The translations under genes and the position numbers were made by a program. Positions 1 through 64,000 of a DNA stretch of 64,000 nt are shown here, piece by piece. Numbering within the stretch: the stretch's first letter is position 1; the number at the start of each line of letters is the position of its first letter. The DNA is from a virus: IMG/VR virus record IMGVR_UViG_3300026488_000020, positions 20,235-84,234 of that record; one strand, written 5' to 3'. The notes under the pieces are model-generated. The model searched no databases and had not been told where the DNA came from. It was given only the letters and a program-made list of their open reading frames with translations.

Positions 1-1
1 T

Positions 2-256
2 GCAATTGTATTGTTGCTTATGGTAATTTTTGGAATTGCTAGATCAGTTGGACTAATCGGTCAAACTGCTGTTGAGAATGCGGTTTTTCAAAACTCATAT
101 CAAAAACAAAATGCTGATAAAAAAGCAAAAAATGTTTTTGCAGCACAACTTGCAGAGATTGAATATCAACTTGCACATGAAACAGATGAAGATGTAATCA
201 ATCAACTTAGAAAACAACAGTCGATGCTTAGAGTCCAATCAGCGTCAGTTAGATAA
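2..256 (+). CDS. C-terminal part of a membrane-anchored protein (5' end outside window)
   Basis: The reading frame is open from base 2, so the true start lies upstream of the window. The visible part begins with a hydrophobic stretch (AIVLLLMVIFGIARSVGLIG), likely the end of an N-terminal membrane anchor. About 55 charged, helix-prone residues follow (LAEIEYQLAHETDEDVINQL). It lies 33 bases before the lipoprotein gene and may share its transcript. The family is not recognised. Confidence 0.6.
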   Translation, partial: AIVLLLMVIFGIARSVGLIGQTAVENAVFQNSYQKQNADKKAKNVFAAQLAEIEYQLAHETDEDVINQLRKQQSMLRVQSASVR

Positions 257-289
257 TCAGTTAGATAAAAAACACAAAAAGGTAAAATC

Positions 290-850
290 ATGAAAAAAAT
301 AATCGTATTAATCGCAACTCTAGTTGCCGTAACATTTAGCGCGTGTGGAACGCAATCAGCAGCAAATAAAGAATCAGAAGCAGTTGAGAGACAACAAACA
401 CAATTCGCGAAAGGACAGCCCGTTCCAGCGAGTGCTTGGTCTCTAGAAAGAGATCTTTTAATTAAACTTTATAACTTACGCAATGAGCGTGTATCAACGC
501 ACTCTGTATGGAGAAGCGATTACGGAATGATTGAAGGTGAATGTCAATCAATGGGTTACGGACTTCCTTATGATACATCATTAACAAACCCTTTTATGTT
601 AACACATAAATATATTAGTTCAACAGCTGGTCGTATGAGTGGAGTAGTAGGTCAAGCAGAACCAAATGGTATATTTGCAAGTACAAATACAAGTGCAACT
701 TGGGTAATGTGTATTGGTGCAGGTGGAACTTTACAACCACATTATGTGGAGAGTAAGGTTACAGTTTATCCATATTTAGTTAAAGTAAATTTTGAAACTA
801 ATCGCGTTACACGTGTTGGTAAAAAATCAGTGAGCATTTCACAAAAATAA
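290..850 (+). CDS. Putative lipoprotein, 186 aa
   Basis: The N-terminus MKKIIVLIATLVAVTFSACG is a classic lipoprotein signal: Lys-Lys, a hydrophobic core and a lipobox (FSAC) with the acylated Cys near residue 19. The mature part starts with a charged or polar linker followed by a Ser/Thr/Gly-rich region. An AAGG ribosome-binding site precedes the ATG. It should be exported and anchored in the host envelope; phage lipoproteins often act in superinfection exclusion or lysis, but nothing here identifies which. The export signal is seen; the role is unknown. Confidence 0.75.
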   Translation: MKKIIVLIATLVAVTFSACGTQSAANKESEAVERQQTQFAKGQPVPASAWSLERDLLIKLYNLRNERVSTHSVWRSDYGMIEGECQSMGYGLPYDTSLTNPFMLTHKYISSTAGRMSGVVGQAEPNGIFASTNTSATWVMCIGAGGTLQPHYVESKVTVYPYLVKVNFETNRVTRVGKKSVSISQK

Positions 851-890
851 AACATTATAAAAAACAGTTAGAGTTTTTTAAGGGATCTAA

Positions 891-1322
891 ATGAAAAAAA
901 TAGAATTACACACAGATGGTTCAGCGTTAGGTAATCCAGGAAGAGGTGGATGGGGATTTATCCTTATCTTTGGTAAACATGAGAAAGAAGGTTCTGGTAG
1001 TTTTAAACATGCTACAAATAATCAAATGGAGCTCACCGCCGTAATTAAAGGATTAGAATCAATTAAAGAACCATGTGATGTTCAATTATATTCTGATTCA
1101 AAGTATGTTTTAGATGGACTTGAAAAATGGATGATTAATTGGAAAAAGAACAATTGGAAAACAGCTGCGAAAAAACCAGTGAAAAATAAGGAACTCTGGA
1201 TGGAATTAGATGCTTTAAGAGATAAGCATAAAATAACATTCAATTGGGTTAAGGGTCACAATGGTGATGAATATAATGAACGAGTTGATGTTTTAGCAAA
1301 TACTGCTGCACATAACGCGTAA
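891..1322 (+). CDS. rnhA: Ribonuclease HI
   Basis: This is a full-length (143 aa) type 1 RNase H, which cuts the RNA strand of RNA/DNA hybrids, for example replication primers. The catalytic acidic residues are all visible: Asp in TDGSALGNPG near residue 9, Glu in NNQMELTAV near 47, Asp in YSDSKYV near 69 and Asp in NERVDVLAN near the C-terminus. The basic handle segment (KKNNWKTAAKKPVKNKELW) is also present, as in the E. coli enzyme. It follows the lipoprotein by 40 bases with an AAGGGA ribosome-binding site. It fits with the replication genes elsewhere in the window. Confidence 0.95.
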   Translation: MKKIELHTDGSALGNPGRGGWGFILIFGKHEKEGSGSFKHATNNQMELTAVIKGLESIKEPCDVQLYSDSKYVLDGLEKWMINWKKNNWKTAAKKPVKNKELWMELDALRDKHKITFNWVKGHNGDEYNERVDVLANTAAHNA

Positions 1323-1343
1323 ACGAAAGTTAAGGAAATTAAA

Positions 1344-2069
1344 ATGAGTAAAATGCAAAGAAAAAGATTACACGTAAACGAGACAACTAAATATGGTTCA
1401 TTAAAAATGCACCCATCACAACCTAAACACCGTAAACATGACCCAGATTTAGAAGCATCAATTATCAAACATGGAGGAAATATTCAACCAGGTCAGGTAA
1501 ATAAACATAAAGTAATTTTAGATGGTCATGGTAGATTCCTTTATTGTAAAAAAAATAATCTACCTTTTAGTTACATCACTGTAGATGAGGGTGACTACAA
1601 TTTAATTTCCGAACTTAACACAACTGGTTCATCATGGAGATTAGTAGATCATTTAGAATCACATGGTGCAACAGATAATAACTATAAGCAGTTATTTAAT
1701 ATGTTACTAAAACATGGTATAGCGTTTTCTGTTATTGATCAAAAACTCAATTTAACAACAAAACATGTAAAACATGGATTACCAATAAATATTGATTTTG
1801 TTGATTTAGAAGAATTTATTCTTTTCAATAAAGAAGTGATAAAACTCACAGGTATTACAGCAACTAGAGCAGTTGCTAGAGCACTAGCATCATTCGATAA
1901 AATTGAAAAATTTGATCGAGAAAGAATGTTAAAAGCAATTATGAAAAATTGGACAAAACTTAATCCTGAAGTGATAGGTGGTGATCAATTTATTGCTAAA
2001 AAGTTATCAGAGGTTTATGATTATAAATCTAGATCAAAACTTAAACTATATTATTTAGTAAATAGTTAA
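1344..2069 (+). CDS. ParB/Srx-fold domain protein
   Basis: A 241 aa protein. Residues about 30-85 fit the ParB N-terminal (ParB/sulfiredoxin) fold: an HxPDLEASI-like lead, then GQVNKHKVILDGHGRFLYC, where the DGHGR signature matches the DGHxR/DGxHR motif of ParB-like proteins. In other proteins this fold is a CTP-binding switch or a nuclease. The C-terminal half is mostly helical and not recognised. It follows rnhA by 21 bases. The stop codon overlaps the palindromic terminator at 2068-2097, so this ends a transcription unit. ParB domain: fairly confident; role (partitioning, transcription or nuclease): unknown. Confidence 0.6.
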   Translation: MSKMQRKRLHVNETTKYGSLKMHPSQPKHRKHDPDLEASIIKHGGNIQPGQVNKHKVILDGHGRFLYCKKNNLPFSYITVDEGDYNLISELNTTGSSWRLVDHLESHGATDNNYKQLFNMLLKHGIAFSVIDQKLNLTTKHVKHGLPINIDFVDLEEFILFNKEVIKLTGITATRAVARALASFDKIEKFDRERMLKAIMKNWTKLNPEVIGGDQFIAKKLSEVYDYKSRSKLKLYYLVNS

Positions 2070-2097
2070 AACGATCTTTATCGATAAAGATCGTTTT
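2068..2097 (+). terminator. Palindromic terminator, full-length family member
   Basis: A perfect 30-base palindrome built on the core ATCTTTATCGATAAAGAT, with AAAACG on the left and CGTTTT on the right. The A and T ends make it a potential bidirectional Rho-independent terminator. It overlaps the stop codon of the ParB-like gene. The same palindrome occurs three times at 42655-42782, a shorter version at 11596, and the core inside a gene at 53230. Confidence 0.75.
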
Positions 2098-2225
2098 GTA
2101 AGATTAGATAGATAAAGAGATAAAGATGTAAAGATAATTATAGTTGAAACACTTGAACACTACAATTGATGAGATTTAATCTCTGCTCTACATATCAATA
2201 ACCCGAAACAGGAACAGGAAAAATT

Positions 2226-3338
2226 ATGAACAACAATACTACAACATCAGTAACAACACCAGTAACAGCACCAGTAACAGCACCAGTGGAGGCGCCTTCA
2301 GTGGCAGTATCAAACACAACACCAGGAGTAACACCAATGATGAATACAACAGAAGCAACAACAGAAGCAACAACAGAAGCAACAACAGAAGCAACAACAG
2401 AAGCAACAACAGAAGCAGTAGTGGATGTAACAGCAGATTTATTTGATGCTGATGCACCAAAAGCGGAAAAAGTAGAAGTGCTTGAAAAAACAGAAACACA
2501 CACAGCAGCGGTTGAAGCGGTTGAAGCAGCAAAAGCATTAGTTGATGAAGCGGTTGAAGCAGCAAAAGCTGAAAAAGAAACAGAAGTTGATGATATTGCA
2601 CGCGTACAAAAAGTTATCCCAGCTGATTTAAAAGCTGATGTTAATTTCGACTTTTCAACATTACATGCAGACCTTGCAACAGTTCATGCAGATAAAAATG
2701 TTTCACTAACAGCAAAAGATTTTGGTGGAAAAAACAACACAGCAGTTGTTCAATTTAATAATGGAACATCAAAAGTTTTATCAAACATTTCAATGGATGG
2801 TTTAAGTACTTCAGTTGAGGGTGGATTCGTTCAAGCTCATGTTATGATTCCTTTAGATATGGTTGAAGATATTAGATCAATTCTTAAAGAAGCAAATGAT
2901 AGAGCTTCTCAAATGATCGTTGATATGGTTGCTGCAAAAGCATCTAAGAAACAATCAGCTTTAAAAGAAGCAGTTAAAGCAGCAAAAGAAACTTTAAAAG
3001 AAGCAAAAGAAGCTCTAGCACCATTAGCTGATGAACACAAAGAAGCAATTAAAGTTGAGAAAGCTCGTCTTAAAGTAGTAGCAGATGCAGAAAAAGCTGC
3101 AAAAAAAGAAGAGAGAACTAAAGCAGCAGAAGCTAAAAAAGTAGAAGCCGAAGCTAAAAAAGCAGCAAAGATTGCAGCAAAAGCAGCAGCAGAAGCTAAA
3201 AAAGCAGCAGCAAAAGCAGCAGCAGTTGTAGCACCAGCAACAACAGTTTCAGCAGAAGAAGCAGCAGCAGCAAGTATTGTAGTTGATGCACCAGCAGCAA
3301 CTCCTTCAATTGATATTGAAGCACTAGTAGCAGAGTAA
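2226..3338 (+). CDS. Ala/Thr-rich low-complexity protein, 370 aa, unknown
   Basis: Three zones are visible. Residues 1-60 are Thr/Pro/Ala-rich, with six TTEA repeats at 41-64. Residues about 125-235 look globular and could form a beta/alpha core (DLKADVNFDFSTL, AVVQFNNGTSKVLSNISMDG). Residues 235-370 are a Lys/Ala/Glu-rich helix or coiled coil ending in an Ala-rich tail. An AGGAA site precedes the ATG after a 128-base intergenic stretch containing a small inverted repeat (GAGATTTAATCTC, 2171-2183). Composition and position after a terminator suggest an abundant, separately transcribed protein. Family not recognised; a DNA-associated role is only a possibility. Confidence 0.75.
   Translation: MNNNTTTSVTTPVTAPVTAPVEAPSVAVSNTTPGVTPMMNTTEATTEATTEATTEATTEATTEAVVDVTADLFDADAPKAEKVEVLEKTETHTAAVEAVEAAKALVDEAVEAAKAEKETEVDDIARVQKVIPADLKADVNFDFSTLHADLATVHADKNVSLTAKDFGGKNNTAVVQFNNGTSKVLSNISMDGLSTSVEGGFVQAHVMIPLDMVEDIRSILKEANDRASQMIVDMVAAKASKKQSALKEAVKAAKETLKEAKEALAPLADEHKEAIKVEKARLKVVADAEKAAKKEERTKAAEAKKVEAEAKKAAKIAAKAAAEAKKAAAKAAAVVAPATTVSAEEAAAASIVVDAPAATPSIDIEALVAE
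2346..2417 (+). repeat. 12-bp minisatellite encoding TTEA x6
   Basis: Six in-frame copies of ACAACAGAAGCA encode Thr-Thr-Glu-Ala. The copies are virtually identical at the DNA level, as expected from recent slippage expansion. Confidence 0.9.
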
Positions 3339-3341
3339 ATT

Positions 3342-3395
3342 ATGAATCAATTTCAGGATATAGAAGAAGAAGACTTCGGTCTTCTTGAAGAATAA
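3342..3395 (+). CDS. Possible 17-aa acidic leader-type peptide
   Basis: A short frame encodes MNQFQDIEEEDFGLLEE and starts 3 bases after the preceding stop codon. It contains the UUCG-capped hairpin at 3367-3386. It may be a translated small peptide or an accidental frame over an RNA structure; only position and start codon support it. Confidence 0.25.
   Translation: MNQFQDIEEEDFGLLEE
3367..3386 (+). terminator. UUCG-tetraloop hairpin
   Basis: A perfect 8-bp stem (AAGAAGAC/GTCTTCTT) is closed by TTCG, one of the most stable RNA loops. There is no T-run after it, so it may be a processing or mRNA-stability element rather than a true terminator. Confidence 0.45.
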
Positions 3396-3415
3396 ATACA
3401 AATTAAAGGGAAATT

Positions 3416-3835
3416 ATGATAGTTGAAGTTGAAGAAGAATGGTATACGATTGGAATGTTATCAGCGAATCCTAAAAAATTATATGTTTTTGGTGATAACA
3501 CTATTCGTGCAGGTCGAGGAGGACAAGCAGTTATTCGAGATTGTTTTAATGCAGTCGGAGTAGCTACAAAACGATTACCAAGTGTTAGTGATAGTTCATA
3601 TTATGCTGACACTCAATCAGATTATAAATCATTGACAAATGATTTATTTAATTTGTCAAAAGTAATGGCGTCCCCTGAATTTCAGGACTGGACGATAGTA
3701 TTTCCAAAAGATGGTTTAGGAACAGGTTTATCAGAAATGCCGCAAAGATCACCTTTTCTCTTTGATGTTATGTCAAAATATTTAAAACAATATTTCAATG
3801 TTAATACAAACGATGATGGAACTTTAAACATTTAA
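3416..3835 (+). CDS. DUF7831-like phage protein, 139 aa
   Basis: The segment PKKLYVFGDNTIRAGRGGQAVIRDCFNA...GVATKR, followed later by IVFPKDGLGTGLSEM, matches a family common in large phages (recalled as DUF7831, with FGDNxxRxGxGGQA and WPKDGIGTGL hallmarks). The biochemical role is not known; the Gly-rich loops could bind a nucleotide. A GGGAAATT site precedes the ATG. It sits between a UUCG hairpin and a strong terminator, so it could be an independently controlled single-gene unit. Confidence 0.6.
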   Translation: MIVEVEEEWYTIGMLSANPKKLYVFGDNTIRAGRGGQAVIRDCFNAVGVATKRLPSVSDSSYYADTQSDYKSLTNDLFNLSKVMASPEFQDWTIVFPKDGLGTGLSEMPQRSPFLFDVMSKYLKQYFNVNTNDDGTLNI

Positions 3836-3861
3836 ACATTAGCTTCGGCTAATGTTTTTTT
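3834..3861 (+). terminator. Rho-independent terminator with UUCG loop
   Basis: A perfect 10-bp stem (AAACATTAGC/GCTAATGTTT) is capped by TTCG and followed by a run of seven T residues. It overlaps the stop codon of the DUF7831-like gene. This is a textbook intrinsic terminator. Confidence 0.9.
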
Positions 3862-3898
3862 AATTCAAAACACTTTTGAAGAACATAAAGGATAAGAA

Positions 3899-4753
3899 AT
3901 GTCAAAGAATAAAAAGCAAAGAGAACCAAGAAATGATGAAGGATATGATAAAACATATTTTTTAAAACCCGAGAGATATGCAATTGATGAAATAGTTGAA
4001 TATATCAACTCTGACGAATCATATGTTATATTAAATGATACTAGAGTAAAAGTTGAAGGTTTGAGATTAAACACTTTTACAAAACACACAGTATGTTCAT
4101 CATGTGGTAGAGCAGGATCACATTTTAGAATTGCTAGCAACAATGATTCTAAAAATGGTCCACACTCATTCCATTTATGTTTATGGTCAGATGATAAAAT
4201 TCAAATGACAAAAGATCACATAATCCCAAAATCAAAAGGTGGTGCAGATCATCTCTCAAATATGCAATGTATGTGCACAAAGTGTAATATGAAAAAGGGA
4301 AATAAGATGACAGACGATGACATCAAAAAAGGAGCATTTGTTGAAAATTATGATCCTATAAATTATCCTGATAAACATGATAGTGGAAAGAAGATTGGAA
4401 AATCAACGGGTTTATCATATATATCGATCATGAAAAAACATGATCCAAAACATGAAGATATTTCAAGAGATGTTTTTAGAAATTCATATATAGGAAATTT
4501 ATCAACCAGAGTAAATAAATGGTGTGAAAAACATCGTGCAAATATATACGAGCTTACAAAAGATCATAATTTATGGGATCAGGCAACTATTGATGGAGTG
4601 TTAGATGATGCAACTATTGTATATAATTGTGTTCAAGAAATAGTAGACACATATCGAGGAACTTTTAGTGTTGAACATAAAGTTATGCGATTATTACCAA
4701 AGAAACAGCGACGCAAACTTTTAAAGAAATGGAGAACAGATGAAGAATCGTAA
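3899..4753 (+). CDS. HNH endonuclease, 284 aa
   Basis: Residues about 64-140 hold a zinc-binding HNH nuclease: CSSCG near 65, then TKDHIIPKSKGGADHLSNMQ with the DH(I) and N catalytic or metal residues, then CMCTKCNMKKGNK. This is the standard HNH layout of paired Cys motifs around a beta-beta-alpha-metal core. The 135-residue C-terminal extension is helical and unassigned. It opens a new transcription unit after the terminator at 3834. It may be a free-standing homing endonuclease or a genuine phage DNA-processing nuclease; no interrupted gene is seen beside it. Confidence 0.8.
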   Translation: MSKNKKQREPRNDEGYDKTYFLKPERYAIDEIVEYINSDESYVILNDTRVKVEGLRLNTFTKHTVCSSCGRAGSHFRIASNNDSKNGPHSFHLCLWSDDKIQMTKDHIIPKSKGGADHLSNMQCMCTKCNMKKGNKMTDDDIKKGAFVENYDPINYPDKHDSGKKIGKSTGLSYISIMKKHDPKHEDISRDVFRNSYIGNLSTRVNKWCEKHRANIYELTKDHNLWDQATIDGVLDDATIVYNCVQEIVDTYRGTFSVEHKVMRLLPKKQRRKLLKKWRTDEES

Positions 4754-5111
4754 ATATAAAACTTTAATGTATGAAGCATTATCTGATGCTAATGAATATG
4801 CGTATGAGTCGAAACTTGATACAATATTGGAAGAAGTTAGAAAAGAAAAAAAGGACCTTAAACCTCATGAGTTACATCTAGGTCATGGTGATGTGATTGA
4901 TATGGCAGATATTTATAACCATCAGTCATTAGATGATGGTTGGCAAATGCGGGATGATCGTTCCGGTGAATATAGGGACACAATTTATTATTGTTATGAT
5001 GCTAAAAAAGTATTAGAATTAATTAATCAAGGTTATGCAGAACTTGATTCAATTGAGTCATCAGCTGCAAAAAAAACAGCTTATTATTTTCGCATGCGTA
5101 GAAATTATTAA
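4740..5111 (+). CDS. Hypothetical protein, 123 aa
   Basis: Overlaps the end of the HNH gene by 14 bases, with GGAGA upstream of the ATG, so it is translationally linked to it. It is charged and helical with no recognised motif; the segment LHLGHGDVIDMADIYNHQ is the most distinctive. Confidence 0.65.
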   Translation: MKNRKYKTLMYEALSDANEYAYESKLDTILEEVRKEKKDLKPHELHLGHGDVIDMADIYNHQSLDDGWQMRDDRSGEYRDTIYYCYDAKKVLELINQGYAELDSIESSAAKKTAYYFRMRRNY

Positions 5112-5122
5112 AAGGTTGTTAT

Positions 5123-5491
5123 ATGGATAATTTAGGATTAATAATTAATAGTCAATATGGTATAGCAGGTATAGCAGGAGATAGACAAAAAATGGATAGT
5201 TATCTAATGTTGATAATTTATGAACAATCTAATCCATATAATTTTTTGGCATCTCAAGCAGAAGCAGCAGTTGAATCATCATATTATTGGGAGAGTGAAA
5301 ATGTAAAGTCTCTAATTAAAAGGGAACTATCCATTCAAGAAATACAGAAAAAGATAATGGGGAATGCAAAATTACACATTAATAAATATGCAGATTTAGA
5401 TGTATCATGTTTTGAAAATTTGAAATATCAAGAAATACATGATTATAAATCTTTAGAATATCCAGGAAAAAGGAGTCGCAGATGGCGTTAA
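5123..5491 (+). CDS. Hypothetical protein, 122 aa
   Basis: Follows the previous gene by 11 bases. It starts with a short Gly/Ile-rich segment (LGLIINSQYGIAGIAGDRQ) and is then mainly helical with a basic C-terminus (KRSRRWR). No family recognised. It overlaps the next gene by 10 bases. Confidence 0.6.
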   Translation: MDNLGLIINSQYGIAGIAGDRQKMDSYLMLIIYEQSNPYNFLASQAEAAVESSYYWESENVKSLIKRELSIQEIQKKIMGNAKLHINKYADLDVSCFENLKYQEIHDYKSLEYPGKRSRRWR

Positions 5492-5760
5492 GTTTTGAAG
5501 AGGCTAGAAAATTATTAGCACAGGAAGAAGCTGTTCTAACAGCTTATAATATAATGTTGGTAAATGCTCAAGAGTATTTTGAAGCAAACTCGGTTAGTTC
5601 CAGATCAGAAGAAGATCAGATAATGTTTAGAAAGGTTGCAGTGTGCGATCATAGAAGATTAACGCAACCACCTGGAACACCTTATATGACCGATGATGAA
5701 ATTATATCTAGACTTCAAAGTCTAGATGAAAAATATGAAAAGGAAAAAGACAATGCGTAG
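5482..5760 (+). CDS. Hypothetical protein, 92 aa
   Basis: The ATG is preceded by AGGAG, inside the end of the previous gene. It is a small helical acidic protein (MALSFEEARKLLAQEEAVLTA...). No recognised motif. Confidence 0.65.
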   Translation: MALSFEEARKLLAQEEAVLTAYNIMLVNAQEYFEANSVSSRSEEDQIMFRKVAVCDHRRLTQPPGTPYMTDDEIISRLQSLDEKYEKEKDNA

Positions 5761-6070
5761 AAAAACTTTAGATATTATAATGATGGGAATCTTATTAATG
5801 CCAAATGTAACTGTTAGTTACATTAGTGTATTTATTTCAAAATCTGATCAAGATTTATGGTTCGTCCTTAGTAGTTTGATCATTGCACTTATTGTGTTCG
5901 CGTCAAGTATATATGAGATGAAAGATGATAAAGAGTTTAAAAATTTTGGGTGGTATACTATATTAGTGATGCCTGGAATCAATGTAATATTACTTTTTGT
6001 AATATTAGTATTAGGTGGATTCATATATATGATCGAATCTTTTAAAAAATTTAGAAAGAATTTAAAATGA
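5753..6070 (+). CDS. Small integral membrane protein, about 105 aa
   Basis: The start at 5753 is chosen because an AAGGAAAAAG site sits just upstream; an in-frame ATG at 5726 has no such site. Three hydrophobic spans are visible: IIMMGILLMPNVTVSYISVF, WFVLSSLIIALIVFASSIY and WYTILVMPGINVILLFVILV, with a basic C-terminal tail. It overlaps both neighbours. Role unknown. Confidence 0.65.
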   Translation: MRRKTLDIIMMGILLMPNVTVSYISVFISKSDQDLWFVLSSLIIALIVFASSIYEMKDDKEFKNFGWYTILVMPGINVILLFVILVLGGFIYMIESFKKFRKNLK

Positions 6071-6420
6071 AAATAAATTTTAAACTAGGAAAAGCCTTTT
6101 CAAAAGATGTTTTAACACGACTCATCAATCAAGGAGTTTGTAAAAATGTTTCGATTAATTCCAATGATTTACACTTAACTGATATATTAACATTTGAGAA
6201 TGAGTCTATAAACTTAATACTACATTTACCAAACTTTAAAAATGATGGGTGTTTATTTTTTATAGAAACTGGCTCTAATGACAATGCTATAGATTTAGTG
6301 GAAATATATTATAAATCATCTAAAACAATTGGAGAAGATTTTATAGTTACAGAAATTTTAAATTTTGCAGAACATGCTGCATTTAATTATGGTGAAATTA
6401 AAATTAAAATTAAGGAATAA
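6067..6420 (+). CDS. Hypothetical protein, 117 aa
   Basis: Overlaps the previous stop codon in an ATGA junction. It has mixed alpha/beta character, starting MKINFKLGKAFSKDVLTRLI and ending in a Lys/Ile-rich segment. No recognised motif. Confidence 0.6.
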   Translation: MKINFKLGKAFSKDVLTRLINQGVCKNVSINSNDLHLTDILTFENESINLILHLPNFKNDGCLFFIETGSNDNAIDLVEIYYKSSKTIGEDFIVTEILNFAEHAAFNYGEIKIKIKE

Positions 6421-6422
6421 TT

Positions 6423-6833
6423 ATGAGCCCCGAATTAATGACTTATAAAACGTTTTGTGATTTAGAAGAAGAGAATATTTTAGAAATGAGAGATGATTTT
6501 GTATCAGACAATTATGATCGAATGAACTCAATTGCATTTATGTCACTAATTCCTGAAGGAGTTTTTGGTGTATCTATTTTTGGTGTAAGTTCAAAACTTT
6601 ATATGAAATATGATGCAATTGATGTTGATAAATTTACAATAGATGAAACTAAAATATTATCAACAGCAGCTAATAAACTAATTGAGAAAAGTGATAAAGA
6701 GTTTTTAATATTAATATTAAAAACTCTTTTATTTAATTGTCAATGTGAGTTAGGTGGTATGTATATAATGATGAAAATTCTTAGAGACCATCTTATAGAG
6801 CAAGGTGTAAATAAAATAGATTTGGAGTGTTAA
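6423..6833 (+). CDS. Hypothetical protein, 136 aa
   Basis: AAGGAATAATT precedes the ATG. It is an acidic protein with a mostly helical C-terminal half (LIEKSDKEFLILILKTLLFN). No recognised family. Confidence 0.6.
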   Translation: MSPELMTYKTFCDLEEENILEMRDDFVSDNYDRMNSIAFMSLIPEGVFGVSIFGVSSKLYMKYDAIDVDKFTIDETKILSTAANKLIEKSDKEFLILILKTLLFNCQCELGGMYIMMKILRDHLIEQGVNKIDLEC

Positions 6834-6835
6834 TT

Positions 6836-7255
6836 ATGAGAGATTATGAAAGTATTAGAGAAGAGTGGATTCATTTAAGAAAGATCCCAAGTACAAAAAA
6901 AGTTGAAGTTGATTTTGTTAAACAAGCTACACTTGGACTAATTGTAGATAAGGTTGATAAGATGCGCAAGAGCGCTGGAAAAGGTGTATACGATGATTAC
7001 GTCGCAGCAGCAATTAAAAGTGAATATAAGCAAACTATTGACGCTTTAAATCAAGGTGTTGAATGCCAAATTCAAGTAGATGTATTAGAAGCATTAATGC
7101 CTAAAGCATTAAGTCCTGAAGAAACATCTGGAACAATAATTGCGATAATTGCGAAATATGAAAAACCAAATATGGGCACCATAATGAAAGATTTAAAAGA
7201 TATCGAAGGCATCGATATGAAAATTGCATCTAAATTGGTCAAGGAGTTATTATAA
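6836..7255 (+). CDS. GatB/YqeY domain protein
   Basis: The 139 aa length matches bacterial YqeY (about 147 aa). The second half follows the family pattern: VDVLEALMPKALSPEETSG corresponds to the E-L-E-YLP-L-EE segment, and MGTIMKDLKDIEGIDMKIAS plus LVKELL correspond to the family's C-terminal MGxVM...DG...LVKELL. This domain forms the tRNA-binding tail of GatB and occurs alone as YqeY, linked to tRNA or amidation metabolism. The ATG at 6836 has GGAG upstream and is preferred over a GTG at 6827. It ends in a TAATG-type junction with the next gene. Why a phage would keep it is unknown. Confidence 0.75.
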   Translation: MRDYESIREEWIHLRKIPSTKKVEVDFVKQATLGLIVDKVDKMRKSAGKGVYDDYVAAAIKSEYKQTIDALNQGVECQIQVDVLEALMPKALSPEETSGTIIAIIAKYEKPNMGTIMKDLKDIEGIDMKIASKLVKELL

Positions 7256-7443
7256 TGGAAATTTTTTTAAATATATTATATATTTTAGTATTTGCTTCAT
7301 ATGTCTATATTGGTACAAAATTTATTGGAAGATCATCTCAATCTTGGAATTGGTATATATATATATTTGAATTTTGTTTAGTATTACTTTGGCCAATTAT
7401 TGCGATATTGGTTGCATTATTTGATAATAAGGATAAGTTATAG
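7255..7443 (+). CDS. Small membrane protein, 62 aa
   Basis: Two hydrophobic segments (ILYILVFASYVYIGTKFIG and IFEFCLVLLWPIIAILVALF) separated by a short polar loop predict a two-span inner-membrane protein. Its start overlaps the YqeY-domain stop codon. Role unknown. Confidence 0.6.
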   Translation: MEIFLNILYILVFASYVYIGTKFIGRSSQSWNWYIYIFEFCLVLLWPIIAILVALFDNKDKL

Positions 7444-7643
7444 CTACAAAATTACGTGAACTTCATTACACATACAATGAAAAACATTATGAAAAATTAA
7501 AACATATGAAAAATGTTGAAGTGACAATTGAGTATTTATATTATCACCCAACAATTCCATCATACTTAGTTGTAACATCAGATAAAAAAACAATAAATAA
7601 AATATTAAAAGATTTTAATATTTTAACATATGCACTTTCATAA
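7440..7643 (+). CDS. Small protein with possible non-standard ATA start, 67 aa
   Basis: The frame encodes ATKLRELHYTYNEKHYEKLK followed by HMKNVEVTIEYLYYHPTIPSY... and ends in TAA at 7641. The only codon at a sensible distance from the AAGGAT ribosome-binding site is ATA at 7440, giving (M)ATKLRE. The first ATG, at 7506, lacks an upstream site and would give 45 aa. The frame is open and protein-like from the ATA onward, which fits a gene whose ATG mutated or one that truly starts at ATA. The unit lies between two genes in the same operon. Confidence 0.5.
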   Translation: MATKLRELHYTYNEKHYEKLKHMKNVEVTIEYLYYHPTIPSYLVVTSDKKTINKILKDFNILTYALS

Positions 7644-7652
7644 GGAGGAAGC

Positions 7653-8228
7653 ATGATCAGTAAAACATTAACATGGGACGCAATATCACCTGGTGATAAA
7701 TTCATAAGTTTCGATAAAGAATACACAATTGAATCAGTTATGGAATCAAAAACTAGTTTTTTATTAGAAGAATTAGATAGAGGTTTTTTAGCATTTAAAG
7801 ATATTAATGATGTTGATTGGACATATATACAATCTAAGAATTATTTAGAAGTTAAAGAATCAGATGCGGATCATCCGCATGATCTTAACATTGTTATGAA
7901 TAAAAAAGGTAAAGCAATTTTATCGTATTATTTATTTAAGACTGCTAAGAGATTAACATTTGATATTTTACAACAATCAGATGAAACTAAATTTAAAGGA
8001 GATGATTTTGTAGGTTCGGGATTTGTATTTAAGGCTTCAAATGGTTATGAAGTAATCAGTAGAAGTAGAATGGATATTCAAACTGAGAGAATATGGTTAC
8101 ATGGTGCAACAACTAATGGTACTGAACATCGTTCAGGAACAATGGTTTTTTCATCGGATGCAAAAAGAGATATAGCTTATACAGAATTTGTAAAAGCTTT
8201 AAATGAATGGGGAGAAAATTATGAATAA
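7653..8228 (+). CDS. Hypothetical protein, 191 aa
   Basis: A strong AAGGAGG site precedes the ATG. It has mixed alpha/beta character; the C-terminal part (GATTNGTEHRSGTMVFSSDAK) is most distinctive. No recognised family. It overlaps queC by 8 bases, so it is co-translated with it. Confidence 0.65.
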   Translation: MISKTLTWDAISPGDKFISFDKEYTIESVMESKTSFLLEELDRGFLAFKDINDVDWTYIQSKNYLEVKESDADHPHDLNIVMNKKGKAILSYYLFKTAKRLTFDILQQSDETKFKGDDFVGSGFVFKASNGYEVISRSRMDIQTERIWLHGATTNGTEHRSGTMVFSSDAKRDIAYTEFVKALNEWGENYE

Positions 8229-8997
8229 TAAATTATGTGTAGTATCAATGTCTGGTGGATTAGATAGTTCAACATTATTAGCTAGAGCTTTATCCGAAGG
8301 TAAAACATGTTTACCTATAAATTACAACTATGGTCAAGTCAATATTGTTGAAATGCACGCTCAAAAAAATGTATGGAAACATTTTAAAGATATTTATGGG
8401 GAACAACTGTTAGATACAATTGTTATTGATTTTACTAGCACCGTTGGTGATGTTATTAAAACATTTAGAGATAATATTGAGAATGGACACGCTGAAGAAA
8501 CAACAGATATGAAATATTATATGCCATCAAGAAATCTTTTATTTATGAGTATGGCAGCTGTTGTTGGAGAAATTATAGCAAATGATAAAAGAATAACTAA
8601 ACTAAGTTTAGGATTAGGTATTCATCAACATTCAGATATTTATGCAAAAGATTATTGGGATATTAGTCCACAATTTGCTAGTAAGTTGGCAGATCTTTTG
8701 AATTTAAATGATAATCTTGATGTTGAAATATATGCACCATATAAAGATGGATATAAATCTGAAATCGTAAAAGATTGTAAAACTTTTAAAGTTCCATATA
8801 AAAAAACTTGGACTTGTTATGAACCATATAAGTTACAAACTTGGAACGATGGGGACAATGATGGTGATGCTATATATCAAAGATATGTTCCATGTTTAAC
8901 GTGTGAAGCGTGTTTAGAAAGAGAAACACAATCAGAAGGTATCATTGAAGATATTAATGAATATTCAACAGATATTCAAATCGGTGTGATGGGTTAA
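8221..8997 (+). CDS. queC: 7-cyano-7-deazaguanine synthase QueC
   Basis: QueC converts 7-carboxy-7-deazaguanine plus ammonia and ATP to preQ0. The PP-loop SGGLDSS is at residues 10-16, followed by the INYNYGQ segment. YMPSRNLLFMSMAAVV is the family YVPARN-type motif. The C-terminus carries the zinc Cys cluster (TCYEPY..., PCLTCEACLERE). The start at 8221 is chosen because GGGGAG lies just upstream; an ATG at 8203 lies in the previous gene. At 258 aa it is close to family size. It is distinct from the Gat-QueC fusion at 19852, so the phage has two QueC-type domains. It feeds DpdA at 61829. Confidence 0.93.
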   Translation: MNNKLCVVSMSGGLDSSTLLARALSEGKTCLPINYNYGQVNIVEMHAQKNVWKHFKDIYGEQLLDTIVIDFTSTVGDVIKTFRDNIENGHAEETTDMKYYMPSRNLLFMSMAAVVGEIIANDKRITKLSLGLGIHQHSDIYAKDYWDISPQFASKLADLLNLNDNLDVEIYAPYKDGYKSEIVKDCKTFKVPYKKTWTCYEPYKLQTWNDGDNDGDAIYQRYVPCLTCEACLERETQSEGIIEDINEYSTDIQIGVMG

Positions 8998-8998
8998 T

Positions 8999-9334
8999 AT
9001 GATGTTATATATATTTTATTTTTTTAGTACATTACTAATTTTAATGAATATTCGAATTTATATGAACGCTATTTTGGGTCGTTCGTATAAACATTTTAAT
9101 TTTTTATTATTATCATTAACTCTTATTGGAGTCCTTCTTACACCGTATCATTTATCTATTGAATTAATTTTATATGTGTTATTTGGGACACTCTATGCGA
9201 ATTTTATTAAGTTATCAATATCAGATGATATATCTGATTTTGGGATAAAAAGTTTTATTTTATTAATACTATCACATGCATCATTTATGATATATGCAAA
9301 TAATTATCAATCAATTTTTGATTACTGGAGATAA
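8999..9334 (+). CDS. Integral membrane protein, 111 aa
   Basis: Hydrophobic throughout, with about four predicted spans (LYIFYFFSTLLILMNIRIY, FLLLSLTLIGVLLTPY, IELILYVLFGTLYANF, FILLILSHASFMIYAN). It begins 2 bases after the queC stop codon. No known family. Confidence 0.65.
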   Translation: MMLYIFYFFSTLLILMNIRIYMNAILGRSYKHFNFLLLSLTLIGVLLTPYHLSIELILYVLFGTLYANFIKLSISDDISDFGIKSFILLILSHASFMIYANNYQSIFDYWR

Positions 9335-9337
9335 ATA

Positions 9338-10984
9338 ATGAGAGCACTAACACAACAAGACGTTGTGACACACCTATCATCAACAGTTGATGATAGCGTC
9401 ACATCATGGGAACAGGTTCCGGGAACATCAGCAATGTTGAATTTAGATTTAGCAGTACAAAGATTTATGCAAGCTGTAAATAACAATGAGCGAATAGTTT
9501 TTGTTCATGATAGTGATGCAGATGGGCTAGGAACATATATGTTATCTATGATTTTCTTTAAAGTGTTTGGATATGCGAACATTGAAGTTATAATTACTGA
9601 CCGTAAAAATGGTTATGGTTTTGTACCAAAATATGTTAATGATAGAATTAATGACAATGTTGGATTATACATAACAGCTGATAATGGTATCACAAGTTTA
9701 GAAGCATGTGCCAGAGCAAAAGAATTAGGAATTGATACAATCATAACTGATCACCATCAAGTAGACTCATATAGAGGATTACCTGATGCAATCGTTGTTG
9801 ATCCACATCAAGAAGCAGATTCATTTCCATATCCAAATATTAATGGGACGTTTGTATATTGGTACTTCCTTAATGCAATTCAAGAAGTATCAAATACTCC
9901 TATAAATATGTATACTGAATTTTTACCGGAATTAGCATTAACAACAATATCTGATGTTATGCCGTTAACTGGTATCAATAGATTTATAGTTAAACAAGGT
10001 TTACATGTTTTTCCAACGCATCATCGACAGTGGGTAAAAACTTTTTTTGAGATGCATGATCGTCCGAATGTTACAGCCGAAGATTTATCTTTTGGTTTGA
10101 TACCATCAATAAATGTTACATCAAGATTAACGAATGCTGAGGAATCAGCAATGTTTTTAACTCGTGAAAATCATTGGGAATCAAAAGAATGGTTAACATA
10201 TATAAAAACTTTAAATGATGTTAGAAAGAAAAAGCAAGAATCATTAATGAAAGATATTAATAATTTATATGCATCATGGATTGATGCTCCGTTTATATTG
10301 GTGCCTGGAAAAGATTTTGAAAAAGGTATTTTAGGACCAACAGCTGGCCGAATTGCTCAGCATCATAGAAAGCCTACGATAATAATGTCACTAAATAAAG
10401 CAGGTGATACATATTCAGGGTCAGGTAGAAGTACAGGAGCAATTGATTTATTAGGGTTAGTAAAAGATAATCCATATGTTATCAAAGATAAAACTGGTGG
10501 GCACAAAGCTGCATGTGGAGTATCTGTACCAGAAGAAGATTTGATACCATTTTGGCAACAGCTTCAAAAAGATACAATGGCTTTACATCCAGATCTATAT
10601 ATTGATAAACAAGTTGAACCTCTAGGTAAAATAGAGCTTCGAGATATAGATTATGAATTATTTAAAAGTATTGATGCTTTTCAACCATTTGGTGAGAAAT
10701 TTAAGAAGCCATTATTTTATGGTAGAGCGATTTTTAAAAAAGTTGCTAAAATGGGAAAAGATAAGAATCATTATCAGATGATCATATCTGATGGTTTAGG
10801 TACAGAAATTCGTGCAGTGTGGTTCTTTTTTACAGGAGAATTAAAATCAAATAAAAAATATGGCTTCGCATTTACAATAAATAAAGAAACATTTAAACCA
10901 AAATCTGATGAAGATCTAAGTTTAATGATTGAAAAAATTTATACGGAGGTTGAGTGGTCAGACATTGAAGATAAGGTTGATTAA
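9338..10984 (+). CDS. RecJ-like DHH single-strand exonuclease
   Basis: A 548 aa DHH-superfamily nuclease. Motif I HDSDADG is at about 57-63, motif II TADNG near 114, motif III TDHH at 137-140, and the DHHA1 substrate-binding motif TGGHKAACG near 386. An OB-like C-terminal region follows (FQPFGEKFKKPLF...). This order matches RecJ, a 5'-3' ssDNA exonuclease used in recombination and repair. It overlaps the next gene in a TAATG junction and lies just upstream of the clamp block, fitting a replication/recombination role. It differs from the shorter DHH protein at 50708. Confidence 0.88.
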   Translation: MRALTQQDVVTHLSSTVDDSVTSWEQVPGTSAMLNLDLAVQRFMQAVNNNERIVFVHDSDADGLGTYMLSMIFFKVFGYANIEVIITDRKNGYGFVPKYVNDRINDNVGLYITADNGITSLEACARAKELGIDTIITDHHQVDSYRGLPDAIVVDPHQEADSFPYPNINGTFVYWYFLNAIQEVSNTPINMYTEFLPELALTTISDVMPLTGINRFIVKQGLHVFPTHHRQWVKTFFEMHDRPNVTAEDLSFGLIPSINVTSRLTNAEESAMFLTRENHWESKEWLTYIKTLNDVRKKKQESLMKDINNLYASWIDAPFILVPGKDFEKGILGPTAGRIAQHHRKPTIIMSLNKAGDTYSGSGRSTGAIDLLGLVKDNPYVIKDKTGGHKAACGVSVPEEDLIPFWQQLQKDTMALHPDLYIDKQVEPLGKIELRDIDYELFKSIDAFQPFGEKFKKPLFYGRAIFKKVAKMGKDKNHYQMIISDGLGTEIRAVWFFFTGELKSNKKYGFAFTINKETFKPKSDEDLSLMIEKIYTEVEWSDIEDKVD

Positions 10985-11202
10985 TGAATTGGTTTGAAAA
11001 ATGGTTTTTGAAACAAGTATTTAAAAAACAAGTAAGACAAGGTTTTTTTCATCATGCGAACATTATTGAATTATATACAATGATTGGTAATGCAGCAAGA
11101 GATGAATTTCATGAAGATAATGAACAAACTTTAAAACACTTTTTAAAAGAGTGTTTTGATAGTTCGTTAAATAATATTAAGAAGGCAGCAAGCAGATGGT
11201 AA
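10984..11202 (+). CDS. Hypothetical protein, 72 aa
   Basis: A small basic helical protein (MNWFEKWFLKQVFKKQVRQGFF...), translationally coupled to the RecJ-like gene by a TAATG overlap. The amphipathic N-terminus could touch membrane or protein. Not recognised. Confidence 0.6.
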   Translation: MNWFEKWFLKQVFKKQVRQGFFHHANIIELYTMIGNAARDEFHEDNEQTLKHFLKECFDSSLNNIKKAASRW

Positions 11203-11597
11203 GATATGATAAAAAAGATTCAATGGGTAATAAGCCGAAAGTAAAAGAAGATTTTAAAAGAGAACATGTTCAAATATCAAAAGATATTATGCAAAAGATC
11301 TCGAAGATTTATATTGATAGATTAAAAGCTTTAGAAGTCAATGATGTTAAAATTGTGTCAAATGTTCATAGAGATCAAATTATTTTTAATGAGGCAGTAT
11401 CACTTACACAATTAAGCACAAAACTTGGTAAAAAACTTGTATCAAAAAATGAGTTTGCAAAAGAGTTTTATATGTATTCATTGGATTCAATGATTGATGA
11501 AGCATATGGTAAAAAAGTTACAGCAATACAAGAGTTTCCATATAGTTTTCAAGAGACTCAAAATGACAATGTTATCACATTTGAGTTTATAGTTTAA
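11196..11597 (+). CDS. Hypothetical protein, 133 aa
   Basis: Overlaps the previous gene by 7 bases. It is a basic, mostly helical protein with a beta-rich end (NDNVITFEFIV). It is the last gene of the unit: its stop codon overlaps the terminator at 11596. No family recognised. Confidence 0.6.
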   Translation: MVRYDKKDSMGNKPKVKEDFKREHVQISKDIMQKISKIYIDRLKALEVNDVKIVSNVHRDQIIFNEAVSLTQLSTKLGKKLVSKNEFAKEFYMYSLDSMIDEAYGKKVTAIQEFPYSFQETQNDNVITFEFIV

Positions 11598-11617
11598 CGA
11601 TCTTTAAAGATCGTTTT
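11596..11617 (+). terminator. Short-form palindromic terminator
   Basis: AACGATCTTTAAAGATCGTT is a perfect palindrome followed by TT. It has the same flanks as the 30-base family at 2068 and 42655 but lacks the central ATCGAT. It separates the RecJ unit from the clamp unit. Confidence 0.7.
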
Positions 11618-11619
11618 CA

Positions 11620-11644
11620 TTAGTATAGAAATAATACATATTAC
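11620..11644 (+). promoter_or_regulatory. Candidate promoter motif upstream of sliding clamp
   Basis: The stretch TTAGTATAGAAATAATACAT lies between a terminator and the clamp gene. Near-identical stretches occur at 54451 and, more diverged, at 61795 and 14871, each upstream of a new gene block. Function is inferred from recurrence and position. Confidence 0.5.
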
Positions 11645-11662
11645 ACAAACAAGGAATTAAAA

Positions 11663-12706
11663 ATGGAAAGAGTAGAAGCACCAACAACAGTACAAGCAGT
11701 AGAGACACATGTATCACAATCACCGGCAGTAGCACCTGTTCAACAGGCAGCGGCAGTAGCACCTGTTCAACAGGCAGCAGCAATTGGTATTGACATTGGA
11801 GCAGCATTAGCTGATACACCTGCACCTGCACCAACACCTGAACAAGTTCAACAAGTTGCGCCCATTGAAGTTTCACCAATGGATATTGCAGTTGAGCCTG
11901 TAAAAGAAGCAGAGATTGCACAAGCGAAAGCTGAATCTCAAGCAGCGAAAGCAAATGAAGAAATTGAAGGTACAGAAATTGCAAGCATTCGTTCAGATTA
12001 TTGGGGCGGTTTCACAGCAGCAATTGAAACCGTATCTGCAAACTTAGGTTCCGAAGATGTTGTTAGTATTAAAAAAGGTAAGCTGGTAGCATCAAAAGAT
12101 GGTGGAATCATTGATTGTAATCTTACAAATCTTTTTGGAGATCAAGATTGGGACATTCAAGATCCAAACTTAAATCTTAAACTTCTAAAACTTATTAGAG
12201 GTGGAGACACAATTACAATCATGAAAGATGGAAATAAAAATCTTATTTATTCATCAAGTGCTGGAAAAATTCATTCATCAATTGCGATTACAACTCCTGA
12301 TACTACTAACTTCAAACAGACAGAATTGGTTGATCTTGGAACAATTAAAACTAAATTTGAAATTGATAAAGATGCTGTAAAAAATCTTATCACTGCTCGT
12401 AACATCTATAGTGCGCTTTATTATAATGTTACAATCGATACTAATACTTTTGAAATTCTTTCAATTGATGTTGATGATAAATTTAAAGAAGTATTTCACA
12501 GCGCGACTGGTCGTGAAACTATGAGATATAAAGTTCGTGAATTATTTCCAACAGCTAAGCCTGATTCTATTATTTTAGAAATTTATGATAATGCTGGTTC
12601 AGTGTTTATTCGCTCAGTAAATGATTATGCAATCACTACTATCTATTTTCAAATCGAAGCAATCACTAATGAGGTTCGCGCAGATTTAGATTTCGATGAT
12701 ATGTAA
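11663..12706 (+). CDS. Sliding clamp (T4 gp45-like), with N-terminal low-complexity extension
   Basis: Residues about 110-347 follow the layout of T4-type sliding clamps, which ring the DNA and tether polymerase and late-transcription factors. ISIKKGKLVASKDGGIIDCN, the loop with FDVAIYDL-like WDIQDPNLNLKLLKLI, GDTITIMKDGNKNLIYSSSA and a similar second repeat ending FIRSVNDYAITTIYFQIE match gp45 order and spacing by eye. The first ~100 residues are an Ala/Val/Pro/Gln-rich tail with a duplicated 9-residue unit, not usual for a clamp. The next-but-one gene is the clamp loader, as in T4. The assignment rests on pattern and context, not on a diagnostic motif. Confidence 0.7.
   Translation: MERVEAPTTVQAVETHVSQSPAVAPVQQAAAVAPVQQAAAIGIDIGAALADTPAPAPTPEQVQQVAPIEVSPMDIAVEPVKEAEIAQAKAESQAAKANEEIEGTEIASIRSDYWGGFTAAIETVSANLGSEDVVSIKKGKLVASKDGGIIDCNLTNLFGDQDWDIQDPNLNLKLLKLIRGGDTITIMKDGNKNLIYSSSAGKIHSSIAITTPDTTNFKQTELVDLGTIKTKFEIDKDAVKNLITARNIYSALYYNVTIDTNTFEILSIDVDDKFKEVFHSATGRETMRYKVRELFPTAKPDSIILEIYDNAGSVFIRSVNDYAITTIYFQIEAITNEVRADLDFDDM
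11726..11779 (+). repeat. Two tandem 27-bp repeats in clamp N-terminus
   Basis: Two almost identical 27-base units each encode AVAPVQQAA (residues 22-30 and 31-39). This is recent tandem duplication in the disordered tail of the clamp protein. Confidence 0.85.
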
Positions 12707-13062
12707 TGAGAACATTTTCTCCTGCAATGGACCATATTTATAAAAAGGTCCAATATCATATTGATAACTTAGACTCAAAAGGTAATGGTGAAATCACAGC
12801 TCTATTTATAGAAGCTGCTGATTCAATGAATAGAACTTTTCAAAAATATTTTGAAGAGATGAATGCTATTGTAGATTCGGATATCAGTAGAAGAATTAAA
12901 ATTAATATTTTACAAAGTATTCATTTAACTTTTGATGATTTATTTGATGATTTCGATGCAATTTCGGACATTTTAGGAAGTGTTGTTTATCATAAAGAAT
13001 TTAGTTCTTTTATTAGCAATGTTTTAGATACAAAATATAAGAGATGCTTAGCTAAACTTTAG
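12706..13062 (+). CDS. Hypothetical protein between clamp and loader, 118 aa
   Basis: Overlaps the clamp stop codon (TAATG) and lies 8 bases before the clamp-loader ATPase. It is all-helical, acidic and without motifs. In T4 the order is gp45-gp44-gp62, with gp62 the small loader subunit; this protein is smaller and on the other side of the ATPase, so equivalence cannot be claimed, but a replisome role is plausible. Confidence 0.6.
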   Translation: MRTFSPAMDHIYKKVQYHIDNLDSKGNGEITALFIEAADSMNRTFQKYFEEMNAIVDSDISRRIKINILQSIHLTFDDLFDDFDAISDILGSVVYHKEFSSFISNVLDTKYKRCLAKL

Positions 13063-13070
13063 GAGAATCA

Positions 13071-14102
13071 ATGGAAGATTTAATGCAGAAGCCATGGTTT
13101 GAAAAACATCGTCCTCGAGATATAGATGAAGTTGTTTTTGAATCAGCTGAAGATGAGAGAAAGATTAAAAGTTTTATTGAACAAGGATACATACAGGGAA
13201 ATATTATCTCGTATGGTCCAGGTGGTGTCGGAAAAACAACAATTAATAAAATTTTATTACATAGTATTGTAAAAACAAAAGATGATTATTTTGTTCTAAA
13301 AAAATCAGTTGCAAGTATTGAAGAATTGAAAGGTTGGTTAATAAACTCATCAATTGCTTCTAAGCAACGTATTGTTATATGCGAAGAGTTTGATCAACTT
13401 AGTCCTCAAGCGCAAACTGCTTTGAAAGATGGACTAATGGAAAAATATATGCCTAAAGTCGCATTTATTGTTACGACAAATAATATACATTCATTAGATC
13501 CAGCATTGTTGCAAAGATTTAATGAAAAACTTAATTTTACAACATTTAATGTTGATGGATGTTATTTTAGAATGAAACATATTTTAGATTTAGAGAATGT
13601 AAAATATGTTGAAGATGAGTTATATCAAGTTGTTGATTCTTTTAAAAATAAAGGAATTCGTGAACTTATTAATAATTTACAATCTGCGTCGGTAAATGGT
13701 GAATTTTCGTTAGCAAATTTAAATGCTAATATTATCAGTACATCTGGTATTGAGGATATTATATTATCATATATTAAATATTATTTTCAAGTTATACTTG
13801 CTGAGACAGATATGGAGAAAGTATTTACAATATGTAATACACCAACACAATCAGTAGTAAATGATTACTATTCACCAATGTTAAAATTTATGGAAACTGA
13901 TCCATCTATAAATTATGATTATATCTACCGTACACTATTAAATGATCATGATGTAACATTACCGTTAAAGAATGTTATTACAAAATACTATCAACAAGCA
14001 AAATTGGTGCCTTTGAATAATATTCACTTACAATCATGCTTATTTGAATGTTTTGTAAGTTTGTATACTTTAAAAGGTGGAGAGAAAAAATTAATTCACT
14101 AA
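13071..14102 (+). CDS. Clamp loader ATPase subunit (T4 gp44-like)
   Basis: A 343 aa AAA+ protein that should open and load the sliding clamp. PWFEKHRPRDIDEVV is the RFC-box II-like start. Walker A GPGGVGKTT is at 49-57. Walker B is IVICEEFD near 105-112. Sensor 1 is FIVTTNN. LDPALLQRFN corresponds to the sensor/arginine-finger region. The C-terminal helical part fits the collar. T4 gp44 is 319 aa, so the size is right. An AGGAG site precedes the ATG. No separate small loader subunit (gp62) was recognised. Confidence 0.88.
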   Translation: MEDLMQKPWFEKHRPRDIDEVVFESAEDERKIKSFIEQGYIQGNIISYGPGGVGKTTINKILLHSIVKTKDDYFVLKKSVASIEELKGWLINSSIASKQRIVICEEFDQLSPQAQTALKDGLMEKYMPKVAFIVTTNNIHSLDPALLQRFNEKLNFTTFNVDGCYFRMKHILDLENVKYVEDELYQVVDSFKNKGIRELINNLQSASVNGEFSLANLNANIISTSGIEDIILSYIKYYFQVILAETDMEKVFTICNTPTQSVVNDYYSPMLKFMETDPSINYDYIYRTLLNDHDVTLPLKNVITKYYQQAKLVPLNNIHLQSCLFECFVSLYTLKGGEKKLIH

Positions 14103-14139
14103 CATGAATCATTAAACGTTGAAAAACAAGGAATTTATT

Positions 14140-14796
14140 ATGAAGTTATTCATTCTAATCACATTTATTACAATAACATTATATGCTAAAACTCTGAACA
14201 CCATCCAAAAGGATAATTTAGAATTTGCGTATAATGTTGGAAAAACATTTACAATTGGTGGAGTGCATCTAGGACATTCTGTTTCAGCATTAATGCTTAA
14301 TGAAACGGAAGCTAGAAGATCGGTAGTTGGTGACAGATATCGATTAAAACATTACATTAAAGTTAATGGTGCACTTATTAAAATTAAGTTTACTATAAAA
14401 AAATCAAAAAATTATGAGGGCAAGATTTTCAAAGTTATAACTAAAAGAACTTTAAATCCTTATAATAAAAGATCATTTGGATATTATCAATTTAAAGTTG
14501 CTACAGCAAAACCTTTAATTCGAAAATATAAAAGATTATCAAATTATAAACATTTATTATTAGATGATTCATTATTAATTAATGCATTGTTAAATGATTT
14601 AACATTTTCAGCAACACTTGCTGGTGTTTATTTAGTTGATCGTTATAATTCCGCAAAGAGATTAAACTTATCAAATCCGCGAAATCGTGCAATATCCGCA
14701 TATAATGGTGGTTGGGATAATACTGAATATTTAAGTAAATTCCGAAAACATATAAAAATTGTTTTGACCTTAGGTCGAACATTACACTGGTCTTAG
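14140..14796 (+). CDS. Secreted lytic transglycosylase-like protein
   Basis: The ATG at 14140 has AAGGAA upstream and gives a cleavable signal peptide (MKLFILITFITITLYA). The mature part has the soluble-lytic-transglycosylase layout: a Glu-containing segment (LMLNETEARRSVVGD, probable catalytic Glu), RSFGYYQFKVATAKPL (equivalent to S-x-G-x-x-Q...TA), LNDLTFSATLAGVYLVDRY (N...A..YL) and RAISAYNGGW (AYNxG). Such enzymes cleave peptidoglycan with anhydromuramyl formation. With a signal peptide it could serve as a secreted endolysin or in DNA entry. It is oddly placed directly after the clamp loader, far from any recognised holin or tail gene. Confidence 0.72.
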   Translation: MKLFILITFITITLYAKTLNTIQKDNLEFAYNVGKTFTIGGVHLGHSVSALMLNETEARRSVVGDRYRLKHYIKVNGALIKIKFTIKKSKNYEGKIFKVITKRTLNPYNKRSFGYYQFKVATAKPLIRKYKRLSNYKHLLLDDSLLINALLNDLTFSATLAGVYLVDRYNSAKRLNLSNPRNRAISAYNGGWDNTEYLSKFRKHIKIVLTLGRTLHWS

Positions 14797-14802
14797 GCCA
14801 GT
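14786..14802 (+). terminator. Weak hairpin after transglycosylase gene
   Basis: A 5-bp stem ACTGG/CCAGT spans the stop codon and is followed by ATTCTTGT, a poor T-tract. It may terminate or pause transcription before the non-coding region at 14.8-15.0 kb. Confidence 0.35.
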
Positions 14803-14831
14803 ATTCTTGTCGCAAAATCTCTAGGGATTAA

Positions 14832-14894
14832 TGCATATATTTCTATATTAACTTTGGGAAATACAAACAGTTACCATAGAAATAACTATAATAG
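14832..14894. promoter_or_regulatory. Inverted pair of the TATAGAAATAA-type motif
   Basis: On the - strand, 14832-14851 reads TTAATATAGAAATATATGCA. On the + strand, 14871-14894 begins TTACCATAGAAATAACTATA. The two resemble the motif at 11620 and 54451 and face away from the central TTTGGGAAATAC spacer. They lie immediately upstream of the long hairpin RNA and the RNA polymerase block. Confidence 0.45.
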
Positions 14895-14897
14895 AAG

Positions 14898-15000
14898 AAG
14901 ACTTTTACATATGATAGGTCTCATACTCTCAGCTATACGTTGGTCATCGATGACAACTGTAGCTGAGTGGTGTGAGTCGCTTGACTATGTAGTAAGTCTT
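14898..15000 (+). ncRNA. Long hairpin, possible structured RNA or regulatory leader
   Basis: Four stacked stems can form in about 103 bases: AAGACTT (14898-14904) with AAGTCTT (14994-15000); TACATA (14906-14911) with TATGTA (14986-14991); CTCATAC (14920-14926) with GTGTGAG (14970-14976, one G-T pair); and CTCAGCTA (14928-14935) with TAGCTGAG (14960-14967), topped by a GTTGGTCA/TGACAAC hairpin. T-rich sequence follows. No protein-like frame is convincing here. It could be a small RNA, a 5' leader of the RNA polymerase operon or an elaborate terminator. Confidence 0.5.
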
Positions 15001-15032
15001 TCTTATTTTATTCAAAAAATTAAAGGGGTACC

Positions 15033-15251
15033 ATGTTTAAAAAAATTAAAGTTTTAAAAGATGCTATAATGGCTAATGATATGGAAACAGCAAAAGAAAC
15101 GATAAAAGATAGTTTATCAACAATACACACAGATACATTGCAAACTGTAAGAGAGAGTACATTTGAAGCATTAGTATGGGGAGAACAAACGATAAAAAAA
15201 GCTAAAAGTAATTTAGCAAAAACAATCGCAGAATCAATAGGAGATAAATAA
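15033..15251 (+). CDS. Hypothetical protein, 72 aa
   Basis: A small helical protein with an AAAGGGG site before the ATG; it opens the block leading to RNA polymerase beta-prime. It begins MFKKIKVLKDAIMANDMETAKETIKDS and is amphipathic throughout. It ends in a TAATG junction with the next gene. No known family. Confidence 0.65.
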   Translation: MFKKIKVLKDAIMANDMETAKETIKDSLSTIHTDTLQTVRESTFEALVWGEQTIKKAKSNLAKTIAESIGDK

Positions 15252-15643
15252 TGATAGCATTACAAGATTTAGCAAAGCCACCTAAAGATTATAATACAAT
15301 GGTGGCGCGCAAAACTGGAGTTACCCCAAATAAGGTTGAAGGTGTTGTAGTCAATAAAAAATCTGGAAAAGGATACAATGTAGTTATTCTTATGGATACT
15401 GAAGAGATGCAACCAAATTCACAATTAAAAGTATATTGTAATTGTGACGATTTTAAGTTCAGATGGGCTTATGTTTTACATCAACAATCAGCTTTATTGT
15501 ATCCAGCAAAGTTTAGATTAGAGCCACCAAAAAGTACAAATCCTGATCAAATTATGAATGCGTGTAAACATATTCATACCTTTATTAAATCAGAATCAGA
15601 TAAAGGTTTAAAAGCATTTTCTAAAAGAAAAGGTAGTTTATAA
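15251..15643 (+). CDS. SWIM-like zinc-finger protein, 130 aa
   Basis: The pattern YCNCDDFKFRWAYVL followed by NACKHIHTF gives C-x-C-x(n)-C-x-H, the signature of SWIM zinc fingers, which bind DNA or protein. The segment between is about 45 residues and includes a FRLEPPKSTNPD loop, as in phage proteins of this type. It is coupled by TAATG overlaps to the genes on both sides, the next being RNA polymerase beta-prime, so it may be made with and act with the polymerase. Motif seen; role inferred. Confidence 0.65.
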   Translation: MIALQDLAKPPKDYNTMVARKTGVTPNKVEGVVVNKKSGKGYNVVILMDTEEMQPNSQLKVYCNCDDFKFRWAYVLHQQSALLYPAKFRLEPPKSTNPDQIMNACKHIHTFIKSESDKGLKAFSKRKGSL

Positions 15644-18600
15644 TGGCTATTGAATTATCATTTTCTCTTTTTGAGAATGCATATAAATTAAGAGGCGTTA
15701 CCAATCCTAGCCCTCTTAAAGCTGGTAAATTCAAATTTACAGAAGATGGTTTATATAGTGAATCAATATTTGGTCCACTAAAATCATATTCTTGTAATTG
15801 TGGAAACTTATTTTCACGTGAGAATACTGGAATCAGATGTCCAACGTGTGATGTATTATGTGATACAAATACTTTACGAAGTTCAACTTTTGGTAGAATA
15901 GATTTACCAAAAAATATTTTTATTGTGTTGCCAATTTTTCAAACATTCTTAGCAAATGTTTTTGGACAAACAGCAATTAAGAGTTTATTAGATTATAGAA
16001 AATATGAAACCAATAAGCAGAAGCCTTATTTTTATTCGATCCAACAGCAGAAACTGATTAAAGGAAGTGCCTTTAAAAAGACAGAAGAGCGGATAATGAA
16101 GGAAGTGTATGATATAACAACACTGCATAAATTGTATAGAGCAATGTTAAAATCAAAAGTATTTCGTGAAAATATAATTGATCATTTATCTGATGCTAGA
16201 ATTGCAGATTTTGTATTCGTAAATTTTATTTTAGTTATTCCACCAGATTCTAGACCATTGGTTCAATTGAATAAACAATATCAAGCGCATCCAATAACAG
16301 CAGCATATACTGAGATTCTTAAGAATATTAAAAATTCTTTTCTTGATAAAGCATTTGTAACTAAATCCGAAGGGTTTGGACAAACAGTTTATAAATATCA
16401 AAAATCAGTTAATAAACTATATGAAGAAGTTACAGATAAAAACTTTCAACGTAAAGAGAGTATTGTTCGAGAATCATTAGCTGGTAAAACTGTTGAGACA
16501 TCTCAACGTGCAGTTATTGTACCTGAGCCAGTACTTGCTCCAGGTTCAGTTGCATTGCATGAAGAGACTGTAAAAAAGATTTTTCAGCCTGAGTTATTAC
16601 ATTTTGTGAATAAACAATATGAAGCACAAGAAGGTGATTATTCAATTACTAATTTTGTAGAAACTGTTCATAATCAAACATCATCAAATGGTGATATTAT
16701 TATCGATGATCAAATGTTTATTGATTTCTTAGATGCGAAAGCTTCTGATTTACGAATGATAATGGAGCGACCCCCAGTTTTATATAGATATAATATGGGT
16801 AATGTTTTACTCGGTTCAGTTTATATGGATAATAAACATGTGGGATTTAAACAAGATAGAGTTATTGGAGTAAATTCCATGAATGCTCCAATGTTTAACT
16901 TTGATTTTGATGGAGATTCAGTATCAATATATGCTTTAACCTCAAAACAATCTAAAGAAGCATTTAAATATGGATACACTGAAAATTCAATCGAGTTTGA
17001 ACATAATAGAAACCTGATTCCTAGTTTGGAACATGAATCAATTTATGCCGCATACATGTTATCATTAGGTGCAAGTAAAAAAACTATTCGTAAATACGAC
17101 ATTGATGAATACGATGATTTCGATTCAATGAATGTTACTATTGATAGCATTAATAGAACACCTGGTAGACCAGTAGTGATTGCTGGTAAACAATATCCAT
17201 ATATTGTTGCGGTATTAAATAAAGCTTTAAATTGCAACAAAGAAATTTATGATGGGTCATATGTTTTAAATAAAAAGAATATAAATAAATTATTAAAGTT
17301 GTTAAGAGCTGAAGTTGGAGATGTTGAATTCTTTACTTATATGCATAACTTTGATAAATTTTTATTAGAGTGTTCTACTATTATTCAAGATTGTAATCCA
17401 ACATTTGATTTACACGACTTTGCAATTGGTAATACTGAGATTGATGAATATAAAACAACATTGATTAATGAACCATATATAGCATTTCATCAGAATGATA
17501 TATTATTCCAAGAGTTGGTTACACCAGCTGTAAAAGAATCAGATACAAATATTCTATCGAGAGTTTTTGAATCTGGCGCAAGAATAAAATCAGTACAACT
17601 TTTAAAAGCTGTATCAAATAATGGTGTACCGACAAATATTTATGGTAAAGCATTCCAAGAGAATATTAAAAATTCTTTATTAGATGGCTTGACAAAAAAA
17701 GAATTTTTCATGGGTGGAGATTCGGCACGACTTGCTCTAGCACAAAGACAGGAAGCGATTCCTAAAGGTGGAGAACTTCAGAGAAAATTTTATTACAGTA
17801 CTGGTTTTTTAAAATTATCAGATGATGATGATTGCGGGAGCACTAGAGGTTTTGAATTTAAGATTGTTGATAAAACACATCTTGAATCATTATTTTCCAG
17901 ACATTATATGGATGGTTCAGAAATTGATACAACAGATATGAGTCTTATTGGTTCATATGTAACTTTACGCTCACCTATATATTGTGAATCAAAAGGTTAT
18001 AAAATTTGTAAAAAATGTTTTGGTAAAAAACAACCTCAGTCGAAAGCATTAGGTGCATCTATTGGTGCATATATCTCTGAGTCGATAATCCAATCTGTTT
18101 TAAGAACGCATCACTTTAGTGGAGCGTTTATTACTCAGATTAATTCAGTGATGGTAAAATTGATTAAGAAATTAAGATTTAAGTCACCAGATTTAGTATA
18201 TTATGATGATGAGCAAGATATTCATGACTTACAAGAGTTATTAAATTCTGCAAAATATTATGATTCTGCAAATATGGTTGAGTTAGTTAAACAAGATGAT
18301 GATACAGATAATGTTCATTATAAAGTTCAAATTAATGAGTTACCATTTAACGATGATTCAGTTAAACAGTTAAATAATATTGTTGGTTATATTGATAGAA
18401 ATCGTTCTGTTGATAATCTGATTAGTATTCCAGATATGTATAATTTTCTATTAGATAATGTTGTATTACCAAATGGTATGTTATCAATATTTATCGAACT
18501 AGTTATTAGTATCTTATATTATGATGAACATGATGTTATGATTCGATATTCTAATTTAGAACCTGACCATCAAGTAGCATTGAAAAATGTTATTGATAAG

Positions 18601-18723
18601 TTAGATCCAAAATTAGCAATATTTCACAATTTTAGTAATAAGGCTATTAATAGAATTTATACTACTAAAATAGATGGTAATTTAGATCATATGTATTTTG
18701 ATCTGATAAATTGCTATCATTAA
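15643..18723 (+). CDS. Phage RNA polymerase beta-prime subunit, single chain
   Basis: A 1026 aa multisubunit RNA polymerase beta-prime homologue. YSCNCGNLF...GIRCPTCD (C51, C53, C66, C69) reproduces the CxC-x12-CxxC N-terminal zinc ribbon of bacterial beta-prime. NFDFDGD at 419-425 is the catalytic Mg-binding NADFDGD loop with all three Asp. YKICKKCFGK near 785 looks like part of a second zinc site, and ALGASIGAYISESIIQSVLRTHHFSG near 800-825 matches the GxxxGxxAAQSIGEPxTQxTLRTFHxGG helix before the trigger loop. In phiKZ-type phages beta-prime is split into two genes; here both halves are in one chain. It is overlapped by the SWIM-like gene and precedes the beta pieces at 22912 and 24371. 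Confidence 0.95.
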   Translation: MAIELSFSLFENAYKLRGVTNPSPLKAGKFKFTEDGLYSESIFGPLKSYSCNCGNLFSRENTGIRCPTCDVLCDTNTLRSSTFGRIDLPKNIFIVLPIFQTFLANVFGQTAIKSLLDYRKYETNKQKPYFYSIQQQKLIKGSAFKKTEERIMKEVYDITTLHKLYRAMLKSKVFRENIIDHLSDARIADFVFVNFILVIPPDSRPLVQLNKQYQAHPITAAYTEILKNIKNSFLDKAFVTKSEGFGQTVYKYQKSVNKLYEEVTDKNFQRKESIVRESLAGKTVETSQRAVIVPEPVLAPGSVALHEETVKKIFQPELLHFVNKQYEAQEGDYSITNFVETVHNQTSSNGDIIIDDQMFIDFLDAKASDLRMIMERPPVLYRYNMGNVLLGSVYMDNKHVGFKQDRVIGVNSMNAPMFNFDFDGDSVSIYALTSKQSKEAFKYGYTENSIEFEHNRNLIPSLEHESIYAAYMLSLGASKKTIRKYDIDEYDDFDSMNVTIDSINRTPGRPVVIAGKQYPYIVAVLNKALNCNKEIYDGSYVLNKKNINKLLKLLRAEVGDVEFFTYMHNFDKFLLECSTIIQDCNPTFDLHDFAIGNTEIDEYKTTLINEPYIAFHQNDILFQELVTPAVKESDTNILSRVFESGARIKSVQLLKAVSNNGVPTNIYGKAFQENIKNSLLDGLTKKEFFMGGDSARLALAQRQEAIPKGGELQRKFYYSTGFLKLSDDDDCGSTRGFEFKIVDKTHLESLFSRHYMDGSEIDTTDMSLIGSYVTLRSPIYCESKGYKICKKCFGKKQPQSKALGASIGAYISESIIQSVLRTHHFSGAFITQINSVMVKLIKKLRFKSPDLVYYDDEQDIHDLQELLNSAKYYDSANMVELVKQDDDTDNVHYKVQINELPFNDDSVKQLNNIVGYIDRNRSVDNLISIPDMYNFLLDNVVLPNGMLSIFIELVISILYYDEHDVMIRYSNLEPDHQVALKNVIDKLDPKLAIFHNFSNKAINRIYTTKIDGNLDHMYFDLINCYH

Positions 18724-18739
18724 TCTTAAAAGGGATTAC

Positions 18740-19042
18740 ATGAAAGTTACAAAAGAATTAGTTTGGGATGATGAAACCAGAAATGGTGATTGTTATATGA
18801 TTTCATATTATGATGATCTTGAAATCCAAGTTAACTATTTTGGTAAAGATTGTTATGGACTCATAATGGAATATTGTGGTGATCTAATTTTTGAAAACGA
18901 TATTAGTACTAATATCAACGTTGAAAGAGAAATTCTAAAAATGTTAAAAAAATATAAGATTGCGCATGGAGCATTAGAGTTCCCAACAGAAGTTGAATTT
19001 GAAAAAATTTATATAGAATCTAAAAAAAATAAGGAAAAATAA
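18740..19042 (+). CDS. Hypothetical protein, 100 aa
   Basis: Starts 16 bases after beta-prime with AAAGGGA upstream and ends in a TAATG overlap with the next gene. A mixed beta/alpha protein (LVWDDETRNGDCYMISYYDDLEIQ) with a Lys-rich end. Not recognised. Confidence 0.65.
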   Translation: MKVTKELVWDDETRNGDCYMISYYDDLEIQVNYFGKDCYGLIMEYCGDLIFENDISTNINVEREILKMLKKYKIAHGALEFPTEVEFEKIYIESKKNKEK

Positions 19043-19266
19043 TGTTAAAGTCATTCACAAAAAAAGATCTAAAAAAAGTGTTAAAAAATAAACTCGTTCA
19101 AGCAGGTGTACTTATTGTTGGTGCAGGATTTATTCTTGCAAACTTTTGGTCAATTGTTGGTTACGGTTTATTGGGTGCAGTTGTAGTTGTAGGTGGATTA
19201 TTTGCATATGGTATGTATGAAGGTTATAAAGAAAATGCAGAAAATGCAGACGCTAAAAAGGATTAG
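19042..19266 (+). CDS. Small membrane protein, 74 aa
   Basis: A basic N-terminus (MLKSFTKKDLKKVLKNKL) is followed by two hydrophobic spans (AGVLIVGAGFILANFW and VGYGLLGAVVVVGGLFAYGM) and an acidic or polar tail. TAATG-coupled to the previous gene. Role unknown. Confidence 0.65.
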   Translation: MLKSFTKKDLKKVLKNKLVQAGVLIVGAGFILANFWSIVGYGLLGAVVVVGGLFAYGMYEGYKENAENADAKKD

Positions 19267-19314
19267 ACTTAATTGTCTAATCCATTCTTGTGGCAAAATT
19301 CAACAAGGAATAAT

Positions 19315-19851
19315 ATGAATAAATTTAAAAGGTTAAAAGTATTTATTATAGATACTGTAAAGCAGATATTGCAATTAGTAACATCAATTGCTTTTTTTTG
19401 GATGGTAATATCATACCCAATTTATATTGCAGGATTTGTTGTATTTATAGTTATATATATAGCATTCTCAGCTTGGAGAGTACATAACTTTATTTCGGAA
19501 ACAGAAACAATAGGTGACCTTAGTAAATTATCAAATATTCAAATATCAAAAGAAGCATTCAGTTGGAATATTCTTTCACGTTTGATTTTATTAAAGGTTC
19601 TAAATGATTTTGAAAAAAAGGAGGCATCAAAAGATAATGATTTTGAAGATGCTAAAAATAGTGTAAGCTGTTGGGATGTATTAGATTTACATTTTGATGC
19701 AACATTAATTGATGTAAAAAAAGCATATAAACGATTAGCTAAAATTTACCATCCAGATACAACTGCATTAGATATAGTTGATGCAAAAAGAAAATTCGAC
19801 GAACTTACAAGATGTAAGAATATCTTAATATCAATTACTAAAGGAAAATAG
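19315..19851 (+). CDS. Membrane-anchored J-domain (DnaJ-like) protein
   Basis: The ATG at 19315 has AAGGAATAAT upstream and is preferred over an earlier start. Residues about 10-60 are strongly hydrophobic (LVTSIAFFWMVISYPIYIAG, FVVFIVIYIAF), a probable two-span anchor. The C-terminal 65 residues are a J domain: CWDVLDLHFDATLIDVKKAY, KRLAKIYHPD with the essential HPD, then DAKRKFDEL. J domains stimulate Hsp70 (DnaK) ATPase. The phage protein could recruit host DnaK to the membrane or to a phage complex. It is adjacent to Gat-QueC, with 0 bases between. Confidence 0.8.
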   Translation: MNKFKRLKVFIIDTVKQILQLVTSIAFFWMVISYPIYIAGFVVFIVIYIAFSAWRVHNFISETETIGDLSKLSNIQISKEAFSWNILSRLILLKVLNDFEKKEASKDNDFEDAKNSVSCWDVLDLHFDATLIDVKKAYKRLAKIYHPDTTALDIVDAKRKFDELTRCKNILISITKGK

Positions 19852-21246
19852 ATGTGTTCATTTGTAAAATTAAATAGTACTAAACAGAGAATTAGTGCAC
19901 AACTTCCAGTTATATTAGAAGCATTAAATACAAAAGGTGGTGACGAATATACGTTTGTTATCGAACATAATGGATTTATTAACAGAATCACTAATGATGA
20001 ATTAAATATTCTAAGTAAGTCTATTCCCGAAAATAGTTTTAAAGATATAGTTGATGAAGCATTTCACTGTTTATTAGAAGATTTTGGAACATATGATGAT
20101 TTTAATATTATTGCATTTTCCCGACTAACTCCTGAAATGGAAGAGACTAATAATTTATTATCTCAACCATATGTTAGACCAAATGGTGATATTATTGTTG
20201 CTCATGGTACAATTCCGAAAGCTGAAGAACTTGCTAAGCAACATGGTATTAGTATTACTGTTGATACTGATCTATTCTTTTGGTTAGATTTTAAAACAGT
20301 TTGTGATTATACTGAAGTAGTTGGTGGAAAGATATCAGCGATGATATGTAACGCAAAATCGGAGATTAAAACATATCAAAATGGTTTAGGTCTTTATGGT
20401 TATAAAGTTACACATAATATAACAGGTTATTCATCAGATTATATTTCAAATATTGATTATGATTTTTTAAAGAAGATTCCAGATTTTGATATACGCAAAG
20501 TAAAAACATATGATCGACCCGAACGTGAAGTGTTGGAACCATTAAGATTAATTTCTTTATTTTCTGGCGGGTTAGATATTACATGTGCAACACAAAAAGC
20601 AATTGAAGATTTAGGACCAGATGAAATAAATTTATGGTATTTTGATTGGGGCACAAATGCAGCATCAGCTGAAATTGAGGCAGGTTGGAAATTTATGAAA
20701 CGTTTAAAAGCAGAAACAAACATTACTGAAATTAATCATGAAACAATTAAAACTGATCAAATGTTTAGAGGTATTCTAAGTGCTTGTGATATGAATGGTA
20801 CTAGATTAACAGATGATAGCGCTGTTGGTGCAGGTGAAGCGGAAGCTGAAGCTGCAATTTCATATGTTCCATATAGAAATACATTTTTAATTACTTTAGC
20901 TGCTGCTAGAGCTGAGCAAATGTATCCTAATGAGCGCATAGCGTTTGTTATTGGGGCAAACTTATCAGAGGGGATGGTTTATCTTGATAACTCTGAAACT
21001 TGGTTACATCGCATTAATGCAATGATTAAAGTAGGAGGTCAAAACACTATTGATTATAGTGTGATCGCACCATATGTTAACAGAACTAAAACTGCTATGG
21101 TTAAAGATGCAATTGATAATAATTTTATTCTTGATACATCATTTAGTTGCTACTTCCCAACAGGTATAACTAAAAGCATTCCATGTGGAAAATGTGGTTC
21201 ATGTTTATTAAAAGAAAATGCTCTTTCAAGAGCAGAAGGAAAATAA
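19852..21246 (+). CDS. Gat-QueC: glutamine amidotransferase/QueC fusion for deazaguanine base modification
   Basis: A 464 aa protein. Residues 1 to about 215 look like a class II (Ntn) glutaminase domain with a potential catalytic Cys2 (MCSFVKLN...). Residues about 230-464 are QueC-like: PP-loop SGGLD at 238-242, YVPYRNTFLITLAAARAE, and a C-terminal zinc Cys cluster (SCYFP, IPCGKCGSCLLK). Fusions of this kind are known from phages such as 9g, where they are proposed to convert preQ0 toward archaeosine (G+) or an amido intermediate. With queC, queE, folE and dpdA in the same window it should act late in the base pathway. The Ntn assignment rests on Cys2 and domain order only. Confidence 0.85.
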   Translation: MCSFVKLNSTKQRISAQLPVILEALNTKGGDEYTFVIEHNGFINRITNDELNILSKSIPENSFKDIVDEAFHCLLEDFGTYDDFNIIAFSRLTPEMEETNNLLSQPYVRPNGDIIVAHGTIPKAEELAKQHGISITVDTDLFFWLDFKTVCDYTEVVGGKISAMICNAKSEIKTYQNGLGLYGYKVTHNITGYSSDYISNIDYDFLKKIPDFDIRKVKTYDRPEREVLEPLRLISLFSGGLDITCATQKAIEDLGPDEINLWYFDWGTNAASAEIEAGWKFMKRLKAETNITEINHETIKTDQMFRGILSACDMNGTRLTDDSAVGAGEAEAEAAISYVPYRNTFLITLAAARAEQMYPNERIAFVIGANLSEGMVYLDNSETWLHRINAMIKVGGQNTIDYSVIAPYVNRTKTAMVKDAIDNNFILDTSFSCYFPTGITKSIPCGKCGSCLLKENALSRAEGK

Positions 21247-21248
21247 AT

Positions 21249-21563
21249 ATGGAAATAGAATATAACTATAAATATGTCATTGGAGGTATTTCCAATACAA
21301 CAAAAATTGATAAATTAGTATCAAAAGATGAATTATTGGATTATTTATATAACACAATTACTCATGTGCAACTTCCTAGTCAAAAAGGAAGCCTCTTAAA
21401 TTTTTGGGGAGAATATGAAGTATGTGTTGTAAATGCGCCACCTGAAATTAAAAAAATGTTTCCAGACCCTCCTTCGCAAATAAAGAAAACTGAGCAGGAA
21501 TGGATTAATGATGAAAAAATAGCAAAAGAAATTTTTATGACTTTTGCAAATACAATAAAATAA
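21249..21563 (+). CDS. Hypothetical protein, 104 aa
   Basis: The ATG at 21249 has GAAGGAAAATA upstream, 2 bases after the Gat-QueC stop codon; an earlier in-frame start lies within Gat-QueC and is less likely. Mixed alpha/beta with a conserved-looking WGEYEVCVVNAPPEIKKMF segment. No family recognised. Confidence 0.6.
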   Translation: MEIEYNYKYVIGGISNTTKIDKLVSKDELLDYLYNTITHVQLPSQKGSLLNFWGEYEVCVVNAPPEIKKMFPDPPSQIKKTEQEWINDEKIAKEIFMTFANTIK

Positions 21564-21573
21564 GGGGAAATAA

Positions 21574-21870
21574 ATGTTATATGATATGCCAATGACACAA
21601 GCACAGATCAGAGATACAAAATTGAAGCCTGGTCAAGATTGTTATCAACTTCTTACGATTGAAGGTGATGACTTTACACAGATTAAAAGTATTTCTGAGA
21701 TTGCTCAGAAATTAATTGAAAAGTATCCTAAAATTGATTTATTTATTTCCAGTAATGCTCATGATTTTGGAACCTATTATGGTCTAGAGGTTGAAGACTC
21801 ATGGTTAGGTTGTTCAGATATTGAAGATGATAGTTTAATGATTGCTGAGGAGTTAGGTTATGATGTTTAA
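21574..21870 (+). CDS. Hypothetical protein, 98 aa
   Basis: AAGGGGAAAT precedes the ATG. An acidic small protein (FTQIKSISEIAQKLIEKYP...YYGLEVEDSWLGCSDIEDD). Overlaps the next small gene by 11 bases. Not recognised. Confidence 0.6.
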   Translation: MLYDMPMTQAQIRDTKLKPGQDCYQLLTIEGDDFTQIKSISEIAQKLIEKYPKIDLFISSNAHDFGTYYGLEVEDSWLGCSDIEDDSLMIAEELGYDV

Positions 21871-22033
21871 TCAACCAAAAGATTATACAGATGATGATAT
21901 TGACTATACAGGTGTTGAAACAGAACCAAAAAGATTTAATCCTGTAAGCTTGACCATAGCTATCGTGATGTTTAGTGCAATTGTTTTTGGATTAACGAAA
22001 TGTTCAAATGATTTACAGAGTGTTATATTTTAG
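21860..22033 (+). CDS. Single-span membrane protein, 57 aa
   Basis: Starts in the end of the previous gene (GAGGAG upstream). It has an acidic N-terminal half (DYTDDDIDYTGVETEP), one hydrophobic span (VSLTIAIVMFSAIVFGL) and a short tail, predicting an N-in or N-out single-pass protein. The strong site and coupling support a real gene. Confidence 0.55.
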   Translation: MMFNQPKDYTDDDIDYTGVETEPKRFNPVSLTIAIVMFSAIVFGLTKCSNDLQSVIF

Positions 22034-22053
22034 TTATATTTTAAGGAGAAATT

Positions 22054-22257
22054 ATGGATGAGTTAAGAGAAAACATTGATAAGATGTTTGAGGCTATGCA
22101 TAATGGTCAATGGGATGAAGCAGGAACAATTTTAAGAAATTTTAGATGTTCTGGTCAAGAGTTTCACGAAGGTATTCAAACACGTGGAGAGTCAGAATTA
22201 TTTAAACTAAGCATGCTTGGGTTTTATAATAGAGAAATTGATTTTAAAGGAAAATAA
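22054..22257 (+). CDS. Hypothetical protein, 67 aa
   Basis: AAGGAGAAATT precedes the ATG. A small acidic, helical protein (MDELRENIDKMFEAMHNGQW). Followed at once by the next gene. No recognised family. Confidence 0.6.
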   Translation: MDELRENIDKMFEAMHNGQWDEAGTILRNFRCSGQEFHEGIQTRGESELFKLSMLGFYNREIDFKGK

Positions 22258-22258
22258 T

Positions 22259-22909
22259 ATGAAAATGTTTAAATTTGAGTTACCTGAAGATATAAAAAAG
22301 GCGCTATTAACATTTGAATCAATAACATTGAAAAATGGTACAATACTTAATCAATCAATTCTTGTGAATGATAAAAAAGAATTTACAGAAGAAGAGATTG
22401 GTATTAAAATTGCTTATGGGCATCCTAAAGATTATTTCGTTGAGATTATTCCAAAAGAAGATTTATTCGAAATGGAATTAGATAAATTAATGAGTGCTGT
22501 TAATAATTTAACGGATGAATTCGATGATGATGTTGCTGGTCACATGATTGCTATTTATAGTAGTTATAGACCAACGATGTATTTTAAAAAAACAGATGTT
22601 ATATGCGCAATCAATGATAATGCTCAAGAAGGTATTCAAGACAATCTTAGAAGTCATTTGAAAAATAAGATGCAAGGTAATGAATTTGTATGGTCAATAG
22701 GTGAATTATTTTATGATGATTTGCAAGCCGTTTATAAGTTTTATTATTATGATGAAAATTATAGACACACTACATCATCAGGTGCTGGAACACTAACTGG
22801 GTGGTTATTAGCGGAAGAGATTGAAAAAAGAGCGAAAGATAAAACAGTAATAACTTTAAATAACAATTACAGATTATCAGAAAGTTTTTTTGATAGAATA
22901 AAAGGATAA
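22259..22909 (+). CDS. Hypothetical protein, 216 aa, upstream of RNA polymerase beta
   Basis: The start at 22259 (AAAGGAAAATAAT upstream) is preferred over an in-frame start at 22217 inside the previous gene. Alpha/beta composition; the C-terminal SSGAGTLTGWLLAEEIEKRA segment is distinctive. It is followed after 2 bases by the beta N-terminal gene, so it may be made with the polymerase, but no known polymerase domain is visible. Confidence 0.6.
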   Translation: MKMFKFELPEDIKKALLTFESITLKNGTILNQSILVNDKKEFTEEEIGIKIAYGHPKDYFVEIIPKEDLFEMELDKLMSAVNNLTDEFDDDVAGHMIAIYSSYRPTMYFKKTDVICAINDNAQEGIQDNLRSHLKNKMQGNEFVWSIGELFYDDLQAVYKFYYYDENYRHTTSSGAGTLTGWLLAEEIEKRAKDKTVITLNNNYRLSESFFDRIKG

Positions 22910-22911
22910 AA

Positions 22912-24090
22912 ATGAATTTAATTAAATTCGAACCAAAAGTAGAATCTGATGCAGAGTTTTCAATTGTTCATGAATATCGAAAAATTGATCATACGAAAGT
23001 ATATGATATTTTAGAAAACATGATGGCAAATATTGAGAATTTATTACCTGGAAACTTCACGGGTTCAATCACAAAAGAAGATCAAATAAGTGACTATCTT
23101 GGTGAACAAGCAAGTTATTTTGAAAAGATAATTATTAAAATGGGTGCTGATAATCATGATCAAAAAGTTGAGTTATTATATCCAAAGTTATTACAAGGCA
23201 ACTATTTTAGAATGAATGGCTCATTATATGTTCCTATTCTATTCTTGGAACGCTCGCCATTGGATGTTTTAAAAGATGTTAAAAAAGGTAATAAAATTTT
23301 TGTAAACTTATTGCCAACATTTAATCTAACGTTTAACTTCCAAAAGAATGAAGTTCTATTTAGAAAGAAAACTGTAGAACTTAACACTTTTATGAGAGTG
23401 TTGTTTGCGAATGAGATTGATTATTATGAAGATCTTATTAGAGCAAAAGTTATAACTAGATGTGAATTACCAGCACATGAGATCAATGCTCATGTTTATA
23501 AGATGATGGGATTCTATGAGACTAGTTTCTTTGATGTTCATAAAATAGGACTAGCTAAATTTTTTGATGAATATATTTTATTAGATTATTTTAGAGGAAT
23601 GTTTAAAGACTTCTTTGATGTTGATAATATTAAAGATATTGTCAAATTGGTTATTAAATATCATGTTGATGATGTTGATATTAATATGTCTGATTTAACT
23701 AACCGTAGAATCGTGATGAATGAATATCTTATTAATCCGATTTATGAAATGTATTTGAGATTACTATATGGAGCAATCGATAAGAATGAGAAGCAACAGT
23801 TCTTACCGACTATGAATTCAAGAGTATTAATTACTTCAGGTTTTAGAGGGTTAATGCATGCTGGGCAGTATTTTAATATTAGTCTACCATACACATCACC
23901 TCTTATAAATAAAGTGTCGCAAGATATTTATATTATTAATGATGGACGTATTCCAAAATCATGGACAGCGAATCATCCATCTGGTTTTGGTAAGCTTTGT
24001 CCGATTTCAGTATCAGCTCAAAAAATGGGTTCAAACCTTGTATTTACAAATAATACAAGAATTAATTATTATGGTAAGGTTGAGGTATAA
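22912..24090 (+). CDS. Phage RNA polymerase beta subunit, N-terminal half
   Basis: A 392 aa protein equal to the N-terminal half of bacterial beta. DLTNRRIVMNEYLINPIYEM (261-280) matches the DHLxNRRVRxxGELL segment. FNISLPYTSPLINKVSQDIY (321-340) matches the fork region (NPLSExTHKR). HPSGFGKLCPIS (355-366) matches HPTHYGRxCPIET. The chain then stops and the rest of beta is in the gene at 24371, with a 92 aa gene between. The break falls just after the HPS...CPIS segment. Split beta is known in phiKZ-type jumbo phages. Confidence 0.9.
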   Translation: MNLIKFEPKVESDAEFSIVHEYRKIDHTKVYDILENMMANIENLLPGNFTGSITKEDQISDYLGEQASYFEKIIIKMGADNHDQKVELLYPKLLQGNYFRMNGSLYVPILFLERSPLDVLKDVKKGNKIFVNLLPTFNLTFNFQKNEVLFRKKTVELNTFMRVLFANEIDYYEDLIRAKVITRCELPAHEINAHVYKMMGFYETSFFDVHKIGLAKFFDEYILLDYFRGMFKDFFDVDNIKDIVKLVIKYHVDDVDINMSDLTNRRIVMNEYLINPIYEMYLRLLYGAIDKNEKQQFLPTMNSRVLITSGFRGLMHAGQYFNISLPYTSPLINKVSQDIYIINDGRIPKSWTANHPSGFGKLCPISVSAQKMGSNLVFTNNTRINYYGKVEV

Positions 24091-24092
24091 AT

Positions 24093-24371
24093 ATGAAAAT
24101 AGAAAATATCGAAAGAGTAAATCAAATAAAAGATGAGTTGTCAACATTTAAAAAAAATATTAATCAGATGCAAAATTGGATTAAAATTCATCCTGATGGC
24201 GAAGGTTTTTTATTACAAGAATTTTCAGATGGTTCTGGTCATTTAAATATTGGTTTTATGTTTAAGGATGGTGATTACAATGCTGGTATTTATAAAGAGT
24301 TAGCTAATGCTACTCTTGAAATATTTGAAAAGCATTATGCAGTATTACTTGCAGAAATTGAGGAGCTATAA
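24093..24371 (+). CDS. Hypothetical protein inserted between the two beta genes, 92 aa
   Basis: Lies between the two halves of beta and overlaps the second in a TAATG junction. Helical N-terminus (RVNQIKDELSTFKKNINQMQNW), a short beta segment (GEGFLLQEFSDGSGHLNIGF) and a helical end. Position suggests co-expression with the polymerase, perhaps a polymerase-associated factor. No family recognised. Confidence 0.6.
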   Translation: MKIENIERVNQIKDELSTFKKNINQMQNWIKIHPDGEGFLLQEFSDGSGHLNIGFMFKDGDYNAGIYKELANATLEIFEKHYAVLLAEIEEL

Positions 24372-26884
24372 TGAGTTTAGATAAATTAGTATATGATGGA
24401 AATTTAGAAGATGCTTTAGATGAAGCAAATCAACTAGAGCCATTGGATACAATTAATGAATTGACCGCTAAAGAATTAGCTGAATCAATTGAGTTGGATA
24501 AACTTGACTTAACAGAAGCATACGAAAATGCTGATGAATCTCAAATTATGTTTAGTCCACAAATTGAAGTTTTTGAACCATGGGCAGCACATGTTGATGC
24601 ATCAAGAACAAACATGTCTGCAAAACAGTTGCTTCAAACAGTAACATCAGATAATAATGATTCACCATATGTTTTAAATAAAAACTATCAAGCAATGACA
24701 AATATCAATTCCCCATTCATTGAGTATGCAAAAGAAGATGGTGTAATTTTATACTCAAATTTCAACTTCTTGATAATTTATTATCTTGCATCAAACGAGT
24801 TAGAAACATTATATTGTCCAGATGTAAAAAAACTTACAAATAATACTTTAACTTTAAAGTATAAATTAGATATGCATAAGAGTAAAAAGTTTTCAAAAGG
24901 AGATATATTATTTGATTATACTGGTCAATCAATTGATGGTAATGTTCCAAAGATTGGATACAGAACTAAAATTCTATATGGTTCGTTTTATGGATATACC
25001 GCAGATGATGCATTTGTAATGTCTGAATCATATGCTGATAGAACTCGCATCGATTATAGTAAAAAGGTTTTTGTACCTGTTACTAAAGAGTTAAAATATT
25101 TAAAAAATTCTCTAGATAAATATTTATTTACTCCTGGTGAAGTATCAGATGTAAATTATTTAGAATATTTTAAAATTGATTCGTCTGATAGTATGTTATC
25201 AGAGTTTAACAATACAAGTACTAGACAATCAAAGATTTATGGTAAGTCTGTTGATTCAATTCATGGTGGAACTATCAAATCTTTAAAGGTTCATAGAATC
25301 ACAGATAAAACCTTTGATGAATTAGATGATGAGTATATATACACTGAAGGGTTAATTCGCGAGGTTCAAGAACAATATCAACGTCAGATTGAGATTAAAA
25401 AAGATTTATTTAAACATTTAAATAATGTTTTTACAGTTGAAGGTCAAGCAGTTGAGTTCACGAACAATATTTTTTCACAGTGGGAAAGTACTGATAAATT
25501 TCCGAATCTGTCATTAGAAGCGATTGCAACTGATTATAGAATTGATAAAGATAAGATTGATTATGTTGTTGAAATTGAGATATATAAATCTGAACCAACA
25601 TGTGTTGGTGATAAATTTGCAAATGTTTTTGCAGGTAAGGGTGTATGTTCGTTAATTTTGCCAGATAATATTATGCCCGCTGGTGCAGATATTATATTTA
25701 ATCCTCTTGGGTTATTTGGTCGTAATAACTGGGGGACTGTTTTTGAGATGGGAATTTCAAAAGTTATCCAAGATATTGAATCACATCTAGATGATCAATC
25801 TGCTGTTGTTTCAAGATTAGAGTTTGTGCGCCAAAATTTCTTTGAAGTATTTGATAAAGAATATTCAAAAGCAGTATTAGAATTAATATATTCATTTGAT
25901 GATCCAAAAATGTATGGTTTATTTAAAGAATCTGTTTTAAAAAATGGATTATATTTCTTCGTGGATAATTTTCCTGGTATATCATTTAAAGATTATATCG
26001 ATACTTTTATCTTAAAATATCAAGAACGTTACGATATTAATATCACAGATAAAGAACCTATTGTTTATTCTGAGGAGTTGATGCAATTTCTTAGAGATAG
26101 AGGTTTTATTCATTCAGTATGGGGTGATGATATTGTTCAAGCAGTTCAACAAGAATGTTATGTTGGATACAATTACTGGATTAAATTATTTCATACATCT
26201 TATAGTAAATACAATGCAATTTCTTTTGCAAATAGTTATTCTAAGAGTACGGGTGAACCTCCTCGGGGTAGAACTAAGGGTGGTGGCTGTCATATTAGTT
26301 GGCAATCAACTGCTGCGTTGATTGGTCATATGGAAGGCAATCCATGTTCTGTCGAATTACGAACAATTAAATCTGACGCAGTTCAAGATAAAAATAACTT
26401 TAATCGTAAGATGATCCAAAATGGTGAATATATTATGAAAGATAAATATAAGTCTCCCACAGTTAATACTTTAAATAATGGCCTTAATATGCTTTGTTTA
26501 AAATTTAGTTCTATTCATGATAATAATGATGAAGATTCATTTGATGATGATTATTCTGAAGCATTAGAAGATGAAGAAGAAGTGAAAATTGATGATTTAT
26601 TTACTGGAGGAAATAAAGATTATGAAAGGGCGGATAATCAAGATTTAGAAATTGATGAAGATGAAGATATGGTTGAATCTGTTGCAGTTGAATCTACACC
26701 TGCACATAATCCAGAGACCGGCGAAATTATAAAGGTTATAGAATATACGCCTGAAAGTGTTATAAAGGTTATAGATATAACTGATATTGGTGAGCCAATA
26801 ATTGAAGAAGAAATTGATAATTCTGATATTGAAGAGGTTTTAAATTCTGATTCTGTTCAGATCGATATAGATATAGATGATTAA
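24371..26884 (+). CDS. Phage RNA polymerase beta subunit, C-terminal half
   Basis: An 837 aa protein. WAAHVDASRTNMSAKQLLQT (71-90) matches the FLEHDDANRALMGANMQRQ segment. GYTADDAFVMSES (208-220) matches GYNFEDSIVxSE. GDKFANVFAGKGV (413-425) carries the two conserved Lys (GDKxAxRHGNKGV), and NPLGLFGRNNWGTVFEMGI matches NPLGVPSRMNIGQIxExxLG. GHISWQS..ALIGHMEGNP..LRTIKSDA is the C-terminal clamp segment. About 115 residues of acidic tail (from ~720) follow, unusual for beta. It ends at a perfect palindromic terminator. With beta-prime and the N-terminal half it completes the catalytic core. Confidence 0.93.
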   Translation: MSLDKLVYDGNLEDALDEANQLEPLDTINELTAKELAESIELDKLDLTEAYENADESQIMFSPQIEVFEPWAAHVDASRTNMSAKQLLQTVTSDNNDSPYVLNKNYQAMTNINSPFIEYAKEDGVILYSNFNFLIIYYLASNELETLYCPDVKKLTNNTLTLKYKLDMHKSKKFSKGDILFDYTGQSIDGNVPKIGYRTKILYGSFYGYTADDAFVMSESYADRTRIDYSKKVFVPVTKELKYLKNSLDKYLFTPGEVSDVNYLEYFKIDSSDSMLSEFNNTSTRQSKIYGKSVDSIHGGTIKSLKVHRITDKTFDELDDEYIYTEGLIREVQEQYQRQIEIKKDLFKHLNNVFTVEGQAVEFTNNIFSQWESTDKFPNLSLEAIATDYRIDKDKIDYVVEIEIYKSEPTCVGDKFANVFAGKGVCSLILPDNIMPAGADIIFNPLGLFGRNNWGTVFEMGISKVIQDIESHLDDQSAVVSRLEFVRQNFFEVFDKEYSKAVLELIYSFDDPKMYGLFKESVLKNGLYFFVDNFPGISFKDYIDTFILKYQERYDINITDKEPIVYSEELMQFLRDRGFIHSVWGDDIVQAVQQECYVGYNYWIKLFHTSYSKYNAISFANSYSKSTGEPPRGRTKGGGCHISWQSTAALIGHMEGNPCSVELRTIKSDAVQDKNNFNRKMIQNGEYIMKDKYKSPTVNTLNNGLNMLCLKFSSIHDNNDEDSFDDDYSEALEDEEEVKIDDLFTGGNKDYERADNQDLEIDEDEDMVESVAVESTPAHNPETGEIIKVIEYTPESVIKVIDITDIGEPIIEEEIDNSDIEEVLNSDSVQIDIDIDD

Positions 26885-26912
26885 ACGCATATTACTATAG
26901 TAATATGCGTTT
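26883..26912 (+). terminator. 30-base perfect palindrome after beta C-terminal gene
   Basis: The arms AAACGCATATTACTA and TAGTAATATGCGTTT are perfectly complementary without a separate loop. The left end overlaps the stop codon. A- and T-rich ends flank it, as in the 2068 palindrome, though the stem sequence is different. It likely terminates the RNA polymerase block. Confidence 0.75.
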
Positions 26913-26941
26913 AAAATAAAATTAACATATAAAGGGTCGCA

Positions 26942-27391
26942 ATGAGAAAATATGATGATATTGAGCGAGATATGTTGTCAAATTATATTTTAGATGTTGT
27001 TCGAAATTTAATTGAAAACAAGATTCCATTTACATTGGCAATTGATAATTGGAATAATTGGTCAGCTGAGTTTCCTGCAAATTTAAAAGATAAAGATCGA
27101 TTTATGATAAACATTAAAGAACAAGCATTGGATGATTCGTATGCAGATAAAGATGTTGTTGATATTGTGATTGATATTCAAGGAATTGAGTATCAAAAAC
27201 GATTAGATATCAGCGACATACATGCAGTTTCATTTGATACTGGTTTACCACCTTTTATTGTAAAGCAGTATAAAGATAAACCTCCTGCACCCACTCCTAA
27301 AAAAACATTATCTAGGGATGTTGAAGATAAAGAAGGTTTAGAACATTCTTTAAAAATGTGGAAATTACATAATAAGGAGATGTTTCAATGA
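26942..27391 (+). CDS. Hypothetical protein, 149 aa
   Basis: First gene after the terminator, with AAAGGG upstream. Mixed composition, with a Pro-rich stretch (YKDKPPAPTPKKTLSRD). It overlaps the topoisomerase large subunit in an ATGA junction. No family recognised. Confidence 0.6.
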   Translation: MRKYDDIERDMLSNYILDVVRNLIENKIPFTLAIDNWNNWSAEFPANLKDKDRFMINIKEQALDDSYADKDVVDIVIDIQGIEYQKRLDISDIHAVSFDTGLPPFIVKQYKDKPPAPTPKKTLSRDVEDKEGLEHSLKMWKLHNKEMFQ

Positions 27392-29268
27392 GACATGCAA
27401 TTAAAGATGATAGATGGCACGTTCTGAATAGAACTGGAATGTATCTTGGCTCAACTGTTCAAACAGATTGTGAAGAATATTTAATTATAAATAACGAGTT
27501 TAAATTATTTAAGACTAAGTATGTGCCTGCTCTTGTAAAAATGGTAAATGAAATTATTGATAATTCTGTTGATATTTTAAAAGATTACAAATCAGGTAAA
27601 ATTGATGTTGTAATGAATGTTGAAAAGAATCAAGTTATGGTAACAGATAATGGGAAAGGTATTCCTATTAAAGAAATTGAGAATCTTGATGGTTCGCATA
27701 TTCTAGTACCAAAGGCTTGTTGGTCGATTGCAAAATCAGGTTCAAATTTTAATGATGATGAAGAAGATGCAAGTACAATTGGAACCAATGGTGTTGGATC
27801 ATTTTGTACTAATGTATTATCTTCAAAGTTTGTTGGTATCACAGATGATGGAGAAAAAAAATATTCAGGTACATGGGGATCAAATTGTGATCCGAGTTCA
27901 TATAATGAGACAATAAAAGAGAGTTCTGGTAAGAAAGGTACTTCAGTATACTTTGAACCGGATTTAGGTAGATTAGGTATTGAATCATTTAATGATGACA
28001 CAATGTTAATTATTAAGCAACGGTTGATAAACTTAACGATCGCTTATCCAACTATTAAGTTTACATTTAATGGTGAAAAAATCCAATATACTCAAAAGCA
28101 ATTTATGGAATTGTTGGGTACAAATGGGAATATCTTTTCAGATAAAACTGGTAAATATTCTTACGCTGTGTTTCCAAGTGTCTCAGGAGATTTTGAAACA
28201 TTTTCGATTGTAAATGGTTTGAACATTAAATCAGGTACACATATTGATTACTTATTAAAATATATTACATCAACAATTAAAGAAAAACTTCCTAAAAAGT
28301 TTGATAAGATTACAGTTGGTGATATCAAAAATAAACTAAAGATTGTTTTTATTGGTAAAGATTTTCCTAAGATACAATGGAGTGGTCAAACTAAAGAGGT
28401 TGTTGGTAATTCTAATAAAGATATTAGAAGTTATCTTGGAGAAGATTGGAAAAAACTATTAATAGATATTTCAAAAAATAAAGAAATCATTGCTCCAATT
28501 ACATTTTTACATGAAGCTAAGCTTGATGCTGAAGAACGTAAAAAGGCAGCTGAAGTTGATAAAGAGTTAAAGAAAACTAAGGTAATGAAGCTTCGACACG
28601 CATCAAAAGAGAAAGTCTTTTTAATGTTAACAGAAGGTGATTCAGCACTTAAAGGAATTATTAAGGCTCTAGGCAGACTTTTAAATGGTTACTTACCACT
28701 TCGTGGAGTTGTAGCAAATCCATACACAAACAATATTCAAAAGATTGTTAAGAATGCTGAGTATAAAGATATTATGAATACTCTAGGATTAAAATTCTCA
28801 GAAGTTAATACATGTTTAAATATGAATTATAAGTATGTTGTTTTAACTACAGATGCTGATGTTGATGGTGCACACATTCAAGGATTATTATTAGGATTCT
28901 TTTATAAATTTTGCCCTGATATATTTGAGCATAAACGTATTCTTATTTTAAGAACGCCAATTAAAGTTGCAAAAGATAAAAAAGAAAATATGGTTGCAGC
29001 ATTTATTACTGAGCAAGAATATGTTGATTTTATGAAAGTGAAATCAAATTCAAAATATACGATTGAGTATAAAAAAGGGTTGGGTTCTCTTAATCCAAAA
29101 GAATATGAACAGTTTTTTAAATTGAGACCATTTGAGGAATGTTTAGTACAACTTGATTATACTGAACATGATTTACAGCAAATGGTTAAATGGTTAGAAG
29201 ATGATGCAGATTTTAGAAAAACTAAGATACAAGAACGCATCAAAGATTTTGATGTTGATTCAATATGA
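27388..29268 (+). CDS. DNA topoisomerase II large subunit (T4 gp39-like)
   Basis: A 626 aa type II topoisomerase ATPase/TOPRIM subunit. The GHKL ATP fold shows VNEIIDNSVD, VTDNGKGIP and GTNGVGSFCTN (ATP lid). The transducer Lys region follows. The TOPRIM part has LTEGDSALKGI (EGDSA) and TTDADVDGAHIQGLL (DxDxDG). It resembles T4 gp39 fused with gp60, in one uninterrupted chain. It pairs with the cleavage subunit at 31465. It relaxes or manages supercoils during phage replication. Confidence 0.95.
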   Translation: MRHAIKDDRWHVLNRTGMYLGSTVQTDCEEYLIINNEFKLFKTKYVPALVKMVNEIIDNSVDILKDYKSGKIDVVMNVEKNQVMVTDNGKGIPIKEIENLDGSHILVPKACWSIAKSGSNFNDDEEDASTIGTNGVGSFCTNVLSSKFVGITDDGEKKYSGTWGSNCDPSSYNETIKESSGKKGTSVYFEPDLGRLGIESFNDDTMLIIKQRLINLTIAYPTIKFTFNGEKIQYTQKQFMELLGTNGNIFSDKTGKYSYAVFPSVSGDFETFSIVNGLNIKSGTHIDYLLKYITSTIKEKLPKKFDKITVGDIKNKLKIVFIGKDFPKIQWSGQTKEVVGNSNKDIRSYLGEDWKKLLIDISKNKEIIAPITFLHEAKLDAEERKKAAEVDKELKKTKVMKLRHASKEKVFLMLTEGDSALKGIIKALGRLLNGYLPLRGVVANPYTNNIQKIVKNAEYKDIMNTLGLKFSEVNTCLNMNYKYVVLTTDADVDGAHIQGLLLGFFYKFCPDIFEHKRILILRTPIKVAKDKKENMVAAFITEQEYVDFMKVKSNSKYTIEYKKGLGSLNPKEYEQFFKLRPFEECLVQLDYTEHDLQQMVKWLEDDADFRKTKIQERIKDFDVDSI

Positions 29269-29384
29269 TTGAAATATCGTATGCTGATGCTGGAATATAT
29301 ACGTTTTTAGTTTTTGTTGCTGGTATTGTGTATGAACACATTGCTAGCAAATTCAATTACAAAACCGGTAAATATGAAGGTTAA
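29265..29384 (+). CDS. Small membrane protein, 39 aa
   Basis: Starts in an ATGA overlap with the topoisomerase gene. It has one hydrophobic span (IYTFLVFVAGIVYEHIA) and a polar tail. A second open segment continues in the same frame after its TAA (29385-29510), so the gene may once have been longer. Confidence 0.45.
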   Translation: MIEISYADAGIYTFLVFVAGIVYEHIASKFNYKTGKYEG

Positions 29385-29510
29385 TTTAAAATAAACACTA
29401 AATGCTATGCAATAGCAAACTCAAATTATGGAAACGTATTCGGACATAACACAAGTACTCGCGAAGGTAGAGCTGCTTCTAGAGCCGCAAATTTTGATCA
29501 ATCGTTTTAA
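29385..29510 (+). pseudogene. In-frame open segment after a stop codon (possible gene remnant)
   Basis: After the TAA at 29382-29384 the same frame stays open for 41 codons (FKINTKCYAIANSNYGNVFG, then HNTSTREGRAASRAANFDQS) with no start codon, then TAA. The composition is protein-like (Ala, Ser, Asn, Gly, Arg), unlike random AT-rich sequence. It may be the tail of an ancestral longer protein cut off by a stop mutation, or a readthrough product. A degraded copy of the palindromic terminator follows (29509 on), whose right arm now forms the ribosome-binding site of the next gene. Confidence 0.35.
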
Positions 29511-29537
29511 ACGATCTTTATCGATAAGGATAGAAAA

Positions 29538-30077
29538 ATGAAAATAGTAGAAATACTTGAAGATTTATATAATATACATGGCAGATTATTAAATGATTAT
29601 GCATGGCTAACCGCTGAGAAAATAGAAACATATAAATATGCATCAAAAGGTGATTATTTTATATATGATGAGGTTAATGAGTGTTATGTTAATCATAACT
29701 CTTCAATTCCAAAACATGTAATTGAAGAAGCAAAACACAAAGTTTCTAATATTTTAGAATTACTCTATCAGATGGAAGATGTTGCAAAAAATAGATACGA
29801 TATATCATGTCTTAGAGGAGAGCCTCTAAGACACTTTATAGAATTAGATGTTGATAATCTGATTATTGGTGAAATAGATACAATGTCTGGTGATGGTGAA
29901 GTAGGTGTAACATTAGAATTAAATTCAAACATCTTTAACTTTTGGTGGGTAGGAGCAGAGCCTCTAGGACACTTTCAATATTTTAATGATTCTGAAGATG
30001 CAAGAGATGAAGCTAAAATGTTTATATTAGATGCGCGAATAGATTTGATACAAAATTTAATTGAAAGAAGTGTTTAA
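29538..30077 (+). CDS. Hypothetical protein, 179 aa
   Basis: AAGGATAG precedes the ATG, within a degenerate terminator palindrome. Acidic and helical with a central beta segment (DGEVGVTLELNSNIFNFWWVG). Not recognised; first of four small genes between the topoisomerase subunits. Confidence 0.6.
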   Translation: MKIVEILEDLYNIHGRLLNDYAWLTAEKIETYKYASKGDYFIYDEVNECYVNHNSSIPKHVIEEAKHKVSNILELLYQMEDVAKNRYDISCLRGEPLRHFIELDVDNLIIGEIDTMSGDGEVGVTLELNSNIFNFWWVGAEPLGHFQYFNDSEDARDEAKMFILDARIDLIQNLIERSV

Positions 30078-30473
30078 ATGACAATAATTAGAAATGAGTA
30101 TGGTAATTCAATGTTTATTGCTATACGATTAAAAAAGGGTGATGTTACTGATAAAATGTTTAAATACATTTTGAACTGTTCACAATCAGATATTGATGAA
30201 CTCAAAGAAGGTCATCAATATGATGGATATATTGATTATCTTAATATGCAGGATGAAGTGGATAGTGATATTCGAGGTGATCATATTCTACAATTTATCT
30301 GGCCAGAAGATGATGATGACTCTTTATTTATAGGTGTTCCTATAAGTTTTGAATCTCTTGAACCATTTAGTATCAACTTTATTGATGTTGATGTTCAAAA
30401 AATTGTTAACTTTAAAATGAGATTTAAACTAGATTTAGGTATCAAAAACTATATTACATGTCCAGGAGAATAA
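30078..30473 (+). CDS. Hypothetical protein, 131 aa
   Basis: Starts directly after the previous stop codon. Acidic with alternating beta and helix; DEVDSDIRGDHILQFIWPED is distinctive. No family recognised. Confidence 0.6.
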   Translation: MTIIRNEYGNSMFIAIRLKKGDVTDKMFKYILNCSQSDIDELKEGHQYDGYIDYLNMQDEVDSDIRGDHILQFIWPEDDDDSLFIGVPISFESLEPFSINFIDVDVQKIVNFKMRFKLDLGIKNYITCPGE

Positions 30474-30734
30474 ATGGAAAAAATGAATGTTGAGTGGAGA
30501 GAAACGGCAAGTGCAAGTGCGATTGCAAAAATTCTAGGAATTGATTTTAGCAAACATAAAGAGTTTAAAACTCTTTTAGAAGGTTCTGGTCTGGAAACCA
30601 CAGATGAGGAATATGTTGTAAAAAATAGAACAGTACAATATAAAGCATATAATATTATTGATACAATTTATTTTTGTAAAGATGCATTAGTTCGTGAAAA
30701 TGAAAAAACAGTTACTATTGAGATCGAGGAGTAA
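30474..30734 (+). CDS. Hypothetical protein, 86 aa
   Basis: AGGAGAATAA precedes the ATG, directly after the previous stop codon. The first half (ASASAIAKILGIDFSKHKEF) could form a small helix-turn-helix, but this is not certain. Not recognised. Confidence 0.6.
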   Translation: MEKMNVEWRETASASAIAKILGIDFSKHKEFKTLLEGSGLETTDEEYVVKNRTVQYKAYNIIDTIYFCKDALVRENEKTVTIEIEE

Positions 30735-30736
30735 TT

Positions 30737-31456
30737 ATGTTAGAATATTTTAGAGTTCAAAAAGATAAATTAAAAGATGCTAGACATATATTACCATTAT
30801 GGAATTATTTAGAACCAACATTAGAAGTATCTTCTAATGTATCTGAAAATAATGATTATGAAATTGAAAAGGTATCTTCAAAAACGTTACAAATTGTTTT
30901 AAATTCACATATTACTGGAGAATTATATTTAAGAACTTTTGGAGATACTAAATACATTGTGTGTCAATTTGGTGATGAAGAGATTTGGTTTGATGTTGAT
31001 ACATTAGAAACACGTGCACCAAGTTCTTGGAAATATGGTGAAGATTTTTATATTAGAAAGAAGAAGCCTAAAACATCGATTAGAAATTGTTTATCACATG
31101 AAGAAGCAGTTTTATTATACAACCAGGGTGTTGCATTATACAATGCTATATCAAAAGATTATGCATTTAAATATGCAAACAAACATTATGTTTCAAAAGA
31201 TATTGCTAGGAACAATCAACACACTTTTAAGAAACAGATTTGGAAGATTAGTAGATTAACTGTTCAAGATAACCTGATTGAGTTATTAGAGAAATCTAAG
31301 AAAGTTATATTAACACAATCTAATCATAATGTTGGAATTGTTGGTAAATTTACAAAACATGTAAATGGTCAAAAATCTTTAAAAAATCAAATTAAGGGTG
31401 AGTTCAAATTAGTAAAACATTTTATACATAATGTTTTACACCATTTTAAAAAATAG
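30737..31456 (+). CDS. Hypothetical protein, 239 aa
   Basis: GGAGTAATT precedes the ATG. Mixed fold with a basic C-terminus (NGQKSLKNQIKGEFKLVKHF). It sits directly before the topoisomerase cleavage subunit and could be nucleic-acid binding, but no motif is visible. Confidence 0.6.
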   Translation: MLEYFRVQKDKLKDARHILPLWNYLEPTLEVSSNVSENNDYEIEKVSSKTLQIVLNSHITGELYLRTFGDTKYIVCQFGDEEIWFDVDTLETRAPSSWKYGEDFYIRKKKPKTSIRNCLSHEEAVLLYNQGVALYNAISKDYAFKYANKHYVSKDIARNNQHTFKKQIWKISRLTVQDNLIELLEKSKKVILTQSNHNVGIVGKFTKHVNGQKSLKNQIKGEFKLVKHFIHNVLHHFKK

Positions 31457-31464
31457 GAGCATTA

Positions 31465-32883
31465 ATGGCAAACTTAAAAGAATTGAATAGAGTATTCTCT
31501 GAGATTAATCTTGGAGATTTTTATGATACAGATTATTGTGATTATGCAATTTATAGAGCACTGCAACGTATTCCAAGTTTAATTGATGGTTTTGCTCAGA
31601 CGCAGCGTAAAGTTGTATACACAATGATTGATCAAAATATTGATAAAAAGACGAAAGTATCCGATTTAGCCGCAGTTGTATCATTAGCTACAAAGTATCA
31701 TCATGGTTCTTTATCTATTGAAACAACAATTACAAATTTAGTTCCTCAATGGAATAATCAAGTGCCTCTTCTTAGAGAGGATGGTACATATGGTTCAAGA
31801 TCAGAAAGAGAAGCTTCAGCTTCTAGATATATCGAATCGAGATTGTATAAATATTCAAAAGTTATTTTTAATAAGATAGATAATGAATTATTTGTGAAGA
31901 AACAGATTGTTGAAGGTAAGCAGATTGAGCCAGCGAATATGTTGCCAATTGTACCTTTACTCTTGATTAATGGTCAAAGTCAAATTGGTGTTGGATATTC
32001 ATCGGATGTTCTACCTCGAGATATAAAAGTTATTTTAAAATTGATGCGAGAAGTTTTAACAGGTAAGCGTAAAGAGATACCAACTGAGATACCACCAGCT
32101 GCTCCGTTATTTAAAGGCTCCATTATAAAAAATGATAAGAGTGGTTGGGATTTTTATGGAATCGTTGAAGAGTTGAAAAAAGGCGAAATTCATATAACTG
32201 AAGTTCCTCCTAGATATACTCGAGAATCATATATGAATGTTTTAGAAGTTTTAAAAGATGCTGGTAAAATAAAATCGTATAATGAAAATATTGTCGGAGA
32301 TGAATTTGATATAGTTGTAAAATTTGGGTCATTGGCTACTTTAAACGATGCTATTAAACTTGATTCAAAAACTGACCAAAATGTTAGAAATTTAAAGATT
32401 ATTCAATTTTTAAAACTAACTGGTACAAAGTCGGAAAACTTAACAGTTGTTAACACTAAAGATGAGATAGTAAGATATAACAATGTTGCTGAAATATTGT
32501 TTGAATATATTATTTACATGCTTGGTGTTTACAAGAAGCGTAAAGCATATTTGCTTGAGAAGATGCGTAAAGATACTATCATGAATAATGAAAAGATTAG
32601 ATTTATTCAAATGGTAAATAATGATATAATTCTTTTAAAAAATAGAAAGCGTAAAGTTATTGATGATGATCTAGTTTTAAAAAACTTTGAGAAATTTGAT
32701 AATTGTTATGATTATTTATTGAATATGCGTCTAGCGAGTTTAACTTCTGAAAAGATTGATGAATTAGAAAGTGTTATTAAAGAGGATGCTGCATCTATTA
32801 TTAAATTAGAAGAAACAACTGCTGCAAAAATATGGTTAGAAGATTTAGATCAATTTGAGAAATTTCTCAAAAAAGGAGAGTAA
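31465..32883 (+). CDS. DNA topoisomerase II medium (cleavage) subunit (T4 gp52-like)
   Basis: A 472 aa protein homologous to T4 gp52, GyrA and ParC. The N-terminal breakage/reunion region shows YAIYRALQRIPSLIDGFAQTQRKV, then LATKYHHGSLSIETTI (winged-helix region) and ASASRYIESRL with catalytic Tyr122. The C-terminal half is coiled-coil. T4 gp52 is about 442 aa, with Tyr116. AGGAGC precedes the ATG. It forms the heterotetramer with the subunit at 27388, from which it is separated by five small genes. Confidence 0.93.
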   Translation: MANLKELNRVFSEINLGDFYDTDYCDYAIYRALQRIPSLIDGFAQTQRKVVYTMIDQNIDKKTKVSDLAAVVSLATKYHHGSLSIETTITNLVPQWNNQVPLLREDGTYGSRSEREASASRYIESRLYKYSKVIFNKIDNELFVKKQIVEGKQIEPANMLPIVPLLLINGQSQIGVGYSSDVLPRDIKVILKLMREVLTGKRKEIPTEIPPAAPLFKGSIIKNDKSGWDFYGIVEELKKGEIHITEVPPRYTRESYMNVLEVLKDAGKIKSYNENIVGDEFDIVVKFGSLATLNDAIKLDSKTDQNVRNLKIIQFLKLTGTKSENLTVVNTKDEIVRYNNVAEILFEYIIYMLGVYKKRKAYLLEKMRKDTIMNNEKIRFIQMVNNDIILLKNRKRKVIDDDLVLKNFEKFDNCYDYLLNMRLASLTSEKIDELESVIKEDAASIIKLEETTAAKIWLEDLDQFEKFLKKGE

Positions 32884-33249
32884 ATGAAAATAACTCTCCC
32901 ATCAAAAGATACTGATCATTACGAAATCATGAATTATAAAATCAATTTTAACATTGATCTAAAATCAATTAAAGTTGATAACGATATTTTTGAGGATATG
33001 CAACGATACACGCTACCAATATTAGATAAACATTTATCTAAAGTTTTTAAATTATATGGTGATGTTATGCGCAAAGATACAAAAAGACTTAGATTTAAAT
33101 ATGTTATTGAAAAACTTGATAATCCTGAAAAAGTTATTGATGATTTAAATGATAAATTAAAGCATATTTTTAATGTTGCGAGTATAACATATTTAAAAAA
33201 AGGGACTGATTATATGATTATCATATGGATTGGTCAAAAGGAGAATTAA
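32884..33249 (+). CDS. Hypothetical protein, 121 aa
   Basis: Begins directly after the gp52-like stop codon, with AAAGGAG upstream. Compact alpha/beta sequence (MKITLPSKDTDHYEIMNYKI...). Overlaps the RNA ligase start by one base. No family recognised. Confidence 0.6.
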   Translation: MKITLPSKDTDHYEIMNYKINFNIDLKSIKVDNDIFEDMQRYTLPILDKHLSKVFKLYGDVMRKDTKRLRFKYVIEKLDNPEKVIDDLNDKLKHIFNVASITYLKKGTDYMIIIWIGQKEN

Positions 33250-34307
33250 TGGTAAGAATGATAAAATATAATAAGATTGGTGATTTTAAAAAAGTTATTC
33301 GATCAATAAAAGATCAAGCAAAATATGATGGTATTGCAAGATTACCTACAATTGAGTTTGATGGTACTGAAAAAATTCATGGTACAAACGCGGCAGTCTG
33401 TTATTCACATTCCGATGGCTTCTGGGTACAGAGTCGAGAAAGAGTTTTAACAATTGCTGAAGATAATTTAGGATGTGCTTACGCAGCATATAAACATGAA
33501 AATGAATGGACAACGCTGCTTTTAGATTTAGCAAAGTCACATAATGTTGATCTAGATAATGAAATTCTCACTATTTATTATGAATGGGCTGGAGGATCTA
33601 TTCAAAAGAAAAGTGCATTGACTGGTCTTGATAAAAGATCAATAATATTTGCACATGCGAAAGTATCTCCTCTATTACCTGATCCAAAAATTGTTAAATC
33701 TGAACATCAACCTGCATATTGGGTTGATACTGTAGACGATGATGGAAATTATATAATGAATGCTGAAGCAGAAATTTATAATGTCTTAGCATATACAACT
33801 TGGAGAATTGAAATAAATTTTAATAATCCAGAAGCATCAGTAAATGATCTTAACAAAACACTTCATGACAATGAATCAAATTCCCCTATTGGAAAATATA
33901 TGGGAATCGAAAACAATGTTTTAGAAGGTATGGTATGGACAGGTAGAAATACTGATGGCACCCTTTTAAAATTTAAAGTTAAAGGTGAGAAACATACTGT
34001 TTCAAAAGTTCGCACATTAAAACCAGTTGATGATGTTAAAGAGCAGGCTAAAAATGATTTGATTAAACTTGTATGTAATCCTTCAAGATTAGAACAAGGC
34101 TGGCAGCTCATATTTGGTGCAAACAATGAAAAGAAAAGACCAGAGAAAACAGACATTCCTGATTTTCTAAGATGGGTAATTAATGACATCATGGATGAAC
34201 ATGTTGATGATTATTTTGAAGCAAACATTGAGCCGAAAGAACTCAATGGAAAGATTAGCACTGTTGCAAGAATATGGTTTCTTGATCAGTACGCGGCATC
34301 AGAATAA
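33249..34307 (+). CDS. RNA ligase (Rnl2 type)
   Basis: The ATG at 33249 follows AAAAGGAG and gives about 352 aa; an ATG at 33225 within the previous gene lacks a site. Nucleotidyltransferase motifs are complete: motif I EKIHGTNA with adenylated Lys near residue 42, then VQSRERV, IYYEWAGGSI (motif IIIa), EGMVWTGR (motif IV) and LLKFKVKGEKH (motif V). T4 Rnl2 is 334 aa. Such ligases seal nicked RNA in repair, for example after host anticodon nucleases. It overlaps the GGDEF gene by one base, so the two are co-translated. Confidence 0.9.
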   Translation: MVRMIKYNKIGDFKKVIRSIKDQAKYDGIARLPTIEFDGTEKIHGTNAAVCYSHSDGFWVQSRERVLTIAEDNLGCAYAAYKHENEWTTLLLDLAKSHNVDLDNEILTIYYEWAGGSIQKKSALTGLDKRSIIFAHAKVSPLLPDPKIVKSEHQPAYWVDTVDDDGNYIMNAEAEIYNVLAYTTWRIEINFNNPEASVNDLNKTLHDNESNSPIGKYMGIENNVLEGMVWTGRNTDGTLLKFKVKGEKHTVSKVRTLKPVDDVKEQAKNDLIKLVCNPSRLEQGWQLIFGANNEKKRPEKTDIPDFLRWVINDIMDEHVDDYFEANIEPKELNGKISTVARIWFLDQYAASE

Positions 34308-34822
34308 TGAAAATTGTTTTAGAAGGTGAAACCTTAGAGGAGCAACTTGAACATGCAAAAAGATTGATTGAAAAATATCGAATGGATAAACTAACAGGTT
34401 TATATCGTAGAGATGATTTTGATGAAACTATAACTAGATTTATATCAGAATTTAATTCAAAACGCAAAGATTTTTTAGTTGCATTGGTGGATTTGAATGA
34501 TTTACATAATCTAAACTACACTCATGGTTATGATTATGGTGATGATAAGTTAGTGCAACTTGCTGACTCATTATTAGAGGTATTTGATAAATCTTTAATT
34601 TATAGAATTGGAGGCGATGAATTTGCAATATTGTGCAGACAAGAAACATATGAATCCATTTATTTAAAATTAGATTCACTTGGATGTAGAGACCATATTG
34701 AATTTGGAATTGTTGATACAATTGGAAAAGATTTATCACACACCAAAGGAAAACATTTTGTTAAAGAAGCTCATGCTATTTTAACTTCACATAAAAGAGA
34801 AAAGAAGATAGCTCGTAAATGA
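34307..34822 (+). CDS. GGDEF-domain protein (putative diguanylate cyclase)
   Basis: A 171 aa protein almost entirely one GGDEF domain: a short helical linker (1-25), DKLTGLYRRDDFD (the family D-x-LTGLxNR motif) near 28-40, LVALVDLNDLHNLNYTHGYD (DxDxFKxxND-like) and YRIGGDEFAILC with intact GGDEF at 102-106. Typical domains are about 170 aa, so it is full-size. The inhibitory RxxD site is not seen five residues upstream of GGDEF. It would make c-di-GMP, the signal that controls motility and biofilm in many bacteria. There is no sensory domain. The chemistry is a family inference; the phage role is unknown. Confidence 0.88.
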   Translation: MKIVLEGETLEEQLEHAKRLIEKYRMDKLTGLYRRDDFDETITRFISEFNSKRKDFLVALVDLNDLHNLNYTHGYDYGDDKLVQLADSLLEVFDKSLIYRIGGDEFAILCRQETYESIYLKLDSLGCRDHIEFGIVDTIGKDLSHTKGKHFVKEAHAILTSHKREKKIARK

Positions 34823-34829
34823 GCTATCT
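34806..34829 (+). terminator. Hairpin at GGDEF gene end
   Basis: A 9-bp perfect stem, AGATAGCTC/GAGCTATCT, with a 6-base loop includes the stop codon. The T-run afterwards is weak, so it may be a terminator or an mRNA 3' end element. Confidence 0.5.
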
Positions 34830-34863
34830 AAAAGTGTAAACACAATTCAATTAGGAGAATTTT

Positions 34864-35988
34864 ATGACAGAAAACGATAATATAACAACATTGGCTGTTC
34901 CAGAATACATTACAGCCGAGCTTAATATTCAAGAAGTAAAAGAAGAATATAATAAGTTTATGGAAGCATCAAGAAGTGTTTCTGAAGAGATTGCTGATGT
35001 TATTAATGTAAAAGAGATTCAAGATATTGCAGATTTGATTAAACAATTCAATGACCGATTAGAAGGAACTGTTGAAGTTGAACAACAATCAACTACTGAA
35101 AAAGCAACAGGTAAAACGATTCAACGTTTATCAATGATACCATTTATTGGTAAATTTTTAGAAGATGATGCTACAGAAGCGAAAGAGAAAGAAGAAAAAT
35201 CTAAAACAGCTAGAAGTATTCTACAAGAAATGTTTGATGTGTTCACAGAGAAATCTGACATGTTATCATTATCATTTGAGAGAGCATTTAAATTGAGAGA
35301 GATTCTTTTAGCAAAAGAAATTAAACTTAATATGTTTAGCACGCAAGTAAAATATATAGTTATGAATACTGATAATCCTATGGATAAAATCAACGCTATT
35401 AAACTTGGTGGATTAGTTGAAGCAAATAAACTTAAAAATAAAGAAAAGATTTATAATAAACTTGACTTTATTTTACAATTCATTGAAGAACAATTAACTA
35501 CAATTTCGTTGATGATGCCTGGTATAGAAACAGGTTTAGTTGAAGATTCTGAAATTGCAGATTTCTTAACATCTGTTGCTGATATGAATAAAATATTTAA
35601 ATCGTTAACTGATTTATCAAATTCTGTTGGGCGTGCAAGTTCAGAAAAAGTTATGACTTTAATCACTGAAGTTAATGAATCTATGTCTGAGACAGTAGAT
35701 ATTGAACATATGGAAAAGCTTGCTGCGACCAATAAGAAATTTATGGATCGTATGATTAAAGGAACTGAATCAAAGATTCGTCGAGATGCAACATCATATG
35801 GAAAATTGATGGATATTGGTCAATCACTTGATCAAAATGTTATAGCATATCAATCATCTGCTAAAAAGGTTTTATTGGAATCTAAAACATATATGGGTGC
35901 TCTTGATTCCGCAGTTGAAGAATCTTTTGAGGCTTCAATAATTGAAGTTGAATCAGATCCTAAAGGCACAGTTATCACCGCTGAGTAG
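34864..35988 (+). CDS. Helical protein, 374 aa, possibly TelA-like
   Basis: All-helical sequence with an acidic N-terminus and a central IPFIGKFLEDDATEAKEKEE stretch. The size and helical, coiled-coil character recall the TelA (toxic anion resistance) family, but no unambiguous TelA motif is seen. AGGAGAATTTT precedes the ATG. It leads a group of three genes (to 37417) that may work together. Confidence 0.6.
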   Translation: MTENDNITTLAVPEYITAELNIQEVKEEYNKFMEASRSVSEEIADVINVKEIQDIADLIKQFNDRLEGTVEVEQQSTTEKATGKTIQRLSMIPFIGKFLEDDATEAKEKEEKSKTARSILQEMFDVFTEKSDMLSLSFERAFKLREILLAKEIKLNMFSTQVKYIVMNTDNPMDKINAIKLGGLVEANKLKNKEKIYNKLDFILQFIEEQLTTISLMMPGIETGLVEDSEIADFLTSVADMNKIFKSLTDLSNSVGRASSEKVMTLITEVNESMSETVDIEHMEKLAATNKKFMDRMIKGTESKIRRDATSYGKLMDIGQSLDQNVIAYQSSAKKVLLESKTYMGALDSAVEESFEASIIEVESDPKGTVITAE

Positions 35989-35991
35989 ACA

Positions 35992-36690
35992 ATGTCTTAT
36001 AAGATAGATAATGTTCCGATGAATTATAATAAAAAAATAAAGGATATAAATATGGAAGCAGATTTAAATGTTGAATATGGTGAGTTCAACAAAAATGATA
36101 AAGATTTAATTAAAGTAAAAATGTTTACTGAACGAGAGATTAACGAAATGTCTCCTAATGATATTTTAGATATTATTAGTATTAGCACGTTAGATGATGA
36201 TATTGTTTATTTAGATAATGTTGTATCAGTTAGTCCTGGCGAAGTTTTGCTGAAACATGGAGAACCGATCCCGGTTTCTTCATATGAGAAATATGAAGAA
36301 CTTCGATTACGATTTGAAAGATATAAATTATTTAAAATTGTTAAAGATCCTACTGATCAAGTTGCATCATTATTAAAACATAAGATCGAACTTACAGAAC
36401 AGAATATTGTTGAGATGCAGGAAATGCGTGGTCAATTTGCAACTGAAATGGAGACTCTTCGTGAAGATGTTCGAAATAGTATGAACAATGCGAGTGATAA
36501 AATGTTGCAAGAAATGAGAATATCAATTGAATCTTTAAAAGACTCAGCTAAGAAAACTAGTGATACAGTCAATGATTTAGTCACAAATGTTAATTTTAAA
36601 TTAGATAGAATTAAGGCGAATGAACTTAATGCTGTTTTAGATAAATTAAAAGTTGTTACAACAATGCTTGCGGATGTAGTGGAGGATTAA
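35992..36690 (+). CDS. Coiled-coil protein, 232 aa
   Basis: The C-terminal half is a clear coiled coil (LRFERYKLFKIVKDPTDQV, then EMQEMRGQFATEMETLREDV and DKMLQEMRISIESLKDSAKK). An internal ATG at 36052 has a better ribosome-binding site (AAAGGATATAAAT) and is an alternative start giving 212 aa. It follows the helical 374 aa protein by 3 bases. No family recognised. Confidence 0.6.
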   Translation: MSYKIDNVPMNYNKKIKDINMEADLNVEYGEFNKNDKDLIKVKMFTEREINEMSPNDILDIISISTLDDDIVYLDNVVSVSPGEVLLKHGEPIPVSSYEKYEELRLRFERYKLFKIVKDPTDQVASLLKHKIELTEQNIVEMQEMRGQFATEMETLREDVRNSMNNASDKMLQEMRISIESLKDSAKKTSDTVNDLVTNVNFKLDRIKANELNAVLDKLKVVTTMLADVVED

Positions 36691-36691
36691 T

Positions 36692-37417
36692 ATGGGTTTT
36701 TTTAATCGTATGAATCATCGCATAAAAAGTATTTTTAAAGATTATTATATAGAGTTGGCTGATACCATAAAAGAGCAACGACAAATTATTGAAGATGCTC
36801 ATAATATTTTAGTTGCTGGTGATGATTTGATTGGTAAAGATATTAAATTTGCAACAATTGAGCAAGCAGAAGCAAATATTATTGCACTGTCAAAAACAAT
36901 TGATAAATATCTTGATCAACAACCAGATGTAGTAATGACTGTTGATAATTTGCAAAAATTATTAGTTAATAATCGTTATCCAATGGAAGCATCTGGCCGA
37001 GTATATAGATCAAGTATAAGTTCTAAAAATGTTTATTTTGATATGTATAATAAAATATTAGATTTTGATTTTAGAAACGTTGATGTTATTGAACTTGAAA
37101 TATTTCATAAATTTGGACAAAAATCAAAATTTACACCAAAGATGCAGAAACTATATGATATGAAATTGAAGAAAAAAGTTGCTAAATTTACGGATGATTA
37201 TGATCATGGATTAGCAATTTATTTTGAAGATTTAGTATATCCTAGACATTATACACAATTCTTTTATTTTATGCATCGATACTTAGCAATAATGATTGAT
37301 CATGTTGAGACAAATAAAAAACCTAAGATAATGTTGAGACCAACGGAAATTGACTTTTTAAAATTTTTAAAATTCGCAGAGAATCCTCAAGGGTTTTTTG
37401 TAGTATCAAAGGATTAA
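36692..37417 (+). CDS. Hypothetical protein, 241 aa
   Basis: Starts one base after the previous stop codon (GGAGGATTAAT upstream). Helical with several aromatic segments (RHYTQFFYFMHRYLAIMIDHV). Third of the three-gene helical group. No family recognised. Confidence 0.6.
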   Translation: MGFFNRMNHRIKSIFKDYYIELADTIKEQRQIIEDAHNILVAGDDLIGKDIKFATIEQAEANIIALSKTIDKYLDQQPDVVMTVDNLQKLLVNNRYPMEASGRVYRSSISSKNVYFDMYNKILDFDFRNVDVIELEIFHKFGQKSKFTPKMQKLYDMKLKKKVAKFTDDYDHGLAIYFEDLVYPRHYTQFFYFMHRYLAIMIDHVETNKKPKIMLRPTEIDFLKFLKFAENPQGFFVVSKD

Positions 37418-37418
37418 T

Positions 37419-37697
37419 ATGAATATTCCACTATATTTACAATTGTATATCGGGTTCGTTATATTAGGATATGTTGTGAATTTTTATTATATGAATTCAA
37501 TATTATTTTCAACATTTAAAACAGATGATCAAAAATTTAAAGTTTATGGTCCTACACTATTAGATTTATTATTTAAAAAAATGTATATACCATATCAATT
37601 TGCATTTTTAAAAACTGACTTTAAAAAAGAATTTTTAAAGAAGCAGAACTTTATAGATATGAGCTATATTGAATATGTTATAACACAAGTTCGATAA
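37419..37697 (+). CDS. Small membrane protein, 92 aa
   Basis: One strong hydrophobic segment (MNIPLYLQLYIGFVILGYVV) at the N-terminus; the rest is polar or basic. Starts right after the previous stop codon. Role unknown. Confidence 0.6.
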   Translation: MNIPLYLQLYIGFVILGYVVNFYYMNSILFSTFKTDDQKFKVYGPTLLDLLFKKMYIPYQFAFLKTDFKKEFLKKQNFIDMSYIEYVITQVR

Positions 37698-37716
37698 CAC
37701 AAAATAAGGAAATAAT

Positions 37717-37989
37717 ATGGCAAAAATAACTACTCAAAGAAATGGATGGTTAATTCCCGGAACTGATTGTGGAATGATGAATTCCGAAAACGCTATCAGA
37801 ATTAAAATTGAAAGTATTGCTCAGTTTAGAAAGAAGGTTCATGCTGATTCAAATAGTTCATTCTTTTATAATGTAGAAATTAATGGTAAATTAATTTACA
37901 AATATATTACAAAAAAAGATATGGATGATGATTTTGAAAGAATTGAATATATTATCACGAATGATGTTGATGAAGGTCGGGTATTTTAA
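37717..37989 (+). CDS. Hypothetical protein, 90 aa
   Basis: AAGGAAATAAT precedes the ATG; it ends in a TAATG overlap with the next gene. A small mixed alpha/beta protein (NGWLIPGTDCGMMNSENAI). Not recognised. Confidence 0.6.
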   Translation: MAKITTQRNGWLIPGTDCGMMNSENAIRIKIESIAQFRKKVHADSNSSFFYNVEINGKLIYKYITKKDMDDDFERIEYIITNDVDEGRVF

Positions 37990-38321
37990 TGAAATTATCA
38001 GACAATGAAATATATGCTATTCAGTGGTTGATCGTTGGATTGATTATGAGTTTAACCGCTTTAATTGTTCATCCAGAATGGGCAATAACATTAGGTGGTT
38101 TTCTTTTAATGTTTGGGGCAGTGTATGTATATTTTGGTAAGATATTTTATTCGATTATGGTGTATACTATTGCCGATGTATGTTGGTTAGTTAACGCTTA
38201 TCAACATGGAGATGGATTTGGAGCGCTAACAGTAACTATTGGTATAATTGTAGGTACATCTGTTGTTTATAAGATGCAAGTTGGTAAATTTAGAAAAAGT
38301 ATAAGGAAAGATAATGAATAA
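37989..38321 (+). CDS. Integral membrane protein, 110 aa
   Basis: Three or four hydrophobic spans (YAIQWLIVGLIMSLTALIVH, WAITLGGFLLMFGAVYVYFG, MVYTIADVCWLV, LTVTIGIIVGTSVVY) with a basic tail. TAATG-coupled to the gene before and overlapping the next by 8 bases. Role unknown. Confidence 0.65.
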   Translation: MKLSDNEIYAIQWLIVGLIMSLTALIVHPEWAITLGGFLLMFGAVYVYFGKIFYSIMVYTIADVCWLVNAYQHGDGFGALTVTIGIIVGTSVVYKMQVGKFRKSIRKDNE

Positions 38322-39336
38322 AAAAATAATAAAAAAATTAGAGAAATCTAAAATAACTTTACATAAGTATCAAATTAAAAAATTTATAAATTTCTTAGAA
38401 GAATTAGGATTTGATAGTGTTTTTATTTCTTATGATGAAGCATCTTATAATAAATATGTTTTTTGCATAAATCAATATAAAAACACTTGTACATTATATT
38501 ATTATGTTGAAGATGAATGTTGTACGCGAGAAGAAATCAGTTTTGGCGACTTAATCTTGATAAGTAACGGTGAAGATTTTAAAGAAATTACAACAATTAG
38601 TAAAATGTGTAATTATAAAGAAGCATCCCAAAAAAAAGAAGCTATTGATAAAATGCTTCTAAAAACATTATCATCTGAAAATCGCAAATTTGCGCAAAGT
38701 ATTAAAAATCTAATTATGGTTAATGAAGTAATTGAGAAATATAATACACAAATTACACAAATTTTTAATACTAATTATTATTCAAAATTATGTAAAGATA
38801 TATTACGTGATTTGACAGGAGATGATTGTTATGGTCTGATTGAAATTCCAGTTGGTAATAGATACGAGGAACTCATGTTACATTTACATTTGGATAATGT
38901 TAATTTATATAGAGGTGCTGCAACATATGAAGGTTCCGGCATATTTGCTGATGTTGGATTACAACATGTGTCACATATTATAAATATTCAAACATTTATT
39001 GACGAATTAGATTCCGCAGTTATACAATCATCTAAATTAAATAGTATGTTTGAAGTATCTTTTGATGGAACGTTTAATTGGGCAAATGACAATAATGATG
39101 TTCAAAAATTTATTTCATTTAAAGAATTTGAATGTGCTATAGAAAGACAATTATATGAAATTAAAAACTCTCAAGATATTATATTTAAAAATTTTTATAA
39201 AATTTTAGTTTTATTAAAAGCTGATATGACAGCTTGTGATATATTAGTTATTGATAAATATCAAGATTGTGGAAATGAGCCTGATAGTGCATCAATACAA
39301 GACAGCATTGAGATAGATAAAAAGGAAATTAAATGA
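38314..39336 (+). CDS. Hypothetical protein, 340 aa
   Basis: ATAAGGAAAGATA precedes the ATG. Rich in Asp, Asn and Tyr, with several helical stretches and an acidic end. No recognised domain. Overlaps the ligase-like gene by 4 bases (ATGA). Confidence 0.6.
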   Translation: MNKKIIKKLEKSKITLHKYQIKKFINFLEELGFDSVFISYDEASYNKYVFCINQYKNTCTLYYYVEDECCTREEISFGDLILISNGEDFKEITTISKMCNYKEASQKKEAIDKMLLKTLSSENRKFAQSIKNLIMVNEVIEKYNTQITQIFNTNYYSKLCKDILRDLTGDDCYGLIEIPVGNRYEELMLHLHLDNVNLYRGAATYEGSGIFADVGLQHVSHIINIQTFIDELDSAVIQSSKLNSMFEVSFDGTFNWANDNNDVQKFISFKEFECAIERQLYEIKNSQDIIFKNFYKILVLLKADMTACDILVIDKYQDCGNEPDSASIQDSIEIDKKEIK

Positions 39337-39788
39337 ATGTTATAGAATTACCGAAAATGATAGCTGAGGATATTTGGAATTTAATTGATGAGCTTCAAAA
39401 TACATCAGGCACAAATGATAAAAAAGAAATTCTTGCGGCAACTTTAGGACATCAAGAATTATATAAATATTTACAATATGTCTATGATGAGGTCCATTAT
39501 GTATATGGTAAATCAAAATTGCCATCAATTCCAAGAGTTGTTCCAACAGATGAAAAAGATTGGATACATGATGAGAATTTATTAGAACTATATGCATTAG
39601 TTGAAAATATGAATGATGGTGTATTAAAAGGCAATTCATCTGATCAAGCAATGATTGATTATTGTGTGGGTAAGCCTTCTTATTATGAAGACCTGCTTTT
39701 CTATATCATAAAACGCAATATAAAAGCTGGTATCAACGCAAAAGGAATTAATGATGTATTTGGTCGAGTAATACCTATTGCGCCATAA
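39333..39788 (+). CDS. Stand-alone copy of a DNA-ligase N-terminal domain, 151 aa
   Basis: Its sequence aligns with residues 1-142 of the DNA ligase at 40348: LQNTSGTNDKKEIL versus LQSTSGSNDKKIIL, YLQYVYDEVHYVYGKSKLP versus YLVYVYDEVNYVYGKSSLP, and a matching LLFYIIKRNIKAGINAKGIN segment. It stops at IPIAP, just before the ligase's WPYQ. It has no nucleotidyltransferase motifs, so it cannot be a full ligase. It may be a decayed or recombined ligase copy, or a free binding subunit. AAGGAAATTAA precedes the ATG. Confidence 0.8.
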   Translation: MNVIELPKMIAEDIWNLIDELQNTSGTNDKKEILAATLGHQELYKYLQYVYDEVHYVYGKSKLPSIPRVVPTDEKDWIHDENLLELYALVENMNDGVLKGNSSDQAMIDYCVGKPSYYEDLLFYIIKRNIKAGINAKGINDVFGRVIPIAP

Positions 39789-39869
39789 ATAATATAATTA
39801 TTTTCAGTTTGTCCAAAATGTGCTAGTGAACTGGTTGGAAAAAATAATACTAAACCACAGAGTGAAATA

Positions 39870-40391
39870 GTGAATCGATTTATTAAATCTCACGGAGATA
39901 GATATGATTATTCAAAATTTGAATATGTTGATGCTCACACAAAAGCTAAAATTATTTGTAGAAAGCATGGGATATTTGAACAAAAGGTTCACGATCATTC
40001 AAAAGGAATAGGTTGTCCAATATGTTCATCATCAAAAGGAGAATTGAAAATAATTAATTTTTTACAAAAGAATGGTATTGATTTTAAAACTCAATATAAA
40101 TTTAAAGATTTGAAACAATTAAGGTTTGATTTTTATTTACATGATTTAAATATCTTGATAGAATATGATGGTATTCAACATTTTAAGCCTATTGATTTTT
40201 TTGGTGGAGTAAATTCTTTTAAAATATTAAAAGATAATGATACATTAAAAAATAATTATTGTAAAAATAATAATATTCGACTAATTCGAATAAATTATAA
40301 GCAATTTAAAAAGTTAGATAAAATTTTATCTAAAATAAAGGAAATATATGAAAACAGTAATGGAAATGATATTGCGGCTACAATCAACTAG
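39870..40391 (+). CDS. Homing-type endonuclease, VSR/PD-(D/E)XK-like with zinc ribbon
   Basis: A zinc-binding unit (GDRYDYSKFEYVDAHTKAKI, then CRKHG...GIGCPICS) resembles the DUF723 repeats of giant-virus and phage homing nucleases. It is followed by a nuclease part with RFDFYLHDLNILIEYDGIQH, where E-x-DG-x-QH is typical of very-short-patch/I-Bth0305I-like enzymes. The annotated start is a GTG with a weak site; the frame is open further upstream to 39798 and encodes another zinc-ribbon piece (VCPKCASELVGKNNTKPQSE), so the gene is probably 5'-truncated. It lies between the two ligase copies and overlaps the ligase start by 44 bases. Confidence 0.75.
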   Translation: MNRFIKSHGDRYDYSKFEYVDAHTKAKIICRKHGIFEQKVHDHSKGIGCPICSSSKGELKIINFLQKNGIDFKTQYKFKDLKQLRFDFYLHDLNILIEYDGIQHFKPIDFFGGVNSFKILKDNDTLKNNYCKNNNIRLIRINYKQFKKLDKILSKIKEIYENSNGNDIAATIN

Positions 40392-41910
40392 TGGGTCAAA
40401 TGATAAAAAAATTATTCTTGAAGAATATAAAGATGATGAATCAGTTAAAAAATATTTAGTATATGTTTATGATGAAGTAAATTATGTTTACGGTAAATCA
40501 AGTTTACCTAAAAATTTAGTATCTGAAAGTGAAGAACTTGTTGATATTGATGATGGGGAAGATGCATTCTATAAACTTATAAATGACATGTCTACTCGAA
40601 AAATTGTCGGAAAAGAAGCAGATAAAGAAATAAATTCTTTTATTATTCAAAATCACCCATTTTATCAAAATTTATTATTGTACATTTTAAAGAGAGATAT
40701 AAAAGCATCTGTTGGAGCAAAGTTAATAAATAAAGTTGTTCCGAAACTAATTTTAATTTGGCCATATCAACGATGTGAATCAGAATCATATATGAAGAAA
40801 AGAATCGTCTATCAAACAGATGGAGATAATCATGGTGCAATGGCTCAATCGAAAGCTGATGGTTCATTTTTAAATGTAGTTGTGTCTCCAGAAGTCGGTA
40901 ATGTATCAGCAACTACTCGATATGGTAGAGAAGCCCAAACTTCTATATTTTTAAATACTTTATCAAATATTCCAACATTGATGGATTTTGATGAAGATTG
41001 GGTAATTCATGGAGAACTTTTAATTAAGAATCCTGATGGAACTATTATGGAACGTGCTAAGGGTAATGGTAAAATTAATAAGTTTAATAAAAGAAATAGC
41101 ACTTGGAAAGAGATGCAAAATAAACTAGATAAAGCAAAAACATCAAAAGCTTGTGAGAAAATTGAAAAAGAGATGGATGAGGCACATGCAGAATGGTTAT
41201 ATATTTCTAAGAATCTTGTTTATGAAGTATGGGATATTTTACCATATGAGAATTGGATGTCTCTAGAATATTCAGTTGATACATTAACTCGTTTTAACAC
41301 TATAATGGATTGTGTTGCAAAATATAATGATTATATTGAAAAAGCAGGTACAAATATTAATAATTGTGAATTACGAATAATTGACCACGAAATTGTTTTT
41401 GATGAAGAACAAGCTATGGAATTCTATCAAAAACAATTAGATGCTGGTCTAGAAGGCATGGTAATTAAAAATCTTGATGCAACATGGGAACATGATACAA
41501 ATCGTCAAGGAATTATTAAACTTAAAGATTTTAAAGAAAATGATTTAATTATTGTTGGTGTTAAAATGGCTGATCCTGATTCAGCATTCGCTGGTGGTAT
41601 TGGAGCATTAATTGTTGAATCGTCAGATGGTATCATTCATACAAATGTTAGTGGTATGAAGAGACACGAAAGAGGATTAGAAAGAGTTGATCCAAATGAC
41701 TCATCAAAAGGTCTTAAAATTATCGATGGTTTCGATTTTGAACAATTTACAGGTAAAGTTGCTGCTGTAAAATATAATGAGATGTCTTGTAACAAGCAAG
41801 GGTCTTATGATTTATTTCTTGCAAATGTTTTAGAAATAAGAGACGCGTCTGATAAGTCGTTTCCAGATGACTTTGAAAAAATTAAGAAAGAAGCAAAATT
41901 TAAAGGATAG
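40348..41910 (+). CDS. ATP-dependent DNA ligase
   Basis: A 520 aa ligase. Residues 1-150 are the N-terminal domain shared with the gene at 39333. Nucleotidyltransferase motif I is AQSKADGS with adenylated Lys169. Further motifs follow: DEDWVIHGELLIK (III-like), LEGMVIKN (IV) and IIKLKDFKENDLIIVGVK (V/VI), then an OB-type C-terminal region. T4 DNA ligase is 487 aa. AAAGGAAATAT precedes the ATG inside the homing-nuclease gene. It seals nicks in replication and repair. Confidence 0.92.
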   Translation: MKTVMEMILRLQSTSGSNDKKIILEEYKDDESVKKYLVYVYDEVNYVYGKSSLPKNLVSESEELVDIDDGEDAFYKLINDMSTRKIVGKEADKEINSFIIQNHPFYQNLLLYILKRDIKASVGAKLINKVVPKLILIWPYQRCESESYMKKRIVYQTDGDNHGAMAQSKADGSFLNVVVSPEVGNVSATTRYGREAQTSIFLNTLSNIPTLMDFDEDWVIHGELLIKNPDGTIMERAKGNGKINKFNKRNSTWKEMQNKLDKAKTSKACEKIEKEMDEAHAEWLYISKNLVYEVWDILPYENWMSLEYSVDTLTRFNTIMDCVAKYNDYIEKAGTNINNCELRIIDHEIVFDEEQAMEFYQKQLDAGLEGMVIKNLDATWEHDTNRQGIIKLKDFKENDLIIVGVKMADPDSAFAGGIGALIVESSDGIIHTNVSGMKRHERGLERVDPNDSSKGLKIIDGFDFEQFTGKVAAVKYNEMSCNKQGSYDLFLANVLEIRDASDKSFPDDFEKIKKEAKFKG

Positions 41911-41912
41911 AA

Positions 41913-42254
41913 ATGCATTTTAAAACGGTAAGTTCAAAGAAAACCGTAAAATCAAAGGATAGTTTTAGTCGAAAATGGAGTGCCAGTACAACAGTAAGAG
42001 CTGTAAATTTAGGCAATGTTTATATTATTAAAGTTAAATCAAATATTGATTCATCATTTGGTATCACTTTAGGAAATTTTGAATTAATGTATCTTAAAGA
42101 TGGTAAATGGTTACAGATAGCGAATGGTTATGATATTGATAATGATATTATGAGTAAATTTAAAATGGGGACATATGATAGTATTGAATTAGCTTATGAA
42201 CAATGGTTCAATCTATGTATAGATTATGTTATTAAAATAGAGGATGGTTTATAA
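41913..42254 (+). CDS. Hypothetical protein, 113 aa
   Basis: Begins 2 bases after the ligase stop codon (AAAGGATAGAA upstream). Compact beta-rich sequence (VYIIKVKSNIDSSFGITLGN). Ends at a palindromic terminator. No family recognised. Confidence 0.6.
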   Translation: MHFKTVSSKKTVKSKDSFSRKWSASTTVRAVNLGNVYIIKVKSNIDSSFGITLGNFELMYLKDGKWLQIANGYDIDNDIMSKFKMGTYDSIELAYEQWFNLCIDYVIKIEDGL

Positions 42255-42261
42255 ACCATCC
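42242..42261 (+). terminator. 20-base perfect palindrome
   Basis: GGATGGTTTATAAACCATCC overlaps the stop codon of the preceding gene. The stem is short and lacks a T-run, so terminator activity is likely but not certain. Confidence 0.55.
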
Positions 42262-42280
42262 ATAAAATTGTATGGAATAA

Positions 42281-42300
42281 TATTGTTATTTCTATACTAA
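42281..42300 (-). promoter_or_regulatory. Reverse-oriented TATAGAAATAA motif
   Basis: The - strand reads TTAGTATAGAAATAACAATA, whose first 15 bases are identical to the motif at 11620. A partial forward version (GTATGGAATAATATTG, 42270-42285) sits next to it, forming an imperfect inverted repeat upstream of the GNAT gene. This could be an operator-like site rather than a directional promoter. Confidence 0.4.
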
Positions 42301-42314
42301 CTAAGGAAAAATAA

Positions 42315-42650
42315 ATGCGAGAAACATTTAATGAATTTATAAAAAAAGATCATGATTTATTTAATCAATTGATTGAGGTTAATCCTAACCTAGCTGAGAA
42401 GTCAGTTAAAAATGATAAGTATATTGTTTATTATAAAAATGATTTAATTTTAGTATTAGATAACAGACCTTCTGCGGTATTCATAATGGGAGTTATTGTT
42501 CGAGAAGATAAAAGAAATAATGGCATTTGTACAAATGCTTTAAAAGATGCAATGATGGATATAAACAAACCTTATTATGCAATTCCTCAAAATGATATTG
42601 CTAAGCACATTATGTTAAAATTAGGTGTGAAGTTTTTTAAAGCAAAATAA
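42315..42650 (+). CDS. GNAT-like acetyltransferase fragment or small domain, 111 aa
   Basis: The middle part FIMGVIVREDKRNNGICTNA resembles the acetyl-CoA loop of GNAT enzymes (V..R..GI.T.AL), with a following helix and an A-x-x-I-x-x-KLGVKFF end typical of the last GNAT strands. It is short for a full GNAT (usually 140-180 aa). AAGGAAAAATAA precedes the ATG. The last codons (KAK-stop) are part of the triplicated terminator repeat. Confidence 0.5.
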   Translation: MRETFNEFIKKDHDLFNQLIEVNPNLAEKSVKNDKYIVYYKNDLILVLDNRPSAVFIMGVIVREDKRNNGICTNALKDAMMDINKPYYAIPQNDIAKHIMLKLGVKFFKAK

Positions 42651-42787
42651 TGACAAAACGATCTTTATCGATAAAGATCGTTTTATAAAAGCAAAATAAT
42701 GACAAAACGATCTTTATCGATAAAGATCGTTTTATAAAAGCAAAATAATGACAAAACGATCTTTATCGATAAAGATCGTTTTATAAA
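42641..42787 (+). repeat. Three tandem 49-bp repeats carrying the palindromic terminator
   Basis: Three essentially identical 49-base units start with AGCAAAATAATGAC, continue with the 30-base palindrome and end in ATAAA. The first unit contains the stop codon of the GNAT-like gene, so the duplication copied the gene's last bases together with its terminator. Confidence 0.92.
42655..42782 (+). terminator. Triplicated palindromic terminator
   Basis: Perfect 30-base palindromes with core ATCTTTATCGATAAAGAT at 42655-42684, 42704-42733 and 42753-42782. They are identical to the terminator at 2068. Three in a row should stop transcription almost completely. Confidence 0.8.
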
Positions 42788-42798
42788 AGGAAATTAAT

Positions 42799-43113
42799 AT
42801 GTCAAAAGAAATTTGGGAAGAAGACCCAGCAAATTTATTAAAAAATTTAGATACTGATGCTAGTCATTGGGCGCGAGCCTTTATGTCTAGAATTGAACAT
42901 GGGTATTTTACAAAAGAAGGTATTGATGAAGATTTAATGATATCATGGTTTGCAAATGCTATTGAGAATGCTAAAGATTCTGAGAGATTTGTGTATGCGA
43001 AACCTGATGAAATGGATGAAATTTTAGATACTATGATGAATGAATGTAATGATCATAATGAACGATCGAAAAGCATTAATGTAAACACAGCAAAGGTTGT
43101 TAATAATGGATAA
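42799..43113 (+). CDS. Hypothetical protein, 104 aa
   Basis: First gene after the triple terminator (AAAGGAAATTAAT upstream). Acidic and helical, with EEDPANLLKNLDTDASHWAR at the N-terminus. No family recognised. Confidence 0.65.
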   Translation: MSKEIWEEDPANLLKNLDTDASHWARAFMSRIEHGYFTKEGIDEDLMISWFANAIENAKDSERFVYAKPDEMDEILDTMMNECNDHNERSKSINVNTAKVVNNG

Positions 43114-43264
43114 AGAAGATTTTTATGATATGTTATTATCATTTGCTAAGATGTCTCAAACAATTGATGATAAACATTTTAAAACTATTTTAGATTCAGT
43201 TGATGCTGAAAAATATGATAATGATATGAAAGTAGAATTTGCAGATATGGTTAGGAGTTTTTAA
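43106..43264 (+). CDS. Small acidic protein, 52 aa
   Basis: Overlaps the previous gene by 8 bases and ends one base before the next ATG. It encodes MDKEDFYDMLLSFAKMSQTI and a helical tail. Supported by coupling and codon use like its neighbours. Confidence 0.5.
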   Translation: MDKEDFYDMLLSFAKMSQTIDDKHFKTILDSVDAEKYDNDMKVEFADMVRSF

Positions 43265-43546
43265 ATGAAACCTTTAGGATTTAATGTACAATCAGAAATG
43301 GTGTCAGCAATGTCTGCGATGAACATGAGAGAAGATGATGCTGAAAGATATATTTATTTTACAGACATATATGATTCAGTTAAGAACGCTCATAATATGT
43401 GTTCAAATAATATACAATCACCATCAGAAGATATATTATTAAAAGTTATTGAATTGTTAAAACATGATGATTTACACAAAAAGCATTTTTTATTAAATCA
43501 TGCTATCGAACACATTGAATCAGCGATAGAGGCGTTAAATCGCTAA
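43265..43546 (+). CDS. Hypothetical protein, 93 aa
   Basis: Begins right after the small acidic gene (TTAGGAG upstream). Mostly helical (DILLKVIELLKHDDLHKKHF, LLNHAIEHIESAIEALNR). A hairpin at 43556-43580 follows. No family recognised. Confidence 0.6.
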   Translation: MKPLGFNVQSEMVSAMSAMNMREDDAERYIYFTDIYDSVKNAHNMCSNNIQSPSEDILLKVIELLKHDDLHKKHFLLNHAIEHIESAIEALNR

Positions 43547-43555
43547 GAAATTTTA

Positions 43556-43580
43556 CAGAGTTATTTCTAACTTAACTCTG
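43556..43580 (+). terminator. Intergenic hairpin
   Basis: An 8-bp stem CAGAGTTA/TAACTCTG with a 9-base loop and AAATT/AATTT flanks, but no T-run. It may be a terminator or attenuator before the 43601 gene. Confidence 0.45.
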
Positions 43581-43600
43581 AATTTATATGAGGAGAAAAT

Positions 43601-44626
43601 ATGAATTTTAAATTAGTACAGGAAGCTATTCAACGAGGATGGAGTACAACAGAAACTGATTTTGATAATATAATATTTGATCAAGATTTTTTAGATTGGA
43701 CAAGTATTGAATCATATGATAATGATGATATACTGGAAGTATATGAAGAAGTATCAAAAGAAGAATTTATCGCATGGTTGAAGCAACATAAGTCTAAAGC
43801 TGAGATTGTTAATTTATTTGCTGATTATCATGATTGGGAAGTAACATACAAAATGGTTGAAAACGAGCGATCAATATATGAATCTGATATTTCAGATTTG
43901 CCGAATGATTTATTAGACGCATATTTATGTCAAATTGGAGATGAATGTGACTCAGATAGAAAATGGAAAAAGGTTTTCGAAAAGTATCGTCTAGGAATTG
44001 ATGATTATATTAAAAAAATAATTGAATATAATATGGACTATGATTTAGAGTCGTCTGAAATTAAAGAATTCTTTGATAAAAACTCAACATCATTTACTGC
44101 GCAAGAGTTACAATCACCTGGGATGCTAAAAGTATTTGATGAGTACCCACAAACAGATGTTGGGGTGCTTTATAGTAAAACATATGATGACAAACTTTTA
44201 TGTTTTGAATCTATGATGGATTCTGTAGATTGGGATGAAGATATATTAAAATTATATGTTGATAAATCGGAAGGTATTTATGAAGATTCATTGGATGATA
44301 ATATGATGTCTGCACAATTTAGAAGTTCTGAAAAAGAATATAAACAAGAGGATAGACAAAATAATAGAATTTCATATGAAGATGCTAAAGCATATATCAA
44401 TGATAATGATTTTGCTGCAGACATACAAGTGAACGATGGAACTATTGGTCTAGAAGATATGTCATTTGATCATTTATATATAAATGGGGAATTGCAAGGA
44501 AAAACATTTTCTATGAATGTTATGGGATGTTCTCAGACAAAACCTTGGATACAAAATAGAGAGTTTGGTGATAAGTCTATGTCGAAGAATTGGTTTTACG
44601 AAACGGTTGATAAATATATAATTTAG
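43601..44626 (+). CDS. Hypothetical protein, 341 aa
   Basis: GAGGAGAAAAT precedes the ATG. Strongly acidic with many Asp, Tyr and Trp (WTSIESYDNDDILEVYEEVS). No recognised domain. The sequence is repetitive in feel but without clear repeats. Confidence 0.65.
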   Translation: MNFKLVQEAIQRGWSTTETDFDNIIFDQDFLDWTSIESYDNDDILEVYEEVSKEEFIAWLKQHKSKAEIVNLFADYHDWEVTYKMVENERSIYESDISDLPNDLLDAYLCQIGDECDSDRKWKKVFEKYRLGIDDYIKKIIEYNMDYDLESSEIKEFFDKNSTSFTAQELQSPGMLKVFDEYPQTDVGVLYSKTYDDKLLCFESMMDSVDWDEDILKLYVDKSEGIYEDSLDDNMMSAQFRSSEKEYKQEDRQNNRISYEDAKAYINDNDFAADIQVNDGTIGLEDMSFDHLYINGELQGKTFSMNVMGCSQTKPWIQNREFGDKSMSKNWFYETVDKYII

Positions 44627-44634
44627 GCAAAATA

Positions 44635-44847
44635 ATGGAAATGTCTCAAATGACTATAACACAAATTAAGTGTTCTCAAATAGAATTAGATTTGATTGGT
44701 CATATATTGCAAACAGTTATTGATGATGGTGATTATTATTATGAAAGTATACCGGTTGATGATTTCAGAGAAGCTGGAATCAATGTTTGTTGTCCAAACA
44801 TGTTGGAAACGTGTGATGCGTTTCTATTTATATTGATTGAAAAATAA
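44635..44847 (+). CDS. Hypothetical protein, 70 aa
   Basis: A weak site precedes the ATG; a second ATG is at 44641. Acidic alpha/beta with INVCCPNMLETCDAFLFILI at the end; the CC...C cysteines could bind metal but the pattern is not a known finger. Confidence 0.5.
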   Translation: MEMSQMTITQIKCSQIELDLIGHILQTVIDDGDYYYESIPVDDFREAGINVCCPNMLETCDAFLFILIEK

Positions 44848-44856
44848 GGATAAAAG

Positions 44857-45102
44857 ATGCCAAAAATCATATTAAGTAAAGAATTAACAATTAAAAATGT
44901 TAAAGAAATGTTTAAAGAAGCTAAAGATTTTTCAAACAAAAAATCTAGAGCAGAACTTGATAGTTTATTATCAATTATTAAACAGATTGAACCTCGTGAA
45001 GCGGACAGAATGGAAACGGCGTATGAATTAATGATCACAAAAATTAATGAATTACAAGATGAGTTTTTTGAAAGAGTTGAACTCTTAGAATTAAAAAAAT
45101 AA
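44857..45102 (+). CDS. Hypothetical protein, 81 aa
   Basis: ATAAGGATAAAAG precedes the ATG. Helical and charged, coiled-coil-like (VKEMFKEAKDFSNKKSRAEL, ELMITKINELQDEFFERVEL). No family recognised. Confidence 0.6.
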   Translation: MPKIILSKELTIKNVKEMFKEAKDFSNKKSRAELDSLLSIIKQIEPREADRMETAYELMITKINELQDEFFERVELLELKK

Positions 45103-45111
45103 GGAGAAATT

Positions 45112-46212
45112 ATGAGCATGAATTTAAAACCAAATATTAAAAATATTTTTAAAGGTGCAGTATTAGATTTGAGTAGTCACGAAGGATTTGAAAATATTCG
45201 CGAAAGTTTTTTTAGCTGCTACCGTCCAGAGTTTCGTGGTTATGGTGAGTTAATGGAATATATCGAAAAAGATTATGGTCGATTAGCAAGAGTTTTAATG
45301 TTCTTTGCAATGTTAAATGATTATTTACATGCTGATGTAAATGGTGGGTATGAAAACTTTTTTAGTAATGGATATTTAACATTGACTGATGAAAGTCCTG
45401 ATGAAAGTCCTGAATTAGATTTACTTAAAAGAGAGGGTGCTATTTTAGCAGAGTTCGTTGCAATTTATGATAAACATTCAGCTTCTACACTTAATCAACA
45501 TTTTGAAAATGTTAAAGTTAAATTAGATACTCGCGAAATTATTAAAAAAGGTGATGAAGAATATGATGCAATCTTAAAAATATATGAAGAGGCACAGGGT
45601 GCCTCAAAATATGAAGATTATGTTCCTAGGAACATTGAAGTACTATTATTTAATAATCCACATGAATATGAATTAACAGATCTTGAAAAACTTAAAGTAC
45701 ACACGCATGATCTAATTGATGAGTTTTCAAGATGTTCATTATCTGATAGACTTTATAATTATTTTAAAACAGAGTATGAACTTCTAGGTTCACCTTTACC
45801 TGTTATTGAACTTCAAATGTGTTACACAGGAGATGATCCATTTAAACTTAGACAAGTTGCTTTTGATAATCCGTTAGTGTTTATTGATAAGCTTCGACCG
45901 CCTGAAGAAGAGGCGCAGAGATTATTAACCATGATAAAAGAGTATGATGGTCATGATGGAATACAAGTAAATACATCATCGAAAGATATATTCAATATTC
46001 TAAGATATTTATTAAAAATGGGAGCAGTTGTATTTTTAAATGATTATTTCACATTTAAACCTTTTGATGAAAAAATTATAAAAATAAAAACAAACAGTGG
46101 CTTCAAAAATAAAAATGTTGATCCAGCATTTGTAAAATTTATAACTACTAACATTATAGATAAAGTTTCTGAATCATTAGATGATGTTATAGAAGTAATT
46201 GAAAATGCCTGA
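45112..46212 (+). CDS. DUF4375 (DMP19-like) domain protein, 366 aa
   Basis: Residues about 60-125 resemble the DUF4375/DMP19 pattern: FFAMLNDYLHADVNGGYENF followed by FSNGYLTL...LKREGAILAEF, the NGG-x-x-x-FF-x-N core of that family. The rest is helical. Members of the family are of unknown function, DMP19 itself being a DNA-mimic protein. AAGGAGAAATT precedes the ATG, with a second ATG two codons on. The family link is by eye only. Confidence 0.55.
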   Translation: MSMNLKPNIKNIFKGAVLDLSSHEGFENIRESFFSCYRPEFRGYGELMEYIEKDYGRLARVLMFFAMLNDYLHADVNGGYENFFSNGYLTLTDESPDESPELDLLKREGAILAEFVAIYDKHSASTLNQHFENVKVKLDTREIIKKGDEEYDAILKIYEEAQGASKYEDYVPRNIEVLLFNNPHEYELTDLEKLKVHTHDLIDEFSRCSLSDRLYNYFKTEYELLGSPLPVIELQMCYTGDDPFKLRQVAFDNPLVFIDKLRPPEEEAQRLLTMIKEYDGHDGIQVNTSSKDIFNILRYLLKMGAVVFLNDYFTFKPFDEKIIKIKTNSGFKNKNVDPAFVKFITTNIIDKVSESLDDVIEVIENA

Positions 46213-46738
46213 TGATTTAGATGAATTAGGCGAGCCTGAGAAATTAGCAATCTTAGATTCTAGAGATTTTCTATTGGCAGTTTTAGATGAAGATGGTAAT
46301 CCTGACGATAGTGTTGAGATGGAATGGAATCAAGAATTATATGATGAGCGATATGAATTTGTAGAATCAGAATTTAAAGCATTTATTAAAGATGCTGATA
46401 TTATAAAAATATCAGTAACAAGTAATAGATGGGATGGTGCAAGAACATTTGATATGTATGTTTCTATAAAATCAATTGAAGAAATAATATCAAAAGATAT
46501 TCAATTCAAAAGTCCTGATGATATCATTATAGAAGTGTTAGATAATGGTTTAACAGAAATACAATTATTACATCATGATGGTAGAAATCGTTATACACTT
46601 GAACCTATTTGTTTTGGTTCAAGCACAAAAAAAGATTTGATTACTATTATAAATTCATCAAACACTGGTTATTCATGTGAAGTTTTAGAAATTATGGATC
46701 ATGATGAATTATCAAATATAATTCTTGAAAATATATAA
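46205..46738 (+). CDS. Hypothetical protein, 177 aa
   Basis: Overlaps the previous gene by 8 bases; the ATG at 46205 is the first and has only a weak site. Very acidic N-terminus (MPDDLDELGEPEKLAILDSR). Alpha/beta core with no known motif. Confidence 0.6.
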   Translation: MPDDLDELGEPEKLAILDSRDFLLAVLDEDGNPDDSVEMEWNQELYDERYEFVESEFKAFIKDADIIKISVTSNRWDGARTFDMYVSIKSIEEIISKDIQFKSPDDIIIEVLDNGLTEIQLLHHDGRNRYTLEPICFGSSTKKDLITIINSSNTGYSCEVLEIMDHDELSNIILENI

Positions 46739-46749
46739 AGGAAAAAGTT

Positions 46750-47046
46750 ATGAGTAAGTATCAAAAGTTAAGAATAGAACGACCAGAATTAAAGGTTTGT
46801 GAAAATGCAAGAGAAGTTATATTTACGACTATAAGTTGTATGTGTGATAATGAACATAAAATAACTTTCCGAAAAAATAATAATGATGATTTTAAAATGT
46901 CTGGTGGAATGTTTAGTTTAAGAAATTGGCAATTTAAAGCAGATGTTGATGATATTGAATGGGCAGCTGATGATCAAAATTGGGACGAAGTAATTCGATT
47001 CATAAATGATTCAACAGAAGTTATTGAAAAAGTAAAAAGTAGATAA
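46750..47046 (+). CDS. Hypothetical protein, 98 aa
   Basis: AAAGGAAAAAGTT precedes the ATG. Mixed composition with two early cysteines near 43-45 (TTISCMCDNEHKITF). Not recognised. Confidence 0.6.
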   Translation: MSKYQKLRIERPELKVCENAREVIFTTISCMCDNEHKITFRKNNNDDFKMSGGMFSLRNWQFKADVDDIEWAADDQNWDEVIRFINDSTEVIEKVKSR

Positions 47047-47055
47047 GGGTATAAT

Positions 47056-47304
47056 ATGTGTAAAAAAACAATAAAAACAAACGAAGAGAGAATGGAAAGA
47101 ATCCAACAATTATGTATTGATCATATTGGGTCAGTGAGATCTGTAAGTTTAAAACTTAAAGGTAATTCTTGGAGATGTGTTCTCAAGATGGAAAAAGATC
47201 AACACTTTGACACAATCGCAGTTACTGATGATTCAGCAGCGGAAGCATGTCGTGGAGTTAAGAAGCGACTTAAAAAAATAATTAATAGATATAGCATAGT
47301 ATGA
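47056..47304 (+). CDS. Hypothetical protein, 82 aa
   Basis: AAGGGTATAAT precedes the ATG. A basic small protein with an RSVSLKLKGNSWRCVLKMEK beta segment and a basic helical end, possibly nucleic-acid binding. Ends in an ATGA overlap with the next gene. Confidence 0.6.
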   Translation: MCKKTIKTNEERMERIQQLCIDHIGSVRSVSLKLKGNSWRCVLKMEKDQHFDTIAVTDDSAAEACRGVKKRLKKIINRYSIV

Positions 47305-47609
47305 TTGAGTTATTAAATATTGCAATGGTGCTGAATTTTCTATTTGCAATATTAGTAGGAGCAGGTACAATAATGTATATTTGCCCTAAACAAAAAGATT
47401 CATTTATTAATTCAATTAAAGTTGGATTCTTAATATTGGTGATTGGTATTCCCATGTTGGTGGGAATGACTTTTACACAAGTAGATTTGATTCATGAAAG
47501 ATATAATCATATATTAGAAAAATGTTATAATAACAATATCGCTTTGGATATTAAATTTAAAGCAGATATTGATGCTTTAAAAATTAAAAAATTTAAGGAA
47601 AAATTATGA
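47301..47609 (+). CDS. Two-span membrane protein, 102 aa
   Basis: Two hydrophobic spans (IAMVLNFLFAILVGAGTIMY and VGFLILVIGIPMLVGMTF) are followed by a 40-residue basic helical tail. Overlaps genes on both sides by 4 bases. Role unknown. Confidence 0.65.
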   Translation: MIELLNIAMVLNFLFAILVGAGTIMYICPKQKDSFINSIKVGFLILVIGIPMLVGMTFTQVDLIHERYNHILEKCYNNNIALDIKFKADIDALKIKKFKEKL

Positions 47610-47884
47610 TAGGAACATTTACAGATTTACAATCATTAAAGTTATGTAATGAATTAGGTTCGCAATCAAATACAAATCTTAGAGTCATTCAAAAAGATTT
47701 GCAAGATTTACAAGTTGCAATGAAAGTTTTAGGAATGTTTAATGATGGTTTAGATCATTCACTAACATTATTAGAAATTACGATTGCAAGAATTGATGAT
47801 TTAAAAAATGTTGCATCATTCCATGATTTTGGAAGTACTGATAAAAATAAATTATATGCAGGTTTCTTAGATGAAGAATCATAA
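47606..47884 (+). CDS. Hypothetical protein, 92 aa
   Basis: AAGGAAAAATT precedes the ATG. All-helical (LRVIQKDLQDLQVAMKVLGM). Overlaps the next small gene by 14 bases. Not recognised. Confidence 0.6.
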   Translation: MIGTFTDLQSLKLCNELGSQSNTNLRVIQKDLQDLQVAMKVLGMFNDGLDHSLTLLEITIARIDDLKNVASFHDFGSTDKNKLYAGFLDEES

Positions 47885-48008
47885 ATATTGTGTAGAATAT
47901 TATTCGAGCACTGTTGGAGATAATGTTAAAAAATTTGATACTTCAGACGAACGAGATTTATATTTGCACAATTTAGCAATTGATAATTTTTATCTATATG
48001 AAGAATAA
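47871..48008 (+). CDS. Small protein, 45 aa
   Basis: A short frame (MKNHKYCVEYYSSTVGDNVK...LYLHNLAIDNFYLYEE) starts in the end of the previous gene and ends 9 bases before the next ATG. The near-seamless fit between neighbours supports it. Confidence 0.5.
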   Translation: MKNHKYCVEYYSSTVGDNVKKFDTSDERDLYLHNLAIDNFYLYEE

Positions 48009-48017
48009 AGGTATTTT

Positions 48018-48218
48018 ATGACACAAAAAGAAGCAGCAATTGTTAGTGCATACACTGGATATTTGATAGGTTCATTTGATGAGATGCATAAGTATATTGA
48101 AGAACTTATGGATCGACCAGTAATGACTCATGAAATGGGTTCTAAAGATATAGCTGATGAAATTCGAAGAAAATCAAAAGAAGATTTTATTAAAATTAAA
48201 ATTACTAAAGGATTTTAA
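48018..48218 (+). CDS. Hypothetical protein, 66 aa
   Basis: AAAGGTATTTT precedes the ATG. A helical small protein (EMHKYIEELMDRPVMTHEMG) with a Lys-rich end. Not recognised. Confidence 0.6.
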   Translation: MTQKEAAIVSAYTGYLIGSFDEMHKYIEELMDRPVMTHEMGSKDIADEIRRKSKEDFIKIKITKGF

Positions 48219-48220
48219 AA

Positions 48221-49093
48221 ATGGAAGAAAAAGTTCAAAATATATTAGAAACGTCAATGGAAGATATAGTTAAAGATGCAATAACTAAAGTTGATATCGA
48301 AGGTATTTTTATAAAGCAGATCAACCAAGTTGTTGAAAGGATTGCTTCTGATATGTTTAGTTCTTATGGTCCTTTTAAAGAATCATTAGATACAAAACTC
48401 AAAGAAGCTATTGATATAAATATTAATAAGATAAGTGTTCCTGAGTTCGGAAACTTAGCTGTATCAATAATTGATGCGGAGTTTGCTAAAATTGAACGCA
48501 AAGAAGAACAACGTCTAGGACAAATGATTACGAAAAGAATTGCAGAATTGACTAACACTGATTCTGGAACTTTAAAACTTTTAGAATTGCAAGACATATA
48601 TTATCAAGTTATGTTTGAAGAGTTTGTTAAATATCGAATGGAATGTTCATGTGATAGTGATTTTAACCCTGATGATAGAGATGATGTTATAAATTATATG
48701 CAATCATTATCTGAACATAGCTCAGAGTATGAGTGTTCATTAACGTTTATAGAGAAATCAATGAATTGGGGAAGTGATTGGAAAGCTTGTTCTACAAATT
48801 TAAATATGGCGTTTAAAAGAGATGATAAGATCCAATATGAATTGATAGTAAAACTTGATAGAGTTAGACAAAAAGATGAAAAATATAATGATGATGATTA
48901 TTGGAGAAATTCAGCAGATAATCATTATAAAATTACAGATGTGTTAATCAATGGTAAATCAATTAATGATGGTGGATCTATTTATCTTAATGGATTAGAC
49001 TATAAATTAGAAGAGAAATTTGCAGCAATGTTTTTAAATGGTGCATTGTTAGATTGTAATGATCTTGAGGAGTTTGAACATGAGTCTGATTAA
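48221..49093 (+). CDS. Hypothetical protein, 290 aa
   Basis: AAAGGATTTTAAAA precedes the ATG. Helical N-terminal half (EDIVKDAITKVDIEGIFIKQ, DIYYQVMFEEFVKYRMECSC) and an acidic beta/alpha C-terminal half. No recognised domain. Overlaps the next gene by 14 bases. Confidence 0.6.
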   Translation: MEEKVQNILETSMEDIVKDAITKVDIEGIFIKQINQVVERIASDMFSSYGPFKESLDTKLKEAIDININKISVPEFGNLAVSIIDAEFAKIERKEEQRLGQMITKRIAELTNTDSGTLKLLELQDIYYQVMFEEFVKYRMECSCDSDFNPDDRDDVINYMQSLSEHSSEYECSLTFIEKSMNWGSDWKACSTNLNMAFKRDDKIQYELIVKLDRVRQKDEKYNDDDYWRNSADNHYKITDVLINGKSINDGGSIYLNGLDYKLEEKFAAMFLNGALLDCNDLEEFEHESD

Positions 49094-49979
49094 AGAAAAG
49101 AAGTTATTACTTCATGGTTTAAAAACAATCACTGAAGAAAATATAATTGTTCAATCATGTAAGCTTATAAGCTTTGATATAAACGATGGTTATGATATAA
49201 AGGTTGTGATTAACGGTTTAGAATTAGAATTCAAAATGTTAATTTTTGAATATTATAACGCTTTTAATTGTAAAGGTGGAATTGAAAAGATTCGAGAATG
49301 TATCGCTAATCAAATCTTTGATTTAGAAGAAGAAATAGAATCAGATGAACACGAGGAGAATGATATGTCTATAATGCGTCTGATGAAGACTAAATATCTT
49401 AGTTGGAAGAAGATGCATAAACGATATGGTTATGATTATAGTAATGACCTTGATAGAAAAAAATGGTATATTTCTGATGATGTTAAAGATGATTTAGAAA
49501 AGTATTATCCTAAGTGGATAATGTATAATATTGATGAATCAGGAGTTCATTTAGTTCGTAAGAAAGATATTATTAAAAGATTAAAAGATAATTTTGGTGA
49601 TGAAGATCTTTGGGCCAAGCTTGGTGCGAACATAGTTACTATCAATGATTTTTCAACTGAAGATATTTGGTTCGAAGAAGCTAGGATTCTTTTACAAGGT
49701 ATTTTAAAAGAAGATAAAATAGTATCGACACAATTCTATGATTTCTTTATTGGTTACATAATTTCAACTGATAAATTAAAGTGGATTGAATTAGATCTTC
49801 GCAGAGATATTACATTAAGAGAATATTGGTTATCTCCAAAATATAAATATACAATCGATAGATATGATAGAGTTTTTAGAAAAACTGAGTTAGATATGTT
49901 AAAACTAAAATTGCAAGAGTATGGTTTAGATTATTTCAAGAATTTTGATTTTAAAGAAATATTGGATAAGTGGTTATAA
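49080..49979 (+). CDS. Hypothetical protein, 299 aa
   Basis: The start at 49080 has GAGGAG upstream; an earlier start at 49059 is inside the previous gene. Charged, rich in Lys, Asp and Trp/Tyr (MRLMKTKYLSWKKMHKRYGY). No recognised domain. Confidence 0.6.
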   Translation: MSLIKEKKLLLHGLKTITEENIIVQSCKLISFDINDGYDIKVVINGLELEFKMLIFEYYNAFNCKGGIEKIRECIANQIFDLEEEIESDEHEENDMSIMRLMKTKYLSWKKMHKRYGYDYSNDLDRKKWYISDDVKDDLEKYYPKWIMYNIDESGVHLVRKKDIIKRLKDNFGDEDLWAKLGANIVTINDFSTEDIWFEEARILLQGILKEDKIVSTQFYDFFIGYIISTDKLKWIELDLRRDITLREYWLSPKYKYTIDRYDRVFRKTELDMLKLKLQEYGLDYFKNFDFKEILDKWL

Positions 49980-50110
49980 TGACTTTATCAGAGCTCAGAA
50001 TAAGTGATTTAACTAAGGTTTTAGGCAATTACTATCGCTGATCAAGGAACTTGTGATCATGTATCTTATAATTGTATGACACATAAAGAGTTTAAAAATA
50101 AGGATAAGAA
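49979..50110 (+). other. Gene-poor stretch with a short frame and possible gene remnant
   Basis: A 20-codon frame (MTLSELRISDLTKVLGNYYR, 49979-50041) is TAATG-coupled to the previous gene. Next to it, in another frame, lies an open piece (TIADQGTCDHVSYNCMTHKE) that reads like a protein but has no start. The two together could be a frameshifted remnant of a small gene. Confidence 0.3.
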
Positions 50111-50404
50111 ATGCACATAGATGAATGGTTAGATGAGAGAACAATGGCAAGAGTGGATGATGATGAAAAATATGCAGTAGCATTCTTTTTTCTTATTGGA
50201 ATGTCAGCTGTTGATACTTGGACAATTGATCCTATAATGAAACATCATAAATTGTTTTGTACATACAAAGAAAAAGTTTACAGAATAACAGGTTCATCAA
50301 CAATGGGTGATGTTTGGATACATTCAGATTATTCAAAAGATTCTGGATACGAATTCAGAGTTGATATTGAAGATTGTTCAAAATTTAGAGAAAAGGAATA
50401 TTAA
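50111..50404 (+). CDS. Hypothetical protein, 97 aa
   Basis: AAGGATAAGAA precedes the ATG. Alpha/beta with AVAFFFLIGMSAVDTWTIDP as the hydrophobic core. TAATG-coupled to the next gene. No family recognised. Confidence 0.6.
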   Translation: MHIDEWLDERTMARVDDDEKYAVAFFFLIGMSAVDTWTIDPIMKHHKLFCTYKEKVYRITGSSTMGDVWIHSDYSKDSGYEFRVDIEDCSKFREKEY

Positions 50405-50697
50405 TGAAAAGAATATTAAGCAATGATGAATTAATTGTTGGTCAGAATTATATTGCTAGATCAAAAACTAATGGTACACATCCAGGGTATCAACCAGTTG
50501 CTGAAGTAACCAAGGTAAAAGAGCTATCTGGAATAAAAGTTATTTTTGATCGAATGTGGGCGACCGATGATAATAATCAAGCATTAGATCGTTACGAAAT
50601 TTATGGACCGATTGATTTAGACGATATGATTGAGTCAATGACGTCAATGATGAATGTTCCAGTAAAACATTCAAATATAGAAAATATAGAATCTTAA
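50404..50697 (+). CDS. Hypothetical protein, 97 aa
   Basis: AAAAGGAATATT precedes the ATG. Beta-rich, with the look of a small barrel (ELIVGQNYIARSKTNGTHPG, VKELSGIKVIFDRMWATDDN). Not recognised. Confidence 0.6.
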   Translation: MKRILSNDELIVGQNYIARSKTNGTHPGYQPVAEVTKVKELSGIKVIFDRMWATDDNNQALDRYEIYGPIDLDDMIESMTSMMNVPVKHSNIENIES

Positions 50698-50707
50698 GGA
50701 GATTAAA

Positions 50708-51769
50708 ATGATAAAACAAGAATTAGATAATGTGATATATGATGCAGCAGAAAGATTAAAATTGTTCGACTCGAGTAGATTACTTGTGCATTTAAGTCAT
50801 AATGATATGGATGGTTTTGGGGCAACATATGTTGTTGGAACGTTTTTATTCGATAGATTAATGATACAAGATAATGCAAATTATGGTGAAATTATCTCAA
50901 AGTTACAAGAGATTGGCTTATCAAAAAATAGTAATTTATTAATAACTGATATTAATTTAACAATGGAAGAGGCTGAGTGGATTAATGATAATTGTAATGA
51001 TTGGTGTGTAATTGATCATCACGGAACTGGTAAAGATGTTGCAACTGCATATCCTAAAAATTATTTTTTAGATACTACTAGATGTGGAACTCTTTTAACA
51101 TTTCACACTTTAAATACTTTTGCATATAATGAAAATTCTACTGAATTAGAAGATGTGTGTGAAATGATTAACGCTTATGATATTTATAAAACAGAAAGTG
51201 ATTTATTTAGAAAAGGTATGCTTCTTGCAAATTATGTAAAATCAAATCAATTTCAATTTAAAGCATTAACTCATGATTACATGAAGTTCTTATTTGAAGA
51301 GGTTGCTCCCTTTATTTTAGAATATGGTGTGCAAGAGACAGAGATTCAATATCCTCGAATGTTTCTAAAATATTTAAAATATTTAAATACAAAAGCAAAT
51401 AATATTATTGTTGATCAACAATTAATTCCATCAAATGTTCAAGTCGCAATGTTACATGAACCATTAATTAGAACAAAAATAACTTTTCAAAATAATGATA
51501 TTGTTGTATTTGAAGGTGTATCAACATCAATTACACAATATGTAAATGAATTATTATTTAATGCTGAGTTTAGCGATAAAGTTTTAATTAATCTGAAAAC
51601 AGATGGAAATAAATGCTTTGTAGCATTTAGAGATATTCAGGGAAATGCCTCTAAGTTTGCAGTCCGGGCCGGAGGCGGGGGACACGAAAAAGCCAGTGGA
51701 GCTTCATTCAAACTAAACGATGGAGAAAAAGGTCTTGATAAGTTATTAGATTTAATAACTAAAGGATAA
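50708..51769 (+). CDS. DHH-family phosphoesterase, 353 aa
   Basis: Motif I is HNDMDGFGA near 31-39, motif II TDINLT near 80, motif III IDHHGTG with DHH at 103-105, and the DHHA1 end RAGGGGHEKASG near 320-331. Size and order resemble the shorter DHH proteins (NrnA/GdpP-like), which degrade short oligonucleotides or cyclic dinucleotides, rather than RecJ. The exact substrate cannot be read from the sequence. Codons for the GGGGH motif are unusually GC-rich (51659-51685), unlike the rest of the gene. A homing-nuclease remnant follows at 51795. Confidence 0.8.
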   Translation: MIKQELDNVIYDAAERLKLFDSSRLLVHLSHNDMDGFGATYVVGTFLFDRLMIQDNANYGEIISKLQEIGLSKNSNLLITDINLTMEEAEWINDNCNDWCVIDHHGTGKDVATAYPKNYFLDTTRCGTLLTFHTLNTFAYNENSTELEDVCEMINAYDIYKTESDLFRKGMLLANYVKSNQFQFKALTHDYMKFLFEEVAPFILEYGVQETEIQYPRMFLKYLKYLNTKANNIIVDQQLIPSNVQVAMLHEPLIRTKITFQNNDIVVFEGVSTSITQYVNELLFNAEFSDKVLINLKTDGNKCFVAFRDIQGNASKFAVRAGGGGHEKASGASFKLNDGEKGLDKLLDLITKG

Positions 51770-51794
51770 TATGGTGGAGGTCATATAGTATTAA

Positions 51795-51905
51795 GGTGGT
51801 ATTAGCAATATTAAAATCGCTGAAGAATATAATATTTCTAGACGAGTAGTTTATGAAATAAAAACTAAAAAAACTTGGAAGGATATATCCAAGTTGTATT
51901 TTTAA
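51795..51905 (+). pseudogene. C-terminal remnant of a homing endonuclease
   Basis: An open frame without a start codon encodes GGISNIKIAEEYNISRRVVY followed by EIKTKKTWKDISKLYF and a stop codon. The pattern (SN-x-KIAEEYNIS...V-x-x-I...TWKDI) is the DNA-binding tail of many HNH homing nucleases. A stop codon lies directly upstream at 51792 and no nuclease domain is present, so only the end of a lost gene remains. Confidence 0.6.
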
Positions 51906-51915
51906 AAGGAATAAC

Positions 51916-52332
51916 ATGGATGAAGAAACCCGTAGAAAACATGCTGCAATTGGAAAAATGTTAGCAACTAATCAACTTGATTATTTAGAATGGTTGAATA
52001 TAACGTTATCACTTTTTAACTTATCTATTAGTCAATTCACTAAGATGTGTCGAGCAGAGAAAGTTACTCTAGCAGAGATTCACAATAAAGAATATATGCT
52101 AGAAAAATTTAAAATTTGGGAGGATATGTTTGCAGAAGAAGCGATCATTGATTATAACTATATTCAAGCATTGTTTAATAATCGCGAGGTTTTGGAGTTA
52201 TCAAAATATGCAGTGAAACATAAATTATCAATTCAAAATATGATTTATAATACAACATGTGTTAGACAGGATCCTATATTTTGGACAAATGTTACAGATA
52301 CAATGTTAGGTATATTATACGATAAGGAGTAA
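51916..52332 (+). CDS. Hypothetical protein, 138 aa
   Basis: AAAAGGAATAAC precedes the ATG. All-helical (EWLNITLSLFNLSISQFTKM); the part ISQFTKMCRAEKVTLAEIHN could be a helix-turn-helix but this is uncertain. No family recognised. Confidence 0.6.
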   Translation: MDEETRRKHAAIGKMLATNQLDYLEWLNITLSLFNLSISQFTKMCRAEKVTLAEIHNKEYMLEKFKIWEDMFAEEAIIDYNYIQALFNNREVLELSKYAVKHKLSIQNMIYNTTCVRQDPIFWTNVTDTMLGILYDKE

Positions 52333-52334
52333 TA

Positions 52335-53453
52335 TTGGAAAATGTATATGTATATGAAACAAGAGCATTTAAAAAAGGCGATTGTGTAGAATTACAACCA
52401 GTTCAATTAGAAAGTACATATGGTAAGTCAAAAGATTTTTTAGTAGATAGAACTATGAAAAACCTATTAGGTTCTGTTTTATCTCTAATGTATGTGTCAG
52501 CTATCTCAAAAGATGCTGAGAATATTAAGATTCGAAAAGCGAAAACGAAGCCTGGAAAATATGAAGATGTCTGGTTCCCTATTGAAATTTTTAAAATAGT
52601 TAAAGTACCGAAGATGAATGATGTGGTAGCTTGGTTATATGATAATCAACCAGTTCAGTACCCAAGTCATTGGTTAATTTTTAAAAATGAAGTACAATCA
52701 ATCTCTAGATATATTCCAAAGATTTTCCAGACAAATTTAAAAGCAATTTATTTAATAAATAAAGAATGTAACCATTTACATTTCAATCATGATAGTTTTG
52801 AGAACTTGATGTATTATAAAACAATTATTCAACAATTAAAATTATCATTTTATGATAGATATTCTGAGTTTAATAAGATGACTAAACGCAAACAATTTAT
52901 TGAAGCTTGCCAAACTATTAATCCAACATGGCATACATCAGATGCTATATCAATTTATGAGATGAATAATCGGAACGTTTTTTCAAATGAGATGTATATC
53001 TCAAATGATGATAGATTAGATTTTTGGAAGAATCCTAAAAAGAAATTAGAATTTGATCAAAATAATGCGATACTACAAGAAAGAATTAAAGAGTTGGCAA
53101 AAGAAAATAATAAGCGTAAAATGTTATCAGACAAAAGATACATATTTGAATTGGATCAGAAAGTAATTGATGATTTAGAATTGGTGATATTCAATGTTAA
53201 AACATTACCTTCTAGAAATCAAATTCTTTTTATCTTTATCGATAAAGATAATAACAAACGTTTTTATATTGAAGATTTTAGTTATATATTTTTTATTTCA
53301 AATCAATCTTCAATTATTAATAATGATTATATTGAAAATTTTGACACTAATAAACATATGCCATTTATTGTAAAATCTTTAGAAGTATTGAGAACAATCA
53401 AATTCGCAGTTCAAGATTCACATAAACGATTTATGAAACAAGGAGGATTTTAA
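52335..53453 (+). CDS. Hypothetical protein, 372 aa, TTG start
   Basis: The start is TTG at 52335, the only codon at the right distance from a strong AAGGAG site (52324-52329); no ATG is nearby upstream. Mixed composition with a helical central part and a beta-rich end. A 22-base perfect palindrome lies within its coding sequence (53230-53251). It overlaps the next gene by one base. No family recognised. Confidence 0.65.
   Translation: MENVYVYETRAFKKGDCVELQPVQLESTYGKSKDFLVDRTMKNLLGSVLSLMYVSAISKDAENIKIRKAKTKPGKYEDVWFPIEIFKIVKVPKMNDVVAWLYDNQPVQYPSHWLIFKNEVQSISRYIPKIFQTNLKAIYLINKECNHLHFNHDSFENLMYYKTIIQQLKLSFYDRYSEFNKMTKRKQFIEACQTINPTWHTSDAISIYEMNNRNVFSNEMYISNDDRLDFWKNPKKKLEFDQNNAILQERIKELAKENNKRKMLSDKRYIFELDQKVIDDLELVIFNVKTLPSRNQILFIFIDKDNNKRFYIEDFSYIFFISNQSSIINNDYIENFDTNKHMPFIVKSLEVLRTIKFAVQDSHKRFMKQGGF
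53230..53251. repeat. Intragenic copy of the palindrome core
   Basis: A perfect 22-base palindrome TTATC...GATAA includes the core ATCTTTATCGATAAAGAT found in the terminators at 2068 and 42655-42782. Here it lies inside an open gene, coding for FIFIDKDN. Confidence 0.85.
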
Positions 53454-53818
53454 TGAAATTATATGATATTCAAAATCATGATGATTATAAAAAACTGTTA
53501 AAATTGTTATTACATAGTGGTGTTGAAGATTCCGTTGGGAATACTTTTGCATTCTTTAATCATGACCCCATAGTTATGTTAGAGTATTTTGATATCGATG
53601 CTCAAGATACAAAGATATGGGATGAAGATGGTGAACCATCTTGGGACATCGATAAAGAAGATTTACCAGAATATTATTGGGATGAGTTTATCACTAATCG
53701 TTTAAAAGAAATTGAAATGAGTTTTCCTTTTATGGTATCAGTGTATGCTGATATAGGAACATGTTTAGATAATGTAGATTATAGAAGTTTTTTTGAATTA
53801 TATCCGGAGCGACCATAA
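53453..53818 (+). CDS. Hypothetical acidic protein, 121 aa
   Basis: GGAGGATTTTA precedes the ATG, overlapping the previous stop codon. Very acidic (DIDAQDTKIWDEDGEPSWDI). TAATG-coupled to the zinc-finger gene that follows. No family recognised. Confidence 0.6.
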   Translation: MKLYDIQNHDDYKKLLKLLLHSGVEDSVGNTFAFFNHDPIVMLEYFDIDAQDTKIWDEDGEPSWDIDKEDLPEYYWDEFITNRLKEIEMSFPFMVSVYADIGTCLDNVDYRSFFELYPERP

Positions 53819-54438
53819 TGGATGCTCTGTGGTATAATTGGGATATGTCTAATCAAAAAGACATAAATAAAGTTATTAAAAAATTAGAAGCAGTTTGTCG
53901 AGCATCATTAGAATATGATGAATGGCAAAGAACTTGTAAATATAGACATGCGATCACATGTCCAGTATGTGATGATAACTATTATGATAATAACTCAAAA
54001 TGTGAAAGCCATCATCATCCAAAAACATTATACACTATTGTTGAAAATATTATTGATGAACATTTAGAAAAAAATGATCTAGATGATCAAACAGGTTTCG
54101 CAATTGTTCAAGAAATAATGGATTTACATTTATTAAAAAAAGTTCAATATATAAATTTATGTCAACATTGTCATAAAAAATTTCATGCTGGTCATCCAGA
54201 TGTATTAAATAAAGTTGATACTATATTTACACAATGGGCTGCAAAAGGAAAAGCAATGTATGATAAAGTATCTGAAGATAATTTAGATGACACTATTATT
54301 GTACAAGTACAAGCTCCTGCAATAATAGAAGAGGTAAAAGTTGATTTTAAATTGACTGCGCCTGAAGCACCAGAAGTTGAAACATTAAATATTGAAACAT
54401 CTGACGACTTCGTGTCTATTGATATAAACGATCTTTAA
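53818..54438 (+). CDS. HNH-like zinc protein, 206 aa
   Basis: The zinc/nuclease-like core is TCPVCDDNYYDNNSKCESHH followed by HPKTL, then LCQHCHKKFHAGHP about 50 residues on. Paired CxxC motifs with an HHxP-type His cluster and CxxCHxxFH end are typical of HNH/recombination-endonuclease folds, but the insert between them is long. The last 60 residues are a low-complexity acidic tail. The stop codon overlaps a degraded terminator palindrome at 54426. Nuclease activity is not certain. Confidence 0.55.
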   Translation: MDALWYNWDMSNQKDINKVIKKLEAVCRASLEYDEWQRTCKYRHAITCPVCDDNYYDNNSKCESHHHPKTLYTIVENIIDEHLEKNDLDDQTGFAIVQEIMDLHLLKKVQYINLCQHCHKKFHAGHPDVLNKVDTIFTQWAAKGKAMYDKVSEDNLDDTIIVQVQAPAIIEEVKVDFKLTAPEAPEVETLNIETSDDFVSIDINDL

Positions 54439-54450
54439 AGATAGAAAAGT

Positions 54451-54475
54451 TTAATATAGAAATAATACATATATT
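54451..54475 (+). promoter_or_regulatory. Candidate promoter motif upstream of the folE block
   Basis: TTAATATAGAAATAATACAT matches the motif at 11620 in 18 of 20 positions. It lies between a degraded palindrome (54426-54445) and the gene at 54489, which starts the folE/polymerase/queE block. Confidence 0.5.
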
Positions 54476-54488
54476 ATTAAGGAGAGTT

Positions 54489-55235
54489 ATGAAAGAGAAA
54501 ATTCAAAAGTCATATATTCTATTAGGTAATTTGCCGATTGGTGACGATTTTAATTCACCAAATGGTTGTAAGTTTATAATCAATGCTCGTGTTAAATATG
54601 AGCAAGGGTTGGTTTCGATTCAATTTATTGAACAAGTAGAATTGGAAACATTTTCATTAGAAAAGGCTAAATTAGGTTCAGAGATTGAATTAGATATTAG
54701 CTCACTCATAAAGTTAAAAACGTTTTTGAGACTTTATGGACAAAGAGATACTGAATACATCAAAGTTTTTTCTACAAGATTATTAGGTTCAGCATCTAGA
54801 AATAACGGAGCATTTATTAAAATGTCTCAGTCAAATTTAGAAGTAATTATTGATGATAAGAATCAAAAAACTTTTAAAATTCCAAGTGGATTTCAATTCG
54901 AAAGTTTTAAAGAGTTGATAATTGAATCGTTAGATATGTTAAAACAAGCATATGTTCAATATGATGTTTCAAAAGTTTTAAGTAATCGACGACAAGGAAA
55001 TACTTATACAGTTGATGATTCTAAACCAAAGATTCAAGTACCTATAGGAACTTGTAATTCTATGACATCACCACCTATAATGCCAATTAGAGGTACAACG
55101 TTGCCAGCGAGTAATTTTGCACAGCCTATTGCACCTAAATCGATATCGTTACCTGATTCAATAACAACTCAAGTTGTGCCGCAAGCGCCGGATTTTAATG
55201 TAAATATACCTGACTTAAATGTTCAAACAATATAA
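54489..55235 (+). CDS. Hypothetical protein, 248 aa, with Pro-rich tail
   Basis: AAGGAGAGTT precedes the ATG. A beta-rich N-terminal domain (KFIINARVKYEQGLVSIQFI, ELDISSLIKLKTFLRLYGQ) is followed by a Pro/Thr-rich disordered tail. Its position at the head of a replication and base-synthesis block suggests a DNA-related role, but no motif identifies it. Confidence 0.65.
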   Translation: MKEKIQKSYILLGNLPIGDDFNSPNGCKFIINARVKYEQGLVSIQFIEQVELETFSLEKAKLGSEIELDISSLIKLKTFLRLYGQRDTEYIKVFSTRLLGSASRNNGAFIKMSQSNLEVIIDDKNQKTFKIPSGFQFESFKELIIESLDMLKQAYVQYDVSKVLSNRRQGNTYTVDDSKPKIQVPIGTCNSMTSPPIMPIRGTTLPASNFAQPIAPKSISLPDSITTQVVPQAPDFNVNIPDLNVQTI

Positions 55236-55246
55236 GGAAAAAATAA

Positions 55247-55999
55247 ATGTTAACTAAACAAGATATAACAAAAGCAACTCTTAAAGAAATGTCTGATGAT
55301 CAGATTAATGATGTACGTAGAGATTTAATTGATATTAAACCATTTTCTGGTCATGAGAATGTTCCAATGACTGTTGAGGCTCGTGCTGTAATGGCATTAG
55401 ATGTTTCTGAAAAAATGAAAGAAATATTTGATATTATGAAACTTGATTATAAAAATGATCCAAATCTTAAAGATACTCCGATGAGAGTTTCTAGTATGTG
55501 GGTTAATGAATTAATGGTTGGTAGATATCAAAACAAACCTCGTATGGAATCTTTTCCTTTACAATTTGGTGGCGACATTGGCGGAGTATTAATTGATGAT
55601 GCACCATTAGAACCAGGTATGATGATTACTAAAAAAGTAGATATTCGATCTCTGTGTTCTCATCACTTAATGCCATTCTTTGATCAAGATGAAAATGCAT
55701 ATGCAATTATTAGCTATGTGCCATCTGACAAACTACTTGGTATTTCTAAATTACAAAGAGTTGTTCATTGGTATGGTTCTCGTCCACAGCTACAAGAACA
55801 ATTAACATATCAGATTTACAAAGATGTGTGTGATACAATTGGTACAAATAATGTTATGGTTTCAATGCAAAATATTACACATACATGTGAATCATTGCGT
55901 GGTGTTGAATCAGCTTGTGGTAGAACAAGTACAATTCAATTTGGCGGAGTATATAATGACTCTAGTTTAAGACGTGAAGTTATTTCACAAGCTAAATAG
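55247..55999 (+). CDS. folE: GTP cyclohydrolase I
   Basis: A 250 aa FolE. The active-site zinc motif SLCSHHLMPF has Cys near 137 with His-His; GISKLQRVVHWYGSRPQLQE is the conserved GLSKLxRxVxxxxxRxQxQE segment; and HTCESLRGVESACGRTST carries the second zinc Cys near 214. It makes dihydroneopterin triphosphate from GTP, the first step of the preQ0 route. AAGGAAAAAATAA precedes the ATG. It partners with queE and queC here; queD (the next step) was not found and may be host- or elsewhere-encoded. Confidence 0.95.
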   Translation: MLTKQDITKATLKEMSDDQINDVRRDLIDIKPFSGHENVPMTVEARAVMALDVSEKMKEIFDIMKLDYKNDPNLKDTPMRVSSMWVNELMVGRYQNKPRMESFPLQFGGDIGGVLIDDAPLEPGMMITKKVDIRSLCSHHLMPFFDQDENAYAIISYVPSDKLLGISKLQRVVHWYGSRPQLQEQLTYQIYKDVCDTIGTNNVMVSMQNITHTCESLRGVESACGRTSTIQFGGVYNDSSLRREVISQAK

Positions 56000-56015
56000 T
56001 TTATAAGGAATAAAA

Positions 56016-56639
56016 ATGGAAAAAAGTTTAATTCAAAAATTCTTAGGAATGATTGCATCCGTGTTTAAACGCGATGATGCTCCAAAACCTAAAAGAAAAT
56101 ATAAAAAACGTGTTAAAAAAGTTGATTCAGAGAAAGATGTTATTGATAAAACAAAACGTGAATTTCCAGAACCGGTTAAAGAAACAACATATAAAGTTGA
56201 GCCTGCGGATTTATCAACAGTTGCTTTAAATATTGAAATTGAATCAAGAGAAAAAGCAGTTCTTCTTAGAAAAGAAAGTTTAACTGTTGCAAAAAAACAG
56301 TTGATGCATGCTACAAATGATGATGATAAAAAAGTTGCAAGTATTACGCTTGCAGCCGCAGAAGACGCTTTAAAAATTGCAGACGATAGATTAAAAGAAT
56401 CAACATCAAAAGATGTTCGTGCATCTGAAGTTGAACCAGAAGTTCTTGAGTCAGCAATGCAAGAAGTAACATTGAAAACAACTTTAACAACTGGTAGATA
56501 TACTACTGAAGATAAAGCAATTGTTAAAGCAGCTACAGATGGTTACGGTCTAGCTGAAGTTAATTTTGAAAAATTAGCAACAACTTTAAATCGTGATATC
56601 AAAGCAGTAAAACAGAGAGTTCGCAAACAATACAAATAG
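56016..56639 (+). CDS. Putative DNA-binding protein with SANT/Myb-like end, 207 aa
   Basis: A basic N-terminal segment (KPKRKYKKRVKKVD) is followed by an Ala/Lys/Glu-rich helix. The last 50 residues (RYTTEDKAIVKAATDGYG...EKLATTLNRDIKAVKQRVRK) look like a SANT/Myb-type helix-turn-helix: an aromatic-T-x-ED start, then LA-x-x-L-x-R...AVKxR. AAGGAATAAAA precedes the ATG. It sits between folE and the polymerase fragments. DNA binding is an inference. Confidence 0.55.
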   Translation: MEKSLIQKFLGMIASVFKRDDAPKPKRKYKKRVKKVDSEKDVIDKTKREFPEPVKETTYKVEPADLSTVALNIEIESREKAVLLRKESLTVAKKQLMHATNDDDKKVASITLAAAEDALKIADDRLKESTSKDVRASEVEPEVLESAMQEVTLKTTLTTGRYTTEDKAIVKAATDGYGLAEVNFEKLATTLNRDIKAVKQRVRKQYK

Positions 56640-56647
56640 GAGATCAT

Positions 56648-57622
56648 ATGATATCTGAGAATCATCCGTGGTTTTTACCTGAAAATTTTATAGAAAAAAC
56701 AGATACTGATGATGTATTATTATACGCTGATACCGATTCAGCGTATTTATTATATGATTTGCCTTTTGATAAATATCAAGACATTCATCAACTTGTTGAT
56801 TATGTTCAAGGTATCGCTCGTGAACTTGGTACAATATATAATGAAGCTCTTGAATATTATTTATGTGCAAATGCTGGATTGAATCCTAAATATAATACAA
56901 TGGATTTTAAATCAGAAGTTGTTGCATATAAGGGATTTTTCAATTCTAAAAAATTTTATGCTTTAGCTAAAGCTTGGGATGAGGGAACCTTTTTTGAAGA
57001 GAAACCTAAACTCAAGATAACAGGTGGAGCAATAAAAAAATCAGATGTTACAAAACTTACTAAACAGTTACTAACAGATGTTTATAGTGTTTTAGTTACT
57101 GATATTGATAAAGTTGATTTAGTTGAAATGTATAGAATTATTTTTGTACAATTAAAAGCTAAATATAAATTCCAAATAATGGACTCAATTAAAAATATGG
57201 AGTTTGCTGATTTCAGTATTCCTAAAAAATGGGGAAGCACTGAAAAAACAATTCCACCACCTGTTACTGGTGCAAAATTATATAATTATATAATGGAAGA
57301 TACGTTCAGACCATCTGATTCATTTATTGTTGTTAAAGTGTATGTTGATATTGCTAGACTATTACAAGAGTATGGTCGCGACCCTGCAAAAGTTTCAGAA
57401 TTTATTCTTCAACAAGAAGAAGTTGAATTTTTAAAAAACAAGATTAATGTTATTTCAATTCCACCAACATTAGATGAAGAACAGAAACAACGATTATTAG
57501 ATAGATTAGATAAACTTAACATTCGATTAGATTATGATGAAATCATAAGTTATAATATTGATACTAAACTCGAACCATTTGAAAAACTATTTTCAGATGA
57601 TATTCGAATGAAAGTATTATAA
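56648..57622 (+). CDS. Family B DNA polymerase, C-terminal fragment (palm motif C and thumb)
   Basis: A 324 aa protein. LLYADTDSAYL (D28-T-D30-S) is family B motif C with both catalytic Asp. FFNSKKFYALAKAWDEGTFF and KPKLKITGGAIKKSD match the KKRY/KLKxKG region after motif C, and the rest fits the thumb. Motifs A (DxxSLYPS) and B (KxxxNSxYG) and the exonuclease domain are absent. The chain starts with its own ATG and AGGAGATCAT site, so it is a separate gene. The exonuclease piece is the next gene, in the wrong order for a simple break. Confidence 0.88.
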   Translation: MISENHPWFLPENFIEKTDTDDVLLYADTDSAYLLYDLPFDKYQDIHQLVDYVQGIARELGTIYNEALEYYLCANAGLNPKYNTMDFKSEVVAYKGFFNSKKFYALAKAWDEGTFFEEKPKLKITGGAIKKSDVTKLTKQLLTDVYSVLVTDIDKVDLVEMYRIIFVQLKAKYKFQIMDSIKNMEFADFSIPKKWGSTEKTIPPPVTGAKLYNYIMEDTFRPSDSFIVVKVYVDIARLLQEYGRDPAKVSEFILQQEEVEFLKNKINVISIPPTLDEEQKQRLLDRLDKLNIRLDYDEIISYNIDTKLEPFEKLFSDDIRMKVL

Positions 57623-57631
57623 GGAGCACAA

Positions 57632-58693
57632 ATGGAACACGGAACTCCTATATTATTCAATCAAGAGAATGTAAGAGATATGACAAAATATCTAAGAGAT
57701 AATTCGTACAAGTTTCATCAATTTTATAATATTGATGTTGATACTAGTGAATATGCATTTATTCAATTTATGATGAATTATAAAGATTCTCCTAGATCAA
57801 AAGTATTAAATAAAACATATTATGATATTGAAACTTTTGTAAATGAAAAAGGTGACTTTACTGATGCTCAAAAGGTAAAAGAAGAAGTTAACTCTATTGC
57901 ATTATATAACAATGTTTCGAATACAGCATATGTTATTGCATTTGTAACTGAATGTGATATAACAGATCCTGTTGAAATTGAAGCAGGTGTGCGAAAACTA
58001 TTTGCAGAAAAAGTTGCAGAAAATGAAACATATAATATTCCAGGAATGACGCTAGTTGTTTTAATTTTAGAGAATGAAAAAGAAGTTTTAGAAAAATTCT
58101 TTAGTTTAATGAAGGAGCAAAATACTTTAGCTCTAATTGGTTTTAATTCAAGCACGTTTGATGATCCATATATGTTTAATAGATGTGCAGCACTCTTTGG
58201 CGAGGAGAGAACTAAGGATATGGTTTCAGAGTTCGGAATCTTGGATAAATATGGTGACTCATCTTTTGAATTACCAGATTATCTTTTAGTTGATCTTTTA
58301 AAACTTTATAAACCTGTTGGTCAAGGTGGGGGAGGATTAGGTAAATCCTTACCCGATTTTAAATTAAATACTGTTGCAAAAAAAGAGCTAGGTATAACGA
58401 AACTTGATTTACCTGGCGGATTCAGACACAATTATCTGCACAATATTATTGGATATTTAACATATAATATTTTTGACACATTGATAACTTTTAAACTTGA
58501 TGAAAAATTATTGTTTATGGAATTGATGTTTGATCTCAGTAAATATAATAATGCTACAATGGGTGCAACGATTAATGGTCGTTCAATCCTATACACATAT
58601 AGAAATAATCTAATGTATGCAACTCAAGATAAAGTTGTAAGGACTAAGAAGTTCTCAGGAGAAGTTTTATATGAACCAACAATCAAACTTTAG
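57632..58693 (+). CDS. Family B DNA polymerase, N-terminal/exonuclease fragment
   Basis: A 353 aa protein with the 3'-5' exonuclease motifs: Exo I TYYDIETF (D65, E67), Exo II LIGFNSSTFDDPY (N172, D177/D178) and Exo III YNIFD (Y278, D282). It ends SGEVLYEPTIKL, the segment that in intact polymerases directly precedes motif A. The palm/fingers part with motifs A and B is therefore missing and is not found elsewhere in the window. AAGGAGCACAA precedes the ATG. It may act with the other fragments to proofread. Confidence 0.9.
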   Translation: MEHGTPILFNQENVRDMTKYLRDNSYKFHQFYNIDVDTSEYAFIQFMMNYKDSPRSKVLNKTYYDIETFVNEKGDFTDAQKVKEEVNSIALYNNVSNTAYVIAFVTECDITDPVEIEAGVRKLFAEKVAENETYNIPGMTLVVLILENEKEVLEKFFSLMKEQNTLALIGFNSSTFDDPYMFNRCAALFGEERTKDMVSEFGILDKYGDSSFELPDYLLVDLLKLYKPVGQGGGGLGKSLPDFKLNTVAKKELGITKLDLPGGFRHNYLHNIIGYLTYNIFDTLITFKLDEKLLFMELMFDLSKYNNATMGATINGRSILYTYRNNLMYATQDKVVRTKKFSGEVLYEPTIKL

Positions 58694-58701
58694 GAGGGAT
58701 C

Positions 58702-59130
58702 ATGACAAATAGCGAGATATTAACAATGTCTCAAGCCTTGAAAACTGAAATTACAGATCAAACCAGTCTATGTTCAAATCTTTTTAGATCTGATATTTCA
58801 GGAAAAGACTTAGAGGCATTAGTTAACTCAACACAAGAGAAAATTGATGAATTGAAATTTTATCAACATGTTATTTATAATCGTAACCAAGAGAAAACGA
58901 TATATAAAAATAAAGAGATATCATATCAAGAAATCATTAGAATTAAAGAAGGTCTCCTTCTTAAGAAAAAACTTCAAACATCACTTATCGGTGATTCAGG
59001 AAACAACCTGGTAAATTTATCATTGGAAGCATTTCAAAAGGTGCAAGAATATAAAAAAGATTTAACAATGATATATAATATTTTAGAAACTTTTAATAAC
59101 TCAACATTTAATATACAGGATCATTCATGA
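58702..59130 (+). CDS. Coiled-coil protein, 142 aa
   Basis: A strong AGGAGGGATC site precedes the ATG. Mostly helical (EALVNSTQEKIDELKFYQHV, YKNKEISYQEIIRIKEGLLL). Overlaps the queE start by 4 bases. No family recognised. Confidence 0.6.
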   Translation: MTNSEILTMSQALKTEITDQTSLCSNLFRSDISGKDLEALVNSTQEKIDELKFYQHVIYNRNQEKTIYKNKEISYQEIIRIKEGLLLKKKLQTSLIGDSGNNLVNLSLEAFQKVQEYKKDLTMIYNILETFNNSTFNIQDHS

Positions 59131-59963
59131 CAAAAATTACAAAACTTAATTTAACACCTCTCGAGCGCAAGCCCCAACTAGTACAACACTTTGTAAGTTT
59201 AGAAGGTGAAGGTGGAACAATTGGTTCATCCGCACTATATGTACGAACAGGTGAGTGTAATGCTCGGTGTAATTTTTGTGACACGAAATTTAGTGTCGAA
59301 TCTGATGGTAAACATGATATTGTTGATATGACCTCTGAGAAATATGTTGAACTATTAACCTCAACGTATTCTAGATCCCAGAGAGCTAATATTACAAATA
59401 TGTCTATTACTGGTGGTGAACCACTGTTAAATATTAATCATATGAGAGATTTAATTATTGCTACAAAATTAGCATTTCCTTATATTACTCGTATCATTTT
59501 TGAAACAAATGGTACAATGCTTTCAGAAGTTGATAATTGTTTTAAATTGATCGAACAAGTTGGGTCATTACATCCAAAAATTAAATTTATGTTATCAATT
59601 TCTCCAAAACTTTCTGGAGTAACTAGCTATTCAAATGTAAAAGATGATGCTGAGATTTTAGATATTTATAAAAATGTTTTAAATAATTATAAAGGTATTT
59701 TAGATGCGCATTTTGATATTCAATTAAAATTTGTACATTCATCTAAACTTTTAAAATGGAATGAAACATTGATTGAATATGCTTTAGGTATGTGTGACCC
59801 GATTCATAAGAATCAGATTCTTATAATGCCGTTTACACCTGATCAACCTCTCGATAGAGATGCTAAAGAATGGACCTCATCAAAGAATGCTGCTGCTCGA
59901 TATGCAATGGTCAACTATTTTAGATATAGTCCAAGAGTACATGTTGATCGCAAATTAGATTAA
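59127..59963 (+). CDS. queE: 7-carboxy-7-deazaguanine synthase QueE
   Basis: A 278 aa radical-SAM enzyme. The FeS motif is GECNARCNFC (C44-x3-C48-x2-C51), preceded by VQHFVSLEGEGGTIG (the QueE EGEG segment). ISITGGEPLL is the SAM-binding GGE motif. It makes 7-carboxy-7-deazaguanine from carboxytetrahydropterin, directly feeding QueC. It lies 1.9 kb before dpdA and 3.1 kb after folE. It is ATGA-coupled to the coiled-coil gene upstream. Confidence 0.94.
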   Translation: MTKITKLNLTPLERKPQLVQHFVSLEGEGGTIGSSALYVRTGECNARCNFCDTKFSVESDGKHDIVDMTSEKYVELLTSTYSRSQRANITNMSITGGEPLLNINHMRDLIIATKLAFPYITRIIFETNGTMLSEVDNCFKLIEQVGSLHPKIKFMLSISPKLSGVTSYSNVKDDAEILDIYKNVLNNYKGILDAHFDIQLKFVHSSKLLKWNETLIEYALGMCDPIHKNQILIMPFTPDQPLDRDAKEWTSSKNAAARYAMVNYFRYSPRVHVDRKLD

Positions 59964-59972
59964 GGAGAATAA

Positions 59973-61121
59973 ATGAATCCCATAGTAGAACAAAATGCTT
60001 ATGATATTGAGATTGATATGGAATTTTTTGACCCGTCATCTAAGAAATTAGAAACAGTTAGAATTGATCACCAATCTATATCAAAATATGAGGTTCGAAA
60101 AGATGCTATGAATTATAATTATAATTTGCATCTTTTAAAACTTAACTCAATAATTAATCAGGTGTATGATCTTATGAAATTAAAAAAGACAAGATTAATA
60201 GTCAATATTATTGAAAATTCTAAAACTATTTCTAAGACAAGATTTATAGTTTTAGAATCTGAAAAATTTAATACTGTTGATAATATGTCAAATATTGATT
60301 TATTATTGATGTCTGAAATGACGTATGACTTTGTACATTATAATAGATTTTCTAGTGTGACAAAAGATGATTCATATATTACATCTTATCAATTGATGTC
60401 TAATATTTTTAAAGAGATTAATAAAAAGTTTGGATCAGATATAAGTACTCATTATAATGATGCAGGTATTGTTAGTCAATTACATGAATCTTTGAGATTA
60501 CAAGACAATCTCAAAGATATAGAAGTTTTTGATTATATTTTTAAAGAATTTCCACCATACCTTTTGAATCCATATTTCATCTTTGATGATTTTCATCTAA
60601 AAGCTAAATCACCTTATAATATTTTTATATTCAATTTAGCGAATATGGGTGGAAACTATCAATTAAAAGATACTAAAAAGATTCAGAATTATGAACGAGG
60701 TGTAAATTTCATTGATTCAAAGCCTTTAATTGATCATACTAGAGTTGATTATATGTTAAGAAGTACTTTAGTACTAATTAATAAACATAATAATACTAAA
60801 GGTATTTTAGAGCCGGCCGATCCTGAATTTAAATCACCAGAAGTTATTACTCATGAAACATCATTAGATGTAAAAAACTTTAAAAATAAACTATATCTTT
60901 CGAAAAAGTTATCAGATTATAAATCAACATATGAAAAATATATGTTTCATAGACTAAATATAGATGATATCGAATTTGGAAATTTGTATAATATTACAAC
61001 AAGAGGTGTACATGATCACTTACCATTAAATATTGAATATACATTTTTAAAAAATAAAAGTGATTTATTTGATTTAACAATTGCTGCAGAATTTTCAAAG
61101 GTTCCCACAGATATATCATAA
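59973..61121 (+). CDS. Hypothetical protein, 382 aa
   Basis: AAGGAGAATAA precedes the ATG. Rich in Asn, Asp, Lys and Tyr, with mixed alpha/beta segments (YEVRKDAMNYNYNLHLLKLN, YIFKEFPPYLLNPYFIFDDF). It contains none of the missing polymerase motifs A or B. A structural or replication-accessory role cannot be decided. Confidence 0.65.
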   Translation: MNPIVEQNAYDIEIDMEFFDPSSKKLETVRIDHQSISKYEVRKDAMNYNYNLHLLKLNSIINQVYDLMKLKKTRLIVNIIENSKTISKTRFIVLESEKFNTVDNMSNIDLLLMSEMTYDFVHYNRFSSVTKDDSYITSYQLMSNIFKEINKKFGSDISTHYNDAGIVSQLHESLRLQDNLKDIEVFDYIFKEFPPYLLNPYFIFDDFHLKAKSPYNIFIFNLANMGGNYQLKDTKKIQNYERGVNFIDSKPLIDHTRVDYMLRSTLVLINKHNNTKGILEPADPEFKSPEVITHETSLDVKNFKNKLYLSKKLSDYKSTYEKYMFHRLNIDDIEFGNLYNITTRGVHDHLPLNIEYTFLKNKSDLFDLTIAAEFSKVPTDIS

Positions 61122-61172
61122 TGGTTTAATAAGATTTGATAAGATTATTGTTAAAAAATCAAGGAGAAATCA

Positions 61173-61766
61173 ATGGCACGAAAAAGTGATGCTTTAAGTT
61201 CTTTAATTAATTCAAGATATTTTCATTGGATTAGAGAAGCAATTTTACAGCACGAAAATGTCAACATCCAAGCATTATCTGAGAAGTTTCGGATACTTGC
61301 TGGAAACACATATTTTCGAAATTTTATAAAAGATAAGAATCAAGATTATTTAGGTGTATCCGGATTAACTAACATTTTAGAGGAATGCGGATATAAGCTT
61401 ATGCTTGTACCTATTCGAGAAGATGATATAACAAAAGAAGCTGAACTTGGAGCAATTACTCGAGAATCATTCTCTGATATTAGAGATAAGGTTTCAGAAT
61501 TTGCAAAAGCGGTAAAACGACCTCCTAAAAAAGTTAAAGCTGAACCTAAGAAAGTGAAGAATAATTCAGTTATCAATAATGGTATTATGGGATTGATTGA
61601 TAATGATGATTTAGATATTAATGATTTAAATGATATTGATGATATGTTTGATGATGATGAGTTAGAAATTGGTATTGGATCTTTTGATCCAGAAAAGGTT
61701 AAAGCTAAAAAATTGAGAGATACTTTAGCTGTTGAGAGCGCCAAAAGTGCCAAGAGTGATAGTTAA
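61173..61766 (+). CDS. Possible DNA-binding protein, 197 aa
   Basis: The first ~85 residues are helical and end GLTNILEECGYKLMLVPIRE, reminiscent of the last helix and strand of small HTH proteins (L-x-x-L-x-x-LG-x-x-L-x-L-x-P). A Lys/Pro-rich linker and a strongly acidic segment (NDDLDINDLNDIDDMFDDDE) follow. AAGGAGAAATC precedes the ATG. It ends before a hairpin and promoter-like motif, and dpdA follows. DNA binding is a weak inference. Confidence 0.55.
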   Translation: MARKSDALSSLINSRYFHWIREAILQHENVNIQALSEKFRILAGNTYFRNFIKDKNQDYLGVSGLTNILEECGYKLMLVPIREDDITKEAELGAITRESFSDIRDKVSEFAKAVKRPPKKVKAEPKKVKNNSVINNGIMGLIDNDDLDINDLNDIDDMFDDDELEIGIGSFDPEKVKAKKLRDTLAVESAKSAKSDS

Positions 61767-61772
61767 CATTAC

Positions 61773-61788
61773 CTATCTTAAAAGATAG
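61773..61788 (+). terminator. Short hairpin before dpdA
   Basis: A 7-bp stem CTATCTT/AAGATAG with a 2-base loop (too tight unless inner pairs open). Flanked by direct repeats AGTTAACAT (61761 and 61793). A-rich rather than T-rich 3' side, so it is an unlikely strong terminator. Confidence 0.35.
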
Positions 61789-61794
61789 AAAAAG

Positions 61795-61819
61795 TTAACA
61801 TAGAAATTATAGAGTAATA
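61795..61819 (+). promoter_or_regulatory. Candidate promoter motif upstream of dpdA
   Basis: TTAACATAGAAATTATAGAG resembles the motif at 11620 and 54451 (shared TTAnnATAGAAAT). It lies 10 bases before the dpdA start codon. Confidence 0.45.
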
Positions 61820-61828
61820 AGGAAAGAT

Positions 61829-63175
61829 ATGAAATATGTAAGTGTAACTTCGCCAGGTAGCGAAATGTCAAAACCGATTTTTAACTACTTTGATGATTAT
61901 TTGGTATCATTAGGGGAACCTACAACTAGCTCAGCTTGGACATTAATGTCTGTGTTGAAACATGCTAAAAAACTTATTAAAGAGAAACCTGATTCATCAA
62001 GACTATATATTGATTCTGGAGGATTCCAGATCATTATTGGTCATATTGCATTTAAAAGAGTTAAAGAATTTATTTTTGCATATCATGAAGTTCTTGAAAT
62101 GTTTAGAAATGATATCGATGCAATTTTTGCATTAGATGTTTTTAATGTTAAGTTTTTAAAAGATCCAAATGCTGCTTATAATAAAGACAATATTATAGAA
62201 CTATATAATATCAATAAATTTAGTATGCAAGAATCAATAAAACTGATTCAAAAATATCCAGAGATTGCAGATAAACAATTATTCATTTTACAAAGTGGAA
62301 ATGTTACAACATTTAACATATGGAAAGATTTATTTACAGATGTTGAAGTTTATAAACATTATAAACGTTGGTCAATCGGAGGATTGGTAGGATTAAAGAA
62401 AGCGACAAATGCAAAATTTAGTCACGCAGTTCCTGCAACTTTATGGTTATTAACATATCAAAAAAAATATGATATAACAATTGATCAGATTCATTGGTTG
62501 GGACAGAGTTCAAGATTGAGCTTTTTAGCATTATCTTTATTTGAAAAACTATTTGGATTGAATATGACATCTGATAGTTCACAGTTAGTAAGATTTGCGC
62601 CACTTGATGCAAAATTACCATACTTATCATTTCAAGATGATAAGTATACTTTAATTGAAAATAAAGCAGATGTTATATCTAAGATGTTGCCAAGACATTC
62701 AATTGATGATCCAAAATGTTATATTCGAAAGAATCATACTAATGGAAAAACTGTTGAAGTTAAAGTTGAAGATGCAAAGAAAAATCCAAATGTTTTAACA
62801 TTTGAAGAATCAGCATATGAAGCAGATGATGGTAAATCAAAAAACTATTATCAAACTACACCTGAACAGTATTTAGAATATACGGGCAAATTAGATAATC
62901 AAACATTTATTGAATTACAATCACAAAATTTATTTGCAGATTTAAATTTTGGTAATCTGATTGCAGATATGATTGTTGAAAAAGGTTTAGACTATTTTAC
63001 AGATGTGCAATTATTAAAAGATTTACATCCTGTAATGAATCGTGGACGAATTGCTAAAGAAATGTTTAACAATTTACAATACTTTAAGAAGTTTGAACCT
63101 ATAATTGCATCTGGTAATATAGATGCAGCAGATGCAATTATGCAAGAGATTGTTGAATCATATTCAAAAGATTAG
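61829..63175 (+). CDS. dpdA: DpdA-like 7-deazaguanine DNA transglycosylase
   Basis: A 448 aa TGT-superfamily protein. DSGGFQ at 62-67 is the active-site DSGGxQ motif; AIFALDVFNV has an Asp near 102; SIGGLVG (181-187) is the GGL(A/S)VG substrate motif; IHWLGQSSRLSFLAL and TSDSSQLVR follow the DpdA pattern (H-x-LG...SxDS). Tgt enzymes act on tRNA, while DpdA proteins insert preQ0 or a derivative into phage DNA. The accompanying folE, queE, queC and Gat-QueC support the DNA role. The C-terminal ~180 residues are not typical Tgt. AAGGAAAGAT precedes the ATG. Confidence 0.88.
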   Translation: MKYVSVTSPGSEMSKPIFNYFDDYLVSLGEPTTSSAWTLMSVLKHAKKLIKEKPDSSRLYIDSGGFQIIIGHIAFKRVKEFIFAYHEVLEMFRNDIDAIFALDVFNVKFLKDPNAAYNKDNIIELYNINKFSMQESIKLIQKYPEIADKQLFILQSGNVTTFNIWKDLFTDVEVYKHYKRWSIGGLVGLKKATNAKFSHAVPATLWLLTYQKKYDITIDQIHWLGQSSRLSFLALSLFEKLFGLNMTSDSSQLVRFAPLDAKLPYLSFQDDKYTLIENKADVISKMLPRHSIDDPKCYIRKNHTNGKTVEVKVEDAKKNPNVLTFEESAYEADDGKSKNYYQTTPEQYLEYTGKLDNQTFIELQSQNLFADLNFGNLIADMIVEKGLDYFTDVQLLKDLHPVMNRGRIAKEMFNNLQYFKKFEPIIASGNIDAADAIMQEIVESYSKD

Positions 63176-63179
63176 CAAT

Positions 63180-63312
63180 CACATAATCAGGCACGTCGAC
63201 GTAGCGGACGTTAAAGTTACTAAAAGCTTTTAGTCGAGCATAGCTCAGAACTTAAATGCTAAATGCTAAAGCATTTAAGATATATCAAAAATAATTTTTT
63301 AAGGAATTTAAA
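63180..63312. promoter_or_regulatory. Palindrome-dense leader before the SSB-like gene
   Basis: This 133-base region holds ACGTCGACGT (63193-63202), CTAAAAGCTTTTAG (63220-63233), GAGC-ATA-GCTC (63236-63246) and a 10-bp stem hairpin CTTAAATGCT/AGCATTTAAG (63251-63279). A short GC-rich patch (63190-63210) is unusual for the genome. The gene after it looks abundant, so this may be a structured 5' leader, a terminator/promoter switch or a protein-binding region. Confidence 0.5.
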
Positions 63313-64000
63313 ATGGCAAAAAATATCACAGTAAACAACGTAATCGTACAATATGTATTCTTAGAGAGAGTAAACCCAGTTTCAAATAAGTTTACATTCG
63401 ATTGTTTAATTCCACAAGATCATCCACAAGTTGCTGAAGTAATGGCAGCATGTTCTGCTGAATGGTTAACTGTTGCTGCAGGTGCTCCTGAAACTGCTGC
63501 TCAATCAATGGGTACAAATTGGACTCTCCCAAATGATACTGGTCACATTCATCCTGATGTAGCTCCTATGCTAGATCCAAATCTACAATATCTTCGCTTC
63601 CGTGGTGTTCAAGATGCTGGTGTTGCTCCTGAGAAAGCAACTAAAATTTATGCCAACATGCAACAACCAGATGGTACAATCGGTGTTGGTGAAGTAACTA
63701 ATCGTTCAATTATTGGTGATGGTACAATTGCAAATGTCAATTTAAATGCATTTGGTTATCAAGCATCTGGTCAAAAAGGTGTAAAATTTTATGGTCAATG
63801 GATTCAAATCGTTGAACTTAAAGAAAGCAAATATGCGGGTGCCGGTGCTCCTCCAGCTCCAACTGCTAATGGTTATGTAGCACCAGCTGAAGCATTTGCT
63901 GCTCCTGTTGCTGCTCCTGTTGCTGCTCCTGTTGCTGCTCCTGTTGCTGCTCCTGTTGCTGCTCCTGTTGCTGCTCCTGTTGCTGCTCCTGTTGCTGCTC
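63313..64000 (+). CDS. Probable ssDNA-binding protein (3' end outside window)
   Basis: The frame is open from the ATG at 63313 (TTAAGGAATTTAAA site) to the window end, at least 229 codons. The sequence (NNVIVQYVFLERVNPVSNKF, QYLRFRGVQDAGVAPEKATK, VGEVTNRSIIGDGTIANVNL, FYGQWIQIVELKE) matches the pattern of small phage OB-fold ssDNA-binding proteins of the DUF2815/gp2.5 type, with a Phe/Tyr-rich beta core followed by a flexible tail. The tail is an APVA repeat of unknown length, unlike the usual acidic tail. Well-used codons suggest high expression. Family by pattern only. Confidence 0.65.
   Translation, partial: MAKNITVNNVIVQYVFLERVNPVSNKFTFDCLIPQDHPQVAEVMAACSAEWLTVAAGAPETAAQSMGTNWTLPNDTGHIHPDVAPMLDPNLQYLRFRGVQDAGVAPEKATKIYANMQQPDGTIGVGEVTNRSIIGDGTIANVNLNAFGYQASGQKGVKFYGQWIQIVELKESKYAGAGAPPAPTANGYVAPAEAFAAPVAAPVAAPVAAPVAAPVAAPVAAPVAAPVAA
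63898..64000 (+). repeat. 12-bp repeat tract encoding AAPV, runs off the window
   Basis: At least eight in-frame copies of GCTGCTCCTGTT encode Ala-Ala-Pro-Val in the SSB-like gene. The copies are almost identical, so copy number probably varies between isolates. Read length may limit accuracy of this tract. Confidence 0.9.

What the first reader, a model, noticed from the sequence alone, without database searches (positions are those of the whole stretch)
56648..58693. Family B DNA polymerase split into at least three genes, with two fragments in reversed order
Seen: the gene at 57632 has all three exonuclease motifs and ends at a segment that normally sits directly before motif A. The gene at 56648 begins just before motif C (DTDS) and has the thumb. 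Neither has motif A or B, and no other gene in the window has them. Known: family B polymerases are usually one chain; a split polymerase is known in phage Aeh1 next to a homing nuclease, but not, to my knowledge, a three-piece reversed arrangement. Inference: a third palm/fingers gene exists elsewhere and the three assemble in trans.
Basis: partly seen in the sequence, partly recalled or inferred. Interest (0 to 1): 0.9.

Follow-up and report, generated by a model that had tools for sequence, protein, structure and literature searches.

The report
Phage DNA polymerase in three reordered genes
A group of uncultivated large phages encodes its T4-like DNA-copying enzyme in three separate, shuffled genes (proofreading part, first half of the active site, second half plus thumb), so the enzyme must be put together from three protein chains; the third gene is cut off this contig but is present in relatives.

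Summary
Window 57632-58693 is the exonuclease part and 56648-57622 the motif C plus thumb part of a T4 gp43-type family B polymerase; they lie in reversed order, and motifs A and B are absent from the whole 84-kb record. Twelve IMG/VR relatives keep the same two genes split and with C upstream of exo, and six contigs carry a separate ~415-443-aa gene with motif A (DxxSLYP) and motif B (KxxLNSxYG), 2.7 to 38 kb downstream of exo, or 72 kb away on the other strand. The window record stops inside a perfect 12-bp repeat; by synteny with its closest relative the third gene should follow about 3 kb later. The three pieces tile gp43 without overlap or loss (breaks at T4 residues ~368 and ~598), keep all catalytic residues, have their own translation starts, and exo and C evolve under strong purifying selection (dN/dS ~0.05). 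An outgroup has only two pieces, [C][exo+A+B], suggesting circular permutation first and a second break later. Homing endonucleases and split inteins occupy or abut the junctions in relatives. Most likely: a three-chain polymerase assembled non-covalently. New variant of split phage PolB; assembly and activity are inferred, not shown.

The parts
56648..57622 (+). C piece: palm part with motif C, KKxY motif, and thumb of a gp43-type PolB (324 aa)
   Evidence: phrog_262 cols 567-767 E 4e-23; 13-member profile to RB69 gp43 616-771 E 7e-8; Foldseek to RB69 gp43 prob 1.00; SD AGGAG upstream
56729..56740 (+). motif C, DTDS (catalytic aspartates); site of a split intein in relatives G001, G002, G008, G012 but uninterrupted here
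   Evidence: alignment to T4 gp43; A3 alignment
56948..56959 (+). KKFY, counterpart of KKRY of T4 gp43
   Evidence: alignment to T4
57578..57592 (+). C-terminal FEKLF, in the place of the hydrophobic C-terminal tail of T4 gp43 (SLDFLFG); possible clamp-binding peptide (inference)
   Evidence: alignment
57632..58693 (+). exo piece: shortened N-terminal domain plus 3'-5' exonuclease domain of a gp43-type PolB (353 aa)
   Evidence: Pfam DNA_pol_B_exo1 E 1.7e-9; phrog_262 cols 96-362 E 6e-33; RB69 gp43 E 5e-14; SD AAGGAG upstream
57824..57832 (+). exo I (DIE)
   Evidence: alignments
58139..58162 (+). exo II (GFNSSTFD)
   Evidence: alignments
58463..58477 (+). exo III (YNIFD)
   Evidence: alignments
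63313..64000 (+). partial gene at the contig end, homolog of L044:10172-11077 of G001; in G001 the third (motif A + B) gene begins 3.0 kb after that gene ends, so the window's own third gene is expected just beyond the contig
63896..64000 (.). perfect 12-bp tandem repeat (8.8 copies) at which the record stops; explains the missing third gene as an assembly break

Best explanation
This phage group replicates with a T4 gp43-type family B polymerase made as three chains: (1) N-terminal plus proofreading exonuclease (57632-58693); (2) palm with motif A plus enlarged fingers with motif B (a separate gene, off this contig); (3) palm with motif C plus thumb (56648-57622). Shown: the pieces tile gp43 end to end, each is a separate reading frame (most with a ribosome-binding site), all catalytic residues are kept, exo and C are under strong purifying selection, and the layout is conserved in a clade. 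Inferred: the three chains fold together without a peptide bond, the palm sheet being completed by chains 2 and 3 and the proofreading site docking as chain 1. In some relatives chain 3 must first be joined from two precursors by a split intein at motif C. Inferred history: a tandem duplication with truncation, or an equivalent rearrangement, gave the permuted two-gene state [C-thumb][exo-A-B] seen in G014; a second break just before motif A then freed the A-B part, which moved 2.7 kb or more away. Homing endonucleases that insert at these junctions are the likely agents.
For: Third gene found in 6 relatives, including the window's sister. Breaks map to T4 gp43 ~367-370 and ~598 with no residues lost or doubled; motifs exo I-III, A, B, C and KKxY align. 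Profiles of middle and C pieces hit T4/RB69 gp43 at the matching positions; C-piece model hits RB69 gp43. Shine-Dalgarno sequences before most copies of all three genes. dN/dS 0.036-0.071 for exo and C among G004/G005/G011/G012. C directly followed by exo (overlap to 13 nt) in 11 of 14 contigs. Exo tree: 13 three-piece-clade contigs monophyletic (99/98), two-piece G014 their sister (100/99). No other replicative polymerase in the records tested. Homing elements at the junctions: HE after exo in G004, G005, G007, G012; HE overlapping the end of the middle gene in G001; near-exact presence/absence in G012 versus G011. Precedent: gp43A and gp43B of phage 25 co-purify with polymerase activity (PMC2988022).
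Against: No biochemical or complex-structure evidence. The third gene is not in the window's own record. The model of the middle piece alone is poor (pLDDT 56) and its fold search is uninformative. G004 (167 kb) shows no middle piece, though it is an incomplete contig. Other polymerase families were tested in five records only. The permutation step rests on one outgroup contig that starts inside the C piece.
Confidence: 0.82

Rival explanations
1. The fragments are decaying relics of a polymerase; the phage uses another or the host polymerase.
For: The window record alone has no palm/fingers piece.
Against: All catalytic residues kept in all pieces; dN/dS about 0.05; reading frames intact in 13 divergent contigs; middle piece present in six contigs; no PolA or PolIII found in five records tested.
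Confidence: 0.04
2. The pieces are joined covalently after expression, by trans-splicing of RNA (split introns) or of protein (split inteins).
For: Phage polymerase genes in several ORFs can be joined by group I introns (CB7, PMC7344957) or split inteins (Aes508; MIJ3, PMC6892783); this clade does carry split inteins at motif C.
Against: At the two conserved breaks there is no intein sequence: exo and middle sequences run straight into gp43-like sequence up to their ends; each piece has its own start and stop, most with a ribosome-binding site; no Rfam intron in the window or in three relatives' loci; a reversed or opposite-strand order cannot be cis-spliced.
Confidence: 0.08
3. The parts work separately: chain 1 as a free exonuclease and chains 2 plus 3 as a polymerase core without bound proofreading.
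For: Break 1 lies at the edge of the exonuclease module, before the palm.
Against: C and exo are adjacent and probably co-translated in 11 of 14 contigs, which suggests matched amounts; nothing tested directly.
Confidence: 0.06

Closest known systems
Split gp43A/gp43B polymerases of Aeromonas T4-like phages 25, 44RR, Aes508 (PMC2988022; record JN377894)
   Same: gp43-type PolB split into separate chains, homing endonuclease at the break, co-purification with polymerase activity shown for phage 25; in Aes508 three ORFs, with a split intein at the same DTD|S site
   Different: Genes colinear and adjacent; 43A is 498 aa and contains motif A, so the break lies between motifs A and B; after intein splicing only two chains. 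Here the breaks lie before A and between B and C, order is permuted, third gene distant, and no intein joins the three pieces
Split PolB with split intein of Pseudomonas phages MIJ3/PA5oct (PMC6892783) and the similar Vibrio phage VPALA record
   Same: jumbo-phage PolB divided at motif C with an endonuclease ORF between; same intein site as in G001/G002/G008/G012
   Different: colinear, one break, joined by trans-splicing; MIJ3 has exo, A and B in one ORF
Archaeal split PolB3 of Methanobacteriales and of Nanoarchaeum equitans (PMC4104785)
   Same: family B polymerase encoded by two genes; in N. equitans the genes are non-adjacent
   Different: two pieces only; N. equitans could be joined by a split intein; unrelated lineage
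Pectobacterium phage CB7 DNA polymerase, ORFs 49/51/53 (PMC7344957)
   Same: polymerase coding sequence in three ORFs with HNH endonucleases
   Different: introns that splice at RNA level, giving one chain
Free-standing homing endonucleases that split genes (MobE in Aeh1 nrdA, MobA in T4 topoisomerase; PMC2988022)
   Same: endonuclease insertion leaves a permanently split but functional enzyme
   Different: one break, colinear

Membership tests
Family B DNA polymerase, T4 gp43 type | exo I, II, III acidic residues | tested here: met
   DIE, NxxxFD and YNxxD present in all 13 three-piece-clade contigs
Family B DNA polymerase, T4 gp43 type | motif A DxxSLYP | tested here: met
   in the separate middle gene of six relatives (SLYP in four, ALYP in G010 and G013); not in the window's truncated record
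Family B DNA polymerase, T4 gp43 type | motif B KxxxNSxYG | tested here: met
   GIKVTLNSGYG or similar in five complete middle genes
Family B DNA polymerase, T4 gp43 type | motif C DTDS and KKxY | tested here: met
   window residues 28-31 and 101-104
Family B DNA polymerase, T4 gp43 type | single chain in the order exo-A-B-C-thumb | tested here: not met
   three genes, order C, exo... AB
Family B DNA polymerase, T4 gp43 type | DNA synthesis and proofreading activity | not testable with these tools
   needs purified proteins
Aeromonas-type split gp43 (43A/43B) | two colinear adjacent genes broken between motifs A and B | tested here: not met
   breaks at T4 ~368 and ~598, non-colinear; Aes508 for comparison
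Aeromonas-type split gp43 (43A/43B) | homing endonuclease at the break | tested here: met
   after exo in G004, G005, G007, G012 and overlapping the end of the middle gene in G001; none in the window itself
Fractured gene with split intein | intein halves at the ends of the pieces flanking an endonuclease gene | tested here: not met
   absent at the exo/AB and AB/C breaks; present only as an additional break at motif C in G001, G002, G008, G012
Intron-split polymerase gene | self-splicing intron between the pieces | tested here: not met
   no Rfam match in window, L044, L046, L090; order not colinear

The most novel reading that the evidence does not exclude
A replicative family B polymerase that is a genuine three-subunit enzyme with a separate proofreading subunit and a catalytic palm completed by two chains, produced by circular permutation of the gene followed by a second break under homing-endonuclease pressure, stable over a whole clade of large phages.
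Probability: 0.7. Interest if true: 0.78.

Novelty: new variant of a known kind. Interest (0 to 1): 0.7.

Why it matters
Replicative polymerases are among the most conserved single-chain enzymes. A clade that lives with its polymerase in three scattered genes shows how far homing elements can fragment an essential enzyme without losing it, gives natural break points for building split or switchable polymerases (including a detachable proofreading part), and preserves an apparent intermediate (G014) that makes the order of events testable. It also explains why a polymerase search with PF00136 misses this phage.

Tried and rejected
Whole-record searches for a palm gene in the window's own 84 kb found none; the contig end at a repeat explains this. 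PDB search with the C piece alone found nothing useful; the 13-member profile was needed. AlphaFold of the middle piece was poor and its Foldseek matches are not used. The genome-contig scan found no relative, so the host is unknown. tblastn of the middle piece in the named phage collection found one weak hit, a 484-kb uncultured phage whose polymerase is two colinear ORFs, not three permuted ones. A profile comparison of canonical against genome order of concatenated chains did not discriminate (total scores nearly equal), so it is not used as evidence. Literature searches for a three-piece or circularly permuted PolB found none in the held library, but Dassa 2009 is not held and Petrov 2010 was not looked up.

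Full report
What was checked. The window is bases 20235-84234 of an 84,234-bp IMG/VR virus record. The two ORFs are intact and adjacent (9 nt apart) on the + strand. The downstream one, 57632-58693, is the exonuclease module of a family B polymerase of the T4 gp43 type (Pfam E 1.7e-9; phrog_262 columns 96-362; RB69 gp43 83-352). The upstream one, 56648-57622, matches columns 567-767 of the same family: motif C, KKxY and thumb. Searches of the whole record with PF00136, phrog_262, phrog_1918 and later with the middle piece itself found no part carrying motifs A and B.

The third gene. Scans of IMG/VR with the exo piece gave 8, and with its alignment 13, related contigs. In G001, the window's closest relative (73% identity over the exo piece, sister in the exo tree at 99/97), a separate 418-aa ORF 9.1 kb downstream of exo matches phrog_262 columns 382-549. 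Equivalent genes lie 2.7 kb downstream in G007 (cut by the contig end), about 38 kb downstream in G008, about 18 kb downstream in G010, on the opposite strand 72 kb away in G013 (a 272.6-kb contig), and near the start of G009, a 181.6-kb contig on which no exo or C piece is found. They carry motif A (QDAKSLYP, NDASSLYP, FDASALYP and similar) and, where complete, motif B (GIKVTLNSGYG and similar), with a long insertion in the fingers between them. A profile of the six hits T4 gp43 at 380-437 and 486-591 (E 1.7e-4 overall).

Fit. Placing exo, middle and C end to end against T4 and KVP40 gp43 gives break points at T4 residues about 367-370 (some 40 residues before the motif A aspartate) and about 598 (between motifs B and C), with no missing or doubled stretch apart from the reduced N-terminal domain and the fingers insertion. 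From general knowledge of RB69 gp43, the first break falls at the border of the N-terminal/exonuclease part and the palm, the second inside the palm. Shine-Dalgarno sequences precede most copies of all three genes. Among G004, G005, G011 and G012 dN/dS is 0.036-0.071 for exo and C. No PolIII alpha match and no above-cutoff PolA match was seen in five records including the 227-kb, 182-kb and 167-kb contigs.

Why the window lacks it. The record ends in a perfect 12-bp tandem repeat (63896-64000) inside a gene (63313-) whose G001 counterpart is followed 3.0 kb later by the third gene. An assembly break is the simple reason.

Mobile elements at the junctions. G001, G002, G008 and G012 carry a split intein at DTD|S in the C piece; in G001 and G012 an endonuclease ORF lies between the halves. 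The window's C piece is uninterrupted. Comparing G012 with its close relative G011 shows a ~1.6-kb insertion in motif C and a ~770-bp endonuclease insertion exactly at the 3' end of exo; in G005 the endonuclease after exo comes with a repeat of about 35 bp of the exo 3' end. G004 and G007 also have endonucleases right after exo, G007 has another between C and exo, and in G001 an HNH endonuclease ORF overlaps the end of the middle gene. So the exo/palm and palm/C borders are live homing sites in this clade, as at the splits known from Aeromonas phages.

History. The tree of the exo domain places the 13 contigs of the window's clade together (99/98) with G014 as sister (100/99), apart from T4, KVP40, MIJ3, VPALA, Aes508 and Campylobacter phage F379 (long branches, so outgroup placement is not firm). 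G014 has the C piece directly upstream of one 809-aa ORF that holds exo, A (interrupted by an intein) and B and stops before motif C. That is the layout expected if a tandem duplication of the gene was trimmed at both outer ends: a circular permutation. The break before motif A and the relocation of A-B came later. This step is inference from one contig whose 5' end is missing. Within the window, the DNA ligase shows a similar process: a 151-aa ORF repeating the ligase N-terminal region (40% identity over 138 aa) lies upstream with an endonuclease ORF in between.

Mechanism. Best supported: three chains assembling non-covalently into a gp43-like polymerase. Shown: sequence completeness, conservation, separate translation signals, selection. 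Inferred: assembly and activity. The precedent is gp43A/gp43B of phage 25, which co-purify and possess polymerase activity (PMC2988022). The isolated C-piece model is confident in the thumb but low in its palm part, and the middle-piece model is low in its palm parts; this would fit a palm that needs both chains, but shallow alignments alone could cause it.

Novelty. Split phage PolB is known; colinear two- and three-ORF versions are known, joined non-covalently, by introns or by inteins. I found no report of a three-chain, permuted, dispersed PolB in the papers available, which exclude most subscription journals. Hence new variant of a known kind.

Noticed in passing
window 39333-41910: A 151-aa ORF (39333-39788) repeats the N-terminal 138 residues of the ATP-dependent DNA ligase (40348-41910, 40% identity), with a homing endonuclease ORF (39870-40391) between them: a partial tandem duplication around a homing endonuclease.
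   Followed up: partly
L044:1353-3890, L048:3404-5008, L045:2420-4005, L096:460-3050: Split inteins at motif C (DTD|S) of the C piece in G001, G002, G008 and G012; in G001 and G012 with an endonuclease ORF between the halves; absent in the window and in G011.
   Followed up: yes
L090:1299-3728: Outgroup G014 carries an intein inside motif A of the polymerase (LDQ|...|TSMYPS), and its C piece carries one at D|TDS.
   Followed up: partly
L044:5403-6710: The queE gene of G001 contains an in-frame mini-intein between cysteines of the radical-SAM cluster motif; the window copy (59127-59963) does not.
   Followed up: no
L010:3560-4420: The endonuclease after exo in G005 ends with a second copy of about 35 bp of the exo 3' end, so both genes end in KLNKEIHFEV.
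   Followed up: yes
L001:189-4193; window 15643-18723 and 24371-26884: Phage-encoded multi-subunit RNA polymerase: beta-prime-like fragments of 387 and 416 aa separated by a 527-aa homing endonuclease, plus 1026-aa beta-prime-like and 837-aa beta-like proteins; another essential enzyme in pieces.
   Followed up: no
window 8203-8997, 19852-21246, 55247-55999, 59127-59963, 61829-63175: 7-deazaguanine pathway genes (two QueC-like, one with an N-terminal extension, FolE, QueE) and a gene at 61829 that looks like a DpdA-type transglycosylase by eye (no Pfam or NCBIfam match): the phage DNA is probably modified.
   Followed up: no
L097:4666-7719: A 484-kb uncultured phage (LR756508) has a two-ORF colinear PolB, exo+A+B with an intein near motif B and an intein-like tail, then C about 4 kb downstream.
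   Followed up: partly
L093:4763-6094 and L094:4057-6166: In the 272.6-kb contig G013 the motif A+B gene lies on the opposite strand, 72 kb from the C and exo genes.
   Followed up: yes
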